From assembly GCF_036556685.1 (NCBI RefSeq), contig NZ_CP140614.1, forward strand, positions 372,001 to 436,000: a stretch of 64,000 nucleotides of DNA. Reading direction: 5' to 3'. Below, piece after piece: positions 1 through 64,000 of this stretch. Below the pieces are notes generated by a model. That model worked only from the letters and a program-made list of their open reading frames with translations, was not told where the DNA came from and did no database searches. Each line of letters begins with the position of its first letter. Position 1 is the stretch's first letter. Position numbers and translations under genes: made by a program. This stretch comes from Sulfurospirillum sp. 1612 (lineage in GTDB: Bacteria > Campylobacterota > Campylobacteria > Campylobacterales > Sulfurospirillaceae).

Positions 1-18
1 GTCATTAAAGCGAAGTAG
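1..18 (+). CDS. Possible C-terminal end of the upstream gene (rplY?)
   Basis: The first 18 bases read in frame as V-I-K-A-K followed by TAG, 13 bases before pth. In C. jejuni and H. pylori the gene before pth encodes ribosomal protein L25/Ctc, so this may be its lysine-rich tail. Five residues cannot prove an identity or even that the frame is coding; the call rests on synteny alone. Confidence 0.3.
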   Translation, partial: VIKAK

Positions 19-31
19 TGATTGCACATAT

Positions 32-604
32 ATGAATCTCATCGTAGGACTTGGCAACCCAGAAGTAAAATACCATAATAATCGACATAACATCGGTTTT
101 ATGGTTATAGATAAGCTTCTAGAGGGCCTCTCCTACACCACTTTAAACAAACCCGCCTTTAGAGGCAATCTTTATAAATATCACAATCTTTTATTATTAA
201 AACCTCAAACCTATATGAATCTCTCAGGAGAAAGTGTTCACGCTGTCAGTGATTATTTTAATCCAGAGAAGATTATCGTGATTCATGATGATTTGGATTT
301 GAGATTTGGAGTATTAAAATTCAAGTATGAAGGTGGCAATGGTGGGCATAATGGCTTGAAATCCATCGATGCGCACATAGGAAAATCCTATTACAGGGTA
401 CGTGTGGGCATTGGAAAACCCAAAGATAAAGATAAGATTATCTCCCACGTGTTGTCAGATTTTTCAACACGTGAAAAAAAATATTTGGATGAGATTATAG
501 ACCAAGCTGCAAGGGCCTGCTTGCACTTGATAGAGATGCCATTACAAACAGTAGCCCAACGTGATAGCCTCAATCTGAAGCTTACGAATGAATTACTAAT
601 ATGA
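32..604 (+). CDS. pth: Peptidyl-tRNA hydrolase
   Basis: Cytosolic Pth cleaves the ester bond of peptidyl-tRNA released from stalled ribosomes and recycles the tRNA. The 190-residue protein has the usual family length. It opens with VGLGNP (residues 5-10, catalytic-site Asn9), has His19 in RHNIGF (the catalytic His of the family), HDDLDL at about 85-90 (the conserved Asp that activates His) and the substrate-binding GGNGGHNGLK at 101-110. The ATG at 32 places the conserved GLGNP block at the normal distance from the N terminus. The stop overlaps the start of lptG (ATGA), so the two are translationally coupled, matching the pth-lptG order of Campylobacter. Confidence 0.97.
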   Translation: MNLIVGLGNPEVKYHNNRHNIGFMVIDKLLEGLSYTTLNKPAFRGNLYKYHNLLLLKPQTYMNLSGESVHAVSDYFNPEKIIVIHDDLDLRFGVLKFKYEGGNGGHNGLKSIDAHIGKSYYRVRVGIGKPKDKDKIISHVLSDFSTREKKYLDEIIDQAARACLHLIEMPLQTVAQRDSLNLKLTNELLI

Positions 605-1659
605 AACTGTATCAAAAATATCTAATCCGTAATTATCTCAAAAACTTTTTTGTTATTTTTGTAGCGCTGGAATTTTTTTATCTTGGGATTGATTTATTGA
701 CCACGTATCAAAAACTCCCAGAATCTGCCAACCTTCAAATCCTTTATACGATGTTTGAGAGTCTGTATGCGATTAATTTTGTCTTGCCATTGTCGGTGAT
801 ATTTGCGATGATTGCTACGACGGTCTCCATGATAAAATCAAATGAATTGGTCAGTTTAAGAGCATTGGGCGTGAGCCGTCAAGCTTTCACGTTGCCTATC
901 TTTTTTAGTGCACTAGCGATTATCATGATCTATATCTCGTTGACATTTACCCCCTTTTCTTATGCGAGAGAATACAGCGTCAATATTTTGCAACACAGCC
1001 AAATCTCAACCAATACAGAGGGATTATTTCTCAAAAATGATAACGATTATATCTATTTTGAAAAATTGAACCCTATTAAAAAAGAGGCGAGTAATATCAA
1101 GATATATCATGTCAAAGATATGGATTTACAATACATACTCAAAGCCCAAAAAGGCTATTATCAAGAGAAAAATTGGGTCTTATATCATGTAGAAAAAATC
1201 ATCAAACCAAAGGCGGAAACGCTCGATGGCAAAGGGTTGATAATACAAAAATTTTCCCAGCTTGAAACGCTCAAAGATTTTAGGCCTAAGATTATTGACA
1301 ATATTTATAAAGGCAAAGCCAATCTCTCCGTCTTAGATGCGATGGATGCCTTGAAGTTTTTTAATGCGCAAGGTGTTGATACGAGTAGGCTCAAGACGAT
1401 TATCCTCTCACAACTGTTTATACCCCTATTTGCCCCTTTGTTGATTCTGATTTTTTCATCACGCACACCGGTTATCTCAAGGTATTATAACACGACGCTC
1501 ATCTCTTTTGTGCTGATATTTGTTGCATTGGCGACATGGGGTCTTTTGTTTTTATTTAGTAAGTTAGCCATGAATGCCGTTATCTTACCAGAAGTGGCCA
1601 TTATGATACCGATGCTGTCGCTAGGTATTTTTTCGCTATACTCCCACTTTAAAGAATGA
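601..1659 (+). CDS. lptG: LptF/LptG family (YjgP/YjgQ) LPS-export permease
   Basis: Inner-membrane permease subunit of the LptB2FG transporter, which extracts lipopolysaccharide from the inner membrane and pushes it to the outer membrane. The 352 residues show the family layout: N-terminal helices at about 12-32, 48-75 and 98-118, a periplasmic beta-jellyroll region (about 125-265), and three C-terminal helices after about 270. The segment around SNELVSLRALGVSR (about 80-94) is the cytoplasmic coupling helix that contacts LptB. LptF and LptG are hard to separate by sequence; G is chosen because this is the locus after pth in Campylobacterota. It overlaps pth by 4 bases. Confidence 0.88.
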   Translation: MKLYQKYLIRNYLKNFFVIFVALEFFYLGIDLLTTYQKLPESANLQILYTMFESLYAINFVLPLSVIFAMIATTVSMIKSNELVSLRALGVSRQAFTLPIFFSALAIIMIYISLTFTPFSYAREYSVNILQHSQISTNTEGLFLKNDNDYIYFEKLNPIKKEASNIKIYHVKDMDLQYILKAQKGYYQEKNWVLYHVEKIIKPKAETLDGKGLIIQKFSQLETLKDFRPKIIDNIYKGKANLSVLDAMDALKFFNAQGVDTSRLKTIILSQLFIPLFAPLLILIFSSRTPVISRYYNTTLISFVLIFVALATWGLLFLFSKLAMNAVILPEVAIMIPMLSLGIFSLYSHFKE

Positions 1660-1685
1660 AATTTTTCATTTAGCGTTCATTTTAG

Positions 1686-1691
1686 TATAAT
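1686..1691 (+). promoter_or_regulatory. Probable -10 box for the GtrA-GT2-YdjC-ArnT cassette
   Basis: TATAAT lies 44 bases before the GtrA start in the 76-base gap after lptG, following a T-rich stretch typical of Campylobacterota housekeeping promoters, which often lack a clear -35 box. A short A/T-rich inverted repeat (AATGAAA...TTTCATT, 1655-1670) overlaps the lptG stop but has too small a loop for a confident terminator. Confidence 0.55.
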
Positions 1692-1735
1692 ATGATTACG
1701 ATAACAGAGATAATAAGAATAAGGTTTTAATAGCA

Positions 1736-2143
1736 ATGCACCACAAGAAATTTGATATTCATCAACTGAAAAGATTTATAATTAGTGGTGGGACCGCTAC
1801 GATATGCCATCTTGGGACGATGGCACTGCTCGTTTGGATTGGAATAAATGCCAGTCTTTCTACCTCAATCGGTGTGGTAGTTGGAGCAATTATTAATTAT
1901 ATTTTCCAATATTATTATACGTTTGATTCCGATTCAAAACATCATAATTCTATATTTAAATATATTATTACGGTCTCAATATCGTTTGTAAGCAATCTTA
2001 TTTTGTTTACGTTGTTCCATACTATTTTGCATAATGGTGTCATAGTCTCACAATTACTGACATCAGCGATTGTTGCGTTGCAAAATTATCTGGTTTATAA
2101 AAAATTTGTGTTTTTGAGGCAAGGAGTCGGTCATGAAGCCTAA
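1736..2143 (+). CDS. GtrA-like four-helix membrane protein
   Basis: A 135-residue protein with four predicted transmembrane helices and the GtrA-family opening (K-R-F-I-I-S-G-G-T-A-T near residues 12-22, then a helix starting around 25). GtrA proteins are thought to flip undecaprenyl-phosphate-linked sugars across the inner membrane. It overlaps the next gene, a GtrB/ArnC-type glycosyltransferase, by 11 bases, the classic GtrA/GtrB pairing. With the deacetylase and ArnT-like transferase that follow, the likely role is to flip an undecaprenyl-phosphate-hexosamine donor to the periplasm. The substrate is inferred from neighbours, not from this protein. Confidence 0.82.
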   Translation: MHHKKFDIHQLKRFIISGGTATICHLGTMALLVWIGINASLSTSIGVVVGAIINYIFQYYYTFDSDSKHHNSIFKYIITVSISFVSNLILFTLFHTILHNGVIVSQLLTSAIVALQNYLVYKKFVFLRQGVGHEA

Positions 2144-3080
2144 ATTGGTCAGTATCGTGATTTCACTATACAATGAAGAGGGCAATGTTCATAAACTATT
2201 TGAAGAGTTGTATCAGGTCGAGTCTGCATTAAAAAGCAAAGTGGACTTTGAGTATGTTTGCGTCAATGATGGCAGTGATGATCATACGCTGGCAAATCTA
2301 CAAGCATTGATGGGGCGTTATCCTAATATTAAGATTTATAATTTGTACCGAAATTTCGGGCATGAAATTGCTATGAGTGCAGGGATGGATCATGCCTCGG
2401 GTGATTGTGTTATTTTTATGGATGGGGATTTACAACATCCCCCTGCATTGATTGAGGAGATGGTGGACGCTTGGTTGGCGGGCAATCCGGTAGTATTAAC
2501 ACGTAAAATCACTCATGGGAGCGACAAAACACCACTGTATAAATTTTTGTCAAAAATCTATTATTTTATGTTAGACAAATTATCAGATATCAAAATACCA
2601 AAAGATTTTCCAGATTTCCGACTGTTGGACCGAAAACATATCGAAATGATTAAGACGATTAGTGAAAATGATCGGATGTTTCGTGGGCTTTTGAATTTTG
2701 TGGGTTATAGTGATTTTAAATTATTGGAATTTGAAGTGCCCGATCGTTTTTCAGGCAAAACCAAATACAATTTTAAACGTTCATTTGGATTGGCTATTGA
2801 TAGTATCATGCAATTTTCTACCAAACCGTTGCGTTTGGCAACATATCTGGGGGTTTTATCGGTGTTTGCTTCTGGGATATTTGGTTTTTATACCTTGATA
2901 CAGTATCTGTTTTTTAATGTTGAGCGAACCGGATATGCGACGACTTTGATTGTGATTTTGTTCATGGGCTCGATTCAGCTTATTATCTTAGGTATTATTG
3001 GTGAATACATAGGTAAAATTCATTTGGAAGTAAAAAAACGACCATTATATTTTGGAGAATTGATTGAAAATCATAGTTAA
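2133..3080 (+). CDS. Polyprenyl-phosphate glycosyltransferase, GT2 (GtrB/ArnC/FlmF2-like)
   Basis: Family 2 glycosyltransferase predicted to load a sugar onto undecaprenyl phosphate on the cytoplasmic face. Visible features are the nucleotide-sugar site VNDGSDD at about 44-50, the metal-binding MDGDLQHPP at about 96-104 and two C-terminal membrane helices (about 230-255 and 268-295), the architecture of GtrB, ArnC and dolichol-phosphate mannose synthase. At 315 residues it has normal length. It overlaps the GtrA gene (11 bases) and the deacetylase gene (17 bases). By analogy with the Francisella flmF2-naxD-flmK set it may use UDP-N-acetylhexosamine; the actual sugar cannot be read from the sequence. 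Confidence 0.88.
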   Translation: MKPKLVSIVISLYNEEGNVHKLFEELYQVESALKSKVDFEYVCVNDGSDDHTLANLQALMGRYPNIKIYNLYRNFGHEIAMSAGMDHASGDCVIFMDGDLQHPPALIEEMVDAWLAGNPVVLTRKITHGSDKTPLYKFLSKIYYFMLDKLSDIKIPKDFPDFRLLDRKHIEMIKTISENDRMFRGLLNFVGYSDFKLLEFEVPDRFSGKTKYNFKRSFGLAIDSIMQFSTKPLRLATYLGVLSVFASGIFGFYTLIQYLFFNVERTGYATTLIVILFMGSIQLIILGIIGEYIGKIHLEVKKRPLYFGELIENHS

Positions 3081-3960
3081 TGCAGATGACTTTGCCAATT
3101 CCTTGCATATGAGTGAGGTGATTTGTGAATGTCATGATAAAGGTGCGCTCAATTCGACCAGTATCATGGTCACCTCTTCAGATCTGAATGCCTCACTGGC
3201 TTTACTTGAGGGAAGAGCAGATATGCGTACTTCTTTGCATCTGAATATTGCAGAGGGAACGCCTATCTCAAAGCCTGAAAAAATTGACTATTTAGTCGAT
3301 GCAAATGGCAAGTTTTGTAAAAGTTTTGAGACCGTGGTCTTTGATTATTATCTGGGAAATACTCAAAAAAAACATCTCATCAAGCAACAAATCAAAGAAG
3401 AGTATAAAAATCAAATCGAGTTGTATGCCAGTAAACTTCAACAGCATGATATTTCGCTAGATTCGCATCAGCATTATCATACGATTCCTTTTATCTCAGA
3501 GATTTTGATGGAACTCTCCCATGAATTAAAAACAGTTCATTTTACTTACATTAGAGTGCCACAAGAGCCCTTTTTTATCTGTTTGAATTCTTTGCAAGAT
3601 GTTAAAAACTACTTAGGACTCAATATTATCAAACACCTTTTGCTTAATTTCTTTTCCCGTCAATTACGCCGTAAATTGGCCGCTAATCAGATTGCTTGCA
3701 ATGATGTGTTTGTCGGCGTATTATTTACCGGGAATATGACCTACCCCTCTATCCTCAAAGCACTCTCTCAATATGATGGGAAACAGAGTGTTGAAATACT
3801 TTTGCATCCCGCTTTTTTATCAAAATCCGAAGATACAGCATGGCCAGATGATAAATTTAAAGAGTTTTATGTCAATCAACACAGAAAAAACGAACGCGAT
3901 ATCCTCCTTTTAGATCAATTTAAAGATTTTATACAAAAATTAAATAAGGCATCAGTATGA
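3064..3960 (+). CDS. YdjC/ChbG-family carbohydrate deacetylase (NaxD-like)
   Basis: A 298-residue protein of the YdjC superfamily, metal-dependent enzymes that remove N-acetyl groups from sugars. The family signature is complete: NADDF with Asp8-Asp9, His59 in HLN, and DSHQHYH at 133-139. Translation starts at TTG 3064, inside the end of the glycosyltransferase gene; this start puts the metal-binding DD at the N-terminal position normal for the family. Position between a polyprenyl-phosphate glycosyltransferase and an ArnT-like transferase is the arrangement of Francisella NaxD, which deacetylates undecaprenyl-phosphate-GalNAc before transfer of the amino sugar to lipid A. That specific role here is inference. 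Confidence 0.82.
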   Translation: MKIIVNADDFANSLHMSEVICECHDKGALNSTSIMVTSSDLNASLALLEGRADMRTSLHLNIAEGTPISKPEKIDYLVDANGKFCKSFETVVFDYYLGNTQKKHLIKQQIKEEYKNQIELYASKLQQHDISLDSHQHYHTIPFISEILMELSHELKTVHFTYIRVPQEPFFICLNSLQDVKNYLGLNIIKHLLLNFFSRQLRRKLAANQIACNDVFVGVLFTGNMTYPSILKALSQYDGKQSVEILLHPAFLSKSEDTAWPDDKFKEFYVNQHRKNERDILLLDQFKDFIQKLNKASV

Positions 3961-5384
3961 ATAAAGAAACCCGCAACTTGACACTGCTCTTTTGGCTCAT
4001 CACCCTCTCACGTATTATCTCGATGGTGTTTATGCCTTTGGCAGACACAACCGAAGCACGTTATGCAAATACTGCGATGATTATGGCAAAAATTGGCGAT
4101 TGGATTACGCCATATTATGATTATGGGGTGCCATTTTGGGGTAAACCGCCTCTGGCTTTTTGGGCACAAGCGCTCTCATACAAATTTTTGGGTGTGCATG
4201 ATTATACCCCTCGCATCCCCTCATTGCTCATCACGCTCTGTACCGCATGGTTGATTTATATTTTAGTGAAAACTTTCCATGGTAAGATGAGCGCGCTCAT
4301 TGCTATCACGATATATTCGAGTATGTTGTTGGTGTTTTCTCTCAGTGGTGCGGTGATTACAGACCCTTATCTCACCTTTAGTACGACCTTGTCATTGGTC
4401 TCTTTTGCGATGGTGATCAATGATAAAGTACGCGTCTGGAATTATCTATTTTTCGTGGGTCTTGGACTGGGAATTCTCACCAAAGGACCACTGGCTGGCG
4501 TGGTTGTTTTTGGTGTGATTATTTTATGGGTGCTTTTTTCTTATAAAAAAAGAGTGGCTCTGCTTTCAAAATTGCCATGGAAAAGTGGTCTTATTTTGAT
4601 GCTACTCATCTGCGTTCCTTGGTACATCGCAGCAGAGATTAAAACTCCGGGATTTTTGCGTTATTTCATATTAGGAGAAAACCTCGGCCGTTTTATCGAT
4701 ACGGGTTGGCATGGTGATAAGTACGGATATGTGCACAAAAATCCACACGGTACTATCTGGATTATGTGGTTGTTGGCAAGTTTACCTTGGGGATTTCATG
4801 CTCTGTTTTTTGGCGTCAAAAATCTCTTTAGAAAAAGTGGCCTCTTCACCGCTCTTCGTAGTGATTTAATAGCATTATATACGATATGGATGCTCTTTAT
4901 TATGCTCTTTTTCACATTCGGCGGTAATGTGATTTGGACGTATGTTTTGCCATCATTGCCGGGATTGGCGATTTTGTTAGCCCTTTATTTCAACCGAGCA
5001 GAGGGGACATTTATCGCAGGATATAAAAAAATGTTCTTTTTTAGTGCTATCATGATACCGGTGATTGCACTGCTTGCATTGGTATTTATTAGCCTTTTTC
5101 CTGATAGTATCAAAACAGAGAAATTCTTAATTGCGAAGTATAAAACGGTAGCAAAACCGGGTGAGCCGATCTATTTTTTACACAAAAAATCATTCTCTTC
5201 TACGTACTATATGGGACAAAAAATTGAAATTACAAAAGTAGCAGATTTTAATAATATGGAACAAAATCTTACATCAAAATATTTCATAGTCGTGAACAAA
5301 GATGATATCTCAAAAGTGAAAGATATTGCAGCACTTAAAAAGCTCTATACCAGCGACAAATATGTGTTATATGAGAGTAAATAG
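3957..5384 (+). CDS. ArnT/PMT-type lipid-linked sugar transferase (GT83)
   Basis: Inner-membrane glycosyltransferase of the GT-C fold with about 11 hydrophobic helices in 475 residues. The first periplasmic loop carries DTTEARYA (Asp30, Glu33) and a WGKPPLAFW-type motif shortly after, both characteristic of ArnT, FlmK and protein-mannosyltransferase relatives that take a sugar from undecaprenyl phosphate and attach it to lipid A or another periplasmic acceptor. It overlaps the deacetylase gene by 4 bases (ATGA) and ends the cassette. Slightly shorter than E. coli ArnT (about 550) with a reduced C-terminal periplasmic domain. The acceptor is inferred to be lipid A; a glycoprotein acceptor is possible. 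Confidence 0.83.
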   Translation: MNKETRNLTLLFWLITLSRIISMVFMPLADTTEARYANTAMIMAKIGDWITPYYDYGVPFWGKPPLAFWAQALSYKFLGVHDYTPRIPSLLITLCTAWLIYILVKTFHGKMSALIAITIYSSMLLVFSLSGAVITDPYLTFSTTLSLVSFAMVINDKVRVWNYLFFVGLGLGILTKGPLAGVVVFGVIILWVLFSYKKRVALLSKLPWKSGLILMLLICVPWYIAAEIKTPGFLRYFILGENLGRFIDTGWHGDKYGYVHKNPHGTIWIMWLLASLPWGFHALFFGVKNLFRKSGLFTALRSDLIALYTIWMLFIMLFFTFGGNVIWTYVLPSLPGLAILLALYFNRAEGTFIAGYKKMFFFSAIMIPVIALLALVFISLFPDSIKTEKFLIAKYKTVAKPGEPIYFLHKKSFSSTYYMGQKIEITKVADFNNMEQNLTSKYFIVVNKDDISKVKDIAALKKLYTSDKYVLYESK

Positions 5385-5448
5385 TCATCAACCATTGTGG
5401 ATATAAATTTTCCTAAAGAGGTTAATTTTCTTTTTTTCTTTTTTTAGA

Positions 5449-5482
5449 TAAAATATATGAGTTCTTAGGTCTTTAAGAACTC
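5449..5482 (+). promoter_or_regulatory. lysA operon promoter and 5' hairpin
   Basis: TAAAAT at 5449-5454 follows a long T-rich tract (5428-5445) as in Campylobacterota housekeeping promoters. A perfect 9-bp inverted repeat, GAGTTCTTA (5459-5467) and TAAGAACTC (5474-5482) with a 6-base loop, lies just where transcription should begin, 20 bases before the lysA ATG; AAAGG at 5492-5496 is the ribosome site. It could be an operator, a 5'-terminal mRNA stem-loop, or a weak terminator of the upstream cassette, although no T-run follows. Confidence 0.5.
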
Positions 5483-5502
5483 AAAATATCCAAAGGTTAT
5501 GT

Positions 5503-6708
5503 ATGATCCAATTTAAAACACTAGCAGAAAAATATGATACCCCTTTATACGTTTATGATTTTAATATAATAACAGAAAATTTTAATAATCTCAAAAATGC
5601 CTTTAAAGCACGTAAATCGATGCTTTGTTATGCTGTAAAAGCCAATTCCAATCTCTCTGTGCTAAAACATTTAGCATCATTAGGTTCAGGATGTGATTGT
5701 GTCTCTATTGGCGAAGTCAATCGCGCATTGTTGGCCGGAGTGGATCGATACAAAATTATCTATAGCGGTGTCGGTAAGCGTGATGTGGAGATTAAAGAAG
5801 CATTAGAACGTGATATTTTGATGATCAATCTTGAAAGCGAAGAAGAGATGTATCGTGTCGAACAGATTGCCAAAGATTTAAATGTTACGGCAAGAATTAG
5901 TATTCGAGTGAATCCCAATATCGATCCAAAAACGCACCCTTATATCTCCACAGGATTGCATGAGAGTAAATTTGGCGTTGATTTAGAGAGCGCCAAGAAG
6001 ATGTATCTTTATGCGCATAAATCCTCAGCTTTAAATCCTATTGGTATTCATTTTCATATTGGCAGTCAAATTACGGAAACCTCACCCTTTAAAGAAGCTT
6101 CTGTGATTATTGCGGACCTTCTACGCAGTCTCAAAGCGATCAATATTGACATTAAATTTTTTGATATCGGCGGAGGAATTGGCATTAAATACAAAGATGA
6201 AACGCCTATTTTATTGTACGATTATGCCCAAGCTATTTTTGAATCACTCAAAGGTACGGATGTGACCGTTTTGTGCGAACCTGGACGTTATTTGGTCGGA
6301 AATAGTGGCTATTTGCTCACCAAAGTGCTGTATGAAAAAAAGAATGACAAAAAACGATTTGTTATCATTGATGCGGCGATGAATGATCTCATTCGTCCCA
6401 GTTTGTATGGGGCTTATCATGATTTTGAACTTTTAGATACTTCTGATGAAGCGACGTCATTAGTCGATATTGTCGGACCGATTTGTGAAACGGGTGATTT
6501 TTTAGCAAAAGATGTCCTCTTGCCTCCTGTCAAGCATGATGATGTGATTGTATTCAAAAGTGCGGGAGCTTATGGTTTCACTATGAGTAGTAATTATAAT
6601 TCACGCCCAAGAGTGGCTGAAGTGGCACTTATTGATGGTGAAGATCGGATGATAAGAGCGCGTGAGAGTTTTGATGATTTAATCAAACTAGAGCGAGATT
6701 TCCTATGA
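5503..6708 (+). CDS. lysA: Diaminopimelate decarboxylase
   Basis: PLP enzyme that decarboxylates meso-diaminopimelate to L-lysine, the last step of lysine synthesis. The 401-residue protein shows the fold-type III features: PLP lysine Lys46 in CYAVKANSN, HFHIGSQI at about 183-190, the phosphate-binding GGGIG near 220, CEPGRYLVGNSG around 260, and the C-terminal CETGDF plus GAYGFTMSSNYNSRPR (substrate and dimer-interface residues). It opens the operon lysA-HAD-pheA-hisC-fliF-fliG-fliH-dxs, whose order is the same in C. jejuni. Overlaps the next gene by 4 bases. Confidence 0.97.
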   Translation: MIQFKTLAEKYDTPLYVYDFNIITENFNNLKNAFKARKSMLCYAVKANSNLSVLKHLASLGSGCDCVSIGEVNRALLAGVDRYKIIYSGVGKRDVEIKEALERDILMINLESEEEMYRVEQIAKDLNVTARISIRVNPNIDPKTHPYISTGLHESKFGVDLESAKKMYLYAHKSSALNPIGIHFHIGSQITETSPFKEASVIIADLLRSLKAINIDIKFFDIGGGIGIKYKDETPILLYDYAQAIFESLKGTDVTVLCEPGRYLVGNSGYLLTKVLYEKKNDKKRFVIIDAAMNDLIRPSLYGAYHDFELLDTSDEATSLVDIVGPICETGDFLAKDVLLPPVKHDDVIVFKSAGAYGFTMSSNYNSRPRVAEVALIDGEDRMIRARESFDDLIKLERDFL

Positions 6709-7472
6709 GTTATTTTATTGATGTGCAAGGTACTTTGCTGGATGATATTGATAGAAAACCGATTCCGGGTGCTTGTGAATTTATCGCACATTTGAATCAA
6801 GAAAAAATTCCTTATGTCGTCGTGACGAATAACACAAAAATCAAGAGTGACGTGTTTCATCAGCACTTATGCGATTTGGGCTTAGATATTCCTGCAAAAA
6901 ACTATCTGGACCCTTTTATGGTTTTGAAGAAAAATATCAAAGAGAGAGACGTGGCGGTTTTTGGTGCTGATGAATTCGTGAAGACGCTCAGCGCCATGGG
7001 GTTTGATACCCAAACAAAAAATCCTAAAGCGATGTTGATTGCTAGTAAAAAAGATTTCTCATCGGATGATTATGCCGCCATGATCGAAACCGCGCTTCAT
7101 GATGTCAACATTATCGGGATGCATGCGACGAGTATCTACGCAAAAGATGGGAAACGCTATCCGGGTGTGGGTGCGATTTTAGAAATGCTACGTTATGCTA
7201 CCTCTAAAGATTATCGTGTGATTGGCAAACCCAGCCCCGCCTTTTATAACGAGGCATTAGGATTACTGCAAGAACAAAGCAAACAGGAGATGACGTTTAA
7301 AGAGGTGACTATGATTAGTGATGATGCCATCGGTGATTTGTGTGGCATTAAAGAGCTTGGAAGTCAAACAATTTTAGTGCTAAGTGGTAAGTGTCAAAGT
7401 ATTGATGAAATCAAACCGATAAAAGATTATATCGATGATGTGGTTTTAGATATCGGACATATAAAAAGGTGA
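6705..7472 (+). CDS. HAD-superfamily hydrolase-like protein (NagD-type, atypical motif I)
   Basis: A 255-residue HAD-IIA protein related to NagD and p-nitrophenyl phosphatases. The N terminus has the nucleophile Asp6 in FIDVQGT, but the second Asp of the usual DxD, the general acid, is replaced by Gln8. Motif II (VVTNNTK, about 44-50), the motif III lysine (GKPSP, near 170) and the acidic motif IV (ISDDAIGD, near 206) are kept. Loss of the general acid may lower or alter phosphatase activity; the substrate is unknown. It sits between lysA (4-base overlap) and pheA, a position also occupied by a HAD gene in Campylobacter, which suggests a conserved though undefined role. Confidence 0.8.
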   Translation: MSYFIDVQGTLLDDIDRKPIPGACEFIAHLNQEKIPYVVVTNNTKIKSDVFHQHLCDLGLDIPAKNYLDPFMVLKKNIKERDVAVFGADEFVKTLSAMGFDTQTKNPKAMLIASKKDFSSDDYAAMIETALHDVNIIGMHATSIYAKDGKRYPGVGAILEMLRYATSKDYRVIGKPSPAFYNEALGLLQEQSKQEMTFKEVTMISDDAIGDLCGIKELGSQTILVLSGKCQSIDEIKPIKDYIDDVVLDIGHIKR

Positions 7473-7476
7473 GACA

Positions 7477-8541
7477 TTGAGTATCGAAAAATATAGAAAA
7501 GAGATTGACCGCATTGACAATGAGTTGTTGCTTTTATTAAACAAACGTATGGAAGCAGTGAAGGCCATAGGAAATCTCAAACAATCCACAGGAGGGCCAA
7601 TCTATCGACCAGAGCGAGAAAAAGAGATATTGGACCGACTGAAGACCTTAGATAAAAAATATCTCAATAGCGATGCCATTGATGCGATTTTTTTAGAGAT
7701 TTTTGCAGTCAGTCGCAATATCGAATTGCCTGAAAATATTGCGTATCTCGGACCAGAGGGAAGTTTTACGCACCAAGTGGCGGAGAGTCGTTTTGGAGCT
7801 ATGGGGCGTTACATCGGATTGAATTCTATTAAAGCGGTGTTTGATGTATTGGAGAATAAAGAGGCGAAGTACGGTGTCGTTCCTATTGAAAACAATACCG
7901 AAGGAGCGGTGGGGGTGACCCTTGATTGTCTTGGAAAATACAGCTCAAAAATCGTCTCAGAGATTTACATGGATATCCACCACTCCTTTGCCAGTGAATG
8001 TGAAAATATCAAAGATGTGAAACGCATTTATTCACATCCTCAAGGGTATAACCAGTGCCGGAAATTTTTGGAAGAGCATTTTATGTTAGATGTGGAGTTT
8101 GTCGCGACAAAATCTACAGCCGAAGCAGCAAAATTGGCAAAAACAACGAAAGATTCAGCCGCTATTTGTTCGCATATTGCTGCGAAATTATACAATCTGC
8201 CGGTACTTTTTTCAAAAATTGAAGACAATATGGCAAATAAAACAAGATTTTTGATTTTGAGTGATTTCAAAAACCGACCTTCTACGTTGAGTAAAACTTC
8301 GATTTTAGCAAAGACGTCCGATACGCCGGGTGGATTGGTAGAATTTTTACAAACATTTCAAAAAGCCAAAGTGAACTTAACAAAAATAGAATCCAGACCA
8401 ACAAAAGAAAAAGGTTTTAAAAAAGTCTTTTACATTGATTTTGAAGGTCATATTGATGATGACAATGTACAAGAAGTTTTGGAAGTAAATAAAAATAAAC
8501 ATGAAATCATATGGCTTGGAAGCTATGTGAATGGGGAGTAA
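7477..8541 (+). CDS. pheA: Bifunctional chorismate mutase / prephenate dehydratase (P-protein)
   Basis: Converts chorismate to prephenate and then to phenylpyruvate, committing flux to phenylalanine. The 354 residues comprise an AroQ chorismate mutase (about 1-85, beginning I-D-R-I-D-N-E-L-L), a prephenate dehydratase domain (about 90-265, with [13 protein letters not shown] and [12 protein letters not shown]) and a C-terminal ACT domain (about 275-350) containing ESRP, the phenylalanine feedback-binding motif. Translation starts at TTG 7477 four bases after the HAD stop, with AAAAGGTGAG just upstream. The companion tyrA lies separately at 34093-34920. Confidence 0.96.
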
Positions 8542-8542
8542 C

Positions 8543-9658
8543 ATGAAATTTAATGCAGTATTAGACAATCTCAAAACATATGAAGCGGGAAAACCGATTG
8601 AATTGGTCGTGCGAGAGTACGGAATTGATGCCAAAGATATCATAAAACTTGCGAGTAATGAAAATCCAAGAGGATGCAGTCCGCTCGTGCAAGAGGCCGT
8701 TTGTCGTGAAGCCTCAAAGATGAATCTCTATCCGGATGATAGTATGTATGAGCTAAAAGAAAAATTAGCCAAACGCTTTAATGTCAAAGATACGAACATT
8801 GCCATAGGCGCGGGAAGTGATCAAATTATCTCGTTTGGAGTGCACGCAAAAGCTAATAAAAACAACAAAGTTTTGATGGCGCATACCACATTTGCCATGT
8901 ATGAGATTTATGCAAGACAGACCGGTACGACGATTTTAAAAACAAAAAGTGATCAACATAATCTTGATGAATTTTTGGAGATTTATAACGCTCATGATGA
9001 TATTGCTGTTATCTTTTTGTGCCTACCCAATAATCCATTAGGCGAGTGCCTTGATCGCAAGGATGTTTATGCCTTCTTGGATCAAATTGATTCTGAAACA
9101 TTGGTGATTATTGATGGGGCATATCAAGAATATGGCGCCTTTAAAGATAAAAACAAAGAAATAAAACCACAAGATGTCATCGAAAAATATCCCAATGTTT
9201 TATATCTTGGAACTTTTTCCAAGGCCTATGGCTTGGGTGGCATGCGATGCGGTTATGGTATCGCAAGAGAAGAGATTATTCAACCTTTATTGAAACTCAG
9301 AGCCCCTTTTAATATCACAACCTTGACACTGAAAGCTGCGATTGTGGCATTGGATGATGAAAAATTTGTCCAAAATTCATTAAAAGAAAATTTTGAACAG
9401 ATGAAATTATATGAGGCTTTTGCTCAAGAGTTAGGCTTTGATTTTATAGAAAGTTTTACCAATTTTATCACTTTATCGTTTGATGATAGTAAAAATTCGA
9501 GTGAAATTTCCGAAAAACTTTTGAAAAAGGGTATAATAATCAGAAATCTTGGAGCTTATGGTATGAATGCTATCCGTGTCACGATTGGAACCCCTGAGCA
9601 AAATGCTAGATTTATGAAGGAATTCAAAGATATTTATTTAGATAATTTGGTAAGCTAA
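8543..9658 (+). CDS. hisC: Histidinol-phosphate aminotransferase
   Basis: PLP-dependent class I/II aminotransferase that converts imidazole-acetol phosphate and glutamate to histidinol phosphate in histidine synthesis. It has the N-terminal [11 protein letters not shown] segment, PNNPLGE, and the PLP lysine in [16 protein letters not shown] near residue 230, all typical of HisC; some relatives also act on aromatic amino acids, which would fit its place next to pheA. An in-frame ATG occurs at 8531, but GGGGAG at 8533-8538 is well spaced for ATG 8543, giving 371 residues, so that start is preferred. The stop codon abuts the fliF start. Confidence 0.93.
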
Positions 9659-11377
9659 ATGAATTTAAAAACATTTTTGAATCAGATAACGGCTCTCATC
9701 CAAAATCTTTCATTAAGACAAAAAATCGTATCGATTGCATCGGTGGTGGTCGTTGTTGGTTTCTTGGCTTTTTTGGTATTTTTTAAGAGTCCAAATTCTG
9801 GATCAATTAGTGGCTATGGCGTCTTGTTTGATAATACGACGCCGAGTGATTCTGCCTTGATTATCCAACAACTTGAAAAAGATAATATTCCTTATAAAGT
9901 CATCAATGAGGGCACCATCGCGGTTCCTTCCAATGTGGTATATAAAGAACGTATTGCTATTTCAGCGCTGGGTCTTCCGAAAAACTCAAAAGTGGGTTTT
10001 GAAATATTTGATAAAGCGGAATTTGGATCGACCGATTTTGAACAACGCATCAAATACTTAAGAGCCTTAGAGGGAGAACTCTCAAGGACCATCAATGCGC
10101 TCAATCCTATCAATGATTCAAGTGTCCATATTGCCATACCTAAAGAGAGTGTTTTTTCAGAACACAAACAACCCGCATCCGCATCGATTGTGGTAGATAT
10201 CAAGCCGGGATTGAAACTCTCGAATAAACAAATTTCAGGAATCAAAAATCTTGTATCTTCTTCTGTATCAAATCTCAAACCTGACCATGTTAAGATAGTC
10301 GATCAAAATGGACTTCCCTTGGGAGAAGAAGAGGGAGAATACTCCTCTGATAGGGTAAAAAATCAGATACGATATAAAAATGAATACGAAGCAAGATTAG
10401 AAAAAAAGATCATCGATATGCTCACTCCAATCGCAGGAGGGAGCAATAAAGTAGTCGCAAAAGTCACGATAGATTTTGACTTTAAACAAGAAAATTCTAT
10501 CAGTGAAGTGTATGATCCCAACTCCGTACCTCGAAGCGAACAAAGTGTGGAGGAGAAAAAAAGTGGTTCAACGCCACAAAGTGCCGGAGGTGTTCCAGGC
10601 GCGGTGAGCAATATTGGTCCGGTTCAAGGTCTTAGCAGTCAAAAAAATACTCAAACCTATCAAAAAAGTACGAGTACGACCAATTATGAAATTTCCAAAA
10701 AGACAATCAAGACGCAAAATGAATTTGCGACTATCGATAAAATTAGCGCTGCTGTTGTGGTAGATGGGGATTATCGCTATATTGCAGACCCTAAGGACCC
10801 TAACAAAAAAGATTTAAAATATATTCCATTAACAAAAGCACAGATGGCCGCAGTAGATGCTATTGTCAAGCAAACGATTGGTTATGACAAAAAACGAGGC
10901 GATGAAGTGACGGTGAGTAACTTAGAGTTTAAACCGCTCTCCAAAGATGAAGCTAAAGCGCCAACTGAGACTTTCTTGGAAGAGTTGCGCTATTATATTA
11001 TGCCAATTTTCCCACTTTTAAAATATGCATTAGTGATTTTAGTATTATTAATCTTTTATAAAAAAGTAATCGTTCCATTCTCCAAAAAAATGTTAGAAGA
11101 GCAAGTTGAAGAGATTGATGAACTAAGAGACGAAGTTCTTGATGAAGAAGAGAATGCAGAAGATACGCTAGAACAATTTAGAAAAGCCCGACAAAAGGTA
11201 GAAGAACAATTGGGCCTAAGTAGTGATTTTAATGAAGAAGCCCTAAAATACGATGTGTTGCTTGAAAAATTAAAAACACTCAGCGATCAGAAAACCGAAG
11301 AAGTATCACGATTGTTGCAAAATTTGATTAAAAATGCATCAGAATTTGATGTGAGCGGAAAAGGCAAGGATATATAA
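9659..11377 (+). CDS. fliF: Flagellar MS-ring protein FliF
   Basis: Forms the MS ring in the inner membrane on which the flagellar motor and export apparatus assemble. The 572-residue protein has a membrane helix at about 22-43, YscJ/FliF ring-building motifs (about 50-280), a low-complexity Ser/Thr/Gly/Gln-rich periplasmic loop (about 300-345), a second helix near 450-470 and an acidic cytoplasmic tail that binds FliG. Length is normal. It begins immediately after the hisC stop and shares one base with fliG, so flagellar basal-body genes are co-transcribed with amino-acid genes as in C. jejuni. Confidence 0.97.
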   Translation: MNLKTFLNQITALIQNLSLRQKIVSIASVVVVVGFLAFLVFFKSPNSGSISGYGVLFDNTTPSDSALIIQQLEKDNIPYKVINEGTIAVPSNVVYKERIAISALGLPKNSKVGFEIFDKAEFGSTDFEQRIKYLRALEGELSRTINALNPINDSSVHIAIPKESVFSEHKQPASASIVVDIKPGLKLSNKQISGIKNLVSSSVSNLKPDHVKIVDQNGLPLGEEEGEYSSDRVKNQIRYKNEYEARLEKKIIDMLTPIAGGSNKVVAKVTIDFDFKQENSISEVYDPNSVPRSEQSVEEKKSGSTPQSAGGVPGAVSNIGPVQGLSSQKNTQTYQKSTSTTNYEISKKTIKTQNEFATIDKISAAVVVDGDYRYIADPKDPNKKDLKYIPLTKAQMAAVDAIVKQTIGYDKKRGDEVTVSNLEFKPLSKDEAKAPTETFLEELRYYIMPIFPLLKYALVILVLLIFYKKVIVPFSKKMLEEQVEEIDELRDEVLDEEENAEDTLEQFRKARQKVEEQLGLSSDFNEEALKYDVLLEKLKTLSDQKTEEVSRLLQNLIKNASEFDVSGKGKDI

Positions 11378-12402
11378 TGAAATTAAATGAAGAGCAAAAG
11401 AACCAGTACAATGAACTTGGAATGCCTGAGAAAGTTGCGATTCTTCTGATTCAATTGGGTGAAGATGCAACGGCCAACATTTTTTCGCATATGGAAATCG
11501 ATACCGTCACAGAGATTTCCAAATATATAGCTACGGTAAAAAACATCGACAAACAAGTCGCCAATGCTGTGCTAGAAGAGTTTTATGCGCTATTGCAATC
11601 GAATCAATACATACGAAGTGGTGGTATGGAATATGCCAAAGAGATATTGTTTCGTACTTTTGGAGCAGAAGCCGCACAAAAAATCTTGGAAAAATTATCA
11701 AAAACGATGGAAAGTACCCAAAATTTTGGATATTTATCACAAATAAAACCACAGCAACTCTCAGATTTTATTATTAACGAACACCCCCAAACGATTGCCT
11801 TGATTCTTGCTCATATGGATCCTACAAGAGCTGCTGAAACCCTCTCATTTTTCACAGATGAGTTGCGAAGTGAAGTGACAATTAGAATGGCAAATTTAGG
11901 TGAAATCTCTCCCTCAGTCGTGAAACGTGTCTCGACGGTTTTAGAAAATAAATTAGAGTCTTTAACTTCGTATAAAGTCGAAGTAGGTGGTCCAAGGGCC
12001 GTGGCAGAGATTTTAAACAGATTGGGGCAAAAAGCATCAAAAACTACGATATCTTTTATCGAGCAATCAGACGAGAGCTTGGCCTCTACTATCAAAGAGA
12101 TGATGTTTACGTTTGAAGATATTGTGAAACTTGATAATAACGGAATTCGTGAGATTCTCAAAGTTGTCGACAAAAAAGATTTGATGGTCGCCTTAAAAGG
12201 TTCGAGTGAAGATTTGAAAAAACAATTTATGGACAATATGTCACAACGCGCGCAGGATGCTTTTATAGAAGAGATGAATTTCCTCGGTGCCGTGCGAGTA
12301 AAAGATGTTGAAGAAGCACAACGACGTATTGTAGAAGAGGTACAAAAATTAGCAGAACAAGGCGTCGTACAGATTGGCGAAGCAGAAGAGATGATTGAGT
12401 AA
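11377..12402 (+). CDS. fliG: Flagellar motor switch protein FliG
   Basis: Rotor component on the cytoplasmic face of the MS ring; it couples stator ion flow to rotation and takes part in switching. The 341-residue protein contains the EHPQ motif (NEHPQTIALILAH, about 131-143) of the middle domain, a middle GG-type hinge region (about 200-205) and a C-terminal domain with the charged residues used for stator contact (REILKVVDKKDL, about 258-270). Length is standard. One-base overlap with fliF and a 3-base gap to fliH support one transcript. Confidence 0.97.
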   Translation: MKLNEEQKNQYNELGMPEKVAILLIQLGEDATANIFSHMEIDTVTEISKYIATVKNIDKQVANAVLEEFYALLQSNQYIRSGGMEYAKEILFRTFGAEAAQKILEKLSKTMESTQNFGYLSQIKPQQLSDFIINEHPQTIALILAHMDPTRAAETLSFFTDELRSEVTIRMANLGEISPSVVKRVSTVLENKLESLTSYKVEVGGPRAVAEILNRLGQKASKTTISFIEQSDESLASTIKEMMFTFEDIVKLDNNGIREILKVVDKKDLMVALKGSSEDLKKQFMDNMSQRAQDAFIEEMNFLGAVRVKDVEEAQRRIVEEVQKLAEQGVVQIGEAEEMIE

Positions 12403-12405
12403 AAT

Positions 12406-13176
12406 ATGGAAAATATAATAATACAAGATGAAATCGAAAAGCATGATGTGCAACGATATCGCTTTAAAGTTTTAGGATCAATGCCCCATCATGAAGAACA
12501 AAATTCTGAACCCCAAGACGTGACTCCTGCTCCTGATAATACCACATCTACAGCACCTAAGACAGCAGAAAATGTTGAGGGTGGTTTTGTGGAAGAGTTG
12601 TTAAAGCGAAGCGATGAATTGTCATCAAATATTATTAAATTTCAGATGCAAATCGAAAAACAAGAAGCAGATTTTGAACAACGTTTGAAAGAAGAAGTGA
12701 CCCGAGAGAAAGCGCTCTCGTTTCAAGAAGGATATGATAAAGCAAAAGCAGATTTAGAATCCTCTTATCAGACGATTGTAGAGACGTTTGAACATTCTAA
12801 TCAAAAATTAAATGACAAACTCAATGAATTAGAAAAAGGGTATAAAAAGACAGAAAAAGAGCTGGCTAATTCTGCTATTGAAATCGCAGAAGAAATTATC
12901 AAAAAAGAGCTGACACAAGCAAGTTCTGAGATTGCAGTCTCACTTGCTAAAAATCTCATGAGTGAAGTACAAAAAGCAAACCATGTGACGTTGAAAGTCA
13001 ATCCTGATAATTTCCAAGCATTGGAAGCCATCTATAAAGAGAATGAAAAAATAACAGTAGAAACAGATGATGCGATTTCGAAAGGTGGGGTCATTTTGCT
13101 AAGCGAAAGTGGCAATTTGGATGGGACCATATCAGAGAGATTGGCAAAAGTAAAACATTTATTGAAAGATAGTTAG
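12406..13176 (+). CDS. fliH: Flagellar export ATPase regulator FliH
   Basis: Peripheral stator protein of the flagellar type III export ATPase FliI. The 256 residues show a variable, proline- and threonine-rich N-terminal part (about 20-65), a long coiled coil (about 75-165, rich in Glu, Lys and Gln) and a C-terminal globular domain with alternating hydrophobics (VTLKVNPDNF near 205). Sequence conservation in FliH is low; the identification rests on these features together with its place directly after fliG. Confidence 0.88.
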   Translation: MENIIIQDEIEKHDVQRYRFKVLGSMPHHEEQNSEPQDVTPAPDNTTSTAPKTAENVEGGFVEELLKRSDELSSNIIKFQMQIEKQEADFEQRLKEEVTREKALSFQEGYDKAKADLESSYQTIVETFEHSNQKLNDKLNELEKGYKKTEKELANSAIEIAEEIIKKELTQASSEIAVSLAKNLMSEVQKANHVTLKVNPDNFQALEAIYKENEKITVETDDAISKGGVILLSESGNLDGTISERLAKVKHLLKDS

Positions 13177-13189
13177 GGAAAGAGATATT

Positions 13190-15028
13190 GTGAATATTGA
13201 TATTAAAAGTAAAAACATTCAAGAATTAAAAGATACCTGTGTCTCACTGAGAAAACAAATTATTAAAGTGGTTAGCAAAAATGGGGGGCACTTGAGTAGT
13301 AATGTGGGTGCTGTTGAGCTTATTGTAGCGATGCACTATGTTTTTGATTCGGCCAAAGACCCCTTTATCTTCGATGTGAGTCACCAATCTTATGCTCATA
13401 AACTCCTTACCGGAAGATGGGAGCAATTTAGCACACTACGCCAACTTCATGGTATCAGTGGTTATACCAGACCCGATGAATCATCGCACGATTATTTTAT
13501 TGCCGGTCACAGTTCTACTTCCATTTCGCTTGCATTGGGTGCGGCTAAAGCTATCGCTTTGAAAAAAGAAGAAAATGAACGGATTCCCATCGCCCTGATT
13601 GGTGATGGTTCGATGAGTGCCGGGATGGCTTTTGAGGCTTTAAATGAACTGGGCTTTAGAAAATATCCTGTGGTGATTGTTCTCAATGATAATAAAATGA
13701 GTATTTCCAAGCCCATTGGCGCTATTAGTAGCTTTCTCTCCCATGCCATGGCTGGTAATGTATATCAAAAAATAAAAAAGACCACCGAACAAATTTTAGA
13801 ATATTTACCAGAGAGTGCGACGTATATGGCCAAAAAATTTGAAGAAGGGTTCAAATTAATTACTCCCGGTATTGTTTTTGAAGAGTTGGGAATCGACTAC
13901 ATCGGTCCGATTGATGGACACAATTTAGAGAGTCTCATCAAAGCATTTACGATGGCAAAAGAGCTAAAACGTCCGGTCATTGTTCATACCCAAACACTCA
14001 AAGGCAAAGGTTATGAAAAGGCTGAGGGGTGCTTTGAAAATTGGCACGGGGTGGGGCCTTTTGATATTGAAAGCGGTAAATCACTCAAAAAAAGTAGTGC
14101 AAAAAATGCGACGACAATGTACAGCGAAGCGCTGATGGCATTGGCAAAAGAACATGATAATGTTGTGGGCGTGACCGCTGCGATGCCAAGTGGCACCGGT
14201 CTTGATAAACTTATCGCCGCTTTTCCAGATCGTTTTTGGGATGTTGCTATTGCTGAACAACATGCGGTTACATCGATGTGTGCGATGGCAAAGGAGGGAT
14301 TTAAACCTTTTATTACGATTTATTCGACATTTTTGCAACGCGCTTATGACCAAGTGATTCATGATGCTTGTATTATGAATCTCAATGTTGTTTTCGCACT
14401 TGATCGTGCAGGAATCGTAGGTGAAGATGGGGAAACTCATCAAGGTGCTTTTGATATCTCTTATCTCTCCGCTATCCCCAATATAACCATGCTAGCCCCA
14501 CGTGATGAATCGAGTATGCATCAAGCGATTGCTTATGCGTACCAACATCAAGGCCCGCTAGCCATTCGTTATCCGCGGGGTGCTTTTATCGCAACGGATA
14601 CGACCAAAGATGAAGCGTTTGTCTATGGAAAAGCGCAAATGCTCATCGAAAATCCGCATGCTGATATTTTATTGATAGGATATGGTAATGGTGTAGGACG
14701 TGCCATACAAACATCTAAAATCTTAGAAACAAAGGGATTTCACACGAGTGTGCTTGATTTAAGATTTGCAAAACCAATTGATGAGACTTATTTGATTGAA
14801 CTCTCACAACAGTATCAAAAATGGTGTGTCTTTAGCGATAGTGCACAATTAGGCGGTATTGGCTCGATTTTAGGATTACTCAAAGAAAAGCATGCCCTTG
14901 ATGTTGCCATTTATAGTTTTGAATTTGAGGATCGATTTATTCCACATGGTGCCACCAATTTGGTAGAAGAGTTATTAGAAATTACACCGAAACAAATAGC
15001 AGATAAAATAGAAGCGCGTTGTAGTTGA
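13190..15028 (+). CDS. dxs: 1-deoxy-D-xylulose-5-phosphate synthase
   Basis: Thiamine-diphosphate enzyme that condenses pyruvate and glyceraldehyde-3-phosphate in the first step of the MEP isoprenoid pathway. The 612-residue protein contains the ThDP/Mg motif (GDGSMSAGMAFEALNE to NDNKMSIS, about 142-172), the N-terminal His in HQSYAHKLLTGR, the transketolase pyrimidine domain with AEQHAVT near residue 358, and a C-terminal domain. It starts at GTG 13190 with AGGGAAAGA upstream. It is the last gene of the lysA-to-dxs operon, followed by a hairpin. Confidence 0.96.
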   Translation: MNIDIKSKNIQELKDTCVSLRKQIIKVVSKNGGHLSSNVGAVELIVAMHYVFDSAKDPFIFDVSHQSYAHKLLTGRWEQFSTLRQLHGISGYTRPDESSHDYFIAGHSSTSISLALGAAKAIALKKEENERIPIALIGDGSMSAGMAFEALNELGFRKYPVVIVLNDNKMSISKPIGAISSFLSHAMAGNVYQKIKKTTEQILEYLPESATYMAKKFEEGFKLITPGIVFEELGIDYIGPIDGHNLESLIKAFTMAKELKRPVIVHTQTLKGKGYEKAEGCFENWHGVGPFDIESGKSLKKSSAKNATTMYSEALMALAKEHDNVVGVTAAMPSGTGLDKLIAAFPDRFWDVAIAEQHAVTSMCAMAKEGFKPFITIYSTFLQRAYDQVIHDACIMNLNVVFALDRAGIVGEDGETHQGAFDISYLSAIPNITMLAPRDESSMHQAIAYAYQHQGPLAIRYPRGAFIATDTTKDEAFVYGKAQMLIENPHADILLIGYGNGVGRAIQTSKILETKGFHTSVLDLRFAKPIDETYLIELSQQYQKWCVFSDSAQLGGIGSILGLLKEKHALDVAIYSFEFEDRFIPHGATNLVEELLEITPKQIADKIEARCS

Positions 15029-15039
15029 TAGCAGGGGAG

Positions 15040-15059
15040 GGAAGCTCCAGAGAGCTTCC
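15040..15059. terminator. Hairpin between convergent dxs and peroxiredoxin genes
   Basis: GGAAGCTC (15040-15047) and GAGCTTCC (15052-15059) form an 8-bp stem with a CAGA tetraloop. It lies between the dxs stop (+) and the peroxiredoxin stop (-), so it may serve both. No T-run follows on either strand, so intrinsic termination would be weak. Confidence 0.55.
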
Positions 15060-15066
15060 GAGTGGA

Positions 15067-15663
15067 TTAGAGTTCTTTTGAGTGTTGTGCTAAATAATCT
15101 GCAACACCTTCAGTAGAGGCTTTCATTCCTTCATCACCTTTGTTCCATCCCGCAGGGCAAACTTCACCAAATTCATTGGTAAATAGCATTGCATCGATCA
15201 TTCTAAGCATTTCATCAATATTTCTACCGAGTGGCAGGTCGTTGATAACAGCATGTCTTACGGTACCATCTGCATCAAGTAAGAATGAACCTCTTAGGGC
15301 GACAGAGCCATCAAGTAGAACATCAAAAGCTTTTGAGATGTTTTTGTCAAGGTCCGCTACCAATGGGAATTTGATTTTGCCAATACCTCCTTGTTCTACT
15401 GGAGTTTCTCTCCATGCAAAATGTGAAAATTGGCTGTCGATTGAAACACCAATGACATTGATACCTCTGTTTTTAAATTCTTCAATTCGGTGTGAGAATG
15501 CAATGATTTCACTTGGACATACAAAAGTAAAGTCTAAAGGATAAAAGAATACTACCGTACCTTTTGGTCCAAAATTTTCATAAAGTTTGAAATCTTCAAC
15601 AATTTGTCCATCTTCTAAAACTGCTGCTGCAGTAAACTCTGGTGCTTTATTTGTAACTAACAT
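15067..15663 (-). CDS. Typical 2-Cys peroxiredoxin (AhpC/Tsa type)
   Basis: Reduces hydrogen peroxide, organic peroxides and possibly peroxynitrite in the cytosol using thioredoxin or an AhpF-like reductase. The 198-residue protein has the peroxidatic Cys49 in DFTFVCPSEI and the resolving Cys near 169 in EVCPAGW, plus GGIG (about 117-120) and a C-terminal YL-containing helix, which together resemble oxidation-sensitive eukaryotic-type Prx. The homologue in C. jejuni (called ahpC/tsaA) sits next to fdxA; here a chemoreceptor gene lies between. It has its own upstream region. Confidence 0.95.
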   Translation of the reverse strand: MLVTNKAPEFTAAAVLEDGQIVEDFKLYENFGPKGTVVFFYPLDFTFVCPSEIIAFSHRIEEFKNRGINVIGVSIDSQFSHFAWRETPVEQGGIGKIKFPLVADLDKNISKAFDVLLDGSVALRGSFLLDADGTVRHAVINDLPLGRNIDEMLRMIDAMLFTNEFGEVCPAGWNKGDEGMKASTEGVADYLAQHSKEL

Positions 15664-15699
15664 ATAATCTCCTCAATAGTAATTTTTCTTAATAACAAA

Positions 15700-15713
15700 A
15701 TTATATCATTATA
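15700..15713 (-). promoter_or_regulatory. Probable -10 boxes of the peroxiredoxin gene
   Basis: Two overlapping TATAAT hexamers on the minus strand (complement of 15700-15705 and 15708-15713) lie 37-50 bases before the start codon, with AGGAGAT as ribosome site at 15668-15674. The A/T-rich repeat is only vaguely like a PerR box, with wrong spacing of the half sites, so peroxide control is not claimed. Confidence 0.5.
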
Positions 15714-15750
15714 ACATTATTCTAAGATTAATTTTTCTTATTCAGACATC

Positions 15751-17736
15751 TTAGGTCCTAAACTCACTCAATTTATTATTTAATGTCTCTGTCATCGTAT
15801 TGAGATGTTCTGCTGCACTGGCAATCTCTTCGGTACTTCGTGCATTGTGTGTAGAGATTTCATTGATTTTAGAGACTTGATTAAAGATTTCATCAACATC
15901 TTTTTGTGTTTCATTATAACTGTGTTCAATGGAATCAGATGTTTGAGTGGCGGCTTTATTGATAATACTTGCCATATCATTGATAGTAGTCTCAACTTCA
16001 GTGGCTCTTGTTGCTAGAGCTTCTACTTTTTTGGAGTTGGTATTCATCTCTTCACTGCTTTGGACAATAGATTGGACAATCACATTAATCGTCGCATTAA
16101 TCTCAGTGAGTGATTTTTGGGTACGTTCTGCTAATTTTCTCACTTCATCAGCAACCACTGCAAAACCTCTTCCATGTTCACCTGCCCTTGCCGCTTCAAT
16201 CGCAGCATTTAATGCCAAGAGATTGGTTTGATCAGCAATATCACTAATGACCGTCAAGATATCTTTCACCTGTGTCGCATCATGACTGAGCTGTTGAATC
16301 TTAGCGGAGAGTTCTACCTCCATCGCAGCACTTTGTTGAATATCCTTGGCTAAAGCTAAAATAGCACTATTAGCTTCTAACATATTTTGATTGACTTGTT
16401 CTAATTCACTCCGTGCTACTTTGGCATCTTGAACGGAGACTTCTAGTTTACTTTTAATCTCTTTGGTTTTATCATTAGCTACATGAGTGGTTTGTGTGGA
16501 GTTCTCTACTAATTTCCCAACTTCTAATGCGGTGGAGGAGAGTTCATTGGCAATTGACGAATTCTCATGAGAGATATGTTTGGCTTCATCTGTGATAATA
16601 CGAACTTTTTCAATGAAATGATTAATCTCAACACTCGCTTGTGCTATCTCATCTTTGCCTTTGACTTCTAGTTTCTTCGTCAAGTCTCCATCACCACTTG
16701 AGAGCTCTTTAGCGCGTTTGGTGAGGTTGGAAAGAGGCGTTGAGATGAGCTTGTTGAGGACGTACCACATAATAAGAAGCAACAAAATGGTGGATACAAT
16801 CGTTGAAAAAATCAAGATATTAGAGAGGCTGTCGCCAAAACTTTTAAAATCTTGCATATTGGCTTTGCCGACAAAAATCCAATTCCATTTTTTAAAATAA
16901 AAAAATTCATAATAGAGCGTTTGTCCCTCTTTTTCTACTGTAATAGTGCCATTTTTCTTTTTGAGTATTTGTGTATTGATATGGTTGTTACTAGTAGAAT
17001 TGGCAACACTTTTATGGATAGCGTATTGGCCATCGGAGGCATTTAAGGCGTAATAATATCCTTGATTGCCGATTTTAATTTTATTTATCTTTGTTTTTAA
17101 TGCTTGCAAACCATTGCTAAAATCATATCCAATATACAAGATTCCAATCAGATTTTTATCATCATCCAATAAGGGTTTATAGACAGTAATATAATCTTTT
17201 CCAAACAGTCGAGCCATCCCCACATACTCTTGCTTTTTCATGATTTTTTTATAGGCAGGGGATGTTTTTCCAAGGTAGGTTCCCATCGCTCGAGTGCCAT
17301 CTTGTTTTTTTAAGGAGGTGTTGATTCTCACAAAATCATTCTTTGCTTTATCATAGGCAAAAATTGTGGCAGTGGCACCTGTGGTTTTTGTAAAATGATC
17401 GACTCTTTCATAGTACTTATTTAAAACTTCTCCTCCATCAGCGAGCATTGGAGTCTTAATGCCGTTGATATCGACATACTTATCGTCGATTAAGGCGACC
17501 ATTTTAAAACTTCCTTGAAAAACGTTGAATAATTTCATCGCACTTTGGTCCAAGGACTCACTATAAACAGATACCGTTGTTTTGAGATCATGCAGTCCCT
17601 GATTGATATGTTGCTTTTCCATATTATCAATATGATTTTGCAAATAAGTGTTGAGATAAACCGTCAAGATTGTCATAAACAACACCACGAGTGTGATTTG
17701 CATAAGTAAGACTTTTTTAGTGATTGATTTCATCAT
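15751..17736 (-). CDS. Methyl-accepting chemotaxis protein with periplasmic Cache domain
   Basis: Transmembrane chemoreceptor that signals to CheA/CheW. From the N terminus: a membrane helix (about 8-28), a periplasmic sensor of the Cache_3-Cache_2 type (about 30-290), a second helix (about 300-322), HAMP (about 325-380), and a signalling domain whose hairpin tip ([20 protein letters not shown] near 505-525) is highly conserved. No CheR-binding pentapeptide is seen at the C terminus. Of the closely spaced start codons at 17748, 17736 and 17733, the second is favoured because GGAG lies 5 bases before it. The ligand is unknown; Cache receptors of this class often bind small carboxylates. Its position between the peroxiredoxin and ferredoxin genes breaks a C. 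jejuni gene pair. Confidence 0.94.
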
Positions 17737-17898
17737 CGCACGCTCCATCCTTAGTTTGTGATTTGAGTTCTTTTATCGTCAATGGTTATGATAAAATTTT
17801 TATGCTTAAGATTGGTATAATATTAAGAGGATTTTTAATAACAAGTCTGATTATTAACTAAACTATTCTATTTTATTTCTATTTTAATTTTCTTGTGA

Positions 17899-17904
17899 TA
17901 TAGT
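17899..17904 (+). promoter_or_regulatory. Probable -10 box of the ferredoxin gene
   Basis: TATAGT lies 28 bases before the ferredoxin ATG, with AAGGAG at 17922-17927 as ribosome site. The divergent 196-base gap (17737-17932) is very A/T-rich; another TATAAT occurs at 17816-17821 on the same strand, and nothing else recognisable is seen. Confidence 0.45.
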
Positions 17905-17932
17905 TTCAGCAAACCAAACTTAAGGAGATAAA

Positions 17933-18217
17933 ATGGCGGTTAAAATTACGGATATATGTATAGCATGTGGAGCATGTATTGATGAGTGTCCTGTAGAAGC
18001 AATTGTTGATGATGATGATAATCCAACAGGAGAAGATATCTATTATGTTTATGCTGATAAATGTGTTGAATGTGTAGGTCATCATGATGAACCAGCCTGT
18101 GCCTCAGCCTGTCCAACAGAAGGTTGTATTGTATGGGATGCTCCATATGAAGGTCAACCAAGTCGTGACGAAATTGGTCCAGATATGAGAACTGGCGACA
18201 CTCCTTGCGTGGAGTAA
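17933..18217 (+). CDS. 2[4Fe-4S] ferredoxin (FdxA-like)
   Basis: Small soluble electron carrier. The 94-residue protein has two cluster-binding blocks, CIACGACIDECP near the N terminus and CVECVGHHDEPACASACP in the middle, the latter with the longer spacing of Alvin-type ferredoxins, and an acidic C-terminal tail. In C. jejuni the gene at this place is fdxA, divergent from the peroxiredoxin gene and iron-induced. A strong terminator follows, so it is a monocistronic unit. Confidence 0.92.
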   Translation: MAVKITDICIACGACIDECPVEAIVDDDDNPTGEDIYYVYADKCVECVGHHDEPACASACPTEGCIVWDAPYEGQPSRDEIGPDMRTGDTPCVE

Positions 18218-18227
18218 ACTAAACAGT

Positions 18228-18265
18228 AGAGATAGGTTGAAGACGACCTATCTCTCTATTATTTC
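18228..18265 (+). terminator. Intrinsic terminator of the ferredoxin gene
   Basis: A perfect 10-bp stem, AGAGATAGGT (18228-18237) and ACCTATCTCT (18246-18255), with an 8-base loop is followed by a T-rich tail. Confidence 0.8.
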
Positions 18266-18307
18266 TTCTTAACTCTCAAATTTAATTCTAATTAAAACTT
18301 TTTTAGA

Positions 18308-18313
18308 TATAAT
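18308..18313 (+). promoter_or_regulatory. -10 box of the ndk-to-fabH gene cluster
   Basis: TATAAT after a T-rich tract, 50 bases before the preferred ndk start and downstream of the ferredoxin terminator. It probably drives ndk, the DUF177 gene, rpmF, plsX and fabH. Confidence 0.6.
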
Positions 18314-18362
18314 TCGCCTTCTACTTCTGTGAAAGCAGATTAAATCAGTTATGGAGAGAATT

Positions 18363-18776
18363 TTGGAAAAAACATTATCAATAATAAAACCAGATGCAGT
18401 TTCAAAAAACGTAATAGGAAAAATCGTTGACCGTTTTGAATCAAATGGGCTCAGAATTGCAGCAATGAAAAAGATTCAACTCAGTGCCGCCGATGCAGGA
18501 AAATTCTATGAAGTACATGCACAACGACCATTTTTTGGTGAGTTGGTAGAATTTATGACAAGCGGACCGGTTGTGGTAATGGTACTAGAAGGCAAAGATG
18601 CTGTTGCAGCAAATAGAGCATTAATGGGAGCAACAGATCCTAAAGAAGCCGAAGCAGGAACTATTAGAGCAGACTTTGCACAAAGCATTGATGCCAATGC
18701 CGTTCATGGTAGTGATAGTTTAGAAAATGCCCAAAAAGAGATTGCTTTCTTTTTCGCTCAAAAAGAAATATTGTAA
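18363..18776 (+). CDS. ndk: Nucleoside-diphosphate kinase
   Basis: Transfers the gamma phosphate of ATP to nucleoside diphosphates through a phosphohistidine. The catalytic His lies in NAVHGSDS near residue 115, and the N-terminal [10 protein letters not shown] is canonical. An upstream in-frame ATG at 18351 would give 141 residues, but TTG 18363, preceded by GGAGAG (18353-18358), gives 137 residues, the usual length of Campylobacterota Ndk; TTG is therefore preferred. It heads the run ndk-DUF177-rpmF-plsX-fabH, the same order as in C. jejuni. Confidence 0.95.
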
Positions 18777-18779
18777 AAT

Positions 18780-19127
18780 ATGAAGATTGATTTCAAAAAA
18801 ATCCCCACATCCGGGATCGATTTTGAAACATCTCATGAGGCGATAACATTTTCTGGAGTCGCTTCAAAAGTTCAGAATAATCTCGTCAAATGTACCGGTA
18901 TATTACAAGGGACGTTTTTACATCCTTGTGATCGTTGCGGTGAAATGTTTGATGTCCATATTAAAGAAAACGTAGAAATATACGCCCATGAGGGTTTGTA
19001 TCATGAGAGTGATCAACTCTTGGACTTGATAGAATTTTTTGGTGATCATATAGATTTCGATACAATATTACAAAGCGAAATAGAATCATATAAAAGTGAT
19101 TATCTATATTGCGACAAATGTAAATAA
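18780..19127 (+). CDS. DUF177 (YceD-like) protein
   Basis: A 115-residue protein of the DUF177 family, which almost always precedes rpmF in bacteria. YceD relatives are linked to 23S rRNA or large-subunit biogenesis, but the mechanism is not settled. Two Cys pairs, CDRC near residues 43-46 and CDKC at the very C terminus, could bind a metal ion. It begins 3 bases after ndk and ends 16 bases before rpmF. Confidence 0.82.
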
Positions 19128-19143
19128 TTTTAAGGAGAATACA

Positions 19144-19296
19144 ATGGCGGTTCCTAAGAGAAGAGTAAGTAAAACAAGAGCAGCAAAAAGAAGAACACAT
19201 TATAAAGTGACATTGGCAATGCCAGTAAAAGATAGTGATGGTACATGGAAAATGCCACACAGAATCAATAAAACAACAGGCGAATACAAAAATTAA
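19144..19296 (+). CDS. rpmF: 50S ribosomal protein L32
   Basis: A 50-residue basic protein starting [12 protein letters not shown], typical of L32. The start is ATG 19144 after AAGGAG; an upstream extension in the same frame is not part of the protein. It lacks the two CxxC pairs of zinc-ribbon L32, so it is the zinc-free form. It abuts plsX with no gap, the standard rpmF-plsX-fabH order. Confidence 0.97.
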
Positions 19297-20280
19297 ATGT
19301 TAACGATTGCAATCGATGTGATGGGTGGTGATTTAGGTCCTGCCCCTGTAATCGAAGGCGCTATTAGTGCTTTAAAAACAAAAGAGTTCCATCCTATATT
19401 TGTAGGAAAAGTTGATGAGATAACCCATCTCGTTCCTCCTCAGTTTCTTGATCGAGTCTCGTTTGAGAATGCTGATGATACCTTGAGTATGAATGATAAT
19501 GCAACCGATGCACTGAAGAAAAAAGAAACTTCAATCTATAAAGCAGTAGAATTGGTGCGCGAGGGCAAAGCGGATGCTGTGGTTTCTGCAGGACACAGTG
19601 GTGCCACGATGAGTTTGGCAACCCTTAGAATCGGAAGATTAAAAGGAGTGCTCAGACCTGCAATTGCAACGATTATGCCAACGGCTACTGACAAAGTCAG
19701 TTTTGTTCTCGATGTTGGTGCTAATGTGGATTGCAAAGCAGAACATCTGGTACAATTTGCAATCATGGGCGAAGCCTATGTCAAAGATGTATTAAAAATT
19801 GAAAATCCGAGTGTTGGATTGTTGTCTAATGGTGAAGAAAAAAGCAAGGGCAATGAGATTACAAAAGAGGTCTATAAATCACTGATTGAAAATAAAAATT
19901 TTGTCGGTTATGTTGAGGGAAATAATATCTTCGACGGTTCGACTGATGTCATCGTGTGTGATGGATTTGTCGGAAACATATTGCTCAAAACCAGCGAAGG
20001 TGTTGCTGAGTCTATTACGAAAATAATCAAGAAAAATATTATAAAATCTCCCATAGCCATAGCGGGCTCAATGCTGATGAGAAAAGTATTTAAAGTCCTT
20101 AAAAAACAAGTGGATTATGCAGAATATGGTGGCGCTCCTTTGATTGGAATCAAAAGATGTGCTATAGTAGCGCATGGAAAAAGTAATGCCAAAGCAATCA
20201 AAAATGCAATATTTCAGGCCATTAGTTTTTCAAATTCAGATATCAATGATGATATTGAAAATAAATTAAAAAAAGCATAA
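19297..20280 (+). CDS. plsX: Phosphate acyltransferase PlsX
   Basis: Makes acyl-phosphate from acyl-ACP, the acyl donor for PlsY in glycerophospholipid synthesis; plsY is also in the window (41421-42050). The 327-residue protein begins with [12 protein letters not shown], the family signature, and contains SAGHSGATM near 105 and [11 protein letters not shown] near 175. ATG follows the rpmF stop directly. Confidence 0.97.
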
Positions 20281-20290
20281 AAGGACAATG

Positions 20291-21283
20291 ATGTACGCCT
20301 CTTTAAAATCTATCGGATCTTATGTACCTGAGAAAATCATGACCAATCATGACTTTGAAAAGATTATCGATACCAGTGATGAGTGGATTCAAAAGCGTAC
20401 AGGAATTGCAGAGAGAAGAATCGCAGCAGAAGATCAAACCACGAGCGATTTAGGAGCATTGGCGGCGAAGAAAGCCATAGAACGGGCAGATATTGATAAG
20501 AGTGAGATTGATATGGTGATTTGTGCGACGTTATCACCTGATTATCTCTGCATGCCTTCAACGGCATGTGTTATTTGCGAAAAAATCGGAATCTCCAATG
20601 TCATGGCATTTGATGTCAGTGCTGCATGCAGTGGTTTTGTTTATATTTTGCAAATTGCTAAATCCTTCATTGAATCTGGAACCAAAAAAAATATACTCCT
20701 TATAGGAGCTGAAAAAATTAGTACCCTTGTAGATTATACTGATCGCGGTACGTGTATCCTCTTTGGGGATGGTGCTGGTGCTGCTATCATTAGTGCTACA
20801 GAAGATAAAAACGAAGCAATCTTAGATATCCATGCCTCAGCCGATGGCACTTATGCCGATTTACTGATTACTCCAGGCTGTGGCACCAAAAATCCCTGCT
20901 CTCATGATATGGTAGATAATAAACTCCAATATATTAAAATGTCAGGCAATGAAGTCTTTAAAGTTGCCGTAAAAACTCTGACGCAAGATGTCGTCGATAT
21001 TTTAGAAAATAATCAGATTCAATCTAGCGATATTGATATTTTTATTCCTCACCAAGCCAATTTACGAATTATAGAAGCCGTACGAGCAAAGCTGAATTTC
21101 CCTAAAGAAAAAACCGTATTTACCGTAGGCAAATATGGCAACACATCAGCAGCCTCCATCCCGATGGCTATCAATGATGCCTATGAAGAAGGCAGATTAA
21201 AACACGGCGATTTAATGCTTTTAGATACTTTTGGAGGGGGTTTCACTTGGGCTAGTGCTCTGGTGAGATTTGGCGGAAAATAA
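20291..21283 (+). CDS. fabH: 3-oxoacyl-ACP synthase III (KAS III)
   Basis: Starts each fatty acid by condensing acetyl-CoA with malonyl-ACP. The catalytic triad is visible: Cys in DVSAACSGF (about 113), His in PHQANLRI (about 255) and Asn in GNTSAAS (about 285). Two adjacent ATG codons at 20288 and 20291 are possible; the second better suits the AAGGAC ribosome site. Last gene of the ndk-to-fabH run. Confidence 0.96.
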   Translation: MYASLKSIGSYVPEKIMTNHDFEKIIDTSDEWIQKRTGIAERRIAAEDQTTSDLGALAAKKAIERADIDKSEIDMVICATLSPDYLCMPSTACVICEKIGISNVMAFDVSAACSGFVYILQIAKSFIESGTKKNILLIGAEKISTLVDYTDRGTCILFGDGAGAAIISATEDKNEAILDIHASADGTYADLLITPGCGTKNPCSHDMVDNKLQYIKMSGNEVFKVAVKTLTQDVVDILENNQIQSSDIDIFIPHQANLRIIEAVRAKLNFPKEKTVFTVGKYGNTSAASIPMAINDAYEEGRLKHGDLMLLDTFGGGFTWASALVRFGGK

Positions 21284-21350
21284 ACGACAAGGTCTGATAC
21301 AACAACTAAACTAAAAACAACCAAAGAATCTTATAACTTAGAGGCTCAAC

Positions 21351-23231
21351 ATGATTTTATTTGATTCGCTTACGGTTACATTTGTACTGCTATTAACACT
21401 AGCAGTGATTCCAAATCTATTTTATACCTTTGGTTATCAATCACATATCAAACGTAAAGCGCATTTTTTTATTCACTATTTTGCATTTATTGCCTCCATG
21501 TATGGAGTGGTATTTGCTTCCAATGGCTTAATGTTTCTCTTTTTCTGGGAGATCATGAGCCTCACATCCTGGCAGTTGATTTTGACAGATGCTCGCAACA
21601 ATACTACGATTAAAGCAGCCAGATTTTACTTTTTTATGACGCACTTTGGTTTTACTTTTTTATTATTATTCTTTTTGATTGCGACCAACGGTCAGCTGGA
21701 ATTAGATTTTTCTGCGATGAAAGAGATTGTCTCGACTTTTGCGTATCCTACCTTGCTTTTTTTCTTTTTGATTTTGGGATTTTTGAGCAAAGCGGGCGTG
21801 GTTCCGATGCACGTATGGCTTCCCTATGCTCACCCAGCTGCACCCTCTCCGGTATCTGCTTTGATGAGTGGGGTGATGATTAAAATAGCGATTTATGGGA
21901 TGTTTCGATTCTTGTTTGATGTTTTGAATATGTGGCAACTTGAATGGGGTGTTTTAATATTAGTATTGGGGGCAATATCGAGTTTAGTTGGTGTTTTGTA
22001 TGCCCTCAGTGAACACGATATCAAAGCGCTTCTTGCCAATCACTCGATTGAAAATATCGGCATTATTTTGATTGGTTTTGGTATGGGGATGATTTTCATG
22101 ACGTTGGGACTAAAAACCATGAGTGCGTTTGCTTTCATCGCCGCGTTGTTTCATGTATTTAATCATATGAGTTTTAAATCGTTGCTATTTCTATCTGCTG
22201 GCAGTGTGATTCAGCAGAGCAATACGCATAATATTGAACATTATGGTGGCTTGATTAAATCCATGCCTATTACGGCTTTTACCTTTTTGCTAGCATCCAT
22301 CTCTATCTCGGCACTGCCACCTACCAATGGATTTTTGAGTGAATGGATGATTTTCCAATCGCTTCTTGGGTCTTCAACGATTTCGGATATTTCCTTGCGA
22401 CTGGCGATACCTTTTTCTGTGTTTGCACTCTCTTTGACCGGAGGTTTGGCGATTGCGTGTTTTGTGAAAGTTTTTGGCATTAGTTTTCTAGGACTTCACC
22501 GAAGTACCAATGCCAAACATGCGCTAGAAGTGAATATCATGATGCGTACGGGTATGATTTTGATGGCGCTTGTTGTGGTCTCTTTGATGCTTTTTACACC
22601 GGCATTTATCTATCTATTTGACCAAACGATGATGCAACTCTCACATGTGAGTATCTATCATACTGTTTTCCCAAATATCTGGAGTTTGCATGCGCTATCT
22701 GATAATAAAGGCGTGGTATCGCCACTCATCTTGCTGGTCGGTTTGATTGTGATTACTGTGGCATTATTGCTTGTTTATAAAGTCCTTAAAATAAAAGAGC
22801 GCCGATGTCATACCTGGGCTTGTGGCTATAACACCAATGCGGTGACGCAATACTCAGCCACGGGGTTTGCCGGACCCATTCGCATCTTTTTTGCATGGCT
22901 TTATAAGCCTAAAGAACAGATTGAAAAAGAGGTCATATCAGGGCATCAAACCAAGTTTGTTGAAGCGCATTATCAAGTGCATGTGAAACCATTATTTGAA
23001 CATTCTTTATATGACAATATGGTGAAATTTACCAATCGCATCAGTTATTATGTGTACCGTTTTGCACACTTTGAACAGACAAAATATGCTGCGATGATTT
23101 TTAACATGATGCTAACGGTGCTCTTTAGTTACCGTATTTTTACACACGATTTTAGTTGGGCTACTTTTGCCCTCGAATCCGTGGTCATGATCATCTCGAT
23201 TCGTGTTTTGATTATTGGAGTGAAACGATGA
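21351..23231 (+). CDS. Antiporter-like membrane subunit of a hydrogenase-4/Ehr-type complex (HyfB-like)
   Basis: A 626-residue integral membrane protein of the NuoL/HyfB proton-pump family. It keeps the residues of the pumping path: Glu in FFWEIMS (about 67), Lys in SGVMIKIAIYG (TM7, about 175), the HPAAPSPVSAL loop before it, His in NHSIENIG (about 230) and Lys in ACFVKVFG (TM12, about 375), then a C-terminal extension with CHTWACGY. The stop overlaps the next start (ATGA). No clear separate promoter is seen in the 67-base gap after fabH (a TATAAC at 21332 is too close to the start). Part of the block of five membrane and large-subunit genes. Confidence 0.88.
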   Translation: MILFDSLTVTFVLLLTLAVIPNLFYTFGYQSHIKRKAHFFIHYFAFIASMYGVVFASNGLMFLFFWEIMSLTSWQLILTDARNNTTIKAARFYFFMTHFGFTFLLLFFLIATNGQLELDFSAMKEIVSTFAYPTLLFFFLILGFLSKAGVVPMHVWLPYAHPAAPSPVSALMSGVMIKIAIYGMFRFLFDVLNMWQLEWGVLILVLGAISSLVGVLYALSEHDIKALLANHSIENIGIILIGFGMGMIFMTLGLKTMSAFAFIAALFHVFNHMSFKSLLFLSAGSVIQQSNTHNIEHYGGLIKSMPITAFTFLLASISISALPPTNGFLSEWMIFQSLLGSSTISDISLRLAIPFSVFALSLTGGLAIACFVKVFGISFLGLHRSTNAKHALEVNIMMRTGMILMALVVVSLMLFTPAFIYLFDQTMMQLSHVSIYHTVFPNIWSLHALSDNKGVVSPLILLVGLIVITVALLLVYKVLKIKERRCHTWACGYNTNAVTQYSATGFAGPIRIFFAWLYKPKEQIEKEVISGHQTKFVEAHYQVHVKPLFEHSLYDNMVKFTNRISYYVYRFAHFEQTKYAAMIFNMMLTVLFSYRIFTHDFSWATFALESVVMIISIRVLIIGVKR

Positions 23232-24148
23232 GTTTGTATATTTTTTCTATCCTTTTGATGATGTTGCTCTCACCAATGTTGTTGAGTTTTATTAAATTAG
23301 TGAAGATGTTTCTACTGTATAAAAAACCCATTTCCATCTTTCAAGGGTACCGAAATTTATCCAAGTTATTTGTCAAAGAAACTATGGTGAGTTATGAAGC
23401 GAGTGTCATCACTAAAATCGCACCTTTTTTAGTGCTCTCTCCACTGTTATTGGTTCTATTCTTTTTGCCGCCGCTTTCAAAAGGTGAGTATTATGTGAGC
23501 TTTATTGATGCTTTTACGATTACGGGGTTGATTTCTTTGTCGACATTCTTTTTGATGCTGTTGGGATTAGACAGTGCGAGTGGATTTGGCGGGATTGGTT
23601 CGAGTCGTGAAGCGTTTATTTCAGCACTGGTTGAACCTGCGATGATTTTGACGATTTTTAGTGTTTCGGTGATGGCCAAAGATTTGGGCGTCGCTCAAGC
23701 GGGAATCAATTTAGCAGAACATTTTCCTCAAGATCATATTGCGAGTTTCCTCTTTGCTAGTATTAGCTTTTTTATTTTATTGATTGCTGAAAACGGTAGG
23801 ATTCCGGTTGATAATCCTGAAACGCATCTGGAGCTTACGATGATTCATGAAGCGATGGTTTTGGATATTTCTGGGTTTCATCTCGCCCTCATCGAAATTG
23901 CATCTGCTATTAAATTTATGATTTTTGGCTCTTTGTTTGTCTCGCTTTTTCTACCATTTGGCGTGGGACTTCCTGTCTATTTGGCTATTATCGTGTTTCT
24001 TGTCAAACTCTTTTTGGTTGCGGGTGTTGTGGCTGTTTTAGAGGTAAATACTGCAAAATTGAGACTTTTTAAAATACCCAATCTTTTGGGCGTGGCGATT
24101 GTTTTTGCATTTTTATCTCTTATTACCTTTTATGTCTTGGGAGCGTGA
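23228..24148 (+). CDS. NuoH/HyfC-like membrane subunit
   Basis: The 306-residue protein, about 8 helices, is the counterpart of NuoH/HyfC/HycD, which connects the hydrophilic arm to the membrane arm near the quinone or E-channel. The signature ENGRIPVDNPETHLELTMIHEAMVLD (about 195-220, spanning several conserved acids) is complete. The ATG at 23228 overlaps the preceding stop by 4 bases; a longer upstream reading in the same frame runs inside the previous gene and is not used. Confidence 0.9.
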   Translation: MSLYIFSILLMMLLSPMLLSFIKLVKMFLLYKKPISIFQGYRNLSKLFVKETMVSYEASVITKIAPFLVLSPLLLVLFFLPPLSKGEYYVSFIDAFTITGLISLSTFFLMLLGLDSASGFGGIGSSREAFISALVEPAMILTIFSVSVMAKDLGVAQAGINLAEHFPQDHIASFLFASISFFILLIAENGRIPVDNPETHLELTMIHEAMVLDISGFHLALIEIASAIKFMIFGSLFVSLFLPFGVGLPVYLAIIVFLVKLFLVAGVVAVLEVNTAKLRLFKIPNLLGVAIVFAFLSLITFYVLGA

Positions 24149-24151
24149 TAG

Positions 24152-24739
24152 ATGGAAAATTTACTGATTGGGCTTTTCTTGGCGACACTCATCACTGCTT
24201 TTTTTACAACCCGTTTGTATCGATTGATTTTGTGGTATTCACTCAATTCGCTGACTTTGGCACTTTTGGCTATTTTTATGGGTATGAATCTTCATGATCA
24301 TACGATGATTACCAGCGGTGCTTTGACACTGGTTTTAAAAGCGATTGCAATACCGTATATCTTAAAACAAATTAGCCAAAGATTCAACCTGCCAAGACAG
24401 TTAGAACCGAGCATCAAAGTCTACTATTTTATCATACTAATTCCGGCGATTTTGGTCTTTACTTTTTATCTCGCCAATCCAATCCTTAGTATGGCTACGA
24501 GCAATACAAACTATGTTGCCATTAGTATTTCCGCACTCTTTTTGTCTTTGTTGTTGATTATTGAACACAAAGATATCGCACCACAAATTATTGGATTTTT
24601 GACGATTGAAAATTCACTATTTTTGCTAGGGACAACGGCAACGGAAGGGATGCCTATGATGATTGAACTGGGTATTTTTGTAGATCTCATGATGGCCATT
24701 GTGATTATCAATCTATTGTTTAAAACGGAGCATACATGA
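24152..24739 (+). CDS. HyfE-like membrane subunit (NuoK-related)
   Basis: A 195-residue membrane protein with about six helices, the length and position of HyfE, whose N-terminal part corresponds to NuoK. Acidic residues within helices (for example Glu in IENSLF near 150 and Glu in IELGIFVD near 170) are where this family keeps its proton-channel acids. It starts 3 bases after the NuoH-like gene and overlaps the HyfF-like gene by 4 bases. Confidence 0.83.
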   Translation: MENLLIGLFLATLITAFFTTRLYRLILWYSLNSLTLALLAIFMGMNLHDHTMITSGALTLVLKAIAIPYILKQISQRFNLPRQLEPSIKVYYFIILIPAILVFTFYLANPILSMATSNTNYVAISISALFLSLLLIIEHKDIAPQIIGFLTIENSLFLLGTTATEGMPMMIELGIFVDLMMAIVIINLLFKTEHT

Positions 24740-26151
24740 TATTAGCATTTCTTTTGTTGCCCTCTGTGGTTATTTTTATTGTCTCTTTTTTGAATATTAC
24801 AAAACAAAAGACAGTGCTGAGTGTGGTCTCTTTGTTGGTGCTTATACCGGCCATTTGGCTTTTTTTCTTGCCCCGACCTTATCCTATATTGGGACCGTAT
24901 CTTGTCGCTGATGATTTAAATACCTATATTTTCTTGGTCTCTTCTATTGTTGCTATTGGAGTGACACTAGCGATGGCAACATTGGATAAACATGTCAGCA
25001 TTAGCTTGAAGGCGTATGCACGATTTTATCGATTTTTTGCACTCTTTTGGATGGGATTAATTGTCTCGATAATGTCCAATAACATGGGGCTTTATTGGAT
25101 TGGTCTAGAGACCGCGACATTGAGTACGGTTTATATGATTAAAACCAACCAAACCTCATTTGCAAGAAGAGAATCATGGAATTACATGATCGTCGGAGCC
25201 ATTGCGATTTCGTTGATTTTATTTGGAATTATTTTGATTTATTCTAGTGCGAAACCGATATTGGGAGAAGAGGCGATGAATTTCACCAAATTGCTCCAAA
25301 ATGCCAAAAACATCTCTTCTATCTTTTTATTTGAAACTGGTTTTGCTATTGTGAGCTTGGGTATGTTTATTAAGATGGGATTTTTTCCGATGAATTTATG
25401 GCTTGCCAATATTGAACGCTCTTCGTTTTATCCTATCGCTGCGCTTTTTAGTGGGATATTGGAGAGTGCTGTGATATTGGGATTTTTTAGATTTAGTCAT
25501 ATTGCCAAAATCGTCAATTTCTCACATGTTTTTGTTTTTGTCTTTGTGTATGCACTTTTGACGATTTTCATCGTCTCTTTTTTGATTTTTCGTGCGAAAG
25601 ATTTCATCCGATTGTTTAGTCTCTCGGGCATTGAGCATATGGCATTGATTACGATATTTTGGGTGAGTGGGGGTATTTTTGCAGCCTTGCTTCATTTTGG
25701 AGCGCACGCCTTTTTGAAGCCCGCACTTTTCTTATCGACGGGTGTTTTAGAATCACAAGGTCAATACAAGATAGCCGGTGCTTTGAGGGGATATCGTGGT
25801 ATCAAAGGCAAACTCTTTTATTTTCTCACGAGTCTATTTTTATTAGCCATTATTTCTCTGCCCCCCAGTCCGATGTTTTTCTCTGAGCTTTTCGGATTCT
25901 CTTCGATGATTAAAATCGCCAAAGAGAGTCACCATCTATTTCTCATGATAGGTTCAATCATCTTATTGTTATTTCTCTTGTTGATTATTTTTTATAAGTT
26001 TGTAGAGATTTATCAATCCATGAAATATGAAGGCGAGGTTGTTGAAAAGAGAGTGTATACTCCAGAAGTTTATGCATTATTATTATTTGCTATTGCATTG
26101 GTCGTGCTCATCACTCCGATGAGTTTTGCGTTTATTGGAGCCATATCATGA
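24736..26151 (+). CDS. Second antiporter-like membrane subunit (HyfF-like)
   Basis: A 471-residue NuoM/N-type membrane protein. Glu in YWIGLETATL (about 120), His in GIEHMAL (about 300) and the H-x3-H-x2-K-type segment HFGAHAFLKPALFL (about 318-331) are present. In the TM7 segment (about 235-250) the Lys expected after SG-hydrophobic is missing: the sequence is SGILESAVIL, with Glu-Ser in its place, unlike the first antiporter subunit. Proton transfer here may therefore use a different residue. It overlaps both neighbours by 4 bases. Confidence 0.85.
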   Translation: MILAFLLLPSVVIFIVSFLNITKQKTVLSVVSLLVLIPAIWLFFLPRPYPILGPYLVADDLNTYIFLVSSIVAIGVTLAMATLDKHVSISLKAYARFYRFFALFWMGLIVSIMSNNMGLYWIGLETATLSTVYMIKTNQTSFARRESWNYMIVGAIAISLILFGIILIYSSAKPILGEEAMNFTKLLQNAKNISSIFLFETGFAIVSLGMFIKMGFFPMNLWLANIERSSFYPIAALFSGILESAVILGFFRFSHIAKIVNFSHVFVFVFVYALLTIFIVSFLIFRAKDFIRLFSLSGIEHMALITIFWVSGGIFAALLHFGAHAFLKPALFLSTGVLESQGQYKIAGALRGYRGIKGKLFYFLTSLFLLAIISLPPSPMFFSELFGFSSMIKIAKESHHLFLMIGSIILLLFLLLIIFYKFVEIYQSMKYEGEVVEKRVYTPEVYALLLFAIALVVLITPMSFAFIGAIS

Positions 26152-27518
26152 GATTGATTGCTAGATTTTGTGTAGAACATCATGATCATTTTGAAATCAT
26201 CACCCTCTTTGATACTTCTATCACGCGTGTCAAATTGGAAAAAGAGCATCCTGTCTTAGACAGTATTGCCTCAGAATACCCTGCTGCGATATGGTTTGAG
26301 AGGAAGATTAAAGATGACTTTGGCATTGCCATTCACAATACTTTTGACAACCGACCTCTTGTGCATCATGAGCGGTTTCCAAATCTCGCTCCAATGCGCA
26401 AAGATTTCAAAGACAGCACGATAGAATTTTGTGATTTTGTCCCTTACAAATATGAGAGTATTCATGGAGATGGGGTCTTTCAAATTGCAGTTGGGCCCAT
26501 TCATGCAGGTATCATCGAGCCGGGACATTTTCAATTTTCACAAGCAGGGGAGCATATGTTGCATTTAGAGGTGCGACATTTTTATAAATACAGAGCGATT
26601 GAAAAAATGCTCGAGGGCAAAACGCTTTTTGAGGCTAAGGCTATTATTGAGCGTATTAGTGGCAATGAAAGCATTGCGTACCAAATTGCTTGGTTTAAAA
26701 TCCTCTTACAAGCCAGCGGGATGGAGTATCCTCTAAAACTTCAAAAATATCATGCTTTATTGTTGGAAATGGAGCGTTTGATACATCATTTGAATGATAT
26801 TGGATTTATTGGCAATGATGCGGGTTTTGGTGCCGGTCTTGCTATTTGCTCGAAACTCTCAGAAGAGAGTAGACGCATGTTGCAAGCCATCAGCGGACAT
26901 CGATTTGGTTTTGGTGCGATTGGATTTGAAGCCCCCGCTTATGATTATGAAAAATTGAGAAAATTTTTGAGTGATTTGGATCGAGATATAAAATGGCTAG
27001 AAGATTGGATTGTAGATGTGCCCTCTCTTTGGGATCGTTTTGATACAACAGGGATACTCACCCTCTCTAAAGCGATTAAATATTCAACCGTGGGGGTGTT
27101 AGCCCGAGCCAGTGGCCTAGCGATTGATCACAGAGTCACAGAGCCGATTTATAAAGATGCTGGTTTTATCATGCAAACACAATCAAGTGGAGATGTTGGT
27201 GCACGGTTTTTGCTTCGGATTAAAGAGGTGCGCCAATCCATCGGTATCATCAAAAATCTAATCGACCATCACCCCACTCATCTCTCAAAACCCACAGCCT
27301 TTGCAACGGGTGAATTTATGAGTTTTGCAGAAAGTTCATTGGGTGAGTTATTTATGTATGTGAAGCTAAAAGAGGGGAAAATAGATCGATTTTACAGTCG
27401 AGACCCGAGTTTCATCAATTGGCAAGCGCTTTATCTTCTCATGAGCCGTGATATTATCGCCGATTTTCCACTTATCAATAAAAGCTGTGATTTAAGTTAT
27501 GCAGGGAATGATCTGTAA
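26148..27518 (+). CDS. Ni-free hydrogenase-like large subunit (HyfG/NuoCD-like, Ehr type)
   Basis: A 456-residue fusion of a NuoC-like domain (about 1-85, IWFERKIKDDFGI) and a NuoD/[NiFe]-hydrogenase large-subunit domain (PIHAGIIEPGHFQF, about 117-130). Active group-4 hydrogenases bind Ni-Fe through two CxxC pairs. Here the N-terminal pair reads Ser171-Gly-Asn-Glu174 and the C-terminal pair reads Ser450-Tyr-Ala-Gly453 at the extreme end. All four ligands are gone and only four scattered Cys remain, so it should not be a hydrogenase. The whole fits the energy-converting-hydrogenase-related (Ehr) class, relatives of complex I with unknown substrate. The stop lies in an 8-bp hairpin. Confidence 0.87.
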   Translation: MRLIARFCVEHHDHFEIITLFDTSITRVKLEKEHPVLDSIASEYPAAIWFERKIKDDFGIAIHNTFDNRPLVHHERFPNLAPMRKDFKDSTIEFCDFVPYKYESIHGDGVFQIAVGPIHAGIIEPGHFQFSQAGEHMLHLEVRHFYKYRAIEKMLEGKTLFEAKAIIERISGNESIAYQIAWFKILLQASGMEYPLKLQKYHALLLEMERLIHHLNDIGFIGNDAGFGAGLAICSKLSEESRRMLQAISGHRFGFGAIGFEAPAYDYEKLRKFLSDLDRDIKWLEDWIVDVPSLWDRFDTTGILTLSKAIKYSTVGVLARASGLAIDHRVTEPIYKDAGFIMQTQSSGDVGARFLLRIKEVRQSIGIIKNLIDHHPTHLSKPTAFATGEFMSFAESSLGELFMYVKLKEGKIDRFYSRDPSFINWQALYLLMSRDIIADFPLINKSCDLSYAGNDL

Positions 27519-27545
27519 GATGCTTGGCTATTTCATGAAGCATCT
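27518..27545 (+). terminator. Hairpin at the end of the Ehr gene block
   Basis: AGATGCTT (27518-27525) pairs with AAGCATCT (27538-27545) across a 12-base loop, overlapping the stop of the large-subunit gene. Only a mixed A/T tail follows, so termination may be partial. Confidence 0.5.
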
Positions 27546-27569
27546 CAATAATTATTAATCCAGAAATGA

Positions 27570-27575
27570 TATAAT
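27570..27575 (+). promoter_or_regulatory. -10 box of the pyrophosphatase gene
   Basis: TATAAT lies 33 bases before the ATG, with AGAAGGAA at 27589-27596 as ribosome site. It suggests that the pyrophosphatase gene is not simply the sixth gene of the Ehr operon. Confidence 0.6.
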
Positions 27576-27602
27576 TAGAAAAAATAATAGAAGGAACTCA
27601 TT

Positions 27603-28526
27603 ATGGCAACCTATGCTTGTGGGCATATAAACCCCGATTCAGATTCAATTTGTAGTGCGATTGCGCTTTCATATCTTAAAACACAACTTAAAGAACCTTG
27701 TATCCCAGCACGTCAGGGCGAACTCAATCCAGAGACTGAGTTTATCCTCAATAAATTTGGTTTTGAAAAACCCGTGTTAAAAACAGAATTTGCAGGAGAG
27801 AATCTCTATATTGTGGATTATTCTAATTCACTTGAAGCACCTAAAGATGTCAAAGAAGCGACAATAAAAGGGATTATCGATCACCATAAATTGGGCGATT
27901 TGACGACTTCAACACCGCTTGAGTGTTGGATTAGACCTGTGGGATGTACCAATACGATTATTAAAGAGATGTATGATTATCATCAAGTAGAAATTCCTAA
28001 AGATATTGCAGGAATTATGTGTTGTGCTATTCTTTCAGATACGGTCATTTTCAAATCGCCAACGTGTACGAAAATCGACACAAAAGCGTGCAAAGCATTG
28101 GCAAAAATTGCAGGAATCGAAGATGTACGCGCACTTGGCATGGAGCTATTTATCGCAAAATCAGCCATCAAAGGAGCGACACCGCGAGATTTGATTAAGC
28201 GCGATTTCAAAGATTTTGAGATGCATGGCCATAAAGTCGGCATTGGACAATTGGAAGTGGTGGACCTTAGCACCTTTGATGCGATGAAAGAGGATCTACT
28301 CGCGGATATGAAAGCGTTAAAAGAAGAGGGCGACAGACATACGGTTATCTTGCTGTTGACCGATATCCTCAAAGAGGGTTCACAACTACTTTGTGTGAGT
28401 GATGATGCGACGATTATCGAAAATGCCTTTGGTGCGACACTTCAAGATTCACAAGTCTGGCTTCCAAAAGTATTGAGTCGAAAAAAACAAGTGACTCCAC
28501 CACTAGAAGCTGCCTTTAACCAATAA
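27603..28526 (+). CDS. ppaC: Manganese-dependent inorganic pyrophosphatase (family II)
   Basis: DHH-family cytosolic enzyme that hydrolyses pyrophosphate and so drives biosynthetic reactions. The 307-residue protein has the metal-binding GHINPDSDS (about 8-16), the Asp of YIVDYSN (about 75), the DHH motif in IIDHHKLGD (about 97-105) and the C-terminal DHHA2 domain with SRKKQVTPPLE, the substrate-binding SRKKQ. It is flanked by its own promoter and terminator and looks like an independent gene between respiratory modules. Confidence 0.96.
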   Translation: MATYACGHINPDSDSICSAIALSYLKTQLKEPCIPARQGELNPETEFILNKFGFEKPVLKTEFAGENLYIVDYSNSLEAPKDVKEATIKGIIDHHKLGDLTTSTPLECWIRPVGCTNTIIKEMYDYHQVEIPKDIAGIMCCAILSDTVIFKSPTCTKIDTKACKALAKIAGIEDVRALGMELFIAKSAIKGATPRDLIKRDFKDFEMHGHKVGIGQLEVVDLSTFDAMKEDLLADMKALKEEGDRHTVILLLTDILKEGSQLLCVSDDATIIENAFGATLQDSQVWLPKVLSRKKQVTPPLEAAFNQ

Positions 28527-28535
28527 TAAACAATA

Positions 28536-28560
28536 AGATAGATGGCGCTGTCATCTATCT
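28536..28560 (+). terminator. Intrinsic terminator of ppaC
   Basis: AGATAGATG (28536-28544) and CATCTATCT (28552-28560) form a perfect 9-bp stem with a 7-base loop, followed by a C/T-rich tail. Confidence 0.75.
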
Positions 28561-28596
28561 CCTTCTCTCACCACTCCTTCAACAAATCCTTTTAAA

Positions 28597-28618
28597 TGTA
28601 AAGAAATTGTAAAGAAAT
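28597..28618 (+). promoter_or_regulatory. Tandem 11-bp repeat, CpxR-box-like site
   Basis: TGTAAAGAAAT occurs twice without a gap (28597-28607 and 28608-28618), which gives GTAAA-N6-GTAAA. OmpR-family regulators bind direct repeats spaced one helical turn, and the enterobacterial CpxR consensus is GTAAA-N(4-8)-GTAAA. TTGACA at 28631-28636, a possible -35 box, lies 12 bases downstream. The operon that follows ends with an OmpR-type regulator and kinase, so autoregulation is likely but is inference. Confidence 0.6.
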
Positions 28619-28677
28619 GTCTTTTGATTCTTGACAGATAGTGCTTATTATTTCAGTATCAATTTAAAAGGAAGGTG

Positions 28678-29094
28678 ATGAAAAAAATAATTCTAAGCAC
28701 GACTCTGTTGAGTGCAGTACTCAGTGCTGCGACGTTTAATGCGCCGATGCAAGCGTACATCAATGATTTAAAAGTACAAGCAAAAGCACAAGAGAGCCAT
28801 TTTGTAGATTTTGATGCTAAAAGAGGGGCAGAAATTTTTACCAGTACACATATTGGTAAAAGAGGGACTAAAATGTCTTGCACGAGTTGCCATACCATAG
28901 ATTTGAGACAAGAAGGCAAAAATGAACGGACCAATAAAATACTCAAACCCCTCGCTCCTTCAGCTAATCCTGAGCGTTTAACACAGGTGCGTGATGTCAA
29001 AAAATGGCTAAGGCGAAATTTCAATGATGTGTACAACCGCGTTGGAACGGCCAAAGAAAAAGGCGACGTTTTATATTACATCAATTCAAAATAA
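28678..29094 (+). CDS. SHP-like (DUF1924) monohaem cytochrome c
   Basis: Secreted cytochrome: signal peptide at about 1-18, then one haem site CTSCH near residues 68-72. The C-terminal segment WLRRNFNDVYNR (about 110-121) matches the DUF1924/SHP family, in which an Asn near this place is the displaceable haem ligand, allowing oxygen or NO to bind; which Asn does so here is inferred. ATG 28678 is preferred to GTG 28675 because AAGGA lies 5 bases before it. SHP genes are usually linked to a dihaem cytochrome (DHC) and a cytochrome b561, exactly as here. Confidence 0.82.
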   Translation: MKKIILSTTLLSAVLSAATFNAPMQAYINDLKVQAKAQESHFVDFDAKRGAEIFTSTHIGKRGTKMSCTSCHTIDLRQEGKNERTNKILKPLAPSANPERLTQVRDVKKWLRRNFNDVYNRVGTAKEKGDVLYYINSK

Positions 29095-29106
29095 AAAGGA
29101 GTGCAC

Positions 29107-29601
29107 ATGAAGAAAGTAGTATGGTCGGGAATTTTATTATCAAGTTTACTGTGTGCTGCTGGAGTCCAACCGGTTCATGATAGCACATATATCAAAGAGT
29201 GTGGCAGTTGTCATTTTGCATTTCAACCCGGGTTATTGCCCCAGCGCTCTTGGAAAAAGATTATGAATAATTTAGAAAATCATTTTGATACCGATGCGAG
29301 TTTAGATGAAAAGAGTCGTAGTTATTTATTAAAATATATGGTGACCCATTCGAGTAATCATGCGATGGAATATAAAAGAAGTCGAAAAATCACTTACTCC
29401 ATTGCGCCCAATCAGACGCCTATTCAAGTTACAAAGACACCGTATTTCATCCGAAAACATCGCCGTATCAAGCCTCGTATGATCACGCAAAAGGAGGTGG
29501 GAAGTATTAGTAATTGTACCGCTTGTCATGCGGGAGCAAAAAGTGGTGATTATGGAGAACATGCCGTGAAAATACCAAATTATAGGAATTATGATGACTA
29601 A
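29107..29601 (+). CDS. Dihaem cytochrome c (DHC family)
   Basis: A 164-residue periplasmic protein with a signal peptide (about 1-18) and two haem sites, CGSCH near 34-38 and CTACH near 140-144, with the DHC-type segment LLPQRSW...LENHFDTDASLD between them. DHC passes electrons to SHP. The ATG at 29107, 5 bases after AGGAG, is favoured over GTG 29101. The end overlaps the cytochrome b561 gene by 11 bases. The C-terminal domain of that next gene is a second copy of this fold. Confidence 0.87.
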   Translation: MKKVVWSGILLSSLLCAAGVQPVHDSTYIKECGSCHFAFQPGLLPQRSWKKIMNNLENHFDTDASLDEKSRSYLLKYMVTHSSNHAMEYKRSRKITYSIAPNQTPIQVTKTPYFIRKHRRIKPRMITQKEVGSISNCTACHAGAKSGDYGEHAVKIPNYRNYDD

Positions 29602-30712
29602 GAGTTATGTCTGGCCATGGGTGAACCGGCTCTCCCATCTGTTGTTGATTGTATTTTTGGCAACGGCGTATTTGATAGGAGATTATAAAAAATTAGCAGA
29701 TTATCATGTTGCTTTTGGTTATGCTTTGGGTGTGGTTTTTGTGTTTCGTATTATCTGGGGGTTTGTGGGACCACGATATTCTAAGTTTAAAGATTTTAAC
29801 TTTAATTTAGCCGATCTCAAAGCGTATCTACTCTCTCCTTTTCGCAAAGGCAAACCTTATATTGGGCATAATCCAGCATCAAGTTATGCCATTATCGGCA
29901 TGATTTTGCTGACATTCTTGACGATTGTTTTCGGAGTTTTGACGCAAGGAATTGAAAAAAATCATGGGATTTTATCATTGTTACATAATGCTTATTTTGA
30001 ACATATGGAGCTTTTTTCCCATTTGCATGAATTTTTCGCCAATGCTTTGATTGCTTTGATTGGTATCCATATTGCCGGCACACTCATCGATAAATTTATC
30101 AAAAAAGGTGATGCCATTGATGCGATGGTAAATGGCTATAAAAAAACTAAGACACATGTGAGTGTGAGATTAAATATTTGGCAAAAGTTATTTGCGATTC
30201 TTTGGATTGGTGTCTCACTTTTTACTTTGTATTATATGCTTGCTACCAAAGACAATATGTGGATCGCCAGTGCGAATATAAAACAAGATTATGCTCAGTT
30301 ACATCAGGATTTTAGTAAAGAGTGCGGGAGTTGTCATATCACGTACCCGCCTTTTTTACTTCCTAAAAGCTCATGGGTGTCGATGATGGAACATCTTGAT
30401 AATCACTTTGGTGAGGATGCAAGCCTTGATGAGATAAGCAAAAATTCTATCATGGCATTCTTGAGTCAAAATAGTGCAGAACACTCAACACAAGAGGCGG
30501 CTTTTAAAATTCTAAAAAGTATGGAACAAAACAGTACAATAATCGCTATCACAGAAACTCCATACTGGAAACATCGCCACCGAAAGATCAAAAAAGAGGT
30601 TTTTGCGAGTGCTGAGGTCAAAAGCAAGGCCAATTGCAAAGCTTGTCATAGTGGGATACAAAACGGTATAATTGAAGATAATAGGATTCACATACCAAGG
30701 AGCGAAGGATGA
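29591..30712 (+). CDS. Cytochrome b561 fused to a dihaem cytochrome c (DHC) domain
   Basis: A 373-residue fusion. The first about 220 residues are a four- to five-helix cytochrome b561 with candidate haem histidines (for example His16 in NRLSH, His near 137 in EHMELFSHLHEF and His in IGIHIAGT near 157). After another helix (about 200-218) follows a periplasmic domain that repeats the free DHC: CGSCH near 240-250, LLPKSSW, DNHFGEDASLD, and CKACH near 350. The protein should oxidise quinol and pass electrons directly to its own haem c domain and then to the free cytochromes. Overlaps the genes on both sides. Confidence 0.87.
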   Translation: MMTKSYVWPWVNRLSHLLLIVFLATAYLIGDYKKLADYHVAFGYALGVVFVFRIIWGFVGPRYSKFKDFNFNLADLKAYLLSPFRKGKPYIGHNPASSYAIIGMILLTFLTIVFGVLTQGIEKNHGILSLLHNAYFEHMELFSHLHEFFANALIALIGIHIAGTLIDKFIKKGDAIDAMVNGYKKTKTHVSVRLNIWQKLFAILWIGVSLFTLYYMLATKDNMWIASANIKQDYAQLHQDFSKECGSCHITYPPFLLPKSSWVSMMEHLDNHFGEDASLDEISKNSIMAFLSQNSAEHSTQEAAFKILKSMEQNSTIIAITETPYWKHRHRKIKKEVFASAEVKSKANCKACHSGIQNGIIEDNRIHIPRSEG

Positions 30713-31104
30713 TATTACGATGCTTGATAGTGCTGACTTTGATTTTTGGAACCCTACAGGCGGATGATCATAAACATCACAAAGATTATCATCACTATTT
30801 TAGTAAAGATTTGACCTATTTACATCTCAGCAAAAAACAAGAACATGAGATGAAAAAAGTTCTCAAAGAGTATCGCCATCAAGCCAAAAAATTTCGTAAA
30901 TCACGAGAAAAGATGTCAGATAAAAAAGAGAGACTTTTTTTAAATGATACATTTGATGCGCACAAGCTGAAAGCCATCAATCAAGAACTTTGGAATCAAG
31001 CATTTGAGGTGGAGGTAGAGTTTTTGAAGCATGTTCATGATATTTTAACACCCACACAAAGAGCCGCATTTGCAAAATATAGTGACGCATGGAATGTAGA
31101 ATGA
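30709..31104 (+). CDS. CpxP/Spy-like periplasmic protein (LTxxQ)
   Basis: A 131-residue, highly charged helical protein with a signal peptide (about 1-18), a His-rich start of the mature part (DDHKHHKDYHHYF) and a C-terminal ILTPTQRAAF segment, the LTxxQ motif of CpxP, Spy and CnrX/ZraP-type periplasmic chaperone/sensors. The His cluster may bind metal. In enterobacteria CpxP restrains the sensor CpxA; here the gene lies directly before a CpxR/CpxA-like pair, overlapping the regulator start (ATGA), so a similar control loop is plausible. Confidence 0.78.
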   Translation: MILRCLIVLTLIFGTLQADDHKHHKDYHHYFSKDLTYLHLSKKQEHEMKKVLKEYRHQAKKFRKSREKMSDKKERLFLNDTFDAHKLKAINQELWNQAFEVEVEFLKHVHDILTPTQRAAFAKYSDAWNVE

Positions 31105-31772
31105 AGATTTTGCTCATCGAAGACGATTTGGATATGCAAGAACTGTTGATAGATTATCTGAAACATTACGATTATGAAGTCATCGCGTATGCAAGTCCTT
31201 TGTCGGCAATCAAAGCATTAAAGGCACCCTCAAGTGATTATCATTTGGTCGTTTTAGATTTGATGCTACCCGAACTTGATGGTTTTGATGTGTGTCAGCG
31301 GATTCGAGAAAAAAGCGATATTCCTATCATTATATCCAGTGCAAGGGGTAATCTTGGGGATAAAATCGTAGCATTTGATTATGGGGCGGATGATTATCTT
31401 GCAAAACCCTATGAGCCAAGGGAGTTGGTGATGCGAATGAATGCGATTTTGAGAAGAGTCACCCACAAAGTACATGTGAAAAAAGTCGGAGAATTTGAAA
31501 TTGATGAGGATAAAATGCAGATTTCTCAAGAGCATACAGTCTTAAATTTGACGAAAATAGAGTATGAGATTTTCTCATTATTTCTGAATAATCCTAATAA
31601 AATCTTATCGCGTGAAAGTATCGCCAATTATCTTGGCAGTGATTATCACAACATCAAAGATCGTGCCATTGATATGCATATTAGTAACATTCGTAATAAA
31701 ATTTTTGATGATTCAAAATCAGCAAAATACATCAAATCAGTCTGGGGAATTGGGTACAAATTCATTGGATAA
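31101..31772 (+). CDS. OmpR/PhoB-family response regulator
   Basis: Receiver domain (about 1-118) with acidic pocket IEDD (6-9), phospho-acceptor Asp in LDLMLPELDG near 51-53 and Lys in AKPYEP near 102, then a winged-helix DNA-binding domain (about 130-222) with the C-terminal SVWGIGYKF hairpin. ATG 31101 overlaps the CpxP-like stop (ATGA) and gives 223 residues; an ATG 12 bases upstream is less likely. The kinase follows directly. It is the best candidate for binding the tandem GTAAA repeat at the head of this operon. Confidence 0.93.
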   Translation: MKILLIEDDLDMQELLIDYLKHYDYEVIAYASPLSAIKALKAPSSDYHLVVLDLMLPELDGFDVCQRIREKSDIPIIISSARGNLGDKIVAFDYGADDYLAKPYEPRELVMRMNAILRRVTHKVHVKKVGEFEIDEDKMQISQEHTVLNLTKIEYEIFSLFLNNPNKILSRESIANYLGSDYHNIKDRAIDMHISNIRNKIFDDSKSAKYIKSVWGIGYKFIG

Positions 31773-31791
31773 ATTAACAAAATTTTGGGAT

Positions 31792-33009
31792 ATGAGTCTC
31801 TTTAAAAAAGTCTTTATTCTTTTTTGTATTAGCATGGCTATCATGTTTTTTCTCTCGAGCAAAACCAATCAAATTACCAATGAAAAAATCGCATTGATTT
31901 ACAAAAATAAATACATTGAATCCTCCAAAGTCTTTTTAGATTATATGATCAATGGTGATATGCAAGGCCTCGCCAAACGTGCCCGTGAATTACAGTATGA
32001 GCGTAGAAAAATAGAGCACCTTCAAGATAAAAAAGTTGTTTATGAGCATAAGGTAGCCTTTGGTGATGTAAAAATCTTCCAAACTTCAGAAGGATATCTA
32101 CTCTATATGCAATATTTGGACGATCAAGTGCTCTATTATGATCAAAGCCAACATAATGAAATACAGCAAAAGGCACAATTAAATTATTTGATTATTGCAG
32201 ATATCTTACTTTTAATAGCAATCTTTTTGATTTTTATGCGGATGCTAAGTCCCCTAAAGAAGATTTCCAATGCGATAGAAGAGTTTGGTAGTGGGGATTA
32301 CTCTCTACGATTGCCTGAGCGCAAAAAGCATGATGAAATCTCAAAAGTTGTCAAAAAATTCAATGCGATGGCTACAAACCTAGAACACCTTATGGAGTCT
32401 AGAAACCAATTATTGCGCGATATTAGTCATGAGCTCCGCACGCCAATTTCCAAGGCGCTTTTATCGTTGGAGATGATGGAAGAGGGGAAATATAAGGTTA
32501 TTTTGAAGCGCTCCATCCAACAAATCGACAAACTCACCAATGATCTTTTGGAGGTTGAGCGACTCAACTCTGATAATCTTGTGTTGAACCTTCAAATATA
32601 TCCCATCAACTCAATACTAGCAGAAGCACTCTCTAAGATATTAATCGATGATGATGCTGATCTTCAGATTGATGTGCCTGAGCCTTTTAGTTGTGAAGTG
32701 GATCTCAATTACATCGCAATTGCTATCAAAAATCTGATTGACAATGCCCTAAAATATCGTACGCATGGAAAAGTCGAAATTCTAGTAAAAAATACCTCGA
32801 TTGCTATTAAAAACTTTGGAATACCTTTAGAGCGTGATTTGGAGTATTATATGCAAACCTTCACTCAAGAGGAATCTTCACGAAACATTGCAGGATATGG
32901 TTTGGGTCTGAATATTGTGAAACGTATTTTAGAACACCACCAATTAACGCTACAGTATTATCATGATAGAGGACAAAATGTTTTCATTATAAAATTTCAT
33001 GATATATAA
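31792..33009 (+). CDS. Membrane sensor histidine kinase (CpxA/ArsS-like)
   Basis: About 405 residues: first helix (about 5-22), a short periplasmic loop (about 25-125), second helix (about 130-152), HAMP (about 153-205), DHp with the phospho-His in DISHELRTPISKALLS (about 212) and a HATPase domain with N box NLIDNALKYR and GYGLGLNIVKRI. The start is uncertain: ATG 31792 puts the first helix at the N terminus; TTG 31765, overlapping the regulator's end, would add nine residues. The small periplasmic domain may sense the CpxP-like protein, a redox state or a metal; this is inference. Confidence 0.9.
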   Translation: MSLFKKVFILFCISMAIMFFLSSKTNQITNEKIALIYKNKYIESSKVFLDYMINGDMQGLAKRARELQYERRKIEHLQDKKVVYEHKVAFGDVKIFQTSEGYLLYMQYLDDQVLYYDQSQHNEIQQKAQLNYLIIADILLLIAIFLIFMRMLSPLKKISNAIEEFGSGDYSLRLPERKKHDEISKVVKKFNAMATNLEHLMESRNQLLRDISHELRTPISKALLSLEMMEEGKYKVILKRSIQQIDKLTNDLLEVERLNSDNLVLNLQIYPINSILAEALSKILIDDDADLQIDVPEPFSCEVDLNYIAIAIKNLIDNALKYRTHGKVEILVKNTSIAIKNFGIPLERDLEYYMQTFTQEESSRNIAGYGLGLNIVKRILEHHQLTLQYYHDRGQNVFIIKFHDI

Positions 33010-33018
33010 TGGTATAAT
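33005..33018 (+). promoter_or_regulatory. Probable promoter of the small-subunit gene
   Basis: Two TATAAT hexamers (33005-33010 and 33013-33018) overlap the end of the kinase gene, 31-39 bases before the next start; GAGGAAG precedes that ATG. It allows the detached Ehr small subunit to be expressed apart from the cytochrome operon. Confidence 0.5.
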
Positions 33019-33048
33019 GGCAAAAAATCAGATAACAAAGAGGAAGCG

Positions 33049-33567
33049 ATGATCAAATTTTGGCAGCGAAGAGCCAAGAACAAAATTTTGACAGAATGTT
33101 TAGAGTTCGATACAGAACTTGACGCGATTAAAAAGTCAATCAAAGATCACATTAAAAGAAAATTTGCCGGAAGTCTTGCTATCCGAATGGTCGATAGTGG
33201 CAGTTGTAATGCCTGTGAGGCTGAATGCAACGCCTTGTCAAATCCCTACTATGATCTTGAACGATTGGGAATCTATTTTGTAGCGAGCCCCCGACATGCT
33301 GATGTGATGTTGATTAGTGGAGTGATGAGTGTGAATATGTACCATCATGTTCTCAATGCCTATCGTCAGATGCCAGAACCCAAGTGGGTTGTCAGTGTTG
33401 GAGATTGTCCTAATATGGAAGCGCCGTTTGAGGAGACTTTTGCGATTAAAGCACCCATAGCGCAGCATATTGAAGTGTTTCATCACATCCCTGGTTGTCC
33501 TCCTGAGCCCAAAATGATTATTCGTGGATTGTTAGATTTTTTAAAAAAATTGGAGAAAAATACATGA
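33049..33567 (+). CDS. NuoB/HyfI-like Fe-S small subunit (Ehr complex)
   Basis: The 172-residue protein is the counterpart of HyfI/HycG/NuoB, carrying the [4Fe-4S] cluster next to the large subunit. It has SGSCNACEAEC (about 50-60), YDLERLGI, SPRHADVMLI, VGDC near 122 and HIPGCPPEP near 150, so the cluster ligands are intact although the partner's Ni site is lost. In other Hyf/Ehr operons this gene is beside the large-subunit gene; here it is about 5.5 kb away, behind ppaC and the cytochrome-Cpx operon. Overlaps the following membrane-protein gene by 4 bases (ATGA). No HyfH/NuoI-like ferredoxin subunit is encoded nearby. Confidence 0.87.
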   Translation: MIKFWQRRAKNKILTECLEFDTELDAIKKSIKDHIKRKFAGSLAIRMVDSGSCNACEAECNALSNPYYDLERLGIYFVASPRHADVMLISGVMSVNMYHHVLNAYRQMPEPKWVVSVGDCPNMEAPFEETFAIKAPIAQHIEVFHHIPGCPPEPKMIIRGLLDFLKKLEKNT

Positions 33568-34091
33568 TACAAGAACTGTTTGCAAGCTACCGTGTGGAGA
33601 TTACTTTTTTGCACATTATTAGTGCGGTGATATGGGTAGGAGGGATGATTGTGATGCGTTATAGCGCTCATTACTCTTTTCAAAATATCGAACAAGCGGA
33701 TATCCGACTCAAAAGTGCCCTATATGCCCTCAAACGACTTTTTATATTGGTGTCACCTTTTATCGTGATTTTGTTAGTCACCGCTATAATTATGTCAGTA
33801 GGACTGGGATTTAGAGATGCCGCGCTGGACAAATCGGGTCAGGTTATCAATAGCAGTGCGATGCATGTTTACAATCTGATTCATGTTAAAGAGAGTATTT
33901 GGACCATTATGACGCTCAATTATCTTGCTATGGTATTGATACGCAATAATGCCCAAAAGCTTTTAAACCAGCATGATCTCGCAGGTGCCAAAAAGAGAGC
34001 CACATATATTTCTAGTTATATGGTCCCCTTTAATATTGTCCTTGGGATTATTGCAATCTTCATGGGCGTTTTTTTACGGAATTTATACTAG
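33564..34091 (+). CDS. Four-helix membrane protein (CopD/HemJ-like, possible b-type haem)
   Basis: A 175-residue protein with four predicted helices. Conserved-looking His residues fall in or near helices: LHIISAVIWVGG (about 17-28), SAHY (about 37) and LIHVKESIW (about 112-120), a pattern seen in CopD, HemJ and related membrane proteins, some of which bind haem. It is translationally coupled to the Ehr small subunit, suggesting a membrane partner or anchor. Exact family and haem binding are not certain. It converges on tyrA with only one base between the stops. Confidence 0.6.
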   Translation: MIQELFASYRVEITFLHIISAVIWVGGMIVMRYSAHYSFQNIEQADIRLKSALYALKRLFILVSPFIVILLVTAIIMSVGLGFRDAALDKSGQVINSSAMHVYNLIHVKESIWTIMTLNYLAMVLIRNNAQKLLNQHDLAGAKKRATYISSYMVPFNIVLGIIAIFMGVFLRNLY

Positions 34092-34092
34092 A

Positions 34093-34920
34093 TTATAAAA
34101 TCTTATGAAGGGTGGTGGCTTTGCCCATCCATCCTTCTAATTCAGTCCAATTTTCCTCTTGGACCATTTTCTTACATCGGTCTAATTCTTGCTCAAAAAC
34201 CTCTAAAGATTTTAGAAGATTGTCTCTATTTTGTTTAAAAATATCAGCCCACATCAATGGGGATGATTTTGCGACACGACTCATATCTTTGAATCCTCCC
34301 GCTGCTAGAATGAGGATACTTTTGGGGTCTTCTTGACTCATGACAGAATTAGCAAGTGCATAACTAATCGCATGAGGAAGATGAGAAATAAACGCGGCAT
34401 GTTTATCATGATTGACAGGATTCATAAATACAATCTTCATCCCAATATGTGAAAATAACTGGACGGCCCGATCTTTGTGAACCGCGCCACTGTGTTCCAT
34501 ATCACACAATACGACGACTTTATCATGATAGAGTTCTTCGATGGCTGCACTGGGTCCAAACTTCTCTGTTCCGGTCATCGGGTGTGCGGCGACGAGGTTT
34601 TCTCGAATCTCTTTAGGAGTTTTTTCTATAATGAGTGCTTTGGTGCCCCCTAAATCTACAATGGTCGTGTTTTTGGGGACATCTTTTAAATCTTGCAGTA
34701 CTTTGATAATGGCCTCAACAGGGATTGCTAAGAAAATGATATCGCATTGCTTAATCTCTTCAAACGATACGATTTCTTCTACAAGCCCAAATTTTAGGGC
34801 TTCTTCACAATGCGTGATATTGTGATCAAATCCAACAACCTTAGATACAAATTTGATATGTCTCAAAGCAAGGCCCAAGGAGCCACCCATCAATCCCAAT
34901 CCTACAATCCCAACTTTCAT
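34093..34920 (-). CDS. tyrA: Prephenate dehydrogenase
   Basis: NAD(P)-dependent oxidative decarboxylation of prephenate to 4-hydroxyphenylpyruvate in tyrosine synthesis. The 275-residue protein opens with the Rossmann motif VGLGLMGGSLG (5-15), has DLGGTKA (about 93-99), the catalytic His in HPMTGTE (about 115) and SHLPHAISYAL (about 180). No fused chorismate mutase or ACT domain. Divergent from bamA, as tyrA/bamA are in C. jejuni. Confidence 0.95.
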   Translation of the reverse strand: MKVGIVGLGLMGGSLGLALRHIKFVSKVVGFDHNITHCEEALKFGLVEEIVSFEEIKQCDIIFLAIPVEAIIKVLQDLKDVPKNTTIVDLGGTKALIIEKTPKEIRENLVAAHPMTGTEKFGPSAAIEELYHDKVVVLCDMEHSGAVHKDRAVQLFSHIGMKIVFMNPVNHDKHAAFISHLPHAISYALANSVMSQEDPKSILILAAGGFKDMSRVAKSSPLMWADIFKQNRDNLLKSLEVFEQELDRCKKMVQEENWTELEGWMGKATTLHKIL

Positions 34921-34956
34921 ATGTGACCTTTAACAAATAATTAATTCCAAAAATGG

Positions 34957-34987
34957 TATTATATCTTTTTTTTATCGTAATTAAAAT
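34957..34987 (+). promoter_or_regulatory. bamA promoter region
   Basis: TATTAT at 34957-34962 and TAAAAT at 34982-34987, separated by a T-run, are candidate -10 boxes in the 86-base gap between divergent tyrA and bamA. The choice between them cannot be made by eye. Confidence 0.4.
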
Positions 34988-35006
34988 ATGAAAAATAGGG
35001 TAGTGA

Positions 35007-37220
35007 ATGAAAAAATTATTGTTATCGGGATTCATGGTATTCTCATCGTTGTATGCTGTGGATATCAAGAGTATAAAGTTTGATGGATTAATACATCTAT
35101 CCCCTAGCGTGGCTTTAGAGATTATGAATATCTCTAAGGGAGACCCTATTGATATCGAAGTGATTGACAAAGGGATTAAAGCACTCTACAAACAAAACTA
35201 TTTTAAAGATATTTCTGTAGAAGATGACAATAATGGAAATCTTACCATTAGTGTCGTGGAGAAACCGGTCATTGCAAATATTGACATCACTGGCATATCT
35301 GACAGTGATAAAAAAGACTTAAAAGATGCATTGGGTGTCAAAAAAGGTGAGATATACTCTCTCTCAAAGCTCAATACTGCCAAAAGAAATGTTGAAAAAT
35401 ATTATGAAGACAAAGGGTACTTTGATACTGTTGTCGAAGCGACGACTAAAAACCTCAACAAAACATCACTCTCTTTGAACCTCATCGTCAATAGGGGAGA
35501 AAAAATTGTTATCAAAAAAGTGACCTTATGCGGTGCTAAAAATTTTGATTACAGTGATGTGCGAGCCTCTATTGCCAACAGGCAAGAAGAGTACCTCTCT
35601 TGGATGTGGGGATTTGATGATGGTGAACTAAAAGTCAAAGATTTGATATATGATTCTGCGAGAATCCGAGATTATTATATGCGTCATGGTTACTTAGATG
35701 CGCATGTTAGCAATCCTTTCTTGAAAGCTTATATGGACGGGTATTTTGCAAAATTGACTTATAATATCAAAGAAGGTGAAAAATACAATGTTGGAACCTT
35801 GTCGATTACATCACCACAAAAGATTGTCGATACAAAAAAAATATTAGCACAGATGCAACTTCAAAAAGGTGAAGTCTTTAACTCTAAGAAACTGCGAAAT
35901 GATTTAAAAACGATAGAAAATGCATTCGGCGATAAAGGGTATGCTTTTGTACGCGTCAACCCTGATGTGAAAACAGACAAGAAAAATCATATTGCTAATA
36001 TTAATTTTATCGTAGACCCGGGTGATAAAGTCTATATTCATGATGTCAGAATTTCTGGTAATACCAAAACAATCGATCGCGTTGTGCGAAGAGAGATTTT
36101 TTTAGCGGCAGGGGATTTATATAATAAAACTGATTTGGAAGATTCAAGAACCGCACTCAAGCGCACGGGATATTTTGACGATGCATCAATCAAAGAAGTA
36201 CGTGTGAGTCAAGATAAGGTCGATCTTTTAGTGACAATTAAAGAGGCAAGAACGTCTTCTATCGGGGGAGGAATTGGTTATGGTTCTACTGATGGACTGA
36301 TTTTGAGCGCGAGTCTTGCTGATGGTAATATCTTTGGCTCAGGAATGAAAGCCAATGTCAGCGTGGAACGGTCCAATTCTATTTTAAGTGGTGCCATATC
36401 ATTAACCAACCCAAGAGTCAATGACTCTATTTATAGTTTAAGTGGAACCGTGTACCGACAAAATTATGATTACACCAGTTATGATTTGAAAAATTTAGGA
36501 TTTAATCTTACTGTTGGTAGAAAATTTGGACGCCAATGGAGTGGTTCTGTGGGATATACCTTGCAAGAATCAGAATTAAGCAATTTAGATGATAGTATTG
36601 ATGCATCATTGTATAAATTAGGAACAACCATCAAAAGTGCGGTAACACCAGCGGTATCTTATAATAGTACGGATGATTATTATTTGCCGAGAAAAGGGAT
36701 TAGCGCTAAAGCTAGCATTGAAATTGCTGGATTGGGTGGAGATGATAAGTTTATCACCTTTAGAAATAAATTTGAGTATTTTTATGGATTACAAGATGTA
36801 ATCGATTATGATTTGATTCTAAGATATCGAGCGAAATTTAACTATATCGTCGATAATGGTTACTTGCCTATTGATGAGAAGTTGTATATGGGGGGTACGA
36901 GTACGGTTCGAGGTTATAGTTCCAATACCATCTCTCCCAAAAATAGTAGTGATGCACTCTTAGGGGGTAGAATGATGTTTGCTAATAGTGTGGAGGCGAG
37001 TTTCCCACTGATTGAGCGCATCAAGCTAAGAGGTGCAGTATTTTTTGACTATGGTATGATTGGAGAGGATAGTCTTAATATTAAAAGAGCCGGTACGGGT
37101 GTGACATTAGAATGGAATTCTCCTCTTGGAGCGATTAACCTCATTTTTGCAAAAGCACTACTGAATGAATCTGGAGATGATCTTTCATCATTTGAATTTA
37201 CAATGGGACAACGCTTCTAA
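35007..37220 (+). CDS. bamA: Outer-membrane assembly factor BamA (Omp85)
   Basis: Inserts beta-barrel proteins into the outer membrane. The 737-residue precursor has a signal peptide (about 1-17), five POTRA repeats (about 20-400) and a C-terminal 16-strand barrel ending in MGQRF, with the final Phe typical of outer-membrane proteins. The conserved VRGY lid-loop motif is present (TVRGYSS near 630). The stop overlaps that of the opposing ppx/gppA gene, with no visible terminator. Confidence 0.96.
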   Translation: MKKLLLSGFMVFSSLYAVDIKSIKFDGLIHLSPSVALEIMNISKGDPIDIEVIDKGIKALYKQNYFKDISVEDDNNGNLTISVVEKPVIANIDITGISDSDKKDLKDALGVKKGEIYSLSKLNTAKRNVEKYYEDKGYFDTVVEATTKNLNKTSLSLNLIVNRGEKIVIKKVTLCGAKNFDYSDVRASIANRQEEYLSWMWGFDDGELKVKDLIYDSARIRDYYMRHGYLDAHVSNPFLKAYMDGYFAKLTYNIKEGEKYNVGTLSITSPQKIVDTKKILAQMQLQKGEVFNSKKLRNDLKTIENAFGDKGYAFVRVNPDVKTDKKNHIANINFIVDPGDKVYIHDVRISGNTKTIDRVVRREIFLAAGDLYNKTDLEDSRTALKRTGYFDDASIKEVRVSQDKVDLLVTIKEARTSSIGGGIGYGSTDGLILSASLADGNIFGSGMKANVSVERSNSILSGAISLTNPRVNDSIYSLSGTVYRQNYDYTSYDLKNLGFNLTVGRKFGRQWSGSVGYTLQESELSNLDDSIDASLYKLGTTIKSAVTPAVSYNSTDDYYLPRKGISAKASIEIAGLGGDDKFITFRNKFEYFYGLQDVIDYDLILRYRAKFNYIVDNGYLPIDEKLYMGGTSTVRGYSSNTISPKNSSDALLGGRMMFANSVEASFPLIERIKLRGAVFFDYGMIGEDSLNIKRAGTGVTLEWNSPLGAINLIFAKALLNESGDDLSSFEFTMGQRF

Positions 37221-38698
37221 AAGAAGCGTGACTCATTTAATACAATCGCAAATGAAGCGGGTTTAGCAAGTTTTTTGATTGATTCTTTGGCTAAATTCAG
37301 CTTCTTGCTAGAATTGATATATAAGGTGTGATTTTTGTATTCAAACTCAAAGGTTGCATTGATAAGGTCCTCATGTAGACAATTGGTTAAAGAGAGGATA
37401 AAACTGAGCCAATTGACCGTATCAATATGGGGCAACAAATCTTGATAGCGTGAAATTTCTTCGGCAGATGGCAATTTTTTCATATGATACTTTATCAAAA
37501 TAGCTACTAAGATTTTTTCTTGATGGGTAAAACCATAGTTGAGATTGTTTAATATAAAGTAAAAGCTGTGTAGGTTTTTTTGATAAAAATTTAGTTTGAT
37601 GCCAATATTGTAGAGTTTTGCTGCAATCTCCAACTCTTTTTTATACTGACTATCGATTTGATGAATATAGGCTAATGCATCAAAAAGATCAGAAGAGCAC
37701 TTTACGGCTGAATTATTTTGGATGTCTTGAATTTCAAATCGATCAATTAAACTTCTGAGACTCAGTCTGAAAGTCGGATTGAAAATGTGGTGTTGATTTC
37801 GCAATAAATCACTCAAATAGACACCTTCTCTAACTCCTGCACCAGATGTGATAACGTGCTTGGTGCCTAGCTTGGCAGTAACGGCATCAAAGATATATAA
37901 GCCTTCCCGAATGGTATCGATACGCTCTTTTTTGATTCCAAAATCTTTGAGTTGAATGGTCGGTGACGTTTTGATATCGCGAATTAACTCCAAGTAATCA
38001 CTAAGCTGATATTCAAAGCCGTGTACGGTTTTGAGCGGATAGTTGATTTTTGCCATAATGAGCTTTGAGAGATAGCGTGTTGTTCCTCCGATGACGATGA
38101 GTTTCTCAGTCTTAAAATCATCAGGCAACGCCTGGACAATCTCTTCAACAAATTTAGCGATTTTATCTGTTTTGGCATGTTTGTCTAAAAACAACTCTTT
38201 AAGTCGGACGGTCCCCACATTGAGTGAGATGGTCTGTATGATTTTATTGTTTTGGATAAAAGAGAGTTCTGTCGAGCCTCCCCCGATGTCTATCGTCGCA
38301 GCTTTATCAAATGGTTTGAGATGGTTAATAGCGGCAATACCACCATAATAAGCCTCTTTTTTCCCATCAATAATCTTGATGTTAATATGGAGCTCTTTTT
38401 TGACTCTATTGATAAAAGAGGGGGCATTGGGCGCATCTCGCAGTGCTGATGTCGCCACGCAGAGTGTCTTTTGACATTTCAACGATTTGATGATATTTTT
38501 GAAACTGCCCAGCGCATCATAGGCTCTTTGTAGTGGAACTTCTTGAAGGACTCCACCATTTTCGTAGGCGCCCTCCCCAATGCGTACTTGGCTTTTGACT
38601 TCTTTGATCATATGAAAGGCCAGATGGCTTGTCTTTTCAAAAACAACCATTCTGGCAGAATTTGAGCCAATATCTATAATGGCGGTTCGTTTTGCCAT
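37217..38698 (-). CDS. Ppx/GppA exopolyphosphatase-like phosphatase
   Basis: Hydrolyses polyphosphate and/or pppGpp. The 493-residue protein has the ASKHA phosphate motifs IDIGSNSARM (about 6-15) and IDIGGGSTEL (about 136-145), GGTTRYL (about 205), and GAGVREG (about 290), followed by a C-terminal HD-like helical domain. One or two residues cannot discriminate Ppx from GppA. It lies downstream of the ferredoxin gene, overlapping its stop by one base, the same order as Cj0354c-Cj0353c in C. jejuni. A PPK2 kinase is also in the window, so polyphosphate turnover is represented twice. Confidence 0.9.
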   Translation of the reverse strand: MAKRTAIIDIGSNSARMVVFEKTSHLAFHMIKEVKSQVRIGEGAYENGGVLQEVPLQRAYDALGSFKNIIKSLKCQKTLCVATSALRDAPNAPSFINRVKKELHINIKIIDGKKEAYYGGIAAINHLKPFDKAATIDIGGGSTELSFIQNNKIIQTISLNVGTVRLKELFLDKHAKTDKIAKFVEEIVQALPDDFKTEKLIVIGGTTRYLSKLIMAKINYPLKTVHGFEYQLSDYLELIRDIKTSPTIQLKDFGIKKERIDTIREGLYIFDAVTAKLGTKHVITSGAGVREGVYLSDLLRNQHHIFNPTFRLSLRSLIDRFEIQDIQNNSAVKCSSDLFDALAYIHQIDSQYKKELEIAAKLYNIGIKLNFYQKNLHSFYFILNNLNYGFTHQEKILVAILIKYHMKKLPSAEEISRYQDLLPHIDTVNWLSFILSLTNCLHEDLINATFEFEYKNHTLYINSSKKLNLAKESIKKLAKPASFAIVLNESRFF

Positions 38699-38949
38699 TA
38701 CTCTTCGCTGTTTAACTGTTCAAATTTTAACTTTAACTCTTCTAAACTCTCTTTGTTGTCTTCATCAGGGATGATACAATCAACCGGACAGATTGAGATA
38801 CACGCAGGTTCATCATAGTGTCCAACACATTCAGTACAAATATCTGGATCGATGATGTAAATGGGATCAGATTCTTCTATTGCATTGTTAGGGCATTCTT
38901 CTCTACATGCATCACAAGCGATGCATTCGTCTGTTATCATTAGTGACAT
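38698..38949 (-). CDS. 2[4Fe-4S] ferredoxin (FdxB-like)
   Basis: An 83-residue ferredoxin with CIACDACREECP and CTECVGHYDEPACISICPVDC, the Alvin-type spacing in the second block, and an acidic C-terminal helix. The ATG at 38949, with GAGGAA upstream, is preferred over a TTG 15 bases further up. Homologous to the fdxB locus of C. jejuni, between the ppx/gppA gene and the cosR gene; here a histidine kinase gene is additionally present between fdxB and the regulator. Confidence 0.92.
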   Translation of the reverse strand: MSLMITDECIACDACREECPNNAIEESDPIYIIDPDICTECVGHYDEPACISICPVDCIIPDEDNKESLEELKLKFEQLNSEE

Positions 38950-39035
38950 ATTTTGTTTCCTCAAAAATAAAATTTTAAAACTTATACACTAAAAATACTT
39001 TAAGGAAATTTAAAAAATTGATTTTTTATAATTTT

Positions 39036-40331
39036 TTACGATTTTTTATCTTCTGGGATAAATAAAGTAGCAATAGTACCGGAAGCATCTATTCTATTTT
39101 TTAATGATATTTCTGCACCGATGGCATTAGCCGCACCCTGAGCTAAAAAGAGTCCAAGCCCAACACCGGACTTATTTCCATAGCGTTTAAAAGGAGCAAA
39201 AAGATCCAATTTTTCATCAATACCACAGCCCTCATCAATGACTTTGACGACGTAGCCATTGTCCTCTTCGTAGCATTTAATGATGATGGATTTACCAATA
39301 GGTGTGAATTTGATAGCATTTTGGACAAAATTTTGTAAGATATGTATAATCAAAGTAGGTTGCGTTTTGATGATGTAGCTATCTGGCGATATCTCTGCTT
39401 CTAAACTTTTCTCCACTTGGTGGGCTAAGATTCTAAAGTTATTGAGTTTTTCTTTGAGAAATTTGACAAGGTCCATCTTGATAGGCTCTTCAAAATGGGC
39501 ACTCTCTTGTCTTCCAATCTCTAAAATATTACTAATCATCTTATTCATCTCATCAATGGTCAGATTATTACTGCGTATGGTCTCAATGTATTTTTCAGGC
39601 TCTCTTTTTTTGATGAGGGTCACTTCATTTTTGGTTTTCATGACCGCTAGGGGCGTTTTGAGCTCATGAGAGGTGCCGATAAAAAGCTCTTTTTGGTACT
39701 CTACAAACACCTGGATTCGCTTGACCAAGCCGTTAATACTTTTTCCTAAGGGGACAAACTCTTCAGGCAAGGTTCTAAGGTCAATTTTTTGAAGAAAACT
39801 TTCATTCATATTGGCTAATTTCATCGTAAGAGATTTGATGGGCAAGAGGAGCATTCTTGAGAGAAATAGCGCATAAAAAAGAATCAGAAAGATAGCGATG
39901 AGGTTGATAGTCAAAATATTCTTCAGAATCTCATTGAGTAATTTATCCGTATCACTGATATTTTTTGTGATGGAGATAAAGAGTGCTTTGGCTTTATTTA
40001 ACGGATAGTAGATTCGTAAGTAGTGTTGATTGTTCCGTGTTGAATGCTCAAAAAATATTTTTGTTTTGGCATCAACTCGGATGACTGTTTTGACTTTTAA
40101 ATCTTGAATACTCAGCTCCGGATCAAACAGATTTACACCCAATTGATTCAAATCTGATGATTTAGAAACAGCGACTAAAGCGGCTTCCTTTTTAAGAGAG
40201 TTGGTTAAGTCTTTGTAGATGGAAATTTTGATGTAGTTATATAAAATAATCGAGAAGATTACAATCAGTACTGTTGATGCCAGTACCAATTGTAAAATAA
40301 AACTATTTCTTATACTTTTTTTGGAAAACAA
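39036..40331 (-). CDS. Histidine kinase paired with the HsrA/CosR-type regulator
   Basis: A 431-residue membrane kinase: helix at about 12-33, short periplasmic domain (about 35-130), second helix (about 138-158), HAMP-like linker, DHp with the phospho-His in GTSHELKTPLAVMK (about 222), and HATPase with N box NFVQNAIKFTP and G boxes DEGCGID and GVGLGLFLAQ. All catalytic motifs are intact. Its start overlaps the regulator's 3' end by 22 bases, so the two should be a cognate pair. No kinase lies at this place in C. jejuni, where the regulator is an orphan. Signal unknown. Confidence 0.92.
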   Translation of the reverse strand: MFSKKSIRNSFILQLVLASTVLIVIFSIILYNYIKISIYKDLTNSLKKEAALVAVSKSSDLNQLGVNLFDPELSIQDLKVKTVIRVDAKTKIFFEHSTRNNQHYLRIYYPLNKAKALFISITKNISDTDKLLNEILKNILTINLIAIFLILFYALFLSRMLLLPIKSLTMKLANMNESFLQKIDLRTLPEEFVPLGKSINGLVKRIQVFVEYQKELFIGTSHELKTPLAVMKTKNEVTLIKKREPEKYIETIRSNNLTIDEMNKMISNILEIGRQESAHFEEPIKMDLVKFLKEKLNNFRILAHQVEKSLEAEISPDSYIIKTQPTLIIHILQNFVQNAIKFTPIGKSIIIKCYEEDNGYVVKVIDEGCGIDEKLDLFAPFKRYGNKSGVGLGLFLAQGAANAIGAEISLKNRIDASGTIATLFIPEDKKS

Positions 40332-40981
40332 AATCGATAACCTCTTCGTCTCACGGTCTCAATAGTTGAGATTTCCAATGGTTTATCCATTTTTTGACGA
40401 ATCTGGTTAATAGCAACTTCGATGACATTTGGAGTGACAAGTTCTGGCTCTTCCCAAATAGCATCCAGTAGTTGTTCTTTTGAGACGATTTGATCGCTAT
40501 GGCGTGCAAGGTGTGTGAGTACTTCAAAAGGTTTTCCTTTGAGCTCGATCTCTTGACCTTTATAGGTGATTTTTTCTTCATCAGGATCGATTGTTAAATC
40601 ATCAATTTTGATAACATTAGTGCCACCAAAGCGTAATCTTGCTTCAATTCTCGCTACCAAAATATCAAAATCAAATGGTTTTTTGATGTAATCATCGGCA
40701 CCGGCTTTGAGGGCTTTGATTTCACTCTCTTTGTCATCTTTTGCTGATAAAATCACAGCGGCAGTTCTTGGAGATTTTTGTTTAATAATATTGATTAAAT
40801 CTACACCATCGCCATCTGGCAACATCCAATCAGCTAAAACTAAATCATAATTTCTTATTCCAATATAATATTCTGCATCTTTAAAATTTTCTGAGCTATC
40901 AGTCTGATAGCCAAACTCCTGAAGTCCTTCTGCTATAGTTCTACCTAGTGTTACTTCATCTTCAACAATTAGGATTCTCAT
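40310..40981 (-). CDS. HsrA/CosR-type response regulator with intact phosphorylation site
   Basis: The DNA-binding half (about 112-223) is strikingly like HP1043/HsrA and C. jejuni CosR: it contains VARIEARLRFGG, DEEKITYKG, GKPFEVLTHLARH, EEPELVTPNVIEVAINQI and TVRRRGYRFCFPK. HsrA and CosR are essential or oxidative-stress-related orphan regulators with degenerate receivers. Here the receiver keeps Glu7/Asp8, Asp51 in LADWMLPDGDG, Ser79 and Lys101, so it should be phosphorylated by the overlapping kinase. ATG 40981 with AAGGAA upstream gives 223 residues. Neighbours folb and ferredoxin/ppx match the cosR locus. Confidence 0.92.
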   Translation of the reverse strand: MRILIVEDEVTLGRTIAEGLQEFGYQTDSSENFKDAEYYIGIRNYDLVLADWMLPDGDGVDLINIIKQKSPRTAAVILSAKDDKESEIKALKAGADDYIKKPFDFDILVARIEARLRFGGTNVIKIDDLTIDPDEEKITYKGQEIELKGKPFEVLTHLARHSDQIVSKEQLLDAIWEEPELVTPNVIEVAINQIRQKMDKPLEISTIETVRRRGYRFCFPKKV

Positions 40982-41084
40982 TATTGTTCCTTGCATTTAA
41001 AATTTAATATATATCTTGACGTGAAAAAGATAAAGGAGATTATAACATAATTTTAGCTAGATTTAAAGTTTTTTTAATAAATTT

Positions 41085-41420
41085 TTAATAAATTTTTAAT
41101 TTTCTTTTAATAATAGCGCCCACTACGCAGTTGCTTATAATATCAGGCTTAGATATTTTGAGTTTTATTTTCTCAATTTTTGGGAATTCATTGCTCAAAA
41201 TTGTGATGATTTCTTCTAACGCCTCTTCAATAAGAAGAAATTTTCGCCTCATGATAGTTTCTTGTATGATTTTTGTTACTTGCGAATAATCAATAAAATT
41301 TGAATTTGAATACTGATAGTGGATTTTCGCATCGACAATAATGCGCTGCTTTGTATGTCGCTCTGTATCTAAGAGTCCCAGTATCGCATCAAATTCAAAA
41401 TTCTTTATAAAGATGGTCAC
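41085..41420 (-). CDS. folB: Dihydroneopterin aldolase (FolB family)
   Basis: A 111-residue T-fold enzyme of folate synthesis that cleaves 7,8-dihydroneopterin. It has the N-terminal IKNFEFDAILGLLDTER segment, Tyr and Glu in the active-site region (for example LIEEALEEI near 68-76) and a C-terminal ISKPDII strand, the usual K-P motif. It starts at GTG 41420 directly after the plsY stop. Followed 104 bases later by the HsrA/CosR-type regulator in the same direction. Confidence 0.82.
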   Translation of the reverse strand: MTIFIKNFEFDAILGLLDTERHTKQRIIVDAKIHYQYSNSNFIDYSQVTKIIQETIMRRKFLLIEEALEEIITILSNEFPKIEKIKLKISKPDIISNCVVGAIIKRKLKIY

Positions 41421-42050
41421 TTAAACGACTCGCGTTTCTTCCCCTTTAAATATTCGGATGATATTGGGGATGTGTTTGTAAAAGATAATAAAGGTGATGA
41501 TAATAATAGGCGCATGCGTGCTGATTTGTGGAATATTTGGATGAATGATAAAGGAGGCAATAACAAGGGCCAAAAGACCACTGAGCGATGATAGTGATGA
41601 AATCTTGATGGTCTTTGCAAAAAGAAACCAGACAACCAGCGCAATCAACGTTTCAACAGGCAGCATAAAAAACATCACGCCCATACCCGTCGCAACTCCT
41701 TTGCCCCCTTCAAATTTTAAATAAGGGCTGTAACAGTGTCCGATGACAGATAATATAGCGATGGTCCAGAGTGTTTCAGGGCTAACCCCTGCGATAAATT
41801 TAGCAAGTGCTAATATAATGATGCCTTTAAATACATCAAGGACCAGTGTTGCGATGGCTACTTGTTTGGCTAGTTTTGGATTTTGTGTTTTTAATGCTCG
41901 CAGTACATTGGTCGCACCGATACTACCACTACCGACTTCTGTCACATTGACATGGCCATAGTATTTTGCCAGTAGCAATCCAAAGGGAATGCCTCCCACA
42001 AGGTACGCTAAAATGTAAAATTGTATATTTGTATTAAAAAAAAATTCCAA
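41421..42050 (-). CDS. plsY: Acyl-phosphate:glycerol-3-phosphate acyltransferase
   Basis: Integral membrane enzyme that uses PlsX-made acyl-phosphate to acylate glycerol-3-phosphate. The 209-residue protein has five helices and the three PlsY motifs: GSGSIGATNVLR (about 40-51), GHCYSPYLKFEGGKGVATGMG (about 102-122, read from its parts) and a C-terminal HxxN-like stretch around FYKHIPNIIRI. It starts at TTG 42050 with AAAGGAAA upstream. Divergent from nadA. Confidence 0.94.
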   Translation of the reverse strand: MEFFFNTNIQFYILAYLVGGIPFGLLLAKYYGHVNVTEVGSGSIGATNVLRALKTQNPKLAKQVAIATLVLDVFKGIIILALAKFIAGVSPETLWTIAILSVIGHCYSPYLKFEGGKGVATGMGVMFFMLPVETLIALVVWFLFAKTIKISSLSSLSGLLALVIASFIIHPNIPQISTHAPIIIITFIIFYKHIPNIIRIFKGEETRVV

Positions 42051-42112
42051 TATATTTCCTTTTGTTGATATCGCAAAATTCTAGCAAAAATTTAATTTAA
42101 TTATGCTTTTGC

Positions 42113-42118
42113 TATAAT
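42113..42118 (+). promoter_or_regulatory. -10 box of the nadA-nadC-flhB operon
   Basis: TATAAT in the 76-base divergent gap. Transcription would start near 42125, almost at the first in-frame ATG (42127), which supports the downstream TTG 42160 as the true nadA start. Confidence 0.6.
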
Positions 42119-42159
42119 GCGAAAACATGATAGATGGTCTAGATGTAAAGGATTTTAAA

Positions 42160-43152
42160 TTGGATAAAAATGAATTAAAAATAGAGATAGAAAAATTAAA
42201 AAATGAATTAGACGTGAGCATCGTAGCGCATTATTACCAAAAAGATGAAGTCTTTGATATGGCAGATTTTAAAGGCGACTCATTAGAATTAGCACGGTGG
42301 GCCGCCAAAGATGAAAAAGAATTTTTGATTTTTTGTGGTGTTGGTTTTATGGGGCAAAGTGTTAAAATATTGTCTCCTAAAAAGAGAGTCTTGATGCCCA
42401 AAATCGCTTGTTGTGCGATGGCTAGGATGATTGATGGAGAATATTATGACACTAATGTCGCTATTTTGGAAAAAGCGGGTATCAAAAAAGAAGATATTAT
42501 GCCCATTACCTATATCAATTCTTCAGCTGATGTGAAGGCCAAAGTCGGTCAGATGGGAGGCATGGTTTGTACCAGTTCCAATGCCAAGATGATTATCACA
42601 AAAGCACGAGAAAGTGGCAAAAAGATTCTTTTTGTTCCTGATCGTTGTTTGGGACAAAATATTGCAAAAGGGATGGGATTACAATCTTGTGTTATTGGAG
42701 ATGGTAGCGATCCTAAGGACTCTGATATTATTTGCTACAATGGTTTTTGCTCAGTGCACCAACTCTTTGATACCGATGATATCGCATTTTATAGAGAAAA
42801 ATTTCCGGGAATCTTAATCGTGGCACATCCAGAGTGTAAGGTTGAAGTTTGTGATCAAGCAGACTTTGTGGGCTCAACCAGTCAAATCATCAAATTTATA
42901 AAAGAGCAACCCTTAGAACAGAAAATTGCCGTAGCCACTGAATTCAATATGGTGAATCGTTTGCGAAAAGAGAATACCTACATTCTCTCATCTTCAAAGC
43001 CAGAATGTCCGACGATGAATGAGACAACGCTTGAAGACCTTTATAATACGCTACTTTCGATTAAAGAAAAACGATTTGATAATGAGATTACAATCAGTGA
43101 AGATGTCAGAAAATGGTCTTATATTGCACTCAATCGGATGTTTGAAATTTAG
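42160..43152 (+). CDS. nadA: Quinolinate synthase
   Basis: [4Fe-4S] enzyme that condenses iminoaspartate with dihydroxyacetone phosphate to quinolinate in NAD synthesis. It carries SIVAHYYQKDEV, the cluster Cys residues (in ACCAMA, HPECKVEVC and KPECPTM regions) and GDSLELAR. The first in-frame ATG is 42127, but AAAGGA at 42147-42152 stands 7 bases before TTG 42160, which gives 330 residues and matches the short N terminus of Campylobacterota NadA. Six bases separate it from nadC; no nadB is in the window. Confidence 0.94.
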   Translation: MDKNELKIEIEKLKNELDVSIVAHYYQKDEVFDMADFKGDSLELARWAAKDEKEFLIFCGVGFMGQSVKILSPKKRVLMPKIACCAMARMIDGEYYDTNVAILEKAGIKKEDIMPITYINSSADVKAKVGQMGGMVCTSSNAKMIITKARESGKKILFVPDRCLGQNIAKGMGLQSCVIGDGSDPKDSDIICYNGFCSVHQLFDTDDIAFYREKFPGILIVAHPECKVEVCDQADFVGSTSQIIKFIKEQPLEQKIAVATEFNMVNRLRKENTYILSSSKPECPTMNETTLEDLYNTLLSIKEKRFDNEITISEDVRKWSYIALNRMFEI

Positions 43153-43158
43153 GAGATC

Positions 43159-43977
43159 ATGATGATAAAAAAATTCGTAAAAAACGCACTGCAAGAGGAT
43201 ATTGGTCGGGGCGATCTCTTCTATCTTGTGGGGGACAATAAAAAAGCAGTGGCTTCTATCATTTCAAAAGATTCGGGTATCTTAGCCGGCGTGGTATATG
43301 TCAAAGCACTCTGCAAAGTAGAACATATTAATATTAAGTTTCATTTGAAAGATGGTGAGAGTATTTCCAAGGGCGATGTGATTGCCACCTTAAAGGGTAA
43401 ATCAAAAAAACTTTTGATGTGTGAGCGTACGATACTCAATTTATTGCAACATGCCAGCGGCATCGCCACCAATACAAATTTATACACCCAGCAGATAAAA
43501 GATTGTAATGTGAAGCTTTTGGATACAAGAAAAACGCGACCGCACCTTAGAATTTTTGAAAAATATGCCGTGCGATGTGGAGGTGGTAATAATCACCGTA
43601 TGGGATTGGATGATTGTTTGATGTTGAAAGATACGCACATCAAAACGATTGATCATCTAGATACTTTTTTGCAAATGGCCAAAAACAAATTGCCTTATAC
43701 CACAAAAATCGAAATCGAATGTGAAGATATAGCGTTTGCAAAATATGCGATGCAGTGCGGTGCAGATATGATTATGTGTGACAATATGGCACTGTGTGAT
43801 ATAGAAAAAGTTGTCCAATATAAAAATGCCAATTTCCCGCATATCTTAGTTGAAGCAAGTGGCAATATCACGATTGAAAATATCAAGGAGTATACCCAAA
43901 CAGGCGTTGATGCTATCAGTAGTGGTAGTTTGATTCATCAAGCGACGTGGCTTGACCTCTCTATGAAAATCACGTGA
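43159..43977 (+). CDS. nadC: Nicotinate-nucleotide pyrophosphorylase (carboxylating)
   Basis: Converts quinolinate and PRPP to nicotinate mononucleotide, the step after NadA. The 272-residue protein has EDIGRGD (about 15-21), the substrate-binding LLDTRKTRPHLRIFEKYAV (about 116-134) and GGGNNHRMGL, and a C-terminal VEASGNIT / SSGSLIHQ. Either of two adjacent ATG codons (43159, 43162) could be used after GGAGATC. Confidence 0.96.
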   Translation: MMIKKFVKNALQEDIGRGDLFYLVGDNKKAVASIISKDSGILAGVVYVKALCKVEHINIKFHLKDGESISKGDVIATLKGKSKKLLMCERTILNLLQHASGIATNTNLYTQQIKDCNVKLLDTRKTRPHLRIFEKYAVRCGGGNNHRMGLDDCLMLKDTHIKTIDHLDTFLQMAKNKLPYTTKIEIECEDIAFAKYAMQCGADMIMCDNMALCDIEKVVQYKNANFPHILVEASGNITIENIKEYTQTGVDAISSGSLIHQATWLDLSMKIT

Positions 43978-43983
43978 TGTGAT

Positions 43984-45036
43984 ATGGCTGACGATCAAGA
44001 AAAAACAGAAGAACCCACCTCTAAGAAAATAGAGGATGCACGAAAAGAGGGTAATGTCCCCAAAAGTCAAGATACCAGTAGTTTTGTGACGTTACTGGTT
44101 GCTATTATTGCCTTTTTAGCGCTCTTCAATATGATGGAGCGCCACATCGTTAAGCTCTATGTGTACCTTCAATCGTTTATCGGCGTAGAACTCACAAAAA
44201 ACACAGTCATGCAAATCTCTATAGCGACGATGGGCGAAATGTTGTTGATTATCTTGCCTTTGGCTATTATCGTGGCGCTTTCAGGTGTATTAGCTGGGGT
44301 CTTGCAATTTGGATTTTTGTTCAGCTCCAAACCTCTGATTCCGGATTTGAAAAAGATTAATCCGATAAAAGGATTGAAGAATCTTCTTTCAATCAAAAAA
44401 CTTGTAGAAACCCTAAAGGTAATCCTCAAGGTCTCTATTGTAATGTTGACAGCTTATTATTTTCTATTTGATTTTGTCAAAGAGTTGCCAAATATTGTAT
44501 ATTTGCCGATTTTTGAACAATTGTATTGGTTAAAAACAAAGGCCATATTGCTTGGTGCTAGTATGCTCGTCATCTTTTTTCTCTTAGGCTTGTTTGATCT
44601 GTTTTTTGTGCGATATAACTATTTTAAAGATTTAAAAATGAGCAAACAAGAGATTAAAGATGAGTATAAACAGATGGAGGGTGACCCTCAGATCAAAGCT
44701 AGAATTAGAAGAATCCAGATGGAAATGACTAAAAAAAGAATGATGCAAGAGATTCCCGATGCAGATGTCGTGATTACCAACCCGACACATTTTGCTGTGG
44801 CACTTCGCTATGATAAAGACAAAGAGGGAGCCCCTCGAGTGTTAGCAAAGGGCGTGGACTTTTTAGCACTCAAAATTAAAGAAATTGCCAGAAATTACAA
44901 TGTTCAGATTGTAGAAAACCCTCCTTTAGCACGTGAGCTTTATAAAAAATGTGAATTGGATGATATTATTCCAGAGAATCTATACAAAGTCGTGGCTGAA
45001 GTTCTAGCATTTGTTTACAAAACATCCAAAAAATAA
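43984..45036 (+). CDS. flhB: Flagellar export-gate protein FlhB
   Basis: Membrane component of the flagellar type III export gate that switches substrate class from rod/hook to filament. The 350-residue protein begins ADDQEKTEEPTSKKIEDARKEG (conserved FlhB start), has four helices (about 35-210) and the cytoplasmic self-cleavage motif NPTH in VITNPTHFAVALRYD (about 262). The 6-base gap to nadC suggests one transcript; flagellar and NAD genes are thus linked here. Confidence 0.96.
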   Translation: MADDQEKTEEPTSKKIEDARKEGNVPKSQDTSSFVTLLVAIIAFLALFNMMERHIVKLYVYLQSFIGVELTKNTVMQISIATMGEMLLIILPLAIIVALSGVLAGVLQFGFLFSSKPLIPDLKKINPIKGLKNLLSIKKLVETLKVILKVSIVMLTAYYFLFDFVKELPNIVYLPIFEQLYWLKTKAILLGASMLVIFFLLGLFDLFFVRYNYFKDLKMSKQEIKDEYKQMEGDPQIKARIRRIQMEMTKKRMMQEIPDADVVITNPTHFAVALRYDKDKEGAPRVLAKGVDFLALKIKEIARNYNVQIVENPPLARELYKKCELDDIIPENLYKVVAEVLAFVYKTSKK

Positions 45037-45106
45037 ACACAATATCATGATTGAATATCAAAATTAATCCCGTGAATAAATGTAAATTTAAGCGTAATTG
45101 ATATAT

Positions 45107-45137
45107 AGTTGCATTACTAAAAGTTGCATATGCAACT
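45107..45137. promoter_or_regulatory. Operator region of the MarR-RND operon
   Basis: A perfect 16-bp palindrome, AGTTGCATATGCAACT (45122-45137), lies 15 bases before the marR-type start, and a single half site AGTTGCAT occurs 15 bases upstream (45107-45114). The -10-like TATATA at 45102-45107 abuts the half site. This is the layout of an autoregulated MarR repressor blocking its own promoter. MarR binding is inferred. Confidence 0.72.
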
Positions 45138-45152
45138 AATAAGGAGAATGTT

Positions 45153-45587
45153 TTGATTGATATGAAGGACAGTCTGTTATTGCAAATGAAATTGACCAAG
45201 AATATAATAGAAACCAAAACTAATAAATATCTTAAATCGTACAATATTAGCCATGAACAAGCCATGCTTTTGAAGGTTGTATATGAAGTGCCAGGATTAT
45301 CGCAAACACAACTTGCCGGATACTTGCATAAAGATAAAACGACCATAACACGCATGATTGATACATTGGTTAAGAAAGGGAAGTTAAGGAGAGAAATTTC
45401 AACAGAGGACAGAAGAGTGTTCCAAATTTATGTGACAGATGAGACTAAAAAAGGGGTAGAAGAGTTATCACCTATCTTCGAAAAACAAGAGATGGAATTG
45501 AGAAATATTATCAGTGATAATGATTACTACACCACACTAGAGGTATTTGAAAAAATAAAAAAATATTATAAGGAATTAAACGCATGA
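45153..45587 (+). CDS. MarR-family transcriptional regulator
   Basis: A 144-residue winged-helix repressor: dimerising helices at both ends, recognition-helix region LSQTQLAGYLHKDKTTITRMIDTL (about 50-73, in pieces) and the wing with DRRVFQIYVTD (about 89-99), typical of MarR. It starts at TTG 45153, spaced 6 bases from AAGGAG; ATG 45162 is an alternative. It overlaps the TolC-like gene by 4 bases and likely represses the whole efflux operon through the palindrome upstream. Ligand unknown. Confidence 0.92.
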   Translation: MIDMKDSLLLQMKLTKNIIETKTNKYLKSYNISHEQAMLLKVVYEVPGLSQTQLAGYLHKDKTTITRMIDTLVKKGKLRREISTEDRRVFQIYVTDETKKGVEELSPIFEKQEMELRNIISDNDYYTTLEVFEKIKKYYKELNA

Positions 45588-46810
45588 AAAGATTATTAAT
45601 TTTAGTAATCCCCGCTTTGATGTATGCCGATGGATTGAAGTCTTTATTGGATTTTGCTATCGCAAACAATAAGATGGTGCTTTCAAAAAATTTGACACAA
45701 CAAGCCAAGCAAAAAGAAGTTGAATCTTCTATCAGTTCAAAATATCCTTCGATTCACGTCGGTGGATATTATCAAAACTTAAATGCCAGATCCTATAGTA
45801 CTCCAGGAGATATTTACAGCGGGTATGCAAAGGTATCGGTTGATTTGTATGATGGAGGATTGAAACAAAACACGATAGATCAAAAAAAATCTTTATATGA
45901 TGCATCAAAATTTGAAACGCAATCATATAAAAAAGGATTGCAACTCTCTATTGTAGAAGATTTTTATAGCATTAAAAATATACAAGCCAATATTAAAGCC
46001 TTAGAAGAGATGCAAAATCAACTAAAAGCTGAATTGACACGCGTTAAAAAATTCTATGAAGTAGGAAGTGCCACCAAAGACGATATAGATAAATTACAAG
46101 CTGCGTACAGCAACAATGTCTATCAAATTGATGAGGCGCGTTATCAACTGTTGTCATTAAAAAAACTTTTGGCTTTAAAAGTGGGTAAAAAAGTGACCAC
46201 ACTAGAGGATGCGACGATACAAAAACCTGTCGGTGTCAAACAAGAGGTGAGTGATGATATCAATGCCCTAAAGAAAAATGCTCAAGCACTCTCATATTAC
46301 GCAGACTCCTTTGATGCAGCGTATCGCCCTCAAATTACCCTAGCAGATACGTACAGTTTCTATGGCTATGATAGGACCGATACGAGCCATCCTGAAGGAC
46401 TGGATAACCAAAATAAATTAATGTTGACATTTGATATTAAACTGTATGATGATGGACTCTCTTCAAAGCAAAAACAATCGGTTACTATTCAAAAAATGGC
46501 TTTGAAAAAACAGATTGACCAACAAGTCCAAGCCCAAGATATCAATGTGGAATTAGCACTTTCCAAAATTACAACAGCCATTGCTCAAATTCGTAGCGCT
46601 AAAAGCTCATTGAGAGCAGCCAAAAGTGCGTATGAAACAGTAGCCAAAAAATATGAAGTTGGAAGTATTGATAATGTGGCCTATCTTGATGCTCTAACGG
46701 TACTAACCAATGCAAAGGCGCAATACAAAGCAGCGCTCAACAATTTACAGGTAGCTTATGCTTCCTATTATTACTATGCGAATAAAAATATAAAGGAATT
46801 TGTACAATGA
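45584..46810 (+). CDS. TolC-family outer-membrane efflux channel
   Basis: A 408-residue precursor with a signal peptide (about 1-15) and two repeats of long coiled-coil helices separated by short barrel strands, the TolC plan (repeat boundaries near 200-210). KKFYEVGSATKDDIDKLQA (about 147-165) and KKYEVGSIDNVAYLDALTV (about 352-370) are the paired helix signatures of the two halves. It provides the exit duct for the membrane-fusion and RND proteins that follow, overlapping each other by 4 bases. Confidence 0.93.
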   Translation: MKRLLILVIPALMYADGLKSLLDFAIANNKMVLSKNLTQQAKQKEVESSISSKYPSIHVGGYYQNLNARSYSTPGDIYSGYAKVSVDLYDGGLKQNTIDQKKSLYDASKFETQSYKKGLQLSIVEDFYSIKNIQANIKALEEMQNQLKAELTRVKKFYEVGSATKDDIDKLQAAYSNNVYQIDEARYQLLSLKKLLALKVGKKVTTLEDATIQKPVGVKQEVSDDINALKKNAQALSYYADSFDAAYRPQITLADTYSFYGYDRTDTSHPEGLDNQNKLMLTFDIKLYDDGLSSKQKQSVTIQKMALKKQIDQQVQAQDINVELALSKITTAIAQIRSAKSSLRAAKSAYETVAKKYEVGSIDNVAYLDALTVLTNAKAQYKAALNNLQVAYASYYYYANKNIKEFVQ

Positions 46811-47934
46811 AACGATTAAAACAGACACTGCTGGTATCGGCAGCTTCCCTATTGCTGATACCATCTCTTACCGTTGCTGCACCAGCGGGTAAGATGCCCG
46901 CTCCCAAAGCCGATGTCTTTGTGGTAAAAGCACCTAAAGCGCGACCGATTACCCTAACGTATCCCGCGCAAATACTCCCTTACAAAAGTGTCAAAGTGGT
47001 CTCACGAGTCTTAGGAGTCTTAGAAAAAAAATACTTCATAGAAGGCGAACATGTGACCAAAGGACAACATTTATATCAAATCGAAGATAGTATGTATCAA
47101 GCGAAAGTTGATGCCGCTAAAGCTTCGGTTCAAATGAGCAAAGCGACCTTGCAAAATGCAACACGAAAATGGAACCGAGTAAAAAAACTCTATGCTAGTA
47201 AGGCGATTAGTCAAGAATCACGCGATAGTGCCATCTCTGCTTATGAAGAGGCACTGGCTTCTTTGGCATTATCAAAGGCACAATTAAAAGAGGCACAAAT
47301 AGATTTGGATTATACTAAGGTAAAAGCACCAATCTCCGGAATTATTGGTTTAAAACAAGTCGATGTTGGGGATTTGGTGACATCCAATCCTCCTCAAACC
47401 TTGGTAACCATCACTCAAAATGATAAAGTCTATACCGAATTTTCAATGCCGATGAGTGATTATAGTAATATTAAAAACAATACCTGGAGTATGCCATCTA
47501 ATGGAAAACTCACCTTACAACTTTTAATTGATGGAAAACCGTATAAAACCACAGGGACGGTTGATTTTATTGATGTAAATATAAACAAACAAAGCGCGAC
47601 AGTGAAACTAAGAGCACTGTTTGATAATACAGATGGTTATTTGATGCCCGGTTCATTTGCCCGTGTTGTTTTGAGTGATATTGCTGAGAAAAATGTGATC
47701 ATGATTCCTCAAAAAGCAGTGCTTCAAAATCCTCTTGGCACGATTGTCTTTGTCGCAGAAAAAGGAAAAGTTGCCGTGAGACCTGTTGTCATTAGCAATG
47801 AAGCGGGTAACATGTTTACTGTCAAACCTGGTACTTTAAAAGCTGGCGACAAAGTGATTGTCAATAATTTCTTTAGATTAAAACCAGGTGCTGCTGTTCA
47901 AATAGACAAAACTGTCGATGCACAAGGAAAGTAG
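46807..47934 (+). CDS. RND-type periplasmic adaptor (membrane-fusion protein)
   Basis: The 375-residue adaptor links the inner-membrane pump to the TolC-like duct. It has a signal sequence without a lipobox Cys (about 1-25), a lipoyl half-motif, a coiled-coil hairpin (about 100-160, SKAISQESRDSAISAYEEA), the second lipoyl half DLDYTKVKAPISGIIGLKQVD (about 163-183), and barrel plus membrane-proximal domains. Ends one base before the RND gene. Confidence 0.94.
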   Translation: MKRLKQTLLVSAASLLLIPSLTVAAPAGKMPAPKADVFVVKAPKARPITLTYPAQILPYKSVKVVSRVLGVLEKKYFIEGEHVTKGQHLYQIEDSMYQAKVDAAKASVQMSKATLQNATRKWNRVKKLYASKAISQESRDSAISAYEEALASLALSKAQLKEAQIDLDYTKVKAPISGIIGLKQVDVGDLVTSNPPQTLVTITQNDKVYTEFSMPMSDYSNIKNNTWSMPSNGKLTLQLLIDGKPYKTTGTVDFIDVNINKQSATVKLRALFDNTDGYLMPGSFARVVLSDIAEKNVIMIPQKAVLQNPLGTIVFVAEKGKVAVRPVVISNEAGNMFTVKPGTLKAGDKVIVNNFFRLKPGAAVQIDKTVDAQGK

Positions 47935-50900
47935 ATGTTTTCAAGATTTTTTATAAATAGACCGATATTTGCAACGGTTGTATCGTTATTGATCATTATC
48001 GGAGGGATTGTGGCGATTCAAATCCTTCCTGTAAAACAATATCCAGCCGTAGCACCTCCTCAAATTAATGTAACAGCAACCTATCCCGGTGCGGATGCCT
48101 CTACTTTAGCTAAAACGGTTGCTAGTACGTTAGAAGATGCTATTAATGGTGTAGAAAATATGGATTATATGACCTCTACAGCATCACCAAGTGGAACCCT
48201 AACGGTGAGCGTCTTTTTTAATGTTGGTACCGATGTCAACCAAGCAAAAGTTGATATTAACAACCGAGTACAACTCGCACTTAGTAAATTGCCAGAAGAA
48301 GTGCAACGCCAGGGAATCAGTGTCAAAGAACGCTCTCCTGATATGCTTAAAGTAATCTCATTTTGGTCAAAAGGCGATGTTCATGATAGATTGTTTATTT
48401 CCAATTATCTGACGGTTAATGTGCTAGATGCCCTCAAGCGAATCAAAGGCGTTGGTGAAGCCCAAGTTTTTGGAGCCAAAGATTATGCGATTCGTGTCTG
48501 GGTAGACCCGGGTAAATTGCAGTTTTATGGACTCTCAACGGCAGAAGTGATGAGTATTATTAAAAACCAAAACAACCAATACGCTGCTGGGTCAGTAGGA
48601 CATGAGCCACTTAAGGTAAAGAAGCCATTTACCTATATCGTGACGACTGATGGGCGGTTGAAAACACCAAAAGAATTTGGCAATATTATTATTAGGTCAA
48701 ATCCTGATGGGTCTGCGTTGCGTTTGAAAGATATTGCTAGAATCTCCTTAGCCTCTGATGCGTATACCACAATTGGTAGATATTCAGGACATCCGATGAT
48801 CCCCGTTGGTATTTTTCTCTCAGCAGGCGCCAATGCTTTGGATGTTTCTAAAGCCGTTGATGATACGCTCAAACAACTCTCTTCATCATTCCCAGAAGAT
48901 TTGCAATACAATGCACCGTATGATACGACGGTATTTGTTCAAGCTTCGATTGATGAGGTGGTCAAAACATTGTTTGAAGCGATGGTTTTTGTTACGATTT
49001 TGATTTACATCTTTTTGGGAAACTTGCGAGCGACGATTATCCCGATATTGGCAATTCCCGTTTCGATTATTGGAACATTTGCAGGCTTATATGTCGCAGG
49101 ATTCTCGATCAATCTCCTGACTCTTTTTGGATTGATTCTGGCCATCGGACTGGTGGTGGATGATGCCATTATCGTTATTGAAAATGTTGAACGGATTTTG
49201 GCAACAAAATCGTTGAGCGTGAAAGAAGCAACAATTGAGGCGATGAAAGAGTTGACGACTCCGATTGTCGCCATTGTCTTAGTGTTATCTGCGGTATTTG
49301 TACCCGCGGCACTCTCTGGAGGGTTTAGTGGGGTAATGTACCAGCAATTTGCGATGACCATCGTCATGGCTGTTGTGATTTCTGGTATTGTGGCATTGAC
49401 ATTGACACCGGCCTTGTGTGCAATCTTTTTGAAAGAGCATGAAAGTGCACCAATTTGGCCACTTCGTAAGTTTAATCAATTTTTTGAATGGTCGACAAAA
49501 GTATTCCTTGCCACGACAAGAAAAACCATCAAATTATGGGCTTTTTCATTGCTATTGTTTGGGGGATTGCTATATACGACCTATCATGTTATGGAAAAAT
49601 TACCGACTGGTTTGGTGCCAAATGAGGATCAAGGTCTTCTGTTGATTATAGAAAAAATGATGCCAGCAACTTCTTTGGCAAGTTCATCTAAGATTGCGGC
49701 CAATATTGAAAATCAAATTCTAAAAAACCCAAATATCGAAGGTATTGGTTCCATTACGGGATTGGATATTACGACCTTTGCCTTTACCACAGATGCTGGT
49801 ATTATCTTTGCCAAACTCAAACCTTGGGATCAAAGAAAATTGCCATCCCAAAACTCTCAAGCATTAGCCGGAGCGATGTTTGGACAATTTATGCAAGACA
49901 AAGATGCCTTTGTGATTCCGGTGAACCCACCACCGATTTCAGGTATGAGTATTACCGGTGGATTTGAGATGTGGATTCAAGATAAAACCGGTGGAAATCT
50001 GAGTGATTTGAATAAATATGTCCAAGCGATTATCGCGGAAGCATCAAAAGATCCGATACTAATGGGCTTGAGAACAACGTTGAATACTAATATTCCGCAA
50101 TATCGTTTAAGTGTGGATCGCGAAAAAGCAAAATCTATGAATGTGCCAATCAGCTCTATCTTTGCAACGCTAACGAGCACATTTGGTCAGGGATATGTTA
50201 ATGATTTTAATATGTATGGGAAAACTTATCATGTAGATATTCAGTCAGATTCTCAATTTAGATCGACGAAGAAAAGCTACAGTGAAACATTTGTCAAATC
50301 GACAACCGGTACGCTGATTCCATTGAGTGAACTCATTCACGTCAAACGTGTCGTCAATGCCAATGTTATTCAACGATTTAATATGTTTAACGCCGCAAAG
50401 ATTACAGGGAATCCAAGAGCCGGATATACATCTAGCGATGCGATGAATGCGATTGAGAGTATTGCAAAGAAAATCTTGCCTCAAGGCTATTCTATTGCGT
50501 GGTCAGGAACCTCATATCAAGAAAAACTTTTAGAGAAAAAAGGGAATTATACGACGATTTATGCCGCACTGTTTGTCTTCTTGATTTTGGCTGCTTTGTA
50601 TGAGAGTTGGAGTATTCCTTTGGCGGTTATTATCTCTATTCCTTTTGCGATTTTTGGAGCCTCTTTGGCTGTCTTATTGCGTGATGTTGAGGCGGATGTT
50701 TATTTTCAAGTCGGATTGGTAACCCTGGTGGGACTCTCGGCAAAAAATGCGATTTTGATCGTAGAATTTGCCATGGATAAACTCAAAGAGGGTATGTCAG
50801 TGCTTGATGCGACGATTGAAGCAGCACGGTTACGATTTAGACCGATTATCATGACCTCCATGGCCTTTATCGTGGGAACACTACCTTTGGCACTCAGCAG

Positions 50901-51054
50901 CGGTGCGGGTGCAAATAGTAGGCAAATTATGGGGACTACTGTGGTAGGTGGTATGATTGCCGCGACTGTTATTGGGGTATTTTTTATTCCATTGTTTTTC
51001 TATCTTGTGGTAAGAGTCAAACAATTCTTTTCACGCAAGAAAATTGAAAAATAA
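47935..51054 (+). CDS. RND multidrug efflux pump, HAE1 type (AcrB-like)
   Basis: A 1039-residue proton-driven drug exporter with 12 helices and two large periplasmic domains, the AcrB/CmeB length. Proton-relay acids are in the fourth helix (IGLVVDDAIIVIENVER, about 402-418) and the tenth-helix Lys in LSAKNAILIVEFA (about 932-944). The opening FSRFFINRPIFATVVSLL is typical of HAE1 pumps. Substrates cannot be predicted; hydrophobic and amphiphilic drugs are usual. Not the TetR-regulated cme locus of Campylobacter, since the regulator here is MarR-type. Confidence 0.96.
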   Translation: MFSRFFINRPIFATVVSLLIIIGGIVAIQILPVKQYPAVAPPQINVTATYPGADASTLAKTVASTLEDAINGVENMDYMTSTASPSGTLTVSVFFNVGTDVNQAKVDINNRVQLALSKLPEEVQRQGISVKERSPDMLKVISFWSKGDVHDRLFISNYLTVNVLDALKRIKGVGEAQVFGAKDYAIRVWVDPGKLQFYGLSTAEVMSIIKNQNNQYAAGSVGHEPLKVKKPFTYIVTTDGRLKTPKEFGNIIIRSNPDGSALRLKDIARISLASDAYTTIGRYSGHPMIPVGIFLSAGANALDVSKAVDDTLKQLSSSFPEDLQYNAPYDTTVFVQASIDEVVKTLFEAMVFVTILIYIFLGNLRATIIPILAIPVSIIGTFAGLYVAGFSINLLTLFGLILAIGLVVDDAIIVIENVERILATKSLSVKEATIEAMKELTTPIVAIVLVLSAVFVPAALSGGFSGVMYQQFAMTIVMAVVISGIVALTLTPALCAIFLKEHESAPIWPLRKFNQFFEWSTKVFLATTRKTIKLWAFSLLLFGGLLYTTYHVMEKLPTGLVPNEDQGLLLIIEKMMPATSLASSSKIAANIENQILKNPNIEGIGSITGLDITTFAFTTDAGIIFAKLKPWDQRKLPSQNSQALAGAMFGQFMQDKDAFVIPVNPPPISGMSITGGFEMWIQDKTGGNLSDLNKYVQAIIAEASKDPILMGLRTTLNTNIPQYRLSVDREKAKSMNVPISSIFATLTSTFGQGYVNDFNMYGKTYHVDIQSDSQFRSTKKSYSETFVKSTTGTLIPLSELIHVKRVVNANVIQRFNMFNAAKITGNPRAGYTSSDAMNAIESIAKKILPQGYSIAWSGTSYQEKLLEKKGNYTTIYAALFVFLILAALYESWSIPLAVIISIPFAIFGASLAVLLRDVEADVYFQVGLVTLVGLSAKNAILIVEFAMDKLKEGMSVLDATIEAARLRFRPIIMTSMAFIVGTLPLALSSGAGANSRQIMGTTVVGGMIAATVIGVFFIPLFFYLVVRVKQFFSRKKIEK

Positions 51055-51080
51055 ACGTTAAATAAAAGGAATACAAGCAG

Positions 51081-51983
51081 ATGAGCCGAAAAAAAAGTGT
51101 CTCTTTAGTCTTAGGTAGCGGTGGGGCTAGAGGGTATGCACATATTGGCGCCATTGAAGTGCTGTTGGAACATAATTTTGAGATTACCTCTATCTCAGGC
51201 TCTTCCATGGGGGCTTTGATTGGCGGGCTCTATGCGAGTGGTACTTTGGATGATTATAAGCGATGGGTTTTGGGACTCTCTTTTTTTGATGTCGCAAAAT
51301 TATTGGATTTTTCTTTGCGGAAAAATGGATTTATCCAAGGTGAAAAAGTATTTGATATGATTGAGACGATGATAGGTGATAGGCAAATTGAAACGTTGCC
51401 TATCACTTTTACTGCCGTAGCTACAGATATCATTAGACAAAAAGAGGTGTGGCTTCAAAGCGGTAATCTTTGTGATGCTATTCGTGCATCGATTGCTATT
51501 CCTACTATTTTTACGCCCAAAAAGATAGGCGGGCATTATCTGGTGGATGGCAGTGTTCTCAATCCGCTACCGATTGCCCCGACCATATCAGATAGTACCG
51601 ATTTGACAATTGCCGTGAATGTCAACTTTAGAACGTCTAATATCATGTATGAAACGCATCAAAAAGTATCTACAAAAACTCAAAAAAAGCCGGCAAAAAA
51701 GCACAATCTCTTTTTGAAATTGGAACAAAAAATAGAAGATTTGTTGAAAGCAAAAGAGAAAGATGCTTTTGAAGATATCGGTATTTTTGGTGTGATGGGA
51801 CACTCTTTGGATACGATGCAAAAAGTACTCACAGAATACAAAATAGCAGGATTTTCTCCTGATATTAACATCAATATTCCCGGTGATGCTTGTGAGTTTT
51901 ATGAATTTAACAAAGCCAAAGAGATGATTGCTCTAGGGCGAAAAATAACACAAGAAGCGATTGCTCCCTTGATCCAAAAATAA
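51081..51983 (+). CDS. Patatin-like phospholipase
   Basis: A 300-residue lipid acyl hydrolase of the patatin/RssA family. It has the oxyanion-hole motif GSGGARGYAHIG (about 12-23), the nucleophile Ser in ISGSSMG (about 39-45; GxSxG), and the Asp of the Ser-Asp dyad in LVDGSVLNP (about 155-163). No signal peptide. It follows the RND gene by 26 bases and may be transcribed with it, but a functional link with efflux is not evident. The C-terminal half has a charged, Lys-rich region (about 195-240). Confidence 0.9.
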   Translation: MSRKKSVSLVLGSGGARGYAHIGAIEVLLEHNFEITSISGSSMGALIGGLYASGTLDDYKRWVLGLSFFDVAKLLDFSLRKNGFIQGEKVFDMIETMIGDRQIETLPITFTAVATDIIRQKEVWLQSGNLCDAIRASIAIPTIFTPKKIGGHYLVDGSVLNPLPIAPTISDSTDLTIAVNVNFRTSNIMYETHQKVSTKTQKKPAKKHNLFLKLEQKIEDLLKAKEKDAFEDIGIFGVMGHSLDTMQKVLTEYKIAGFSPDININIPGDACEFYEFNKAKEMIALGRKITQEAIAPLIQK

Positions 51984-52094
51984 TACATATCCCTCTTAAA
52001 ATCTGATATCTTTACAAATTATTGTACTTTTATTTATAAAAAGTTAATTCCTTAGGTATAGAATTTTATCATGAAATTCTCAATAGGAGTGGCA

Positions 52095-54704
52095 ATGTTT
52101 AATACAGAGGGACTCTCAACATCAGAAGCAACACAACGTCTCAAACAATACGGTGAAAATGTCATCAAAGAGCAAGAAGAGAGCTGGCAACACCGGCTTT
52201 TTAGACGTTTTTGGGGCCCGATTCCCTGGATGATTGAAATAGCACTCATCCTCTCAGGCATTGCAAAACGGTGGGAAGATTTCTATGTTATTTTATTGAT
52301 GCTCTTAGTCAATGCAATGGTCGATTTTTATCAAGAATCAAAAGCACTGAGCGCTATTGCTGTGCTCAAAAAAAAATTAGCCAAAATGGCCCTCGTTTTG
52401 CGAGATGGCGTTTGGCAAAATATTGATGCCAAAGCGATTGTGCCAGGGGATATCATCAAAATTAAAATTGGCGATATTGTCCCCGCAGATTGCGAGCTTT
52501 TAGGCGGAGGAGATTTTTTACAAGTGGATCAATCTGCTCTCACTGGGGAGTCCCTCCCTGTGCATAAAAAAGTAGGAGAAACCCTCTATGCTAATGCACT
52601 CATCAAGCAAGGTGAGATGATTGCGCGCGTGAGCAATACAGCGTCAAATACCTATTTTGGTAAAACGGTCAATCTCGTAGCCAAAGCAGAACACGAAGAA
52701 CACAGTCATTTTCAAAAAATGGTCATGAAAGTGGGCGATTTTTTGATTCTTATCACGATTGCTCTGATTTCGATTATTATCTTTTATGGCATTCAACGTC
52801 ATGAGCCGATTTTAGATGTATTGGTATTTGCATTGATTTTAACCATCTCTGCAATTCCCGTGGCGATGCCGGCGGTACTCACTGTCACCATGGCATTAGG
52901 CTCGCGCGTTTTAGCTGCCAAAGAGGCGATTGTGACACGCTTGGCTGCGATTGAAGAGTTGGCGGGTATGGATGTATTGTGTTCCGATAAAACAGGGACA
53001 CTCACCCAAAATACGATGCATCTCGCGCCTTCGTACCTTTATGAAGGGTATCAAGAAGAGGATGTGATGCTTTATGCTGCCCTGGCTAGTAAGCGAGAAA
53101 ATCATGATCCCATCGAAGCACCAATTTTTGATTTTATTGACAAAAACACTGCATTAAAACAACAATTTTCTAGCCACAAAATGGATCATTATACTCCCTT
53201 TGATCCTGTGAGTAAGCGTACAGAAGCCATATTTGGGTCGATGGTTTATACCAAAGGCGCACCTCAAGTGATTATCCAGATGTGTGATTTGGATGATACT
53301 GCAACAAAAGAAATTTATCACCAGATTGACCTCTTTGCCAGCAAAGGATTTCGGACATTAGGTGTTGCCTATAAAAAAGAAGCAGAGCCGCATTATCATT
53401 TTGTAGGACTTATTTCCTTATTTGACCCTCCTCGTGTTGATTCCAAAGAGGCGATTCATAAGGCCAAGGATAAGCATGTTGCGGTGAAGATTATTACCGG
53501 TGATAATATCGCTGTTGCCAAGTATATTGCAAATATCTTAGATGTGGGAGAGTCTATTGAAAATATTGAAAGCCTCAAAGGAGAGGATTCAAAAGAGTAT
53601 CTGTATCTCTCTCAGATTCTCTCTTCTGCTATTTTGAAAAAACTAAGCCCTGATATATCAAAAGAGGTGAGAGAACAATCTGTTAAAGAGATTGTGCAAG
53701 AGGTCAAAAAATCACTCGATAAACGGGTCATTCCAAAAGGTAATGTGACCAAGCATGAGTCTGAAATCATTCAATTGATTGAAGACGCCAATGGTTTTGC
53801 TCAAGTTTTTCCTGAAGACAAATACTTCATCGTAGAAGAGCTCCAAAAAGCAGACCATATCGTCGGGATGACCGGAGATGGAGTCAATGATGCGCCTGCC
53901 CTTAAAAAGGCTGATTGTGGCATTGCTGTTAGTGGTGCTACGGATGCGGCGAGGGCGGCTGCGGATATTGTCTTGATGGCACCAGGTCTCACCGTCATCG
54001 TCGATGCCATCTCTCAAGCTCGCGTGATTTTTGAGCGCATGCAAAGTTATGTGGTATACCGTATCGCTGAGACACTGCGGATTTTGTTATTTATGACTTT
54101 GGCTATTGTAATTTTTGATTTTTATCCTATCACAGCGATGATGATTATCATATTGGCACTTTTAAATGATATTCCTATTATGGCCATTGCGTATGATAAT
54201 ACAAAAGTAGGTGAAAAACCACTCAAGTGGGATATGAAAAATATCTTCGTACTCTCTTCATGGTTTGGGATTGCAGGCGTCTTTAGCTCGTTTACCATTT
54301 TTTATATCATGATGGTTTTTCTCAAAGCCCATCCTCAAAGTGTGATGTTCCTACCTGATGTCCCCACCTGGGTGGGGGATGCAAAATCGTATTTAGGATT
54401 TGTGCAAAGTGTCTTTTTTGTCTTGCTCACGGTGGCTGGACACTTGACGATTTTCAATACGCGGATTTCAGATTGGTTTATGAAAAAACCCTATCCCTCA
54501 TGGTATTTATTGCTAGCATCATTCTCCACCGCCCTCTTAGGGAGCGTGATTGGCGTTTATGGCTTGGGTATCATGACACCGATTGGTTGGAAATGGGCGC
54601 TGTTTGTGTGGGGTTATTCTTTGTGTTGGTTTGTCTTTAATGATGGGGTTAAGATGGCAATGATAAAGTACTATAAAAGAAGATATAAAGAAAATGTTTT
54701 ATAA
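52095..54704 (+). CDS. P-type plasma-membrane proton ATPase (P3A)
   Basis: An 869-residue P-type ATPase related to fungal and plant PMA1. The phosphorylation site is in CSDKTGTLTQNT (about 296-307), the TGES actuator motif near 150, TGDGVNDAPALKKAD hinge (about 590-604) and ten membrane helices. The ATG at 52095 follows AGGAG (52085-52089); a start 24 bases earlier lacks this. A stretch of about 50 residues, rich in Lys and Glu (about 498-549), lies between the nucleotide-binding region and the hinge, compared with the short linker I recall in fungal enzymes. Substrate specificity (H+ versus other cation) is inferred from overall similarity. Confidence 0.9.
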   Translation: MFNTEGLSTSEATQRLKQYGENVIKEQEESWQHRLFRRFWGPIPWMIEIALILSGIAKRWEDFYVILLMLLVNAMVDFYQESKALSAIAVLKKKLAKMALVLRDGVWQNIDAKAIVPGDIIKIKIGDIVPADCELLGGGDFLQVDQSALTGESLPVHKKVGETLYANALIKQGEMIARVSNTASNTYFGKTVNLVAKAEHEEHSHFQKMVMKVGDFLILITIALISIIIFYGIQRHEPILDVLVFALILTISAIPVAMPAVLTVTMALGSRVLAAKEAIVTRLAAIEELAGMDVLCSDKTGTLTQNTMHLAPSYLYEGYQEEDVMLYAALASKRENHDPIEAPIFDFIDKNTALKQQFSSHKMDHYTPFDPVSKRTEAIFGSMVYTKGAPQVIIQMCDLDDTATKEIYHQIDLFASKGFRTLGVAYKKEAEPHYHFVGLISLFDPPRVDSKEAIHKAKDKHVAVKIITGDNIAVAKYIANILDVGESIENIESLKGEDSKEYLYLSQILSSAILKKLSPDISKEVREQSVKEIVQEVKKSLDKRVIPKGNVTKHESEIIQLIEDANGFAQVFPEDKYFIVEELQKADHIVGMTGDGVNDAPALKKADCGIAVSGATDAARAAADIVLMAPGLTVIVDAISQARVIFERMQSYVVYRIAETLRILLFMTLAIVIFDFYPITAMMIIILALLNDIPIMAIAYDNTKVGEKPLKWDMKNIFVLSSWFGIAGVFSSFTIFYIMMVFLKAHPQSVMFLPDVPTWVGDAKSYLGFVQSVFFVLLTVAGHLTIFNTRISDWFMKKPYPSWYLLLASFSTALLGSVIGVYGLGIMTPIGWKWALFVWGYSLCWFVFNDGVKMAMIKYYKRRYKENVL

Positions 54705-54728
54705 TGGTGACATATGAAAGGAGTCATG

Positions 54729-55487
54729 ATGAAAAAAAAGTACTACAAACAAGTGCTTTATGATTTACAAGTAGAACTTGTGAAATTTCAAAAAGCTGTG
54801 ATTAAAAAAGACCTTAAAGTTTGTATCCTGTTTGAGGGGCGTGATTGTGCGGGGAAAGATGGAATGATTAAAAGATTTGTAGAACATCTAAGCCCGAGAG
54901 AAGCGCGTATTGTAGCTTTGGGAGTGCCATCACAAAAAGATGTGGCATCATGGTATTTTCAGCGTTTTGTTCCTCATCTCCCTAGTAATCAAGAGATTGT
55001 ATTTTTTAATCGTAGTTGGTACAATCGTGCGGGTGTCGAAAAAGTCATGGGATTTTCAACGCATGAAGAACAAAGCTGTTTTTTAGAAGAGGTGGGTGGT
55101 TTTGAGCACATGCTCACGCATTCGGGAATGATTTTTTTAAAATATTATTTGGATATTTCAAAAGAAGAACAAAAAAAACGCTTGGAAGCACGGAAAAATA
55201 ATCCTCTCAAACAATGGAAACTCAGTCCTATTGATGCCAAAGCACAGCACTATTGGGATGCTTACTCTAAAGCTAGAGATGAGATGCTTGAGGTGAGCTC
55301 ATTTGTTTTTGCTCCTTGGTATGTTGTCCATACGGATGATAAAAAAGAAGCGAGAATTCATACCATCAAACACTTTTTATCTCAAGTAGATTATGAAGGA
55401 AAAGATGAAAAATTATTGGCTTATGACCCTGATATTATTTATAGATTTGATCCAAAGTGTGATGAAAAAGGATTTATGTTCCAATGA
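54729..55487 (+). CDS. Polyphosphate kinase 2 (PPK2 family)
   Basis: Transfers phosphate between polyphosphate and nucleotides. The 252-residue protein has the Walker A-like EGRDCAGKDGMIKRF (about 34-48), lid arginines and Walker B-like FFNRSWYNRAGVE (about 88-100), and the SPID motif in KLSPIDAKA. Single-domain, so class I or III (polyP + ADP or GDP to triphosphate) is most likely. ATG 54729 suits AAAGGAG better than two earlier in-frame ATGs. It lies between a P-type proton ATPase and a MgtC-like gene in one operon, overlapping the latter by 4 bases. Confidence 0.92.
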   Translation: MKKKYYKQVLYDLQVELVKFQKAVIKKDLKVCILFEGRDCAGKDGMIKRFVEHLSPREARIVALGVPSQKDVASWYFQRFVPHLPSNQEIVFFNRSWYNRAGVEKVMGFSTHEEQSCFLEEVGGFEHMLTHSGMIFLKYYLDISKEEQKKRLEARKNNPLKQWKLSPIDAKAQHYWDAYSKARDEMLEVSSFVFAPWYVVHTDDKKEARIHTIKHFLSQVDYEGKDEKLLAYDPDIIYRFDPKCDEKGFMFQ

Positions 55488-56737
55488 GTTTTGACTCTGA
55501 CCTCACGCATTTTGCAGTGACGATTGTGTTGAGTTTTTTAATCGGATTGGAGATTAAAGCGTATCATATCAAATTTCATAGCAACAGGAGAGACTCTTTT
55601 ATAGGGACCGCGAGAACATTGACGTTTGTCGGGGCTTTGGGATTTATTTTTTATAAAATGGATGCACATCATCTCAGTGTTTACATCGCGGGTATGGTCG
55701 GTATGACACTCCTTTATGCACTGTTTTATTATAAGGCTTTGTTGGAGGGAAACCATAGTATTCTTTTGTATATGGTGATGCTTTTGGTTTATACTTTTGG
55801 ACCCTTGAACTTGATGTATCCCCTATGGATGAGTGCGCTTGTTTTTGTATTGATTGTATTTGTGCTCAATGCCAAACAAAGTATTGCAAATTTTACCTCT
55901 GAGGTGGATGCGTATGAATTTGAAACCTTGGGTAAGATGGTCTTGCTCTCTGCGGTGATATTACCGCTGCTTCCAGATAAAGTGGTGATTCCATACATCC
56001 CGCTTTCGCCTTTTAAAATCTGGCTGAGTGTGGTCGTCATTTCAGCGATTTCTTATGGAGGATATCTGATACAAAAGTTTGTCTTTCCATCTAAAGGAGT
56101 GTTTTTAACCGGATTAATAGGCGGTCTTTACTCTTCGACTGCGACTACGGTCGTATTAGCGAAAAAAACCAAAGAAGCAGGCGTCAATCCGTTGATGACT
56201 GCATCTATAATCGCTGCGACTTCGATGATGTATTTGCGCTTGATTGTCGTTGCTTTTATCTTTAATAAAGGGATAGCAAAAGAGGTTGCTGGTATCTTTT
56301 TATTGTTAGCATGTGTCTCTTTAATAGTAGCATTTTTTTATTATAAAGCGCAAAATAGAACCGTCAATACAGTGTTGGATATAAAAGATAAAAACCCTCT
56401 TGAGCTTAGTACGGCATTTATTTTCGCGGGATTATTTTTGATCATGATGCTAGTGACGCATTTTGTGATTCATTACTATGGAATAAATGGTTTAAAACTG
56501 CTCTCGTTTATTGTGGGATTTACTGATATTGATCCTTTTGTACTCTCCTTACTCAATGGCAAGTATGTTATCACGCAACATGAGATTGTCGCTGCTATTA
56601 TTATCGCATCAGGCAGTAATAATATTTTAAAATCCATCTATGCGTTGTGGTTTGGTGGATTCAAAAAGACAGGGCATGCATTTATATGGTTATGTATCTT
56701 AGGTGGGGTTACGATAGGTTATGGTTTGTTGTTATAA
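55484..56737 (+). CDS. MgtC/SapB-DUF4010 membrane protein
   Basis: A 417-residue integral membrane protein, about 11 helices. The first about 140 residues resemble the MgtC/SapB domain (LSFLIGLEIK, RTLTFVGALG), the rest is DUF4010 (GLIGGLYSSTATTVVLAKK near 210-230). The MgtC group is linked to Mg2+ starvation, ATP homeostasis and acid tolerance in other bacteria; DUF4010 has no established function. It is the last gene of the ATPase-PPK2 operon; a 12-bp hairpin follows. Confidence 0.85.
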   Translation: MSFDSDLTHFAVTIVLSFLIGLEIKAYHIKFHSNRRDSFIGTARTLTFVGALGFIFYKMDAHHLSVYIAGMVGMTLLYALFYYKALLEGNHSILLYMVMLLVYTFGPLNLMYPLWMSALVFVLIVFVLNAKQSIANFTSEVDAYEFETLGKMVLLSAVILPLLPDKVVIPYIPLSPFKIWLSVVVISAISYGGYLIQKFVFPSKGVFLTGLIGGLYSSTATTVVLAKKTKEAGVNPLMTASIIAATSMMYLRLIVVAFIFNKGIAKEVAGIFLLLACVSLIVAFFYYKAQNRTVNTVLDIKDKNPLELSTAFIFAGLFLIMMLVTHFVIHYYGINGLKLLSFIVGFTDIDPFVLSLLNGKYVITQHEIVAAIIIASGSNNILKSIYALWFGGFKKTGHAFIWLCILGGVTIGYGLLL

Positions 56738-56740
56738 AAC

Positions 56741-56773
56741 GCAGTCATATTACCGGTGAGATAATATGACTGC
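56741..56773. terminator. Bidirectional terminator hairpin
   Basis: GCAGTCATATTA (56741-56752) and TAATATGACTGC (56762-56773) form a perfect 12-bp stem with a 9-base loop, between the convergent DUF4010 gene and the molybdoenzyme gene. It can serve both strands. Confidence 0.85.
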
Positions 56774-56790
56774 AAGGAGTGATGTGTGTG

Positions 56791-59700
56791 TTAGCCAATC
56801 TTTGTGATATTTACAGGGATGGCTTGTCTGGCTGAAGAGCCACAAGCAAAATCCGCCGCAATTGCAAAGTTTCGGCTGGTATCTTTTAGTCCGAGTTTAT
56901 TATAATAAACCCCCGTTCTTCTTGAGGCCAAACCTTTGGTTACTTTGCCGTTGATTTCGATGTTGATAGCGCCTTCTGCTCTTCTACCGTCACCTTGTTC
57001 GACACCAATGGTATCAGGATGAACGCCATGTCTGAGTCTGAGGAAGCCCTCTGTTTGACCATCATGAGAGGCGACTTTGACATAATCACCGTGTCGTAAT
57101 CCTAATTTTTGCGCTGTTTTTGGATTGATATCGACATAGGTGGTATATCGAATCTGTTTCAAATTCGTGCTGGATGTATTGGGAGTGGAGAGTACATTAG
57201 ATTTGTATGAAAATGCCACCAAAGGAAATTGATCTTTTGGAAACAATTTATCATAAGTCTCACCGGTTGCAAATCGTTGTTTGAAAAATTTCGGTGACCC
57301 ACTGTGTTGTACTCCATTGAGTGCATTTTTGCTGGTACCGAGTTTTTCATTATAGATTTGTATTGGTTTTTGATATCTATGAGACGTGAAATCTCCATCA
57401 TAACTTTTTTCAAAATCTTCGTATCGTCCTCCACGTGCCATAACATAAGCGGTTTTTCTCCAGTTTTCTTTACAGATTTTTTTCAATGAAGGGATGTATT
57501 GTTCTATACCTGCGAGTTTGATCTCTTCATCGGTGGCATCAGGAACTGGCGTACCATCCATCGCGATATTTTCAAATGCTCTTAAATAAAAATCCTCAGC
57601 CTTATCAAATGGATAGAGTTTCCCATCTGTGCCTTGAATAGCATTTTCGCCAAAGCCAGGCAAATTCATTTTTTTACCAAGGGCGATGATGAAGCTTAGC
57701 ATCTCGATAGGTTCACCGTTTTTAAAGGTTGCTTGTCTTGGTTTGACTGCTGGGAATCTGAGTGTGTTGATTTTGGTCTGATACGCAGCCCACGCATGCA
57801 CAACACCCCAAGTTTCATACAATACAGAATCTGGGATAATATAATCAGCATATACAGAAGATTCGTTGATAAATGGATCGATTGCGACAAACAAAGGTAC
57901 CGCTTTTTTTGGATCTTTAATCAACTCTTTGATATGATTTTCTCCACCAGGAGTGCCATACATAAAGTTTGAATTAAAGGTGATAAGCGCATCCATTTTA
58001 TAAGGATAGCCCTTGAAACTGCTGGTGATAAACTCACTCTCTAGCGCATTGGTAAATGGGAACCAATTGTCTTTGGCTGGATAAGGGTTTTCACCTTTGG
58101 CGACTTTTTCTTTGTATTCATTAGTGCTTTCATAAGGTCGTCTCGCACGATCCATTCTGGCACCTCTGAGTTTGACTTTGCCTTTGTAAGCATAAAGATT
58201 GTATTGAGACCCGACGAAGTCTTTGTAGGCACCACCGCCACTGCTCATACCGCCTTTGTAGTTGAGATTTCCAATCATGGCTCCTAACATCATGACAGAA
58301 TAACTGGTATAAAATCCGGTCGTATGCATGGTACCACCATGACAATCGACACTGGCTTGTCTGCCAAAAGAGGTGAATTTTTTCGCGACTTCTTGCATCT
58401 TTTCAACACTCACGCCGCACTCTTTGGAGTAGGCATCCAAGCTCATATCATTGGCGTTGGTTTTGAGGTCATTAAAGGCTGTTTTGACTTGGTAAGTTTT
58501 GCCTTGATAGGTGATGCTTCCTTGATAATCAAGCACGGCTTGTAATACATCATGAGATGATTTTACGGTATGGTCTTTGCTATCAATAACCAGCGGAACA
58601 TTTTTATCTTTGAGTATCTTTCCAAAGCCCTCTTTGTCTTGAATAACAAGATGGCTGGCATTGGTCCATGAAGGCTCATGCAAGGCTTTCATCGCTTTAG
58701 CTGATGGCATTGAGAGGTATTTTTCATTATAGAGTTTATTGTTGATGATGATTTGTAACAATCCCATAGTAAAAGCCAAATCAGTCCCTGGAATAATCGG
58801 AATCCAGTTACTTTTGCCACCCACTGCTATGGTATCACTGTTCCCTTGCATTGGGGAGACGATGGTGTATTCGATATCGCCATCAGTTCGGGCACTAGAG
58901 AGGAGTTTTCCTTGTCGTTTAAAAGGATTTCCCGCTTGTCCTGGAGGTGTCCCGATACTCAGGAGGTATTTTGTATTTTCAAAATCTGGTTTTAGGTGTG
59001 GATATTTTTTGAAATCTCCCAAAAACGCAGCTTCTCCTGCTCTCATTGAAAGACCACAAATAGAAGTATGACCAGAATAATTGACACTTCCAAAGGACAT
59101 CATGAAGCGGTGGACCATCGGCATGGTTCTTCCCTCATGAGTGGTTCCAATACAGCAAAGTCCATTAGATTTTGGTCCAAATGATGGCTCTTTTGGGTTG
59201 ATGGGTGTGTTGAGGTCTCGGACATCTTTGAGTCCTTTGACCATGCCTTCACCAAACAGATCACCACCATTGACGATTTCAGAAATCAACTCATCAATAT
59301 CTATCTCTTTCCATTTGTTTTCACCTCTTTTACCCACTCTTTTAAGAGGTTTTAAAACGCGGTTTTCTGCATAGATTTTATCAAAGACAGAGTTACCTCG
59401 TGCGCAAACATTGGAGCGATAGGTTTCAAAATTCCCAGTTTGGGAGAGTGTTTTGTAGCTATCTTTAATACTCGTGTTATAAGGAAGCCATGGATTGGTG
59501 GAGAGCAAATTGTAAGGATTTCCCAGTACTCTCACTACTTTATCAGTTTTTTTATCGACTTTGATTCTCACCCCACATTGTGTCGTACATCCGATGCACG
59601 TGGTCGGAACGATTTTAAAATCTTCATTAGTTTTAAATTGTTTGTTTAAAAGACTGTATTCTGGTTGTGGTGAATTAAAATAGATACTATCTTTTGCCCG

Positions 59701-59817
59701 CTCTCCTTTGTCAGAAAGTGTGGCAACCGCCCCCAATGTCTCTTTGTATCCTGCAACTGAAGCAGCAGCAACTATCGCACCAGATCCCAATAAAAATTTT
59801 CTTCTACTATTTTGCAT
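56791..59817 (-). CDS. Molybdopterin oxidoreductase, tetrathionate reductase-like catalytic subunit
   Basis: A 1008-residue periplasmic molybdoenzyme: Tat signal SRRKFLLG (residues 4-11), [4Fe-4S] ligands Cys74-x2-Cys77-x3-Cys81 and Cys138, a probable Mo-ligand Cys in HTSICGLSMRAGE near 258, and the C-terminal molybdopterin-binding domain with GDGRRAEGA. Length, Cys ligand and the B-C-A gene order fit TtrA best; TtrA, ArrA (arsenate) and SrdA (selenate) belong to one clade, so the electron acceptor (tetrathionate, polysulfur, arsenate or selenate) is not certain. Overlaps the NrfD-like gene by 11 bases. No TorD-type chaperone is in the window. Confidence 0.78.
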   Translation of the reverse strand: MQNSRRKFLLGSGAIVAAASVAGYKETLGAVATLSDKGERAKDSIYFNSPQPEYSLLNKQFKTNEDFKIVPTTCIGCTTQCGVRIKVDKKTDKVVRVLGNPYNLLSTNPWLPYNTSIKDSYKTLSQTGNFETYRSNVCARGNSVFDKIYAENRVLKPLKRVGKRGENKWKEIDIDELISEIVNGGDLFGEGMVKGLKDVRDLNTPINPKEPSFGPKSNGLCCIGTTHEGRTMPMVHRFMMSFGSVNYSGHTSICGLSMRAGEAAFLGDFKKYPHLKPDFENTKYLLSIGTPPGQAGNPFKRQGKLLSSARTDGDIEYTIVSPMQGNSDTIAVGGKSNWIPIIPGTDLAFTMGLLQIIINNKLYNEKYLSMPSAKAMKALHEPSWTNASHLVIQDKEGFGKILKDKNVPLVIDSKDHTVKSSHDVLQAVLDYQGSITYQGKTYQVKTAFNDLKTNANDMSLDAYSKECGVSVEKMQEVAKKFTSFGRQASVDCHGGTMHTTGFYTSYSVMMLGAMIGNLNYKGGMSSGGGAYKDFVGSQYNLYAYKGKVKLRGARMDRARRPYESTNEYKEKVAKGENPYPAKDNWFPFTNALESEFITSSFKGYPYKMDALITFNSNFMYGTPGGENHIKELIKDPKKAVPLFVAIDPFINESSVYADYIIPDSVLYETWGVVHAWAAYQTKINTLRFPAVKPRQATFKNGEPIEMLSFIIALGKKMNLPGFGENAIQGTDGKLYPFDKAEDFYLRAFENIAMDGTPVPDATDEEIKLAGIEQYIPSLKKICKENWRKTAYVMARGGRYEDFEKSYDGDFTSHRYQKPIQIYNEKLGTSKNALNGVQHSGSPKFFKQRFATGETYDKLFPKDQFPLVAFSYKSNVLSTPNTSSTNLKQIRYTTYVDINPKTAQKLGLRHGDYVKVASHDGQTEGFLRLRHGVHPDTIGVEQGDGRRAEGAINIEINGKVTKGLASRRTGVYYNKLGLKDTSRNFAIAADFACGSSARQAIPVNITKIG

Positions 59818-60991
59818 TTTCTACTCCTTCATAACAATCTTGCATCTCTTCATCCCATGGAAATATTAACAACACGGCACAAATAAGTGCAAATAAGATA
59901 CCCCAATTTGAGAGTACCGCCATCACACTGTCTTGTCCATACATTGGTGGGGTGTAATGTGAAAATCCCGGAGTGGTGCGAGGGATTTCTTGACCGCCGA
60001 TTACCGTATTCCATCTAAATAGCCATACGCCAATTGCGGTGACGATACCGCCAAAATAGACGACCGATGGGATATTTCTGAGTTTTGTAAAGCCGATGAT
60101 GAGTGGCACAAAAAGACACAATACATAATCAATCCAAAGTGTATCTTCAAAATGCAAGCTAAAGTATTGATAGAGCGCATATTTTTCGCCATCTGCAAAG
60201 GTGAGTGAAAAGGTCAACCATAAAAATCTCATGACTAAATCGGCCACAATAAACCAAGAGAGTAGTTTCGCTAACGTAGCGACCATGTCTCTGTCGACTT
60301 TTTTGCGTTCGGATAAAAATCTTTGAAAAAGTGGGATTAAGATGACCAAAAGTCCGGTTCCTGAGACCATCGCTGAGGCCAAAAAGATAAGCGGCATCAA
60401 AGGAGTGTGCCACATGACATTGGCATGAACAGCACCTAAGATGTATCCGGTATATCCATGTACGGCTAAAGCGAGTGGAATACCAATAGCGCCTAAAATG
60501 TAGCCTTTTTTATGATCTTTTTCCATGGCAGCTTCACTTAAATCAGTGTTACCAAAAGTAAAGAGCATATTAAACACTCTGGCTAAGCCTCTACTGTTTT
60601 GCGCTTTTTTGACAAAATAGGTACGATACAGTGCTTGCGCTTCAAAAAAGATGAGGATTGGATAGGCCATGAGCAACAAAACACCCCATTTCATCGGTGA
60701 TGTTGGGAAATCTTCCCAGCCATATAAGAAAAAGTTTAAAATTCTGCCTGGTTGTCTTAAATCATCGATGAGATTCAGTGGTGCTGCGACCAACAAAACA
60801 AAGGCCATCAATAAGGAAACTCCCGCGATTGGTTTGTACTTTTTCCATCCAAAAACATGTGCAAAGCTTGAGATGATAAACGCTGCTGCGGAACTGCCGG
60901 TAAACCAAAAATAATTTGGTATATCAATACCCCAAGGTTTTTCTATTGTAATAGAAGAGATTAGTGTTAAAAAGTGTTGCATATTATCCAT
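59807..60991 (-). CDS. NrfD/TtrC-like quinol-oxidising membrane subunit
   Basis: A 394-residue membrane protein with about nine or ten helices of the NrfD/PsrC family, which oxidises quinol and delivers electrons to the Fe-S subunit without haem. It lies between the B and A subunit genes and overlaps both (8 and 11 bases). An acidic loop with YGWEDFP (about 90-96) is present. Two ATG codons nine bases apart (60991, 60983-60981) are possible; the first gives overlap with the TtrB-like stop. It anchors the complex on the periplasmic face. Confidence 0.85.
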   Translation of the reverse strand: MDNMQHFLTLISSITIEKPWGIDIPNYFWFTGSSAAAFIISSFAHVFGWKKYKPIAGVSLLMAFVLLVAAPLNLIDDLRQPGRILNFFLYGWEDFPTSPMKWGVLLLMAYPILIFFEAQALYRTYFVKKAQNSRGLARVFNMLFTFGNTDLSEAAMEKDHKKGYILGAIGIPLALAVHGYTGYILGAVHANVMWHTPLMPLIFLASAMVSGTGLLVILIPLFQRFLSERKKVDRDMVATLAKLLSWFIVADLVMRFLWLTFSLTFADGEKYALYQYFSLHFEDTLWIDYVLCLFVPLIIGFTKLRNIPSVVYFGGIVTAIGVWLFRWNTVIGGQEIPRTTPGFSHYTPPMYGQDSVMAVLSNWGILFALICAVLLIFPWDEEMQDCYEGVENAK

Positions 60992-61793
60992 GATTGTGTG
61001 CCTCCGCTCTTGTTTTTTCCCATTCTGATTTGAATCCTTCCTCTGCTTTTACGATGTCATCTAGACTTTGTGTGGTTGAAAATAACTCTTCAATTCTAGA
61101 ATCTAAACTGATATAAAACGTTTGTGGATGGGTTCCTTGAGCCTCTTTTAAGACGCTGGTTGAAAAACTGTGAATGAGTTTGTATACTTCTGAGTTTTTG
61201 TCATTGACATCACCAAAAACACGTGCGCCACCGATACACGTTTCCACACATGCTGGCATCAACCCTTTATCGACGCGTTGTGCACAGAAGTTACATTTAT
61301 CAGCTGTTTTGGTTCGTTTGTTGAAGTATCGTTTGTCATAAGGACATGCACTGATGCAGTATCCACAACCCCAACAGACTTCATTATCAACCACGACGAT
61401 GCCATCTTCTCTTTTAAAGGTCGCACCTGTTGGGCAGACCGGAACACAGGCGGGGTCATCACAATGATTACACAGTTGTGGTAAAAATCCCTTTCTGACA
61501 TCGGGAAATTCTCCCATTTCTGTTTCAGTTACAAACGTTCTGTATTGATCATGCGGTACTTCGTTTTCTACTTTACAAACGGAAGTACATGCTTGACATC
61601 CGATACATTTTCTAAGATCTAACACCATCACAAAATGTTTGCCCACTTGCCCGATGTGTTTTGGATCTTTTTTATCTCGCCCAGGAATTTGAAGAGAAAA
61701 GGCTTCAGCACCCGTTGTCGCAAGCATTGCGAAAGCTGTGGATGCGAATCCTTTTTTCAAGAAACTTCTTCTTGAATTATCTTGATTATCCAT
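60984..61793 (-). CDS. TtrB-like [4Fe-4S] electron-transfer subunit
   Basis: A 269-residue periplasmic Fe-S protein with a Tat signal (SRRSFLKKG near 7-15) and four cluster-binding Cys blocks: CIGCQACTSVC, CNHCDDPACVPVCP, CWGCGYCISACPYDKRYF and CNFCAQRV...CVETC, the four-cluster plan of TtrB, PsrB and DmsB. ATG 61793 is 5 bases after AGGAG; a GTG six bases upstream lies inside the ribosome site and is rejected. First gene of the three-gene reductase operon. Confidence 0.9.
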   Translation of the reverse strand: MDNQDNSRRSFLKKGFASTAFAMLATTGAEAFSLQIPGRDKKDPKHIGQVGKHFVMVLDLRKCIGCQACTSVCKVENEVPHDQYRTFVTETEMGEFPDVRKGFLPQLCNHCDDPACVPVCPTGATFKREDGIVVVDNEVCWGCGYCISACPYDKRYFNKRTKTADKCNFCAQRVDKGLMPACVETCIGGARVFGDVNDKNSEVYKLIHSFSTSVLKEAQGTHPQTFYISLDSRIEELFSTTQSLDDIVKAEEGFKSEWEKTRAEAHNHG

Positions 61794-61817
61794 TGTCACT
61801 CCTTTTATTTTGAACGA

Positions 61818-61823
61818 AGTATA
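61818..61823 (-). promoter_or_regulatory. -10 box of the ttr-like operon
   Basis: On the minus strand TATACT (complement of 61818-61823) lies 25 bases before the TtrB-like start. Upstream are two C-rich segments about 10 bases apart (CTCCCTATTT and TCCCCTTTTC), a weak candidate for a direct-repeat regulator site. Confidence 0.45.
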
Positions 61824-61866
61824 ACAGTAGAAAAGGGGAAAATAGGGAGAAGATTTTTGAATGGTA

Positions 61867-63597
61867 CTAAAGAATTATAGTAAAGATGGCGCCGGTGTCG
61901 GAGTTTGCAATCTCAATCTTGCCGTTATTGTTTTTTTCGATGATGGTCTTTGTCATGTATAGCCCGATACCTGTGCCGCTTTTGGCATGTTTGGTACTAA
62001 AGTAAGGCTCAAAGATTTTATCGATGGGCTCAACCGTGATGCCGCCGGCATTGTCTTCTACAAGGACAATATGTTTGTCTTCCTTTTGAAATGCTTTGAG
62101 GATAATGTTCGCATCTTTAATGTCACGCTCTAATAGAATATCTTTGGCATTACTGATGATATTTAACAAAGCTTGCGAGAGTTCGTTGGGATAACAATAG
62201 ACTTCAAAATCATCCGTGATATCAAGTATAAAGTTGATATTGTTATTTTTCAAAGAGGCGCTCATGAGATTGTTGACTTTGTTAATAATAGTAGAGATGC
62301 GTACGGTCTCTTTTTTCTTCCCGGATGCAAAAAAGTTTCTAAAATCATCAATAGTCTTTGACATAAATACGATTTGTTCGTGCGCTTCTGTCACTTTGGT
62401 GTGAAATTTTTCGACGCTTAGTTTCCCGCGCTCAAAATAGAGTTCCATATTGATAAGGATAGACGAGAGTTCTGTGAGCGGTTGTCGCCATTGATGGGCG
62501 ATGTTGCCAATCATCTCACCCATGCTTGCGAGTTTACTTTGATGGGCTAAAATTCGCTCTTTTTCATTGGCTTCTCGCTCTTTGATGAGTTTGAGTTGAA
62601 TCTCTTCTTCGATTTTGATTTGGAGATTTTTATTTAATGCTTCGAGCTCATTTTGGCTCCTTTTGAGCTTTTCATTGGATTCATCGAGCTCTTTTAAGAT
62701 GATATCAAAGCCGTAATTGATGACCATGATGGTAATCAAGACTAAAATAATCATGACAATCAAGCTCTGCAATATCGCTTTGTGGAGTATCTTTTTCCAA
62801 TGCATCACATCTTGCAAAAAGATAATTTTGAAGTTATTTTGTGGATTAATACCCTTGCCATTAACCGTAAAGGGGACAAAGATACCTTGGTTTGTGGTGA
62901 TTTCTTGGGAGCCTTTTATCAGATTTTTATTGATGATATTGGCGGTAATATTATCATTTTCAAGCATAAAGACCAAAGGTTGGTGATGGGGTTTTTCATA
63001 CGAGATAAAGGCAAAAATATTGATGAGTTTTCGGATTTCTGATAAAAAGTATTTTGGCTCAATCACAAACACCACATAACCGACGATATGATTATTCTCA
63101 TCACGTGCTTCAGAAACCGTGTGATAATTAAAATGACCATTATGGTACCAAAAGCCATCATAAGGTTTTTGCATCTGTTTGGTATAAGGCAGGGTTTTCT
63201 CTGGGGCATCTCCAAAATAGGTTAGCAACCGACCATCATGATCATAAAAACAGAAGGATTTCAAATAGGGATTTTCTTTGTTGATGATATTCCATCTTGG
63301 GAGACTTAGCTCATGAAGCGCCTCTAAATCACGGGTTTCAAATGCTTTGATAATACCAAAAGAGTTGATATTGGCATAGCCTCTTGTAATATAAAACTTT
63401 TTGGTACGCGCAAGAGTCTCTTGGTAGACTTGTTTGACTCTTTGCAATTCGGCATTTTGATTGGTGTGTGCAAATTCTTTGATATCAAGATAACGGATAA
63501 AGAAAAAGATGGTTGATAAGATGAGGTATATTGCCAAGACCAAAATAATCGTTTTGGTTTTAACAGAGAGAAATTTTAGGTTATTATTGTATTTCAA
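61867..63597 (-). CDS. Sensor histidine kinase upstream of the ttr-like operon
   Basis: A 576-residue membrane kinase: helix (about 14-36), large periplasmic sensing region with a Cache-like fold (about 40-265), second helix (about 268-292), coiled coil (about 295-350), DHp with the phospho-His in GNIAHQWRQPLTELSS (about 367), and HATPase with N box and GTGIGLYMTK. It is unlike Salmonella TtrS, which has a PhnD-like periplasmic domain and different plan. The preceding regulator gene overlaps by 14 bases, and the reductase follows in the same direction. Ligand is unknown; control of the reductase is inferred from position. Confidence 0.9.
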   Translation of the reverse strand: MKYNNNLKFLSVKTKTIILVLAIYLILSTIFFFIRYLDIKEFAHTNQNAELQRVKQVYQETLARTKKFYITRGYANINSFGIIKAFETRDLEALHELSLPRWNIINKENPYLKSFCFYDHDGRLLTYFGDAPEKTLPYTKQMQKPYDGFWYHNGHFNYHTVSEARDENNHIVGYVVFVIEPKYFLSEIRKLINIFAFISYEKPHHQPLVFMLENDNITANIINKNLIKGSQEITTNQGIFVPFTVNGKGINPQNNFKIIFLQDVMHWKKILHKAILQSLIVMIILVLITIMVINYGFDIILKELDESNEKLKRSQNELEALNKNLQIKIEEEIQLKLIKEREANEKERILAHQSKLASMGEMIGNIAHQWRQPLTELSSILINMELYFERGKLSVEKFHTKVTEAHEQIVFMSKTIDDFRNFFASGKKKETVRISTIINKVNNLMSASLKNNNINFILDITDDFEVYCYPNELSQALLNIISNAKDILLERDIKDANIILKAFQKEDKHIVLVEDNAGGITVEPIDKIFEPYFSTKHAKSGTGIGLYMTKTIIEKNNNGKIEIANSDTGAIFTIIL

Positions 63598-64000
63598 GCA
63601 TGTATCCTATGCCATAAATGTTTTTGATGGAGTCTTTACCGATTTTTTTACGCAACTCTTTGACGATGGATTTGATTGCCTCTTTGCTGGGTTGTTCAAA
63701 TTCCCAAATATAATCATAAATATTTTCAAAAGAGACACTTTGATTGGCTCTTTTGATGAGGTATTCTAACAATCTGCTTTCGCTTTTGGAGAGTTTGATC
63801 TCTTTTTTTTCTATCATCACACTTTTGGTGCAAGGATTATAGACACAAAGGGGTGAGAGTTGGATGTTGAGGTTGTTATCGACCAGCTCTAATGCCGCTG
63901 CTTTTAAGGCATCGATGAGGGTATCTTTGTCATAGGGTTTGGTTAAATATTTGGTGATTTTCATCTCAACCGCACGCCATAGGTAGTCTTGTTCTGTGTG
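63584..64000 (-). CDS. Response regulator (5' part beyond the window)
   Basis: Only the C-terminal 138 residues are inside the window. The reading frame is open through base 64000, and the visible start reads HTEQDYLWRAVEMKITKYLTKP, split here as the receiver's last helix and the KP motif; it must begin further right. It is followed by a linker with CVYNPCTKSV and a compact winged-helix output domain of OmpR type (SESRLLEYLIKRANQ...IVKELRKKIG) ending in a YMLEIQ tail. An internal ATG at 63964 is not the true start. Cognate to the overlapping kinase. Confidence 0.85.
   Translation of the reverse strand, partial: HTEQDYLWRAVEMKITKYLTKPYDKDTLIDALKAAALELVDNNLNIQLSPLCVYNPCTKSVMIEKKEIKLSKSESRLLEYLIKRANQSVSFENIYDYIWEFEQPSKEAIKSIVKELRKKIGKDSIKNIYGIGYMLEIQ

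Follow-up and report, generated by a model that had tools for sequence, protein, structure and literature searches.

Five coupled genes resembling the hydrogenase-4 subunits HyfB, HyfC, HyfE, HyfF and HyfG lie at 21351-27518 of the window, the 64,000-nucleotide stretch of Sulfurospirillum sp. 1612 that was analyzed here (NZ_CP140614.1, positions 372,001 to 436,000). The first-pass annotation had described this gene set, and its open reading frames, overlaps and family assignments stand; a sixth subunit, EhrI, had been overlooked (Table 1). Consecutive ehr genes meet in ATGA-type overlaps (23228-23231, 24736-24739 and 26148-26151) or, between ehrC and ehrE, across a 3-base gap (24149-24151). 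NCBIfam matches of the subunits score under the curated equivalog cut-offs. The genes between ehrG and ehrI encode a DHH phosphoesterase, a DUF1924/SHP protein, diheme cytochromes with cytochrome b561, and a response regulator with a kinase. The window also contains a PsrABC operon resembling polysulfide reductase (56791-61799).

Table 1. Features of the ehr locus, in window positions
Feature	Position	Strand	Basis
EhrB, HyfB-like antiporter subunit, 626 aa	21351..23231	+	Proton_antipo_M/hydrogenase-4 subunit B match, 567 bits
EhrC, HyfC/NuoH-like; ATG overlaps ehrB stop	23228..24148	+	PF00146 (NADHdh), 2e-30
EhrE, HyfE-like, NuoK-containing	24152..24739	+	NF008556, 1e-16, 61 bits
EhrF, HyfF-like antiporter subunit	24736..26151	+	Hydrogenase-4 subunit F match
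EhrG, large subunit, 30-kDa and 49-kDa domains	26148..27518	+	Complex1_30kDa and Complex1_49kDa
EhrG L1 site, S171-G-N-E174 replacing C-G-x-C	26658..26669	+	Motif comparison
EhrG L2 site, S450-Y-A-G453 replacing C-x-x-C	27495..27506	+	Motif comparison
Non-complex genes between ehrG and ehrI	27603..33009	+	Absent between ehrG and ehrI elsewhere
EhrI, small subunit, HyfI/NuoB-like	33049..33567	+	Family match, cluster Cys, synteny in relatives

The L1 and L2 CxxC nickel ligands of group 4 [NiFe] hydrogenases (Hyf/FHL) are absent from EhrG, which reads R-I-S171-G-N-E174 and D-L-S450-Y-A-G453 at sites where the formate hydrogenlyase subunit of the same genome has CGIC and CYSC. The same four replacements had been read in the first-pass annotation, and they proved to be conserved: S171, S450 and G453 are kept in 27/27 aligned orthologs and E174 in 26 (Asp in the other). 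EhrG has four cysteines in total (8, 95, 234 and 447), none of them invariant among orthologs, and contains no CxxC anywhere, which rules out alternative CxxC ligands elsewhere in the subunit. Its best PDB match is HycE of Escherichia coli formate hydrogenlyase (7z0s; sequence E value, 7e-70), whose fold it shares with a TM score of 0.91; loop 119-129 of the AlphaFold model is of low confidence. With no CxxC, a HycE-like fold, and replacements conserved in 27 orthologs, the site changes reflect neither decay nor chance; 28 conserved full-length orthologs likewise exclude a pseudogene or an annotation artefact. The former Ni-Fe site is now composed of polar residues (Ser, Asn, Glu, Ser) that are conserved.

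EhrI belongs to the complex as its sixth subunit. In the window ehrI lies 5.5 kb from ehrG, displaced from the operon within the genus; it is immediately 3′ of ehrG in 25/26 orthologous loci outside that genus and also in locus L082, which shares the plsX-fabH-ehr site with the window. Its cluster cysteines are C53, C56, C120 and C150, plus a clade-specific C60, and a CxxC with two further cysteines is found at full length in 27/27 orthologs. The motif is hydrogenase-like (CxxC..C..C), unlike the adjacent-Cys type of complex I, and the invariance of all four cluster cysteines suggests electron transfer. No HyfH/NuoI-type ferredoxin (2[4Fe-4S]) subunit was found in the window operon or the orthologous loci, and the ehr operon holds no Mrp genes. 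A separate Mrp-Nuo hybrid was seen at locus L013.

Among the membrane subunits, EhrB retains E67, K147, K178, H268, H272, K276 and E331 in 25/25 orthologs, a set common to the formate hydrogenlyase paralogue, so the Lys/Glu/His pumping residues earlier ascribed to the first antiporter subunit are intact. E172 and D178 are invariant in EhrE. Pumping residues are retained in EhrB, EhrC and EhrE and are less conserved in EhrF, which has PMNLWLANIER rather than PxHxWLPDAH in its TM7 loop and no TM8 lysine; many four-Cys Hyf enzymes also lack that lysine, and it was rejected as an Ehr hallmark. From these residues, proton pumping by the putative complex is plausible. Three loci (L057, L062 and L084) carry a tandem second EhrB copy, an arrangement similar to that of 2M complex I, in which NuoM is doubled and for which ferredoxin reduction is hypothesized in Nitrospira (PMC6606698).

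Motifs, the set of genes, the fold and a tree of large subunits all support the classification first proposed for the locus, as an energy-converting-hydrogenase-related (Ehr) complex, here with six predicted subunits (EhrB-C-E-F-G-I) and belonging to a widespread known family. Both a small subunit with cluster cysteines and antiporter-like membrane subunits, as expected of Ehr, are present. In the tree (quick search, no bootstrap), the window EhrG grouped with other Cys-less Ehr sequences, and a single branch set all Cys-less large subunits apart (SH-aLRT, 99; 96 once the motif columns were removed), next to four-Cys Hyf-like enzymes; this topology is consistent with a single loss of the four cysteines. 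Ehr complexes of Nitrospira, Patescibacteria and Riflemargulisbacteria (PMC12342949, PMC7304191, PMC6349859) likewise lack these cysteines in the large subunit, which shows S-G-[DN] and S-Y-[AS]-G motifs, and form a single clade with those of Campylobacterota, usually with the six-gene B-C-E-F-G-I set. Campylobacterota EhrG sequences make up one long-branched clade within it, only about 35% identical to other Ehr and differing in SGNE rather than SGD(T/S/E) in EhrG, the additional Cys60 in EhrI, and the missing PxHxWLPDAH motif in EhrF. One scan returned at least 576 Ehr-related loci, four-Cys relatives included. Recent papers still describe the function of Ehr as unknown.

The nearest Cys-bearing relatives found were four-Cys Hyf-like [NiFe] hydrogenases (Selenomonas, Desulfotomaculum and Thermincola; L096, L121 and L160), which share the six subunits and the HAGIIEPGHFRF and DFPLxNKSF motifs with Ehr but retain the nickel ligands (CGxC and ELCYxC). 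Ni-Fe ligands, HycF/HycB ferredoxin subunits and a formate dehydrogenase partner distinguish E. coli formate hydrogenlyase from Ehr. Pyrococcus MBS (PDB 6u8y) is, like Ehr, a complex I-type machine with a lost Ni-Fe site, but differs in its Mrp modules, its ferredoxin subunit (MbsN) and a catalytic proximal cluster with three Cys. The core and pump subunits of respiratory complex I (NuoBCDHIJKLMN) are homologous to those of Ehr, which lacks the adjacent-Cys N2 motif and NuoI of complex I. Comparison of maturation genes is uninformative in the organism's own genome because HypD and real hydrogenases are encoded there; a HypD match was missing in 15/33 genomes with Cys-less Ehr, including one of 10.6 Mb (G423), the others being partly incomplete MAGs. 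The published "hyc" hydrogenase of Nautilia profundicola is almost certainly a Campylobacterota-type Ehr.

ATP-citrate lyase (ACL) was found in 28/29 Campylobacterota genomes with Ehr versus 91/368 others (Fisher p = 4e-15, uncorrected for phylogeny). Within Campylobacterota, then, Ehr is almost restricted to species whose CO2 fixation runs through the reverse TCA (rTCA) cycle, which is a new observation. Family f1 followed the same pattern, with Ehr-type complexes of two lineages in 4/6 ACL-positive and 0/16 ACL-negative genomes (p = 0.002). Ehr-like matches in Nitrospirota were not enriched with ACL (33/62 versus 58/86, p = 0.09), and a general rTCA role of Ehr fails on that count; Ehr was also found in actinomycetes and Patescibacteria. 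No shared accessory gene was found beside Ehr across the Campylobacterota loci. Elsewhere, four loci, including two from Patescibacteria, have ehr immediately after atpD or atpD-atpC; in Patescibacteria, a 457-aa adjoining gene was rejected as a redox partner, being atpD itself. TrkA-TrkH genes lie upstream of ehrB at L066/L088 and L089, and a SulP-like transporter gene adjoins Ehr at L109 and L079. A UbiA-family enzyme was not found in 3/6 small Ehr genomes, a point against quinone being the substrate of every Ehr; these are incomplete MAGs, and the absence is only suggestive of quinone independence.

Our preferred reading, held tentatively, is that Ehr may be an ion-translocating oxidoreductase that is derived from a hydrogenase, resembles complex I and has no Ni-Fe site, exchanging electrons between a soluble carrier of low potential and a pocket substrate, perhaps in reverse to reduce ferredoxin. 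Ferredoxin or flavodoxin, as the soluble one-electron carrier, would dock directly on EhrI; a second substrate, most likely menaquinone, would occupy the former Ni-Fe pocket at the junction of EhrG, EhrI and EhrC; and H+ or Na+ would move via EhrC/E and EhrB, with EhrF perhaps also taking part. In Campylobacterota that grow autotrophically by the rTCA cycle, the ion gradient might drive ferredoxin reduction, the least certain step and a tentative one because the rTCA link is not seen in Nitrospirota. The conserved EhrG motifs, the grouping in the tree, the HycE-like fold, the six-gene operon lacking HyfH, the EhrB pumping residues, the doubled EhrB, the placement behind ATP synthase genes, and ACL co-occurrence in Campylobacterota together with the f1 pattern count for this reading. 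Counting against it are the hydrogenase-like cluster motif of EhrI, which is not of the complex I type, and the polar character of the former Ni-Fe site, given the hydrophobic cavity described there for complex I and MBS (PMC7684303).

Ehr could instead run forward, oxidizing reduced ferredoxin, reducing menaquinone and building an ion gradient for ATP synthesis. The conserved EhrB pumping residues, the ATP synthase genes linked in four distant loci and the occurrence of Ehr in lineages beyond rTCA autotrophy all suit this direction, which is nonetheless somewhat unlikely: rTCA autotrophs consume reduced ferredoxin, and Campylobacterota Ehr is nearly confined to them. We consider it improbable that Ehr is a sulfane or polysulfide reductase acting at the proximal cluster as in MBS, likewise a complex I relative with lost Ni-Fe ligands (PMC7684303), even with a PsrABC-like operon in the window. 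The MBS small-subunit motif is 3 residues shorter and leaves one Fe uncoordinated by Cys, whereas EhrI has complete hydrogenase length and spacing in 27/27 orthologs; EhrI thus does not fit an MBS-like identity, and the ehr operon is without Mrp subunits. There is similarly little likelihood that the Hyf scaffold is reused in a module that is non-redox or coupled indirectly, such as a cation/proton antiporter or a CO2-hydrating complex. The TrkA-TrkH and SulP-like neighbors and the unusual EhrF TM7 loop would fit such a module, but the neighbor associations are few, a Dab/Cup-type Zn site was not recognized, and all four EhrI cluster cysteines are invariant. A working hydrogenase with unusual ligands is exceedingly improbable: the fold, cluster subunit and E124/H127 motif are as in hydrogenases and the Nautilia locus was published as hyc (PMC2628731, PMC10092268), but all four thiolates are missing in every ortholog, the 10.6-Mb genome combines Ehr with no HypD match, and Ehr expression in Nitrospira moscoviensis reportedly does not rise with H2 (PMC12342949).

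Where published energy schemes enter the Nautilia "hyc" operon as an H2-evolving hydrogenase, these results put them in question. Within Campylobacterota, the near-confinement of Ehr to rTCA autotrophs provides a physiological correlate. A bolder proposal, unlikely as it stands, is that in Campylobacterota an ion gradient drives Ehr to reduce ferredoxin for the reverse TCA cycle; vent chemoautotrophs would then have an undescribed site of energy coupling, misread as an H2-evolving hydrogenase. If Ehr does reduce ferredoxin, it would partly explain how rTCA autotrophs are supplied with low-potential electrons.

The five coupled HyfB/C/E/F/G-like genes reported in the first-pass annotation encode a real, conserved energy-converting-hydrogenase-related (Ehr) complex, correctly described and recognized there. 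The ORF list gave the coordinates, Pfam and NCBIfam agreed with the family assignments, and the codon junctions of ehrB-C-E-F-G were ATGA-type overlaps or a 3-base gap.

Ehr genes in the window and in loci fetched for comparison
Feature	Location	Strand	Remark
HyfB-like (EhrB)	21351-23231	+	ORF list, Pfam and NCBIfam in agreement
HyfC-like (EhrC)	23228-24148	+	ORF list, Pfam and NCBIfam in agreement
HyfE-like (EhrE)	24152-24739	+	ORF list, Pfam and NCBIfam in agreement
HyfF-like (EhrF)	24736-26151	+	ORF list, Pfam and NCBIfam in agreement
HyfG-like large subunit (EhrG)	26148-27518	+	ORF list, Pfam and NCBIfam in agreement
HyfI/NuoB-like small subunit (EhrI)	33049-33567		PF01058 match
Tandem duplicated EhrB	L057 1258-5040; L062 14300-18235; L084
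ehr directly behind ATP synthase genes	L108, L112, L130, L143		two are named Patescibacteria (Moranbacteria, Magasanikbacteria contigs)

EhrG reads R-I-S171-G-N-E174 at L1 and D-L-S450-Y-A-G453 at L2, the places of the two Ni-Fe CxxC pairs, versus CGIC and CYSC in this organism's formate hydrogenlyase subunit, as first proposed. Ligands elsewhere in the subunit would have contradicted this reading; no CxxC was found anywhere in the whole window protein, and its four scattered cysteines included none (0/4) invariant among orthologs. A search of 397 Campylobacterota genomes yielded 28 full-length EhrG orthologs (54 to 100% identity) and one fragment, separated by a gap from other matches (≤36%). 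Across 27 aligned sequences, S171, G172, S450, Y451, A452, G453, D455, L456, E124, and H127 were invariant, and E174 was kept in 26. The AlphaFold model (mean pLDDT, 91.5) best matched Escherichia coli HycE in the PDB (7z0s; TM, 0.91; sequence profile E, 7e-70).

Genome contigs were scanned once with the EhrG alignment, giving at least 576 related loci, of which the best 80 comprised four-Cys Hyf-like hydrogenases (CGxC/ELCYxC) versus a Cys-less kind (S-G-D and N-L-S-Y-[AS]-G-x-D-L) hosted by Nitrospirota, Pseudomonadota, Actinomycetota, archaea, and Patescibacteria. In quick large-subunit trees (without bootstrap), 72/72 Cys-less rows lay on one side of a single branch (SH-aLRT, 99; 96 with motif columns removed), beside the four-Cys rows and with formate hydrogenlyase outside, a topology consistent with a single loss of the Ni-Fe cysteines. 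The 24 Campylobacterota rows formed one long-stemmed clade (support, 100). Motifs, tree placement, and the EhrG model with its HycE match assign the window complex to Ehr, as originally suggested. The name reportedly has an earlier origin, with Coppi in 2005 and Marreiros in 2013. The family is known (PMC6349859, PMC7304191, PMC10284858, PMC12342949).

The five-gene description stood for all five genes but overlooked a sixth subunit, EhrI. Its gene directly followed that of the large subunit (ehrB-C-E-F-G-I) in 25/26 fetched orthologous loci outside the genus (a few operons were cut by contig ends; the remaining locus, L059, had no usable ORF call), and in a Campylobacteraceae MAG the same site was uninterrupted (L082; plsX-fabH-ehrBCEFGI). 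In the window, ehrI is parted from ehrG by a 5.5-kb block encoding a DHH phosphoesterase, DUF1924/SHP, diheme cytochromes, and a two-component system; DUF1924 (SHP), DHC diheme cytochrome, a cytochrome b561-DHC fusion, and the two-component system occupy 28675-33009. In the sister species (G330), the interval holds a transporter gene and another Ehr operon, which belongs to a different lineage (L052 7248-14325; ISGDNA/NLSYAGNDL). EhrI residues C53, C56, C120, and C150 were kept in 27/27 sequences with hydrogenase-type CxxC spacing; C60 is a clade-specific extra Cys. No HyfH/NuoI-type gene was found in the window operon or fetched orthologous Campylobacterota operons. In a Cys-less Ehr operon of Methanomassiliicoccus (L131 5684-6970 and the gene after it), by contrast, G and I flank a HyfH-like gene for a ferredoxin.

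The claim that the first antiporter subunit keeps its pumping residues was borne out: EhrB E67, K147, K178, H268, H272, K276, and E331 were kept in 25/25 orthologs and are identical in the formate hydrogenlyase paralogue. EhrF retains E125, K213, H320, K328, and E384, but every Campylobacterota ortholog has lost its PxHxWLPDAH loop. A missing EhrF TM8 lysine was rejected as an Ehr diagnostic, its absence being common in Hyf-like enzymes. With the tandem second EhrB of three Campylobacterota loci, the predicted Ehr would have three antiporter-like subunits. Immediately upstream of ehrB, L066/L088 (358-3122) and L089 carry TrkA and TrkH genes for potassium uptake.

Besides this Ehr, the window's genome (G000) encodes five complex I-type machines (two Nuo, an Mrp-Nuo hybrid, FHL, and Ech-like) as well as three hydrogenase large subunits of PF00374 that fall outside group 4. 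At L013 (3336-12567; C1, ~1311-1321 kb), Mrp antiporter genes are co-operonic with NuoH/B/C/D/I-like genes; the large subunit (RICVPEP, LGICPPEIER) is MBX/MBS-like or of an Mrp-complex I hybrid. A Psr/Phs-like molybdopterin reductase operon with NrfD-type and FeS subunits occupies window 56791-61799 (minus strand).

Campbell et al. (PMC2628731), in their account of the operon, give Nautilia profundicola "hyc" six locus tags. Genome G039 equals the published N. profundicola genome in size (1,676,444 bp), and its EhrG ortholog (L069; minus strand, 674 kb) lies among six Ehr genes, with SGNES and DLSYAG motifs; agreement in size, gene count, strand, and approximate position makes "hyc" almost certainly Ehr. 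The "Hyc" label recurs for strain PV-1 in PMC10092268. Genomes G263 and G036 likewise agree in published size with Sulfurovum NBC37-1 and Nitratiruptor SB155-2.

ATP-citrate lyase (ACL; PF16114, strong matches), of the reverse TCA (rTCA) cycle, occurred in 119/397 Campylobacterota genomes and in 28/29 of those with Ehr (Fisher p = 4e-15, inflated by shared ancestry). In family f1, Ehr of two different lineages was present in 4/6 ACL-positive versus 0/16 ACL-negative genomes (p = 0.002). Among 148 Nitrospirota genomes, Ehr-like matches (Cys motifs checked in part of them) showed no enrichment with ACL (33/62 ACL-positive versus 58/86 ACL-negative; p = 0.09); 27/28 of those closely related to the Nitrospira moscoviensis sequence were ACL-positive. 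No HypD match was found in 15/33 genomes with Cys-less Ehr, including a 10.6-Mb actinomycete genome, the others being partly incomplete MAGs; UbiA was absent from 3/6 small Ehr-bearing genomes (incomplete MAGs). In four loci, ehrI-B-C-E-F-G lay downstream of atpD, with atpC between in three.

Ehr best fits an ion-translocating oxidoreductase in which single electrons would pass through the EhrI cluster and another substrate, binding in the metal-free pocket, would replace H2 chemistry. An MBS-type reaction, as in the Pyrococcus sulfane reductase, is less likely because EhrI keeps a complete hydrogenase-type Cys set. For the oxidoreductase, EhrI is the probable docking site of a soluble carrier, since HyfH is lacking. 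The rTCA-using Campylobacterota respire with menaquinone, and menaquinone and ferredoxin would be the likeliest partners there. The direction may be ferredoxin-reducing, as hypothesized for 2M complex I in Nitrospira (PMC6606698). New elements are a sixth subunit displaced from its operon, a Campylobacterota clade set apart by motifs of its own, the probable misannotation of Ehr in Nautilia, and an association of Ehr with rTCA autotrophy limited to the phylum Campylobacterota.
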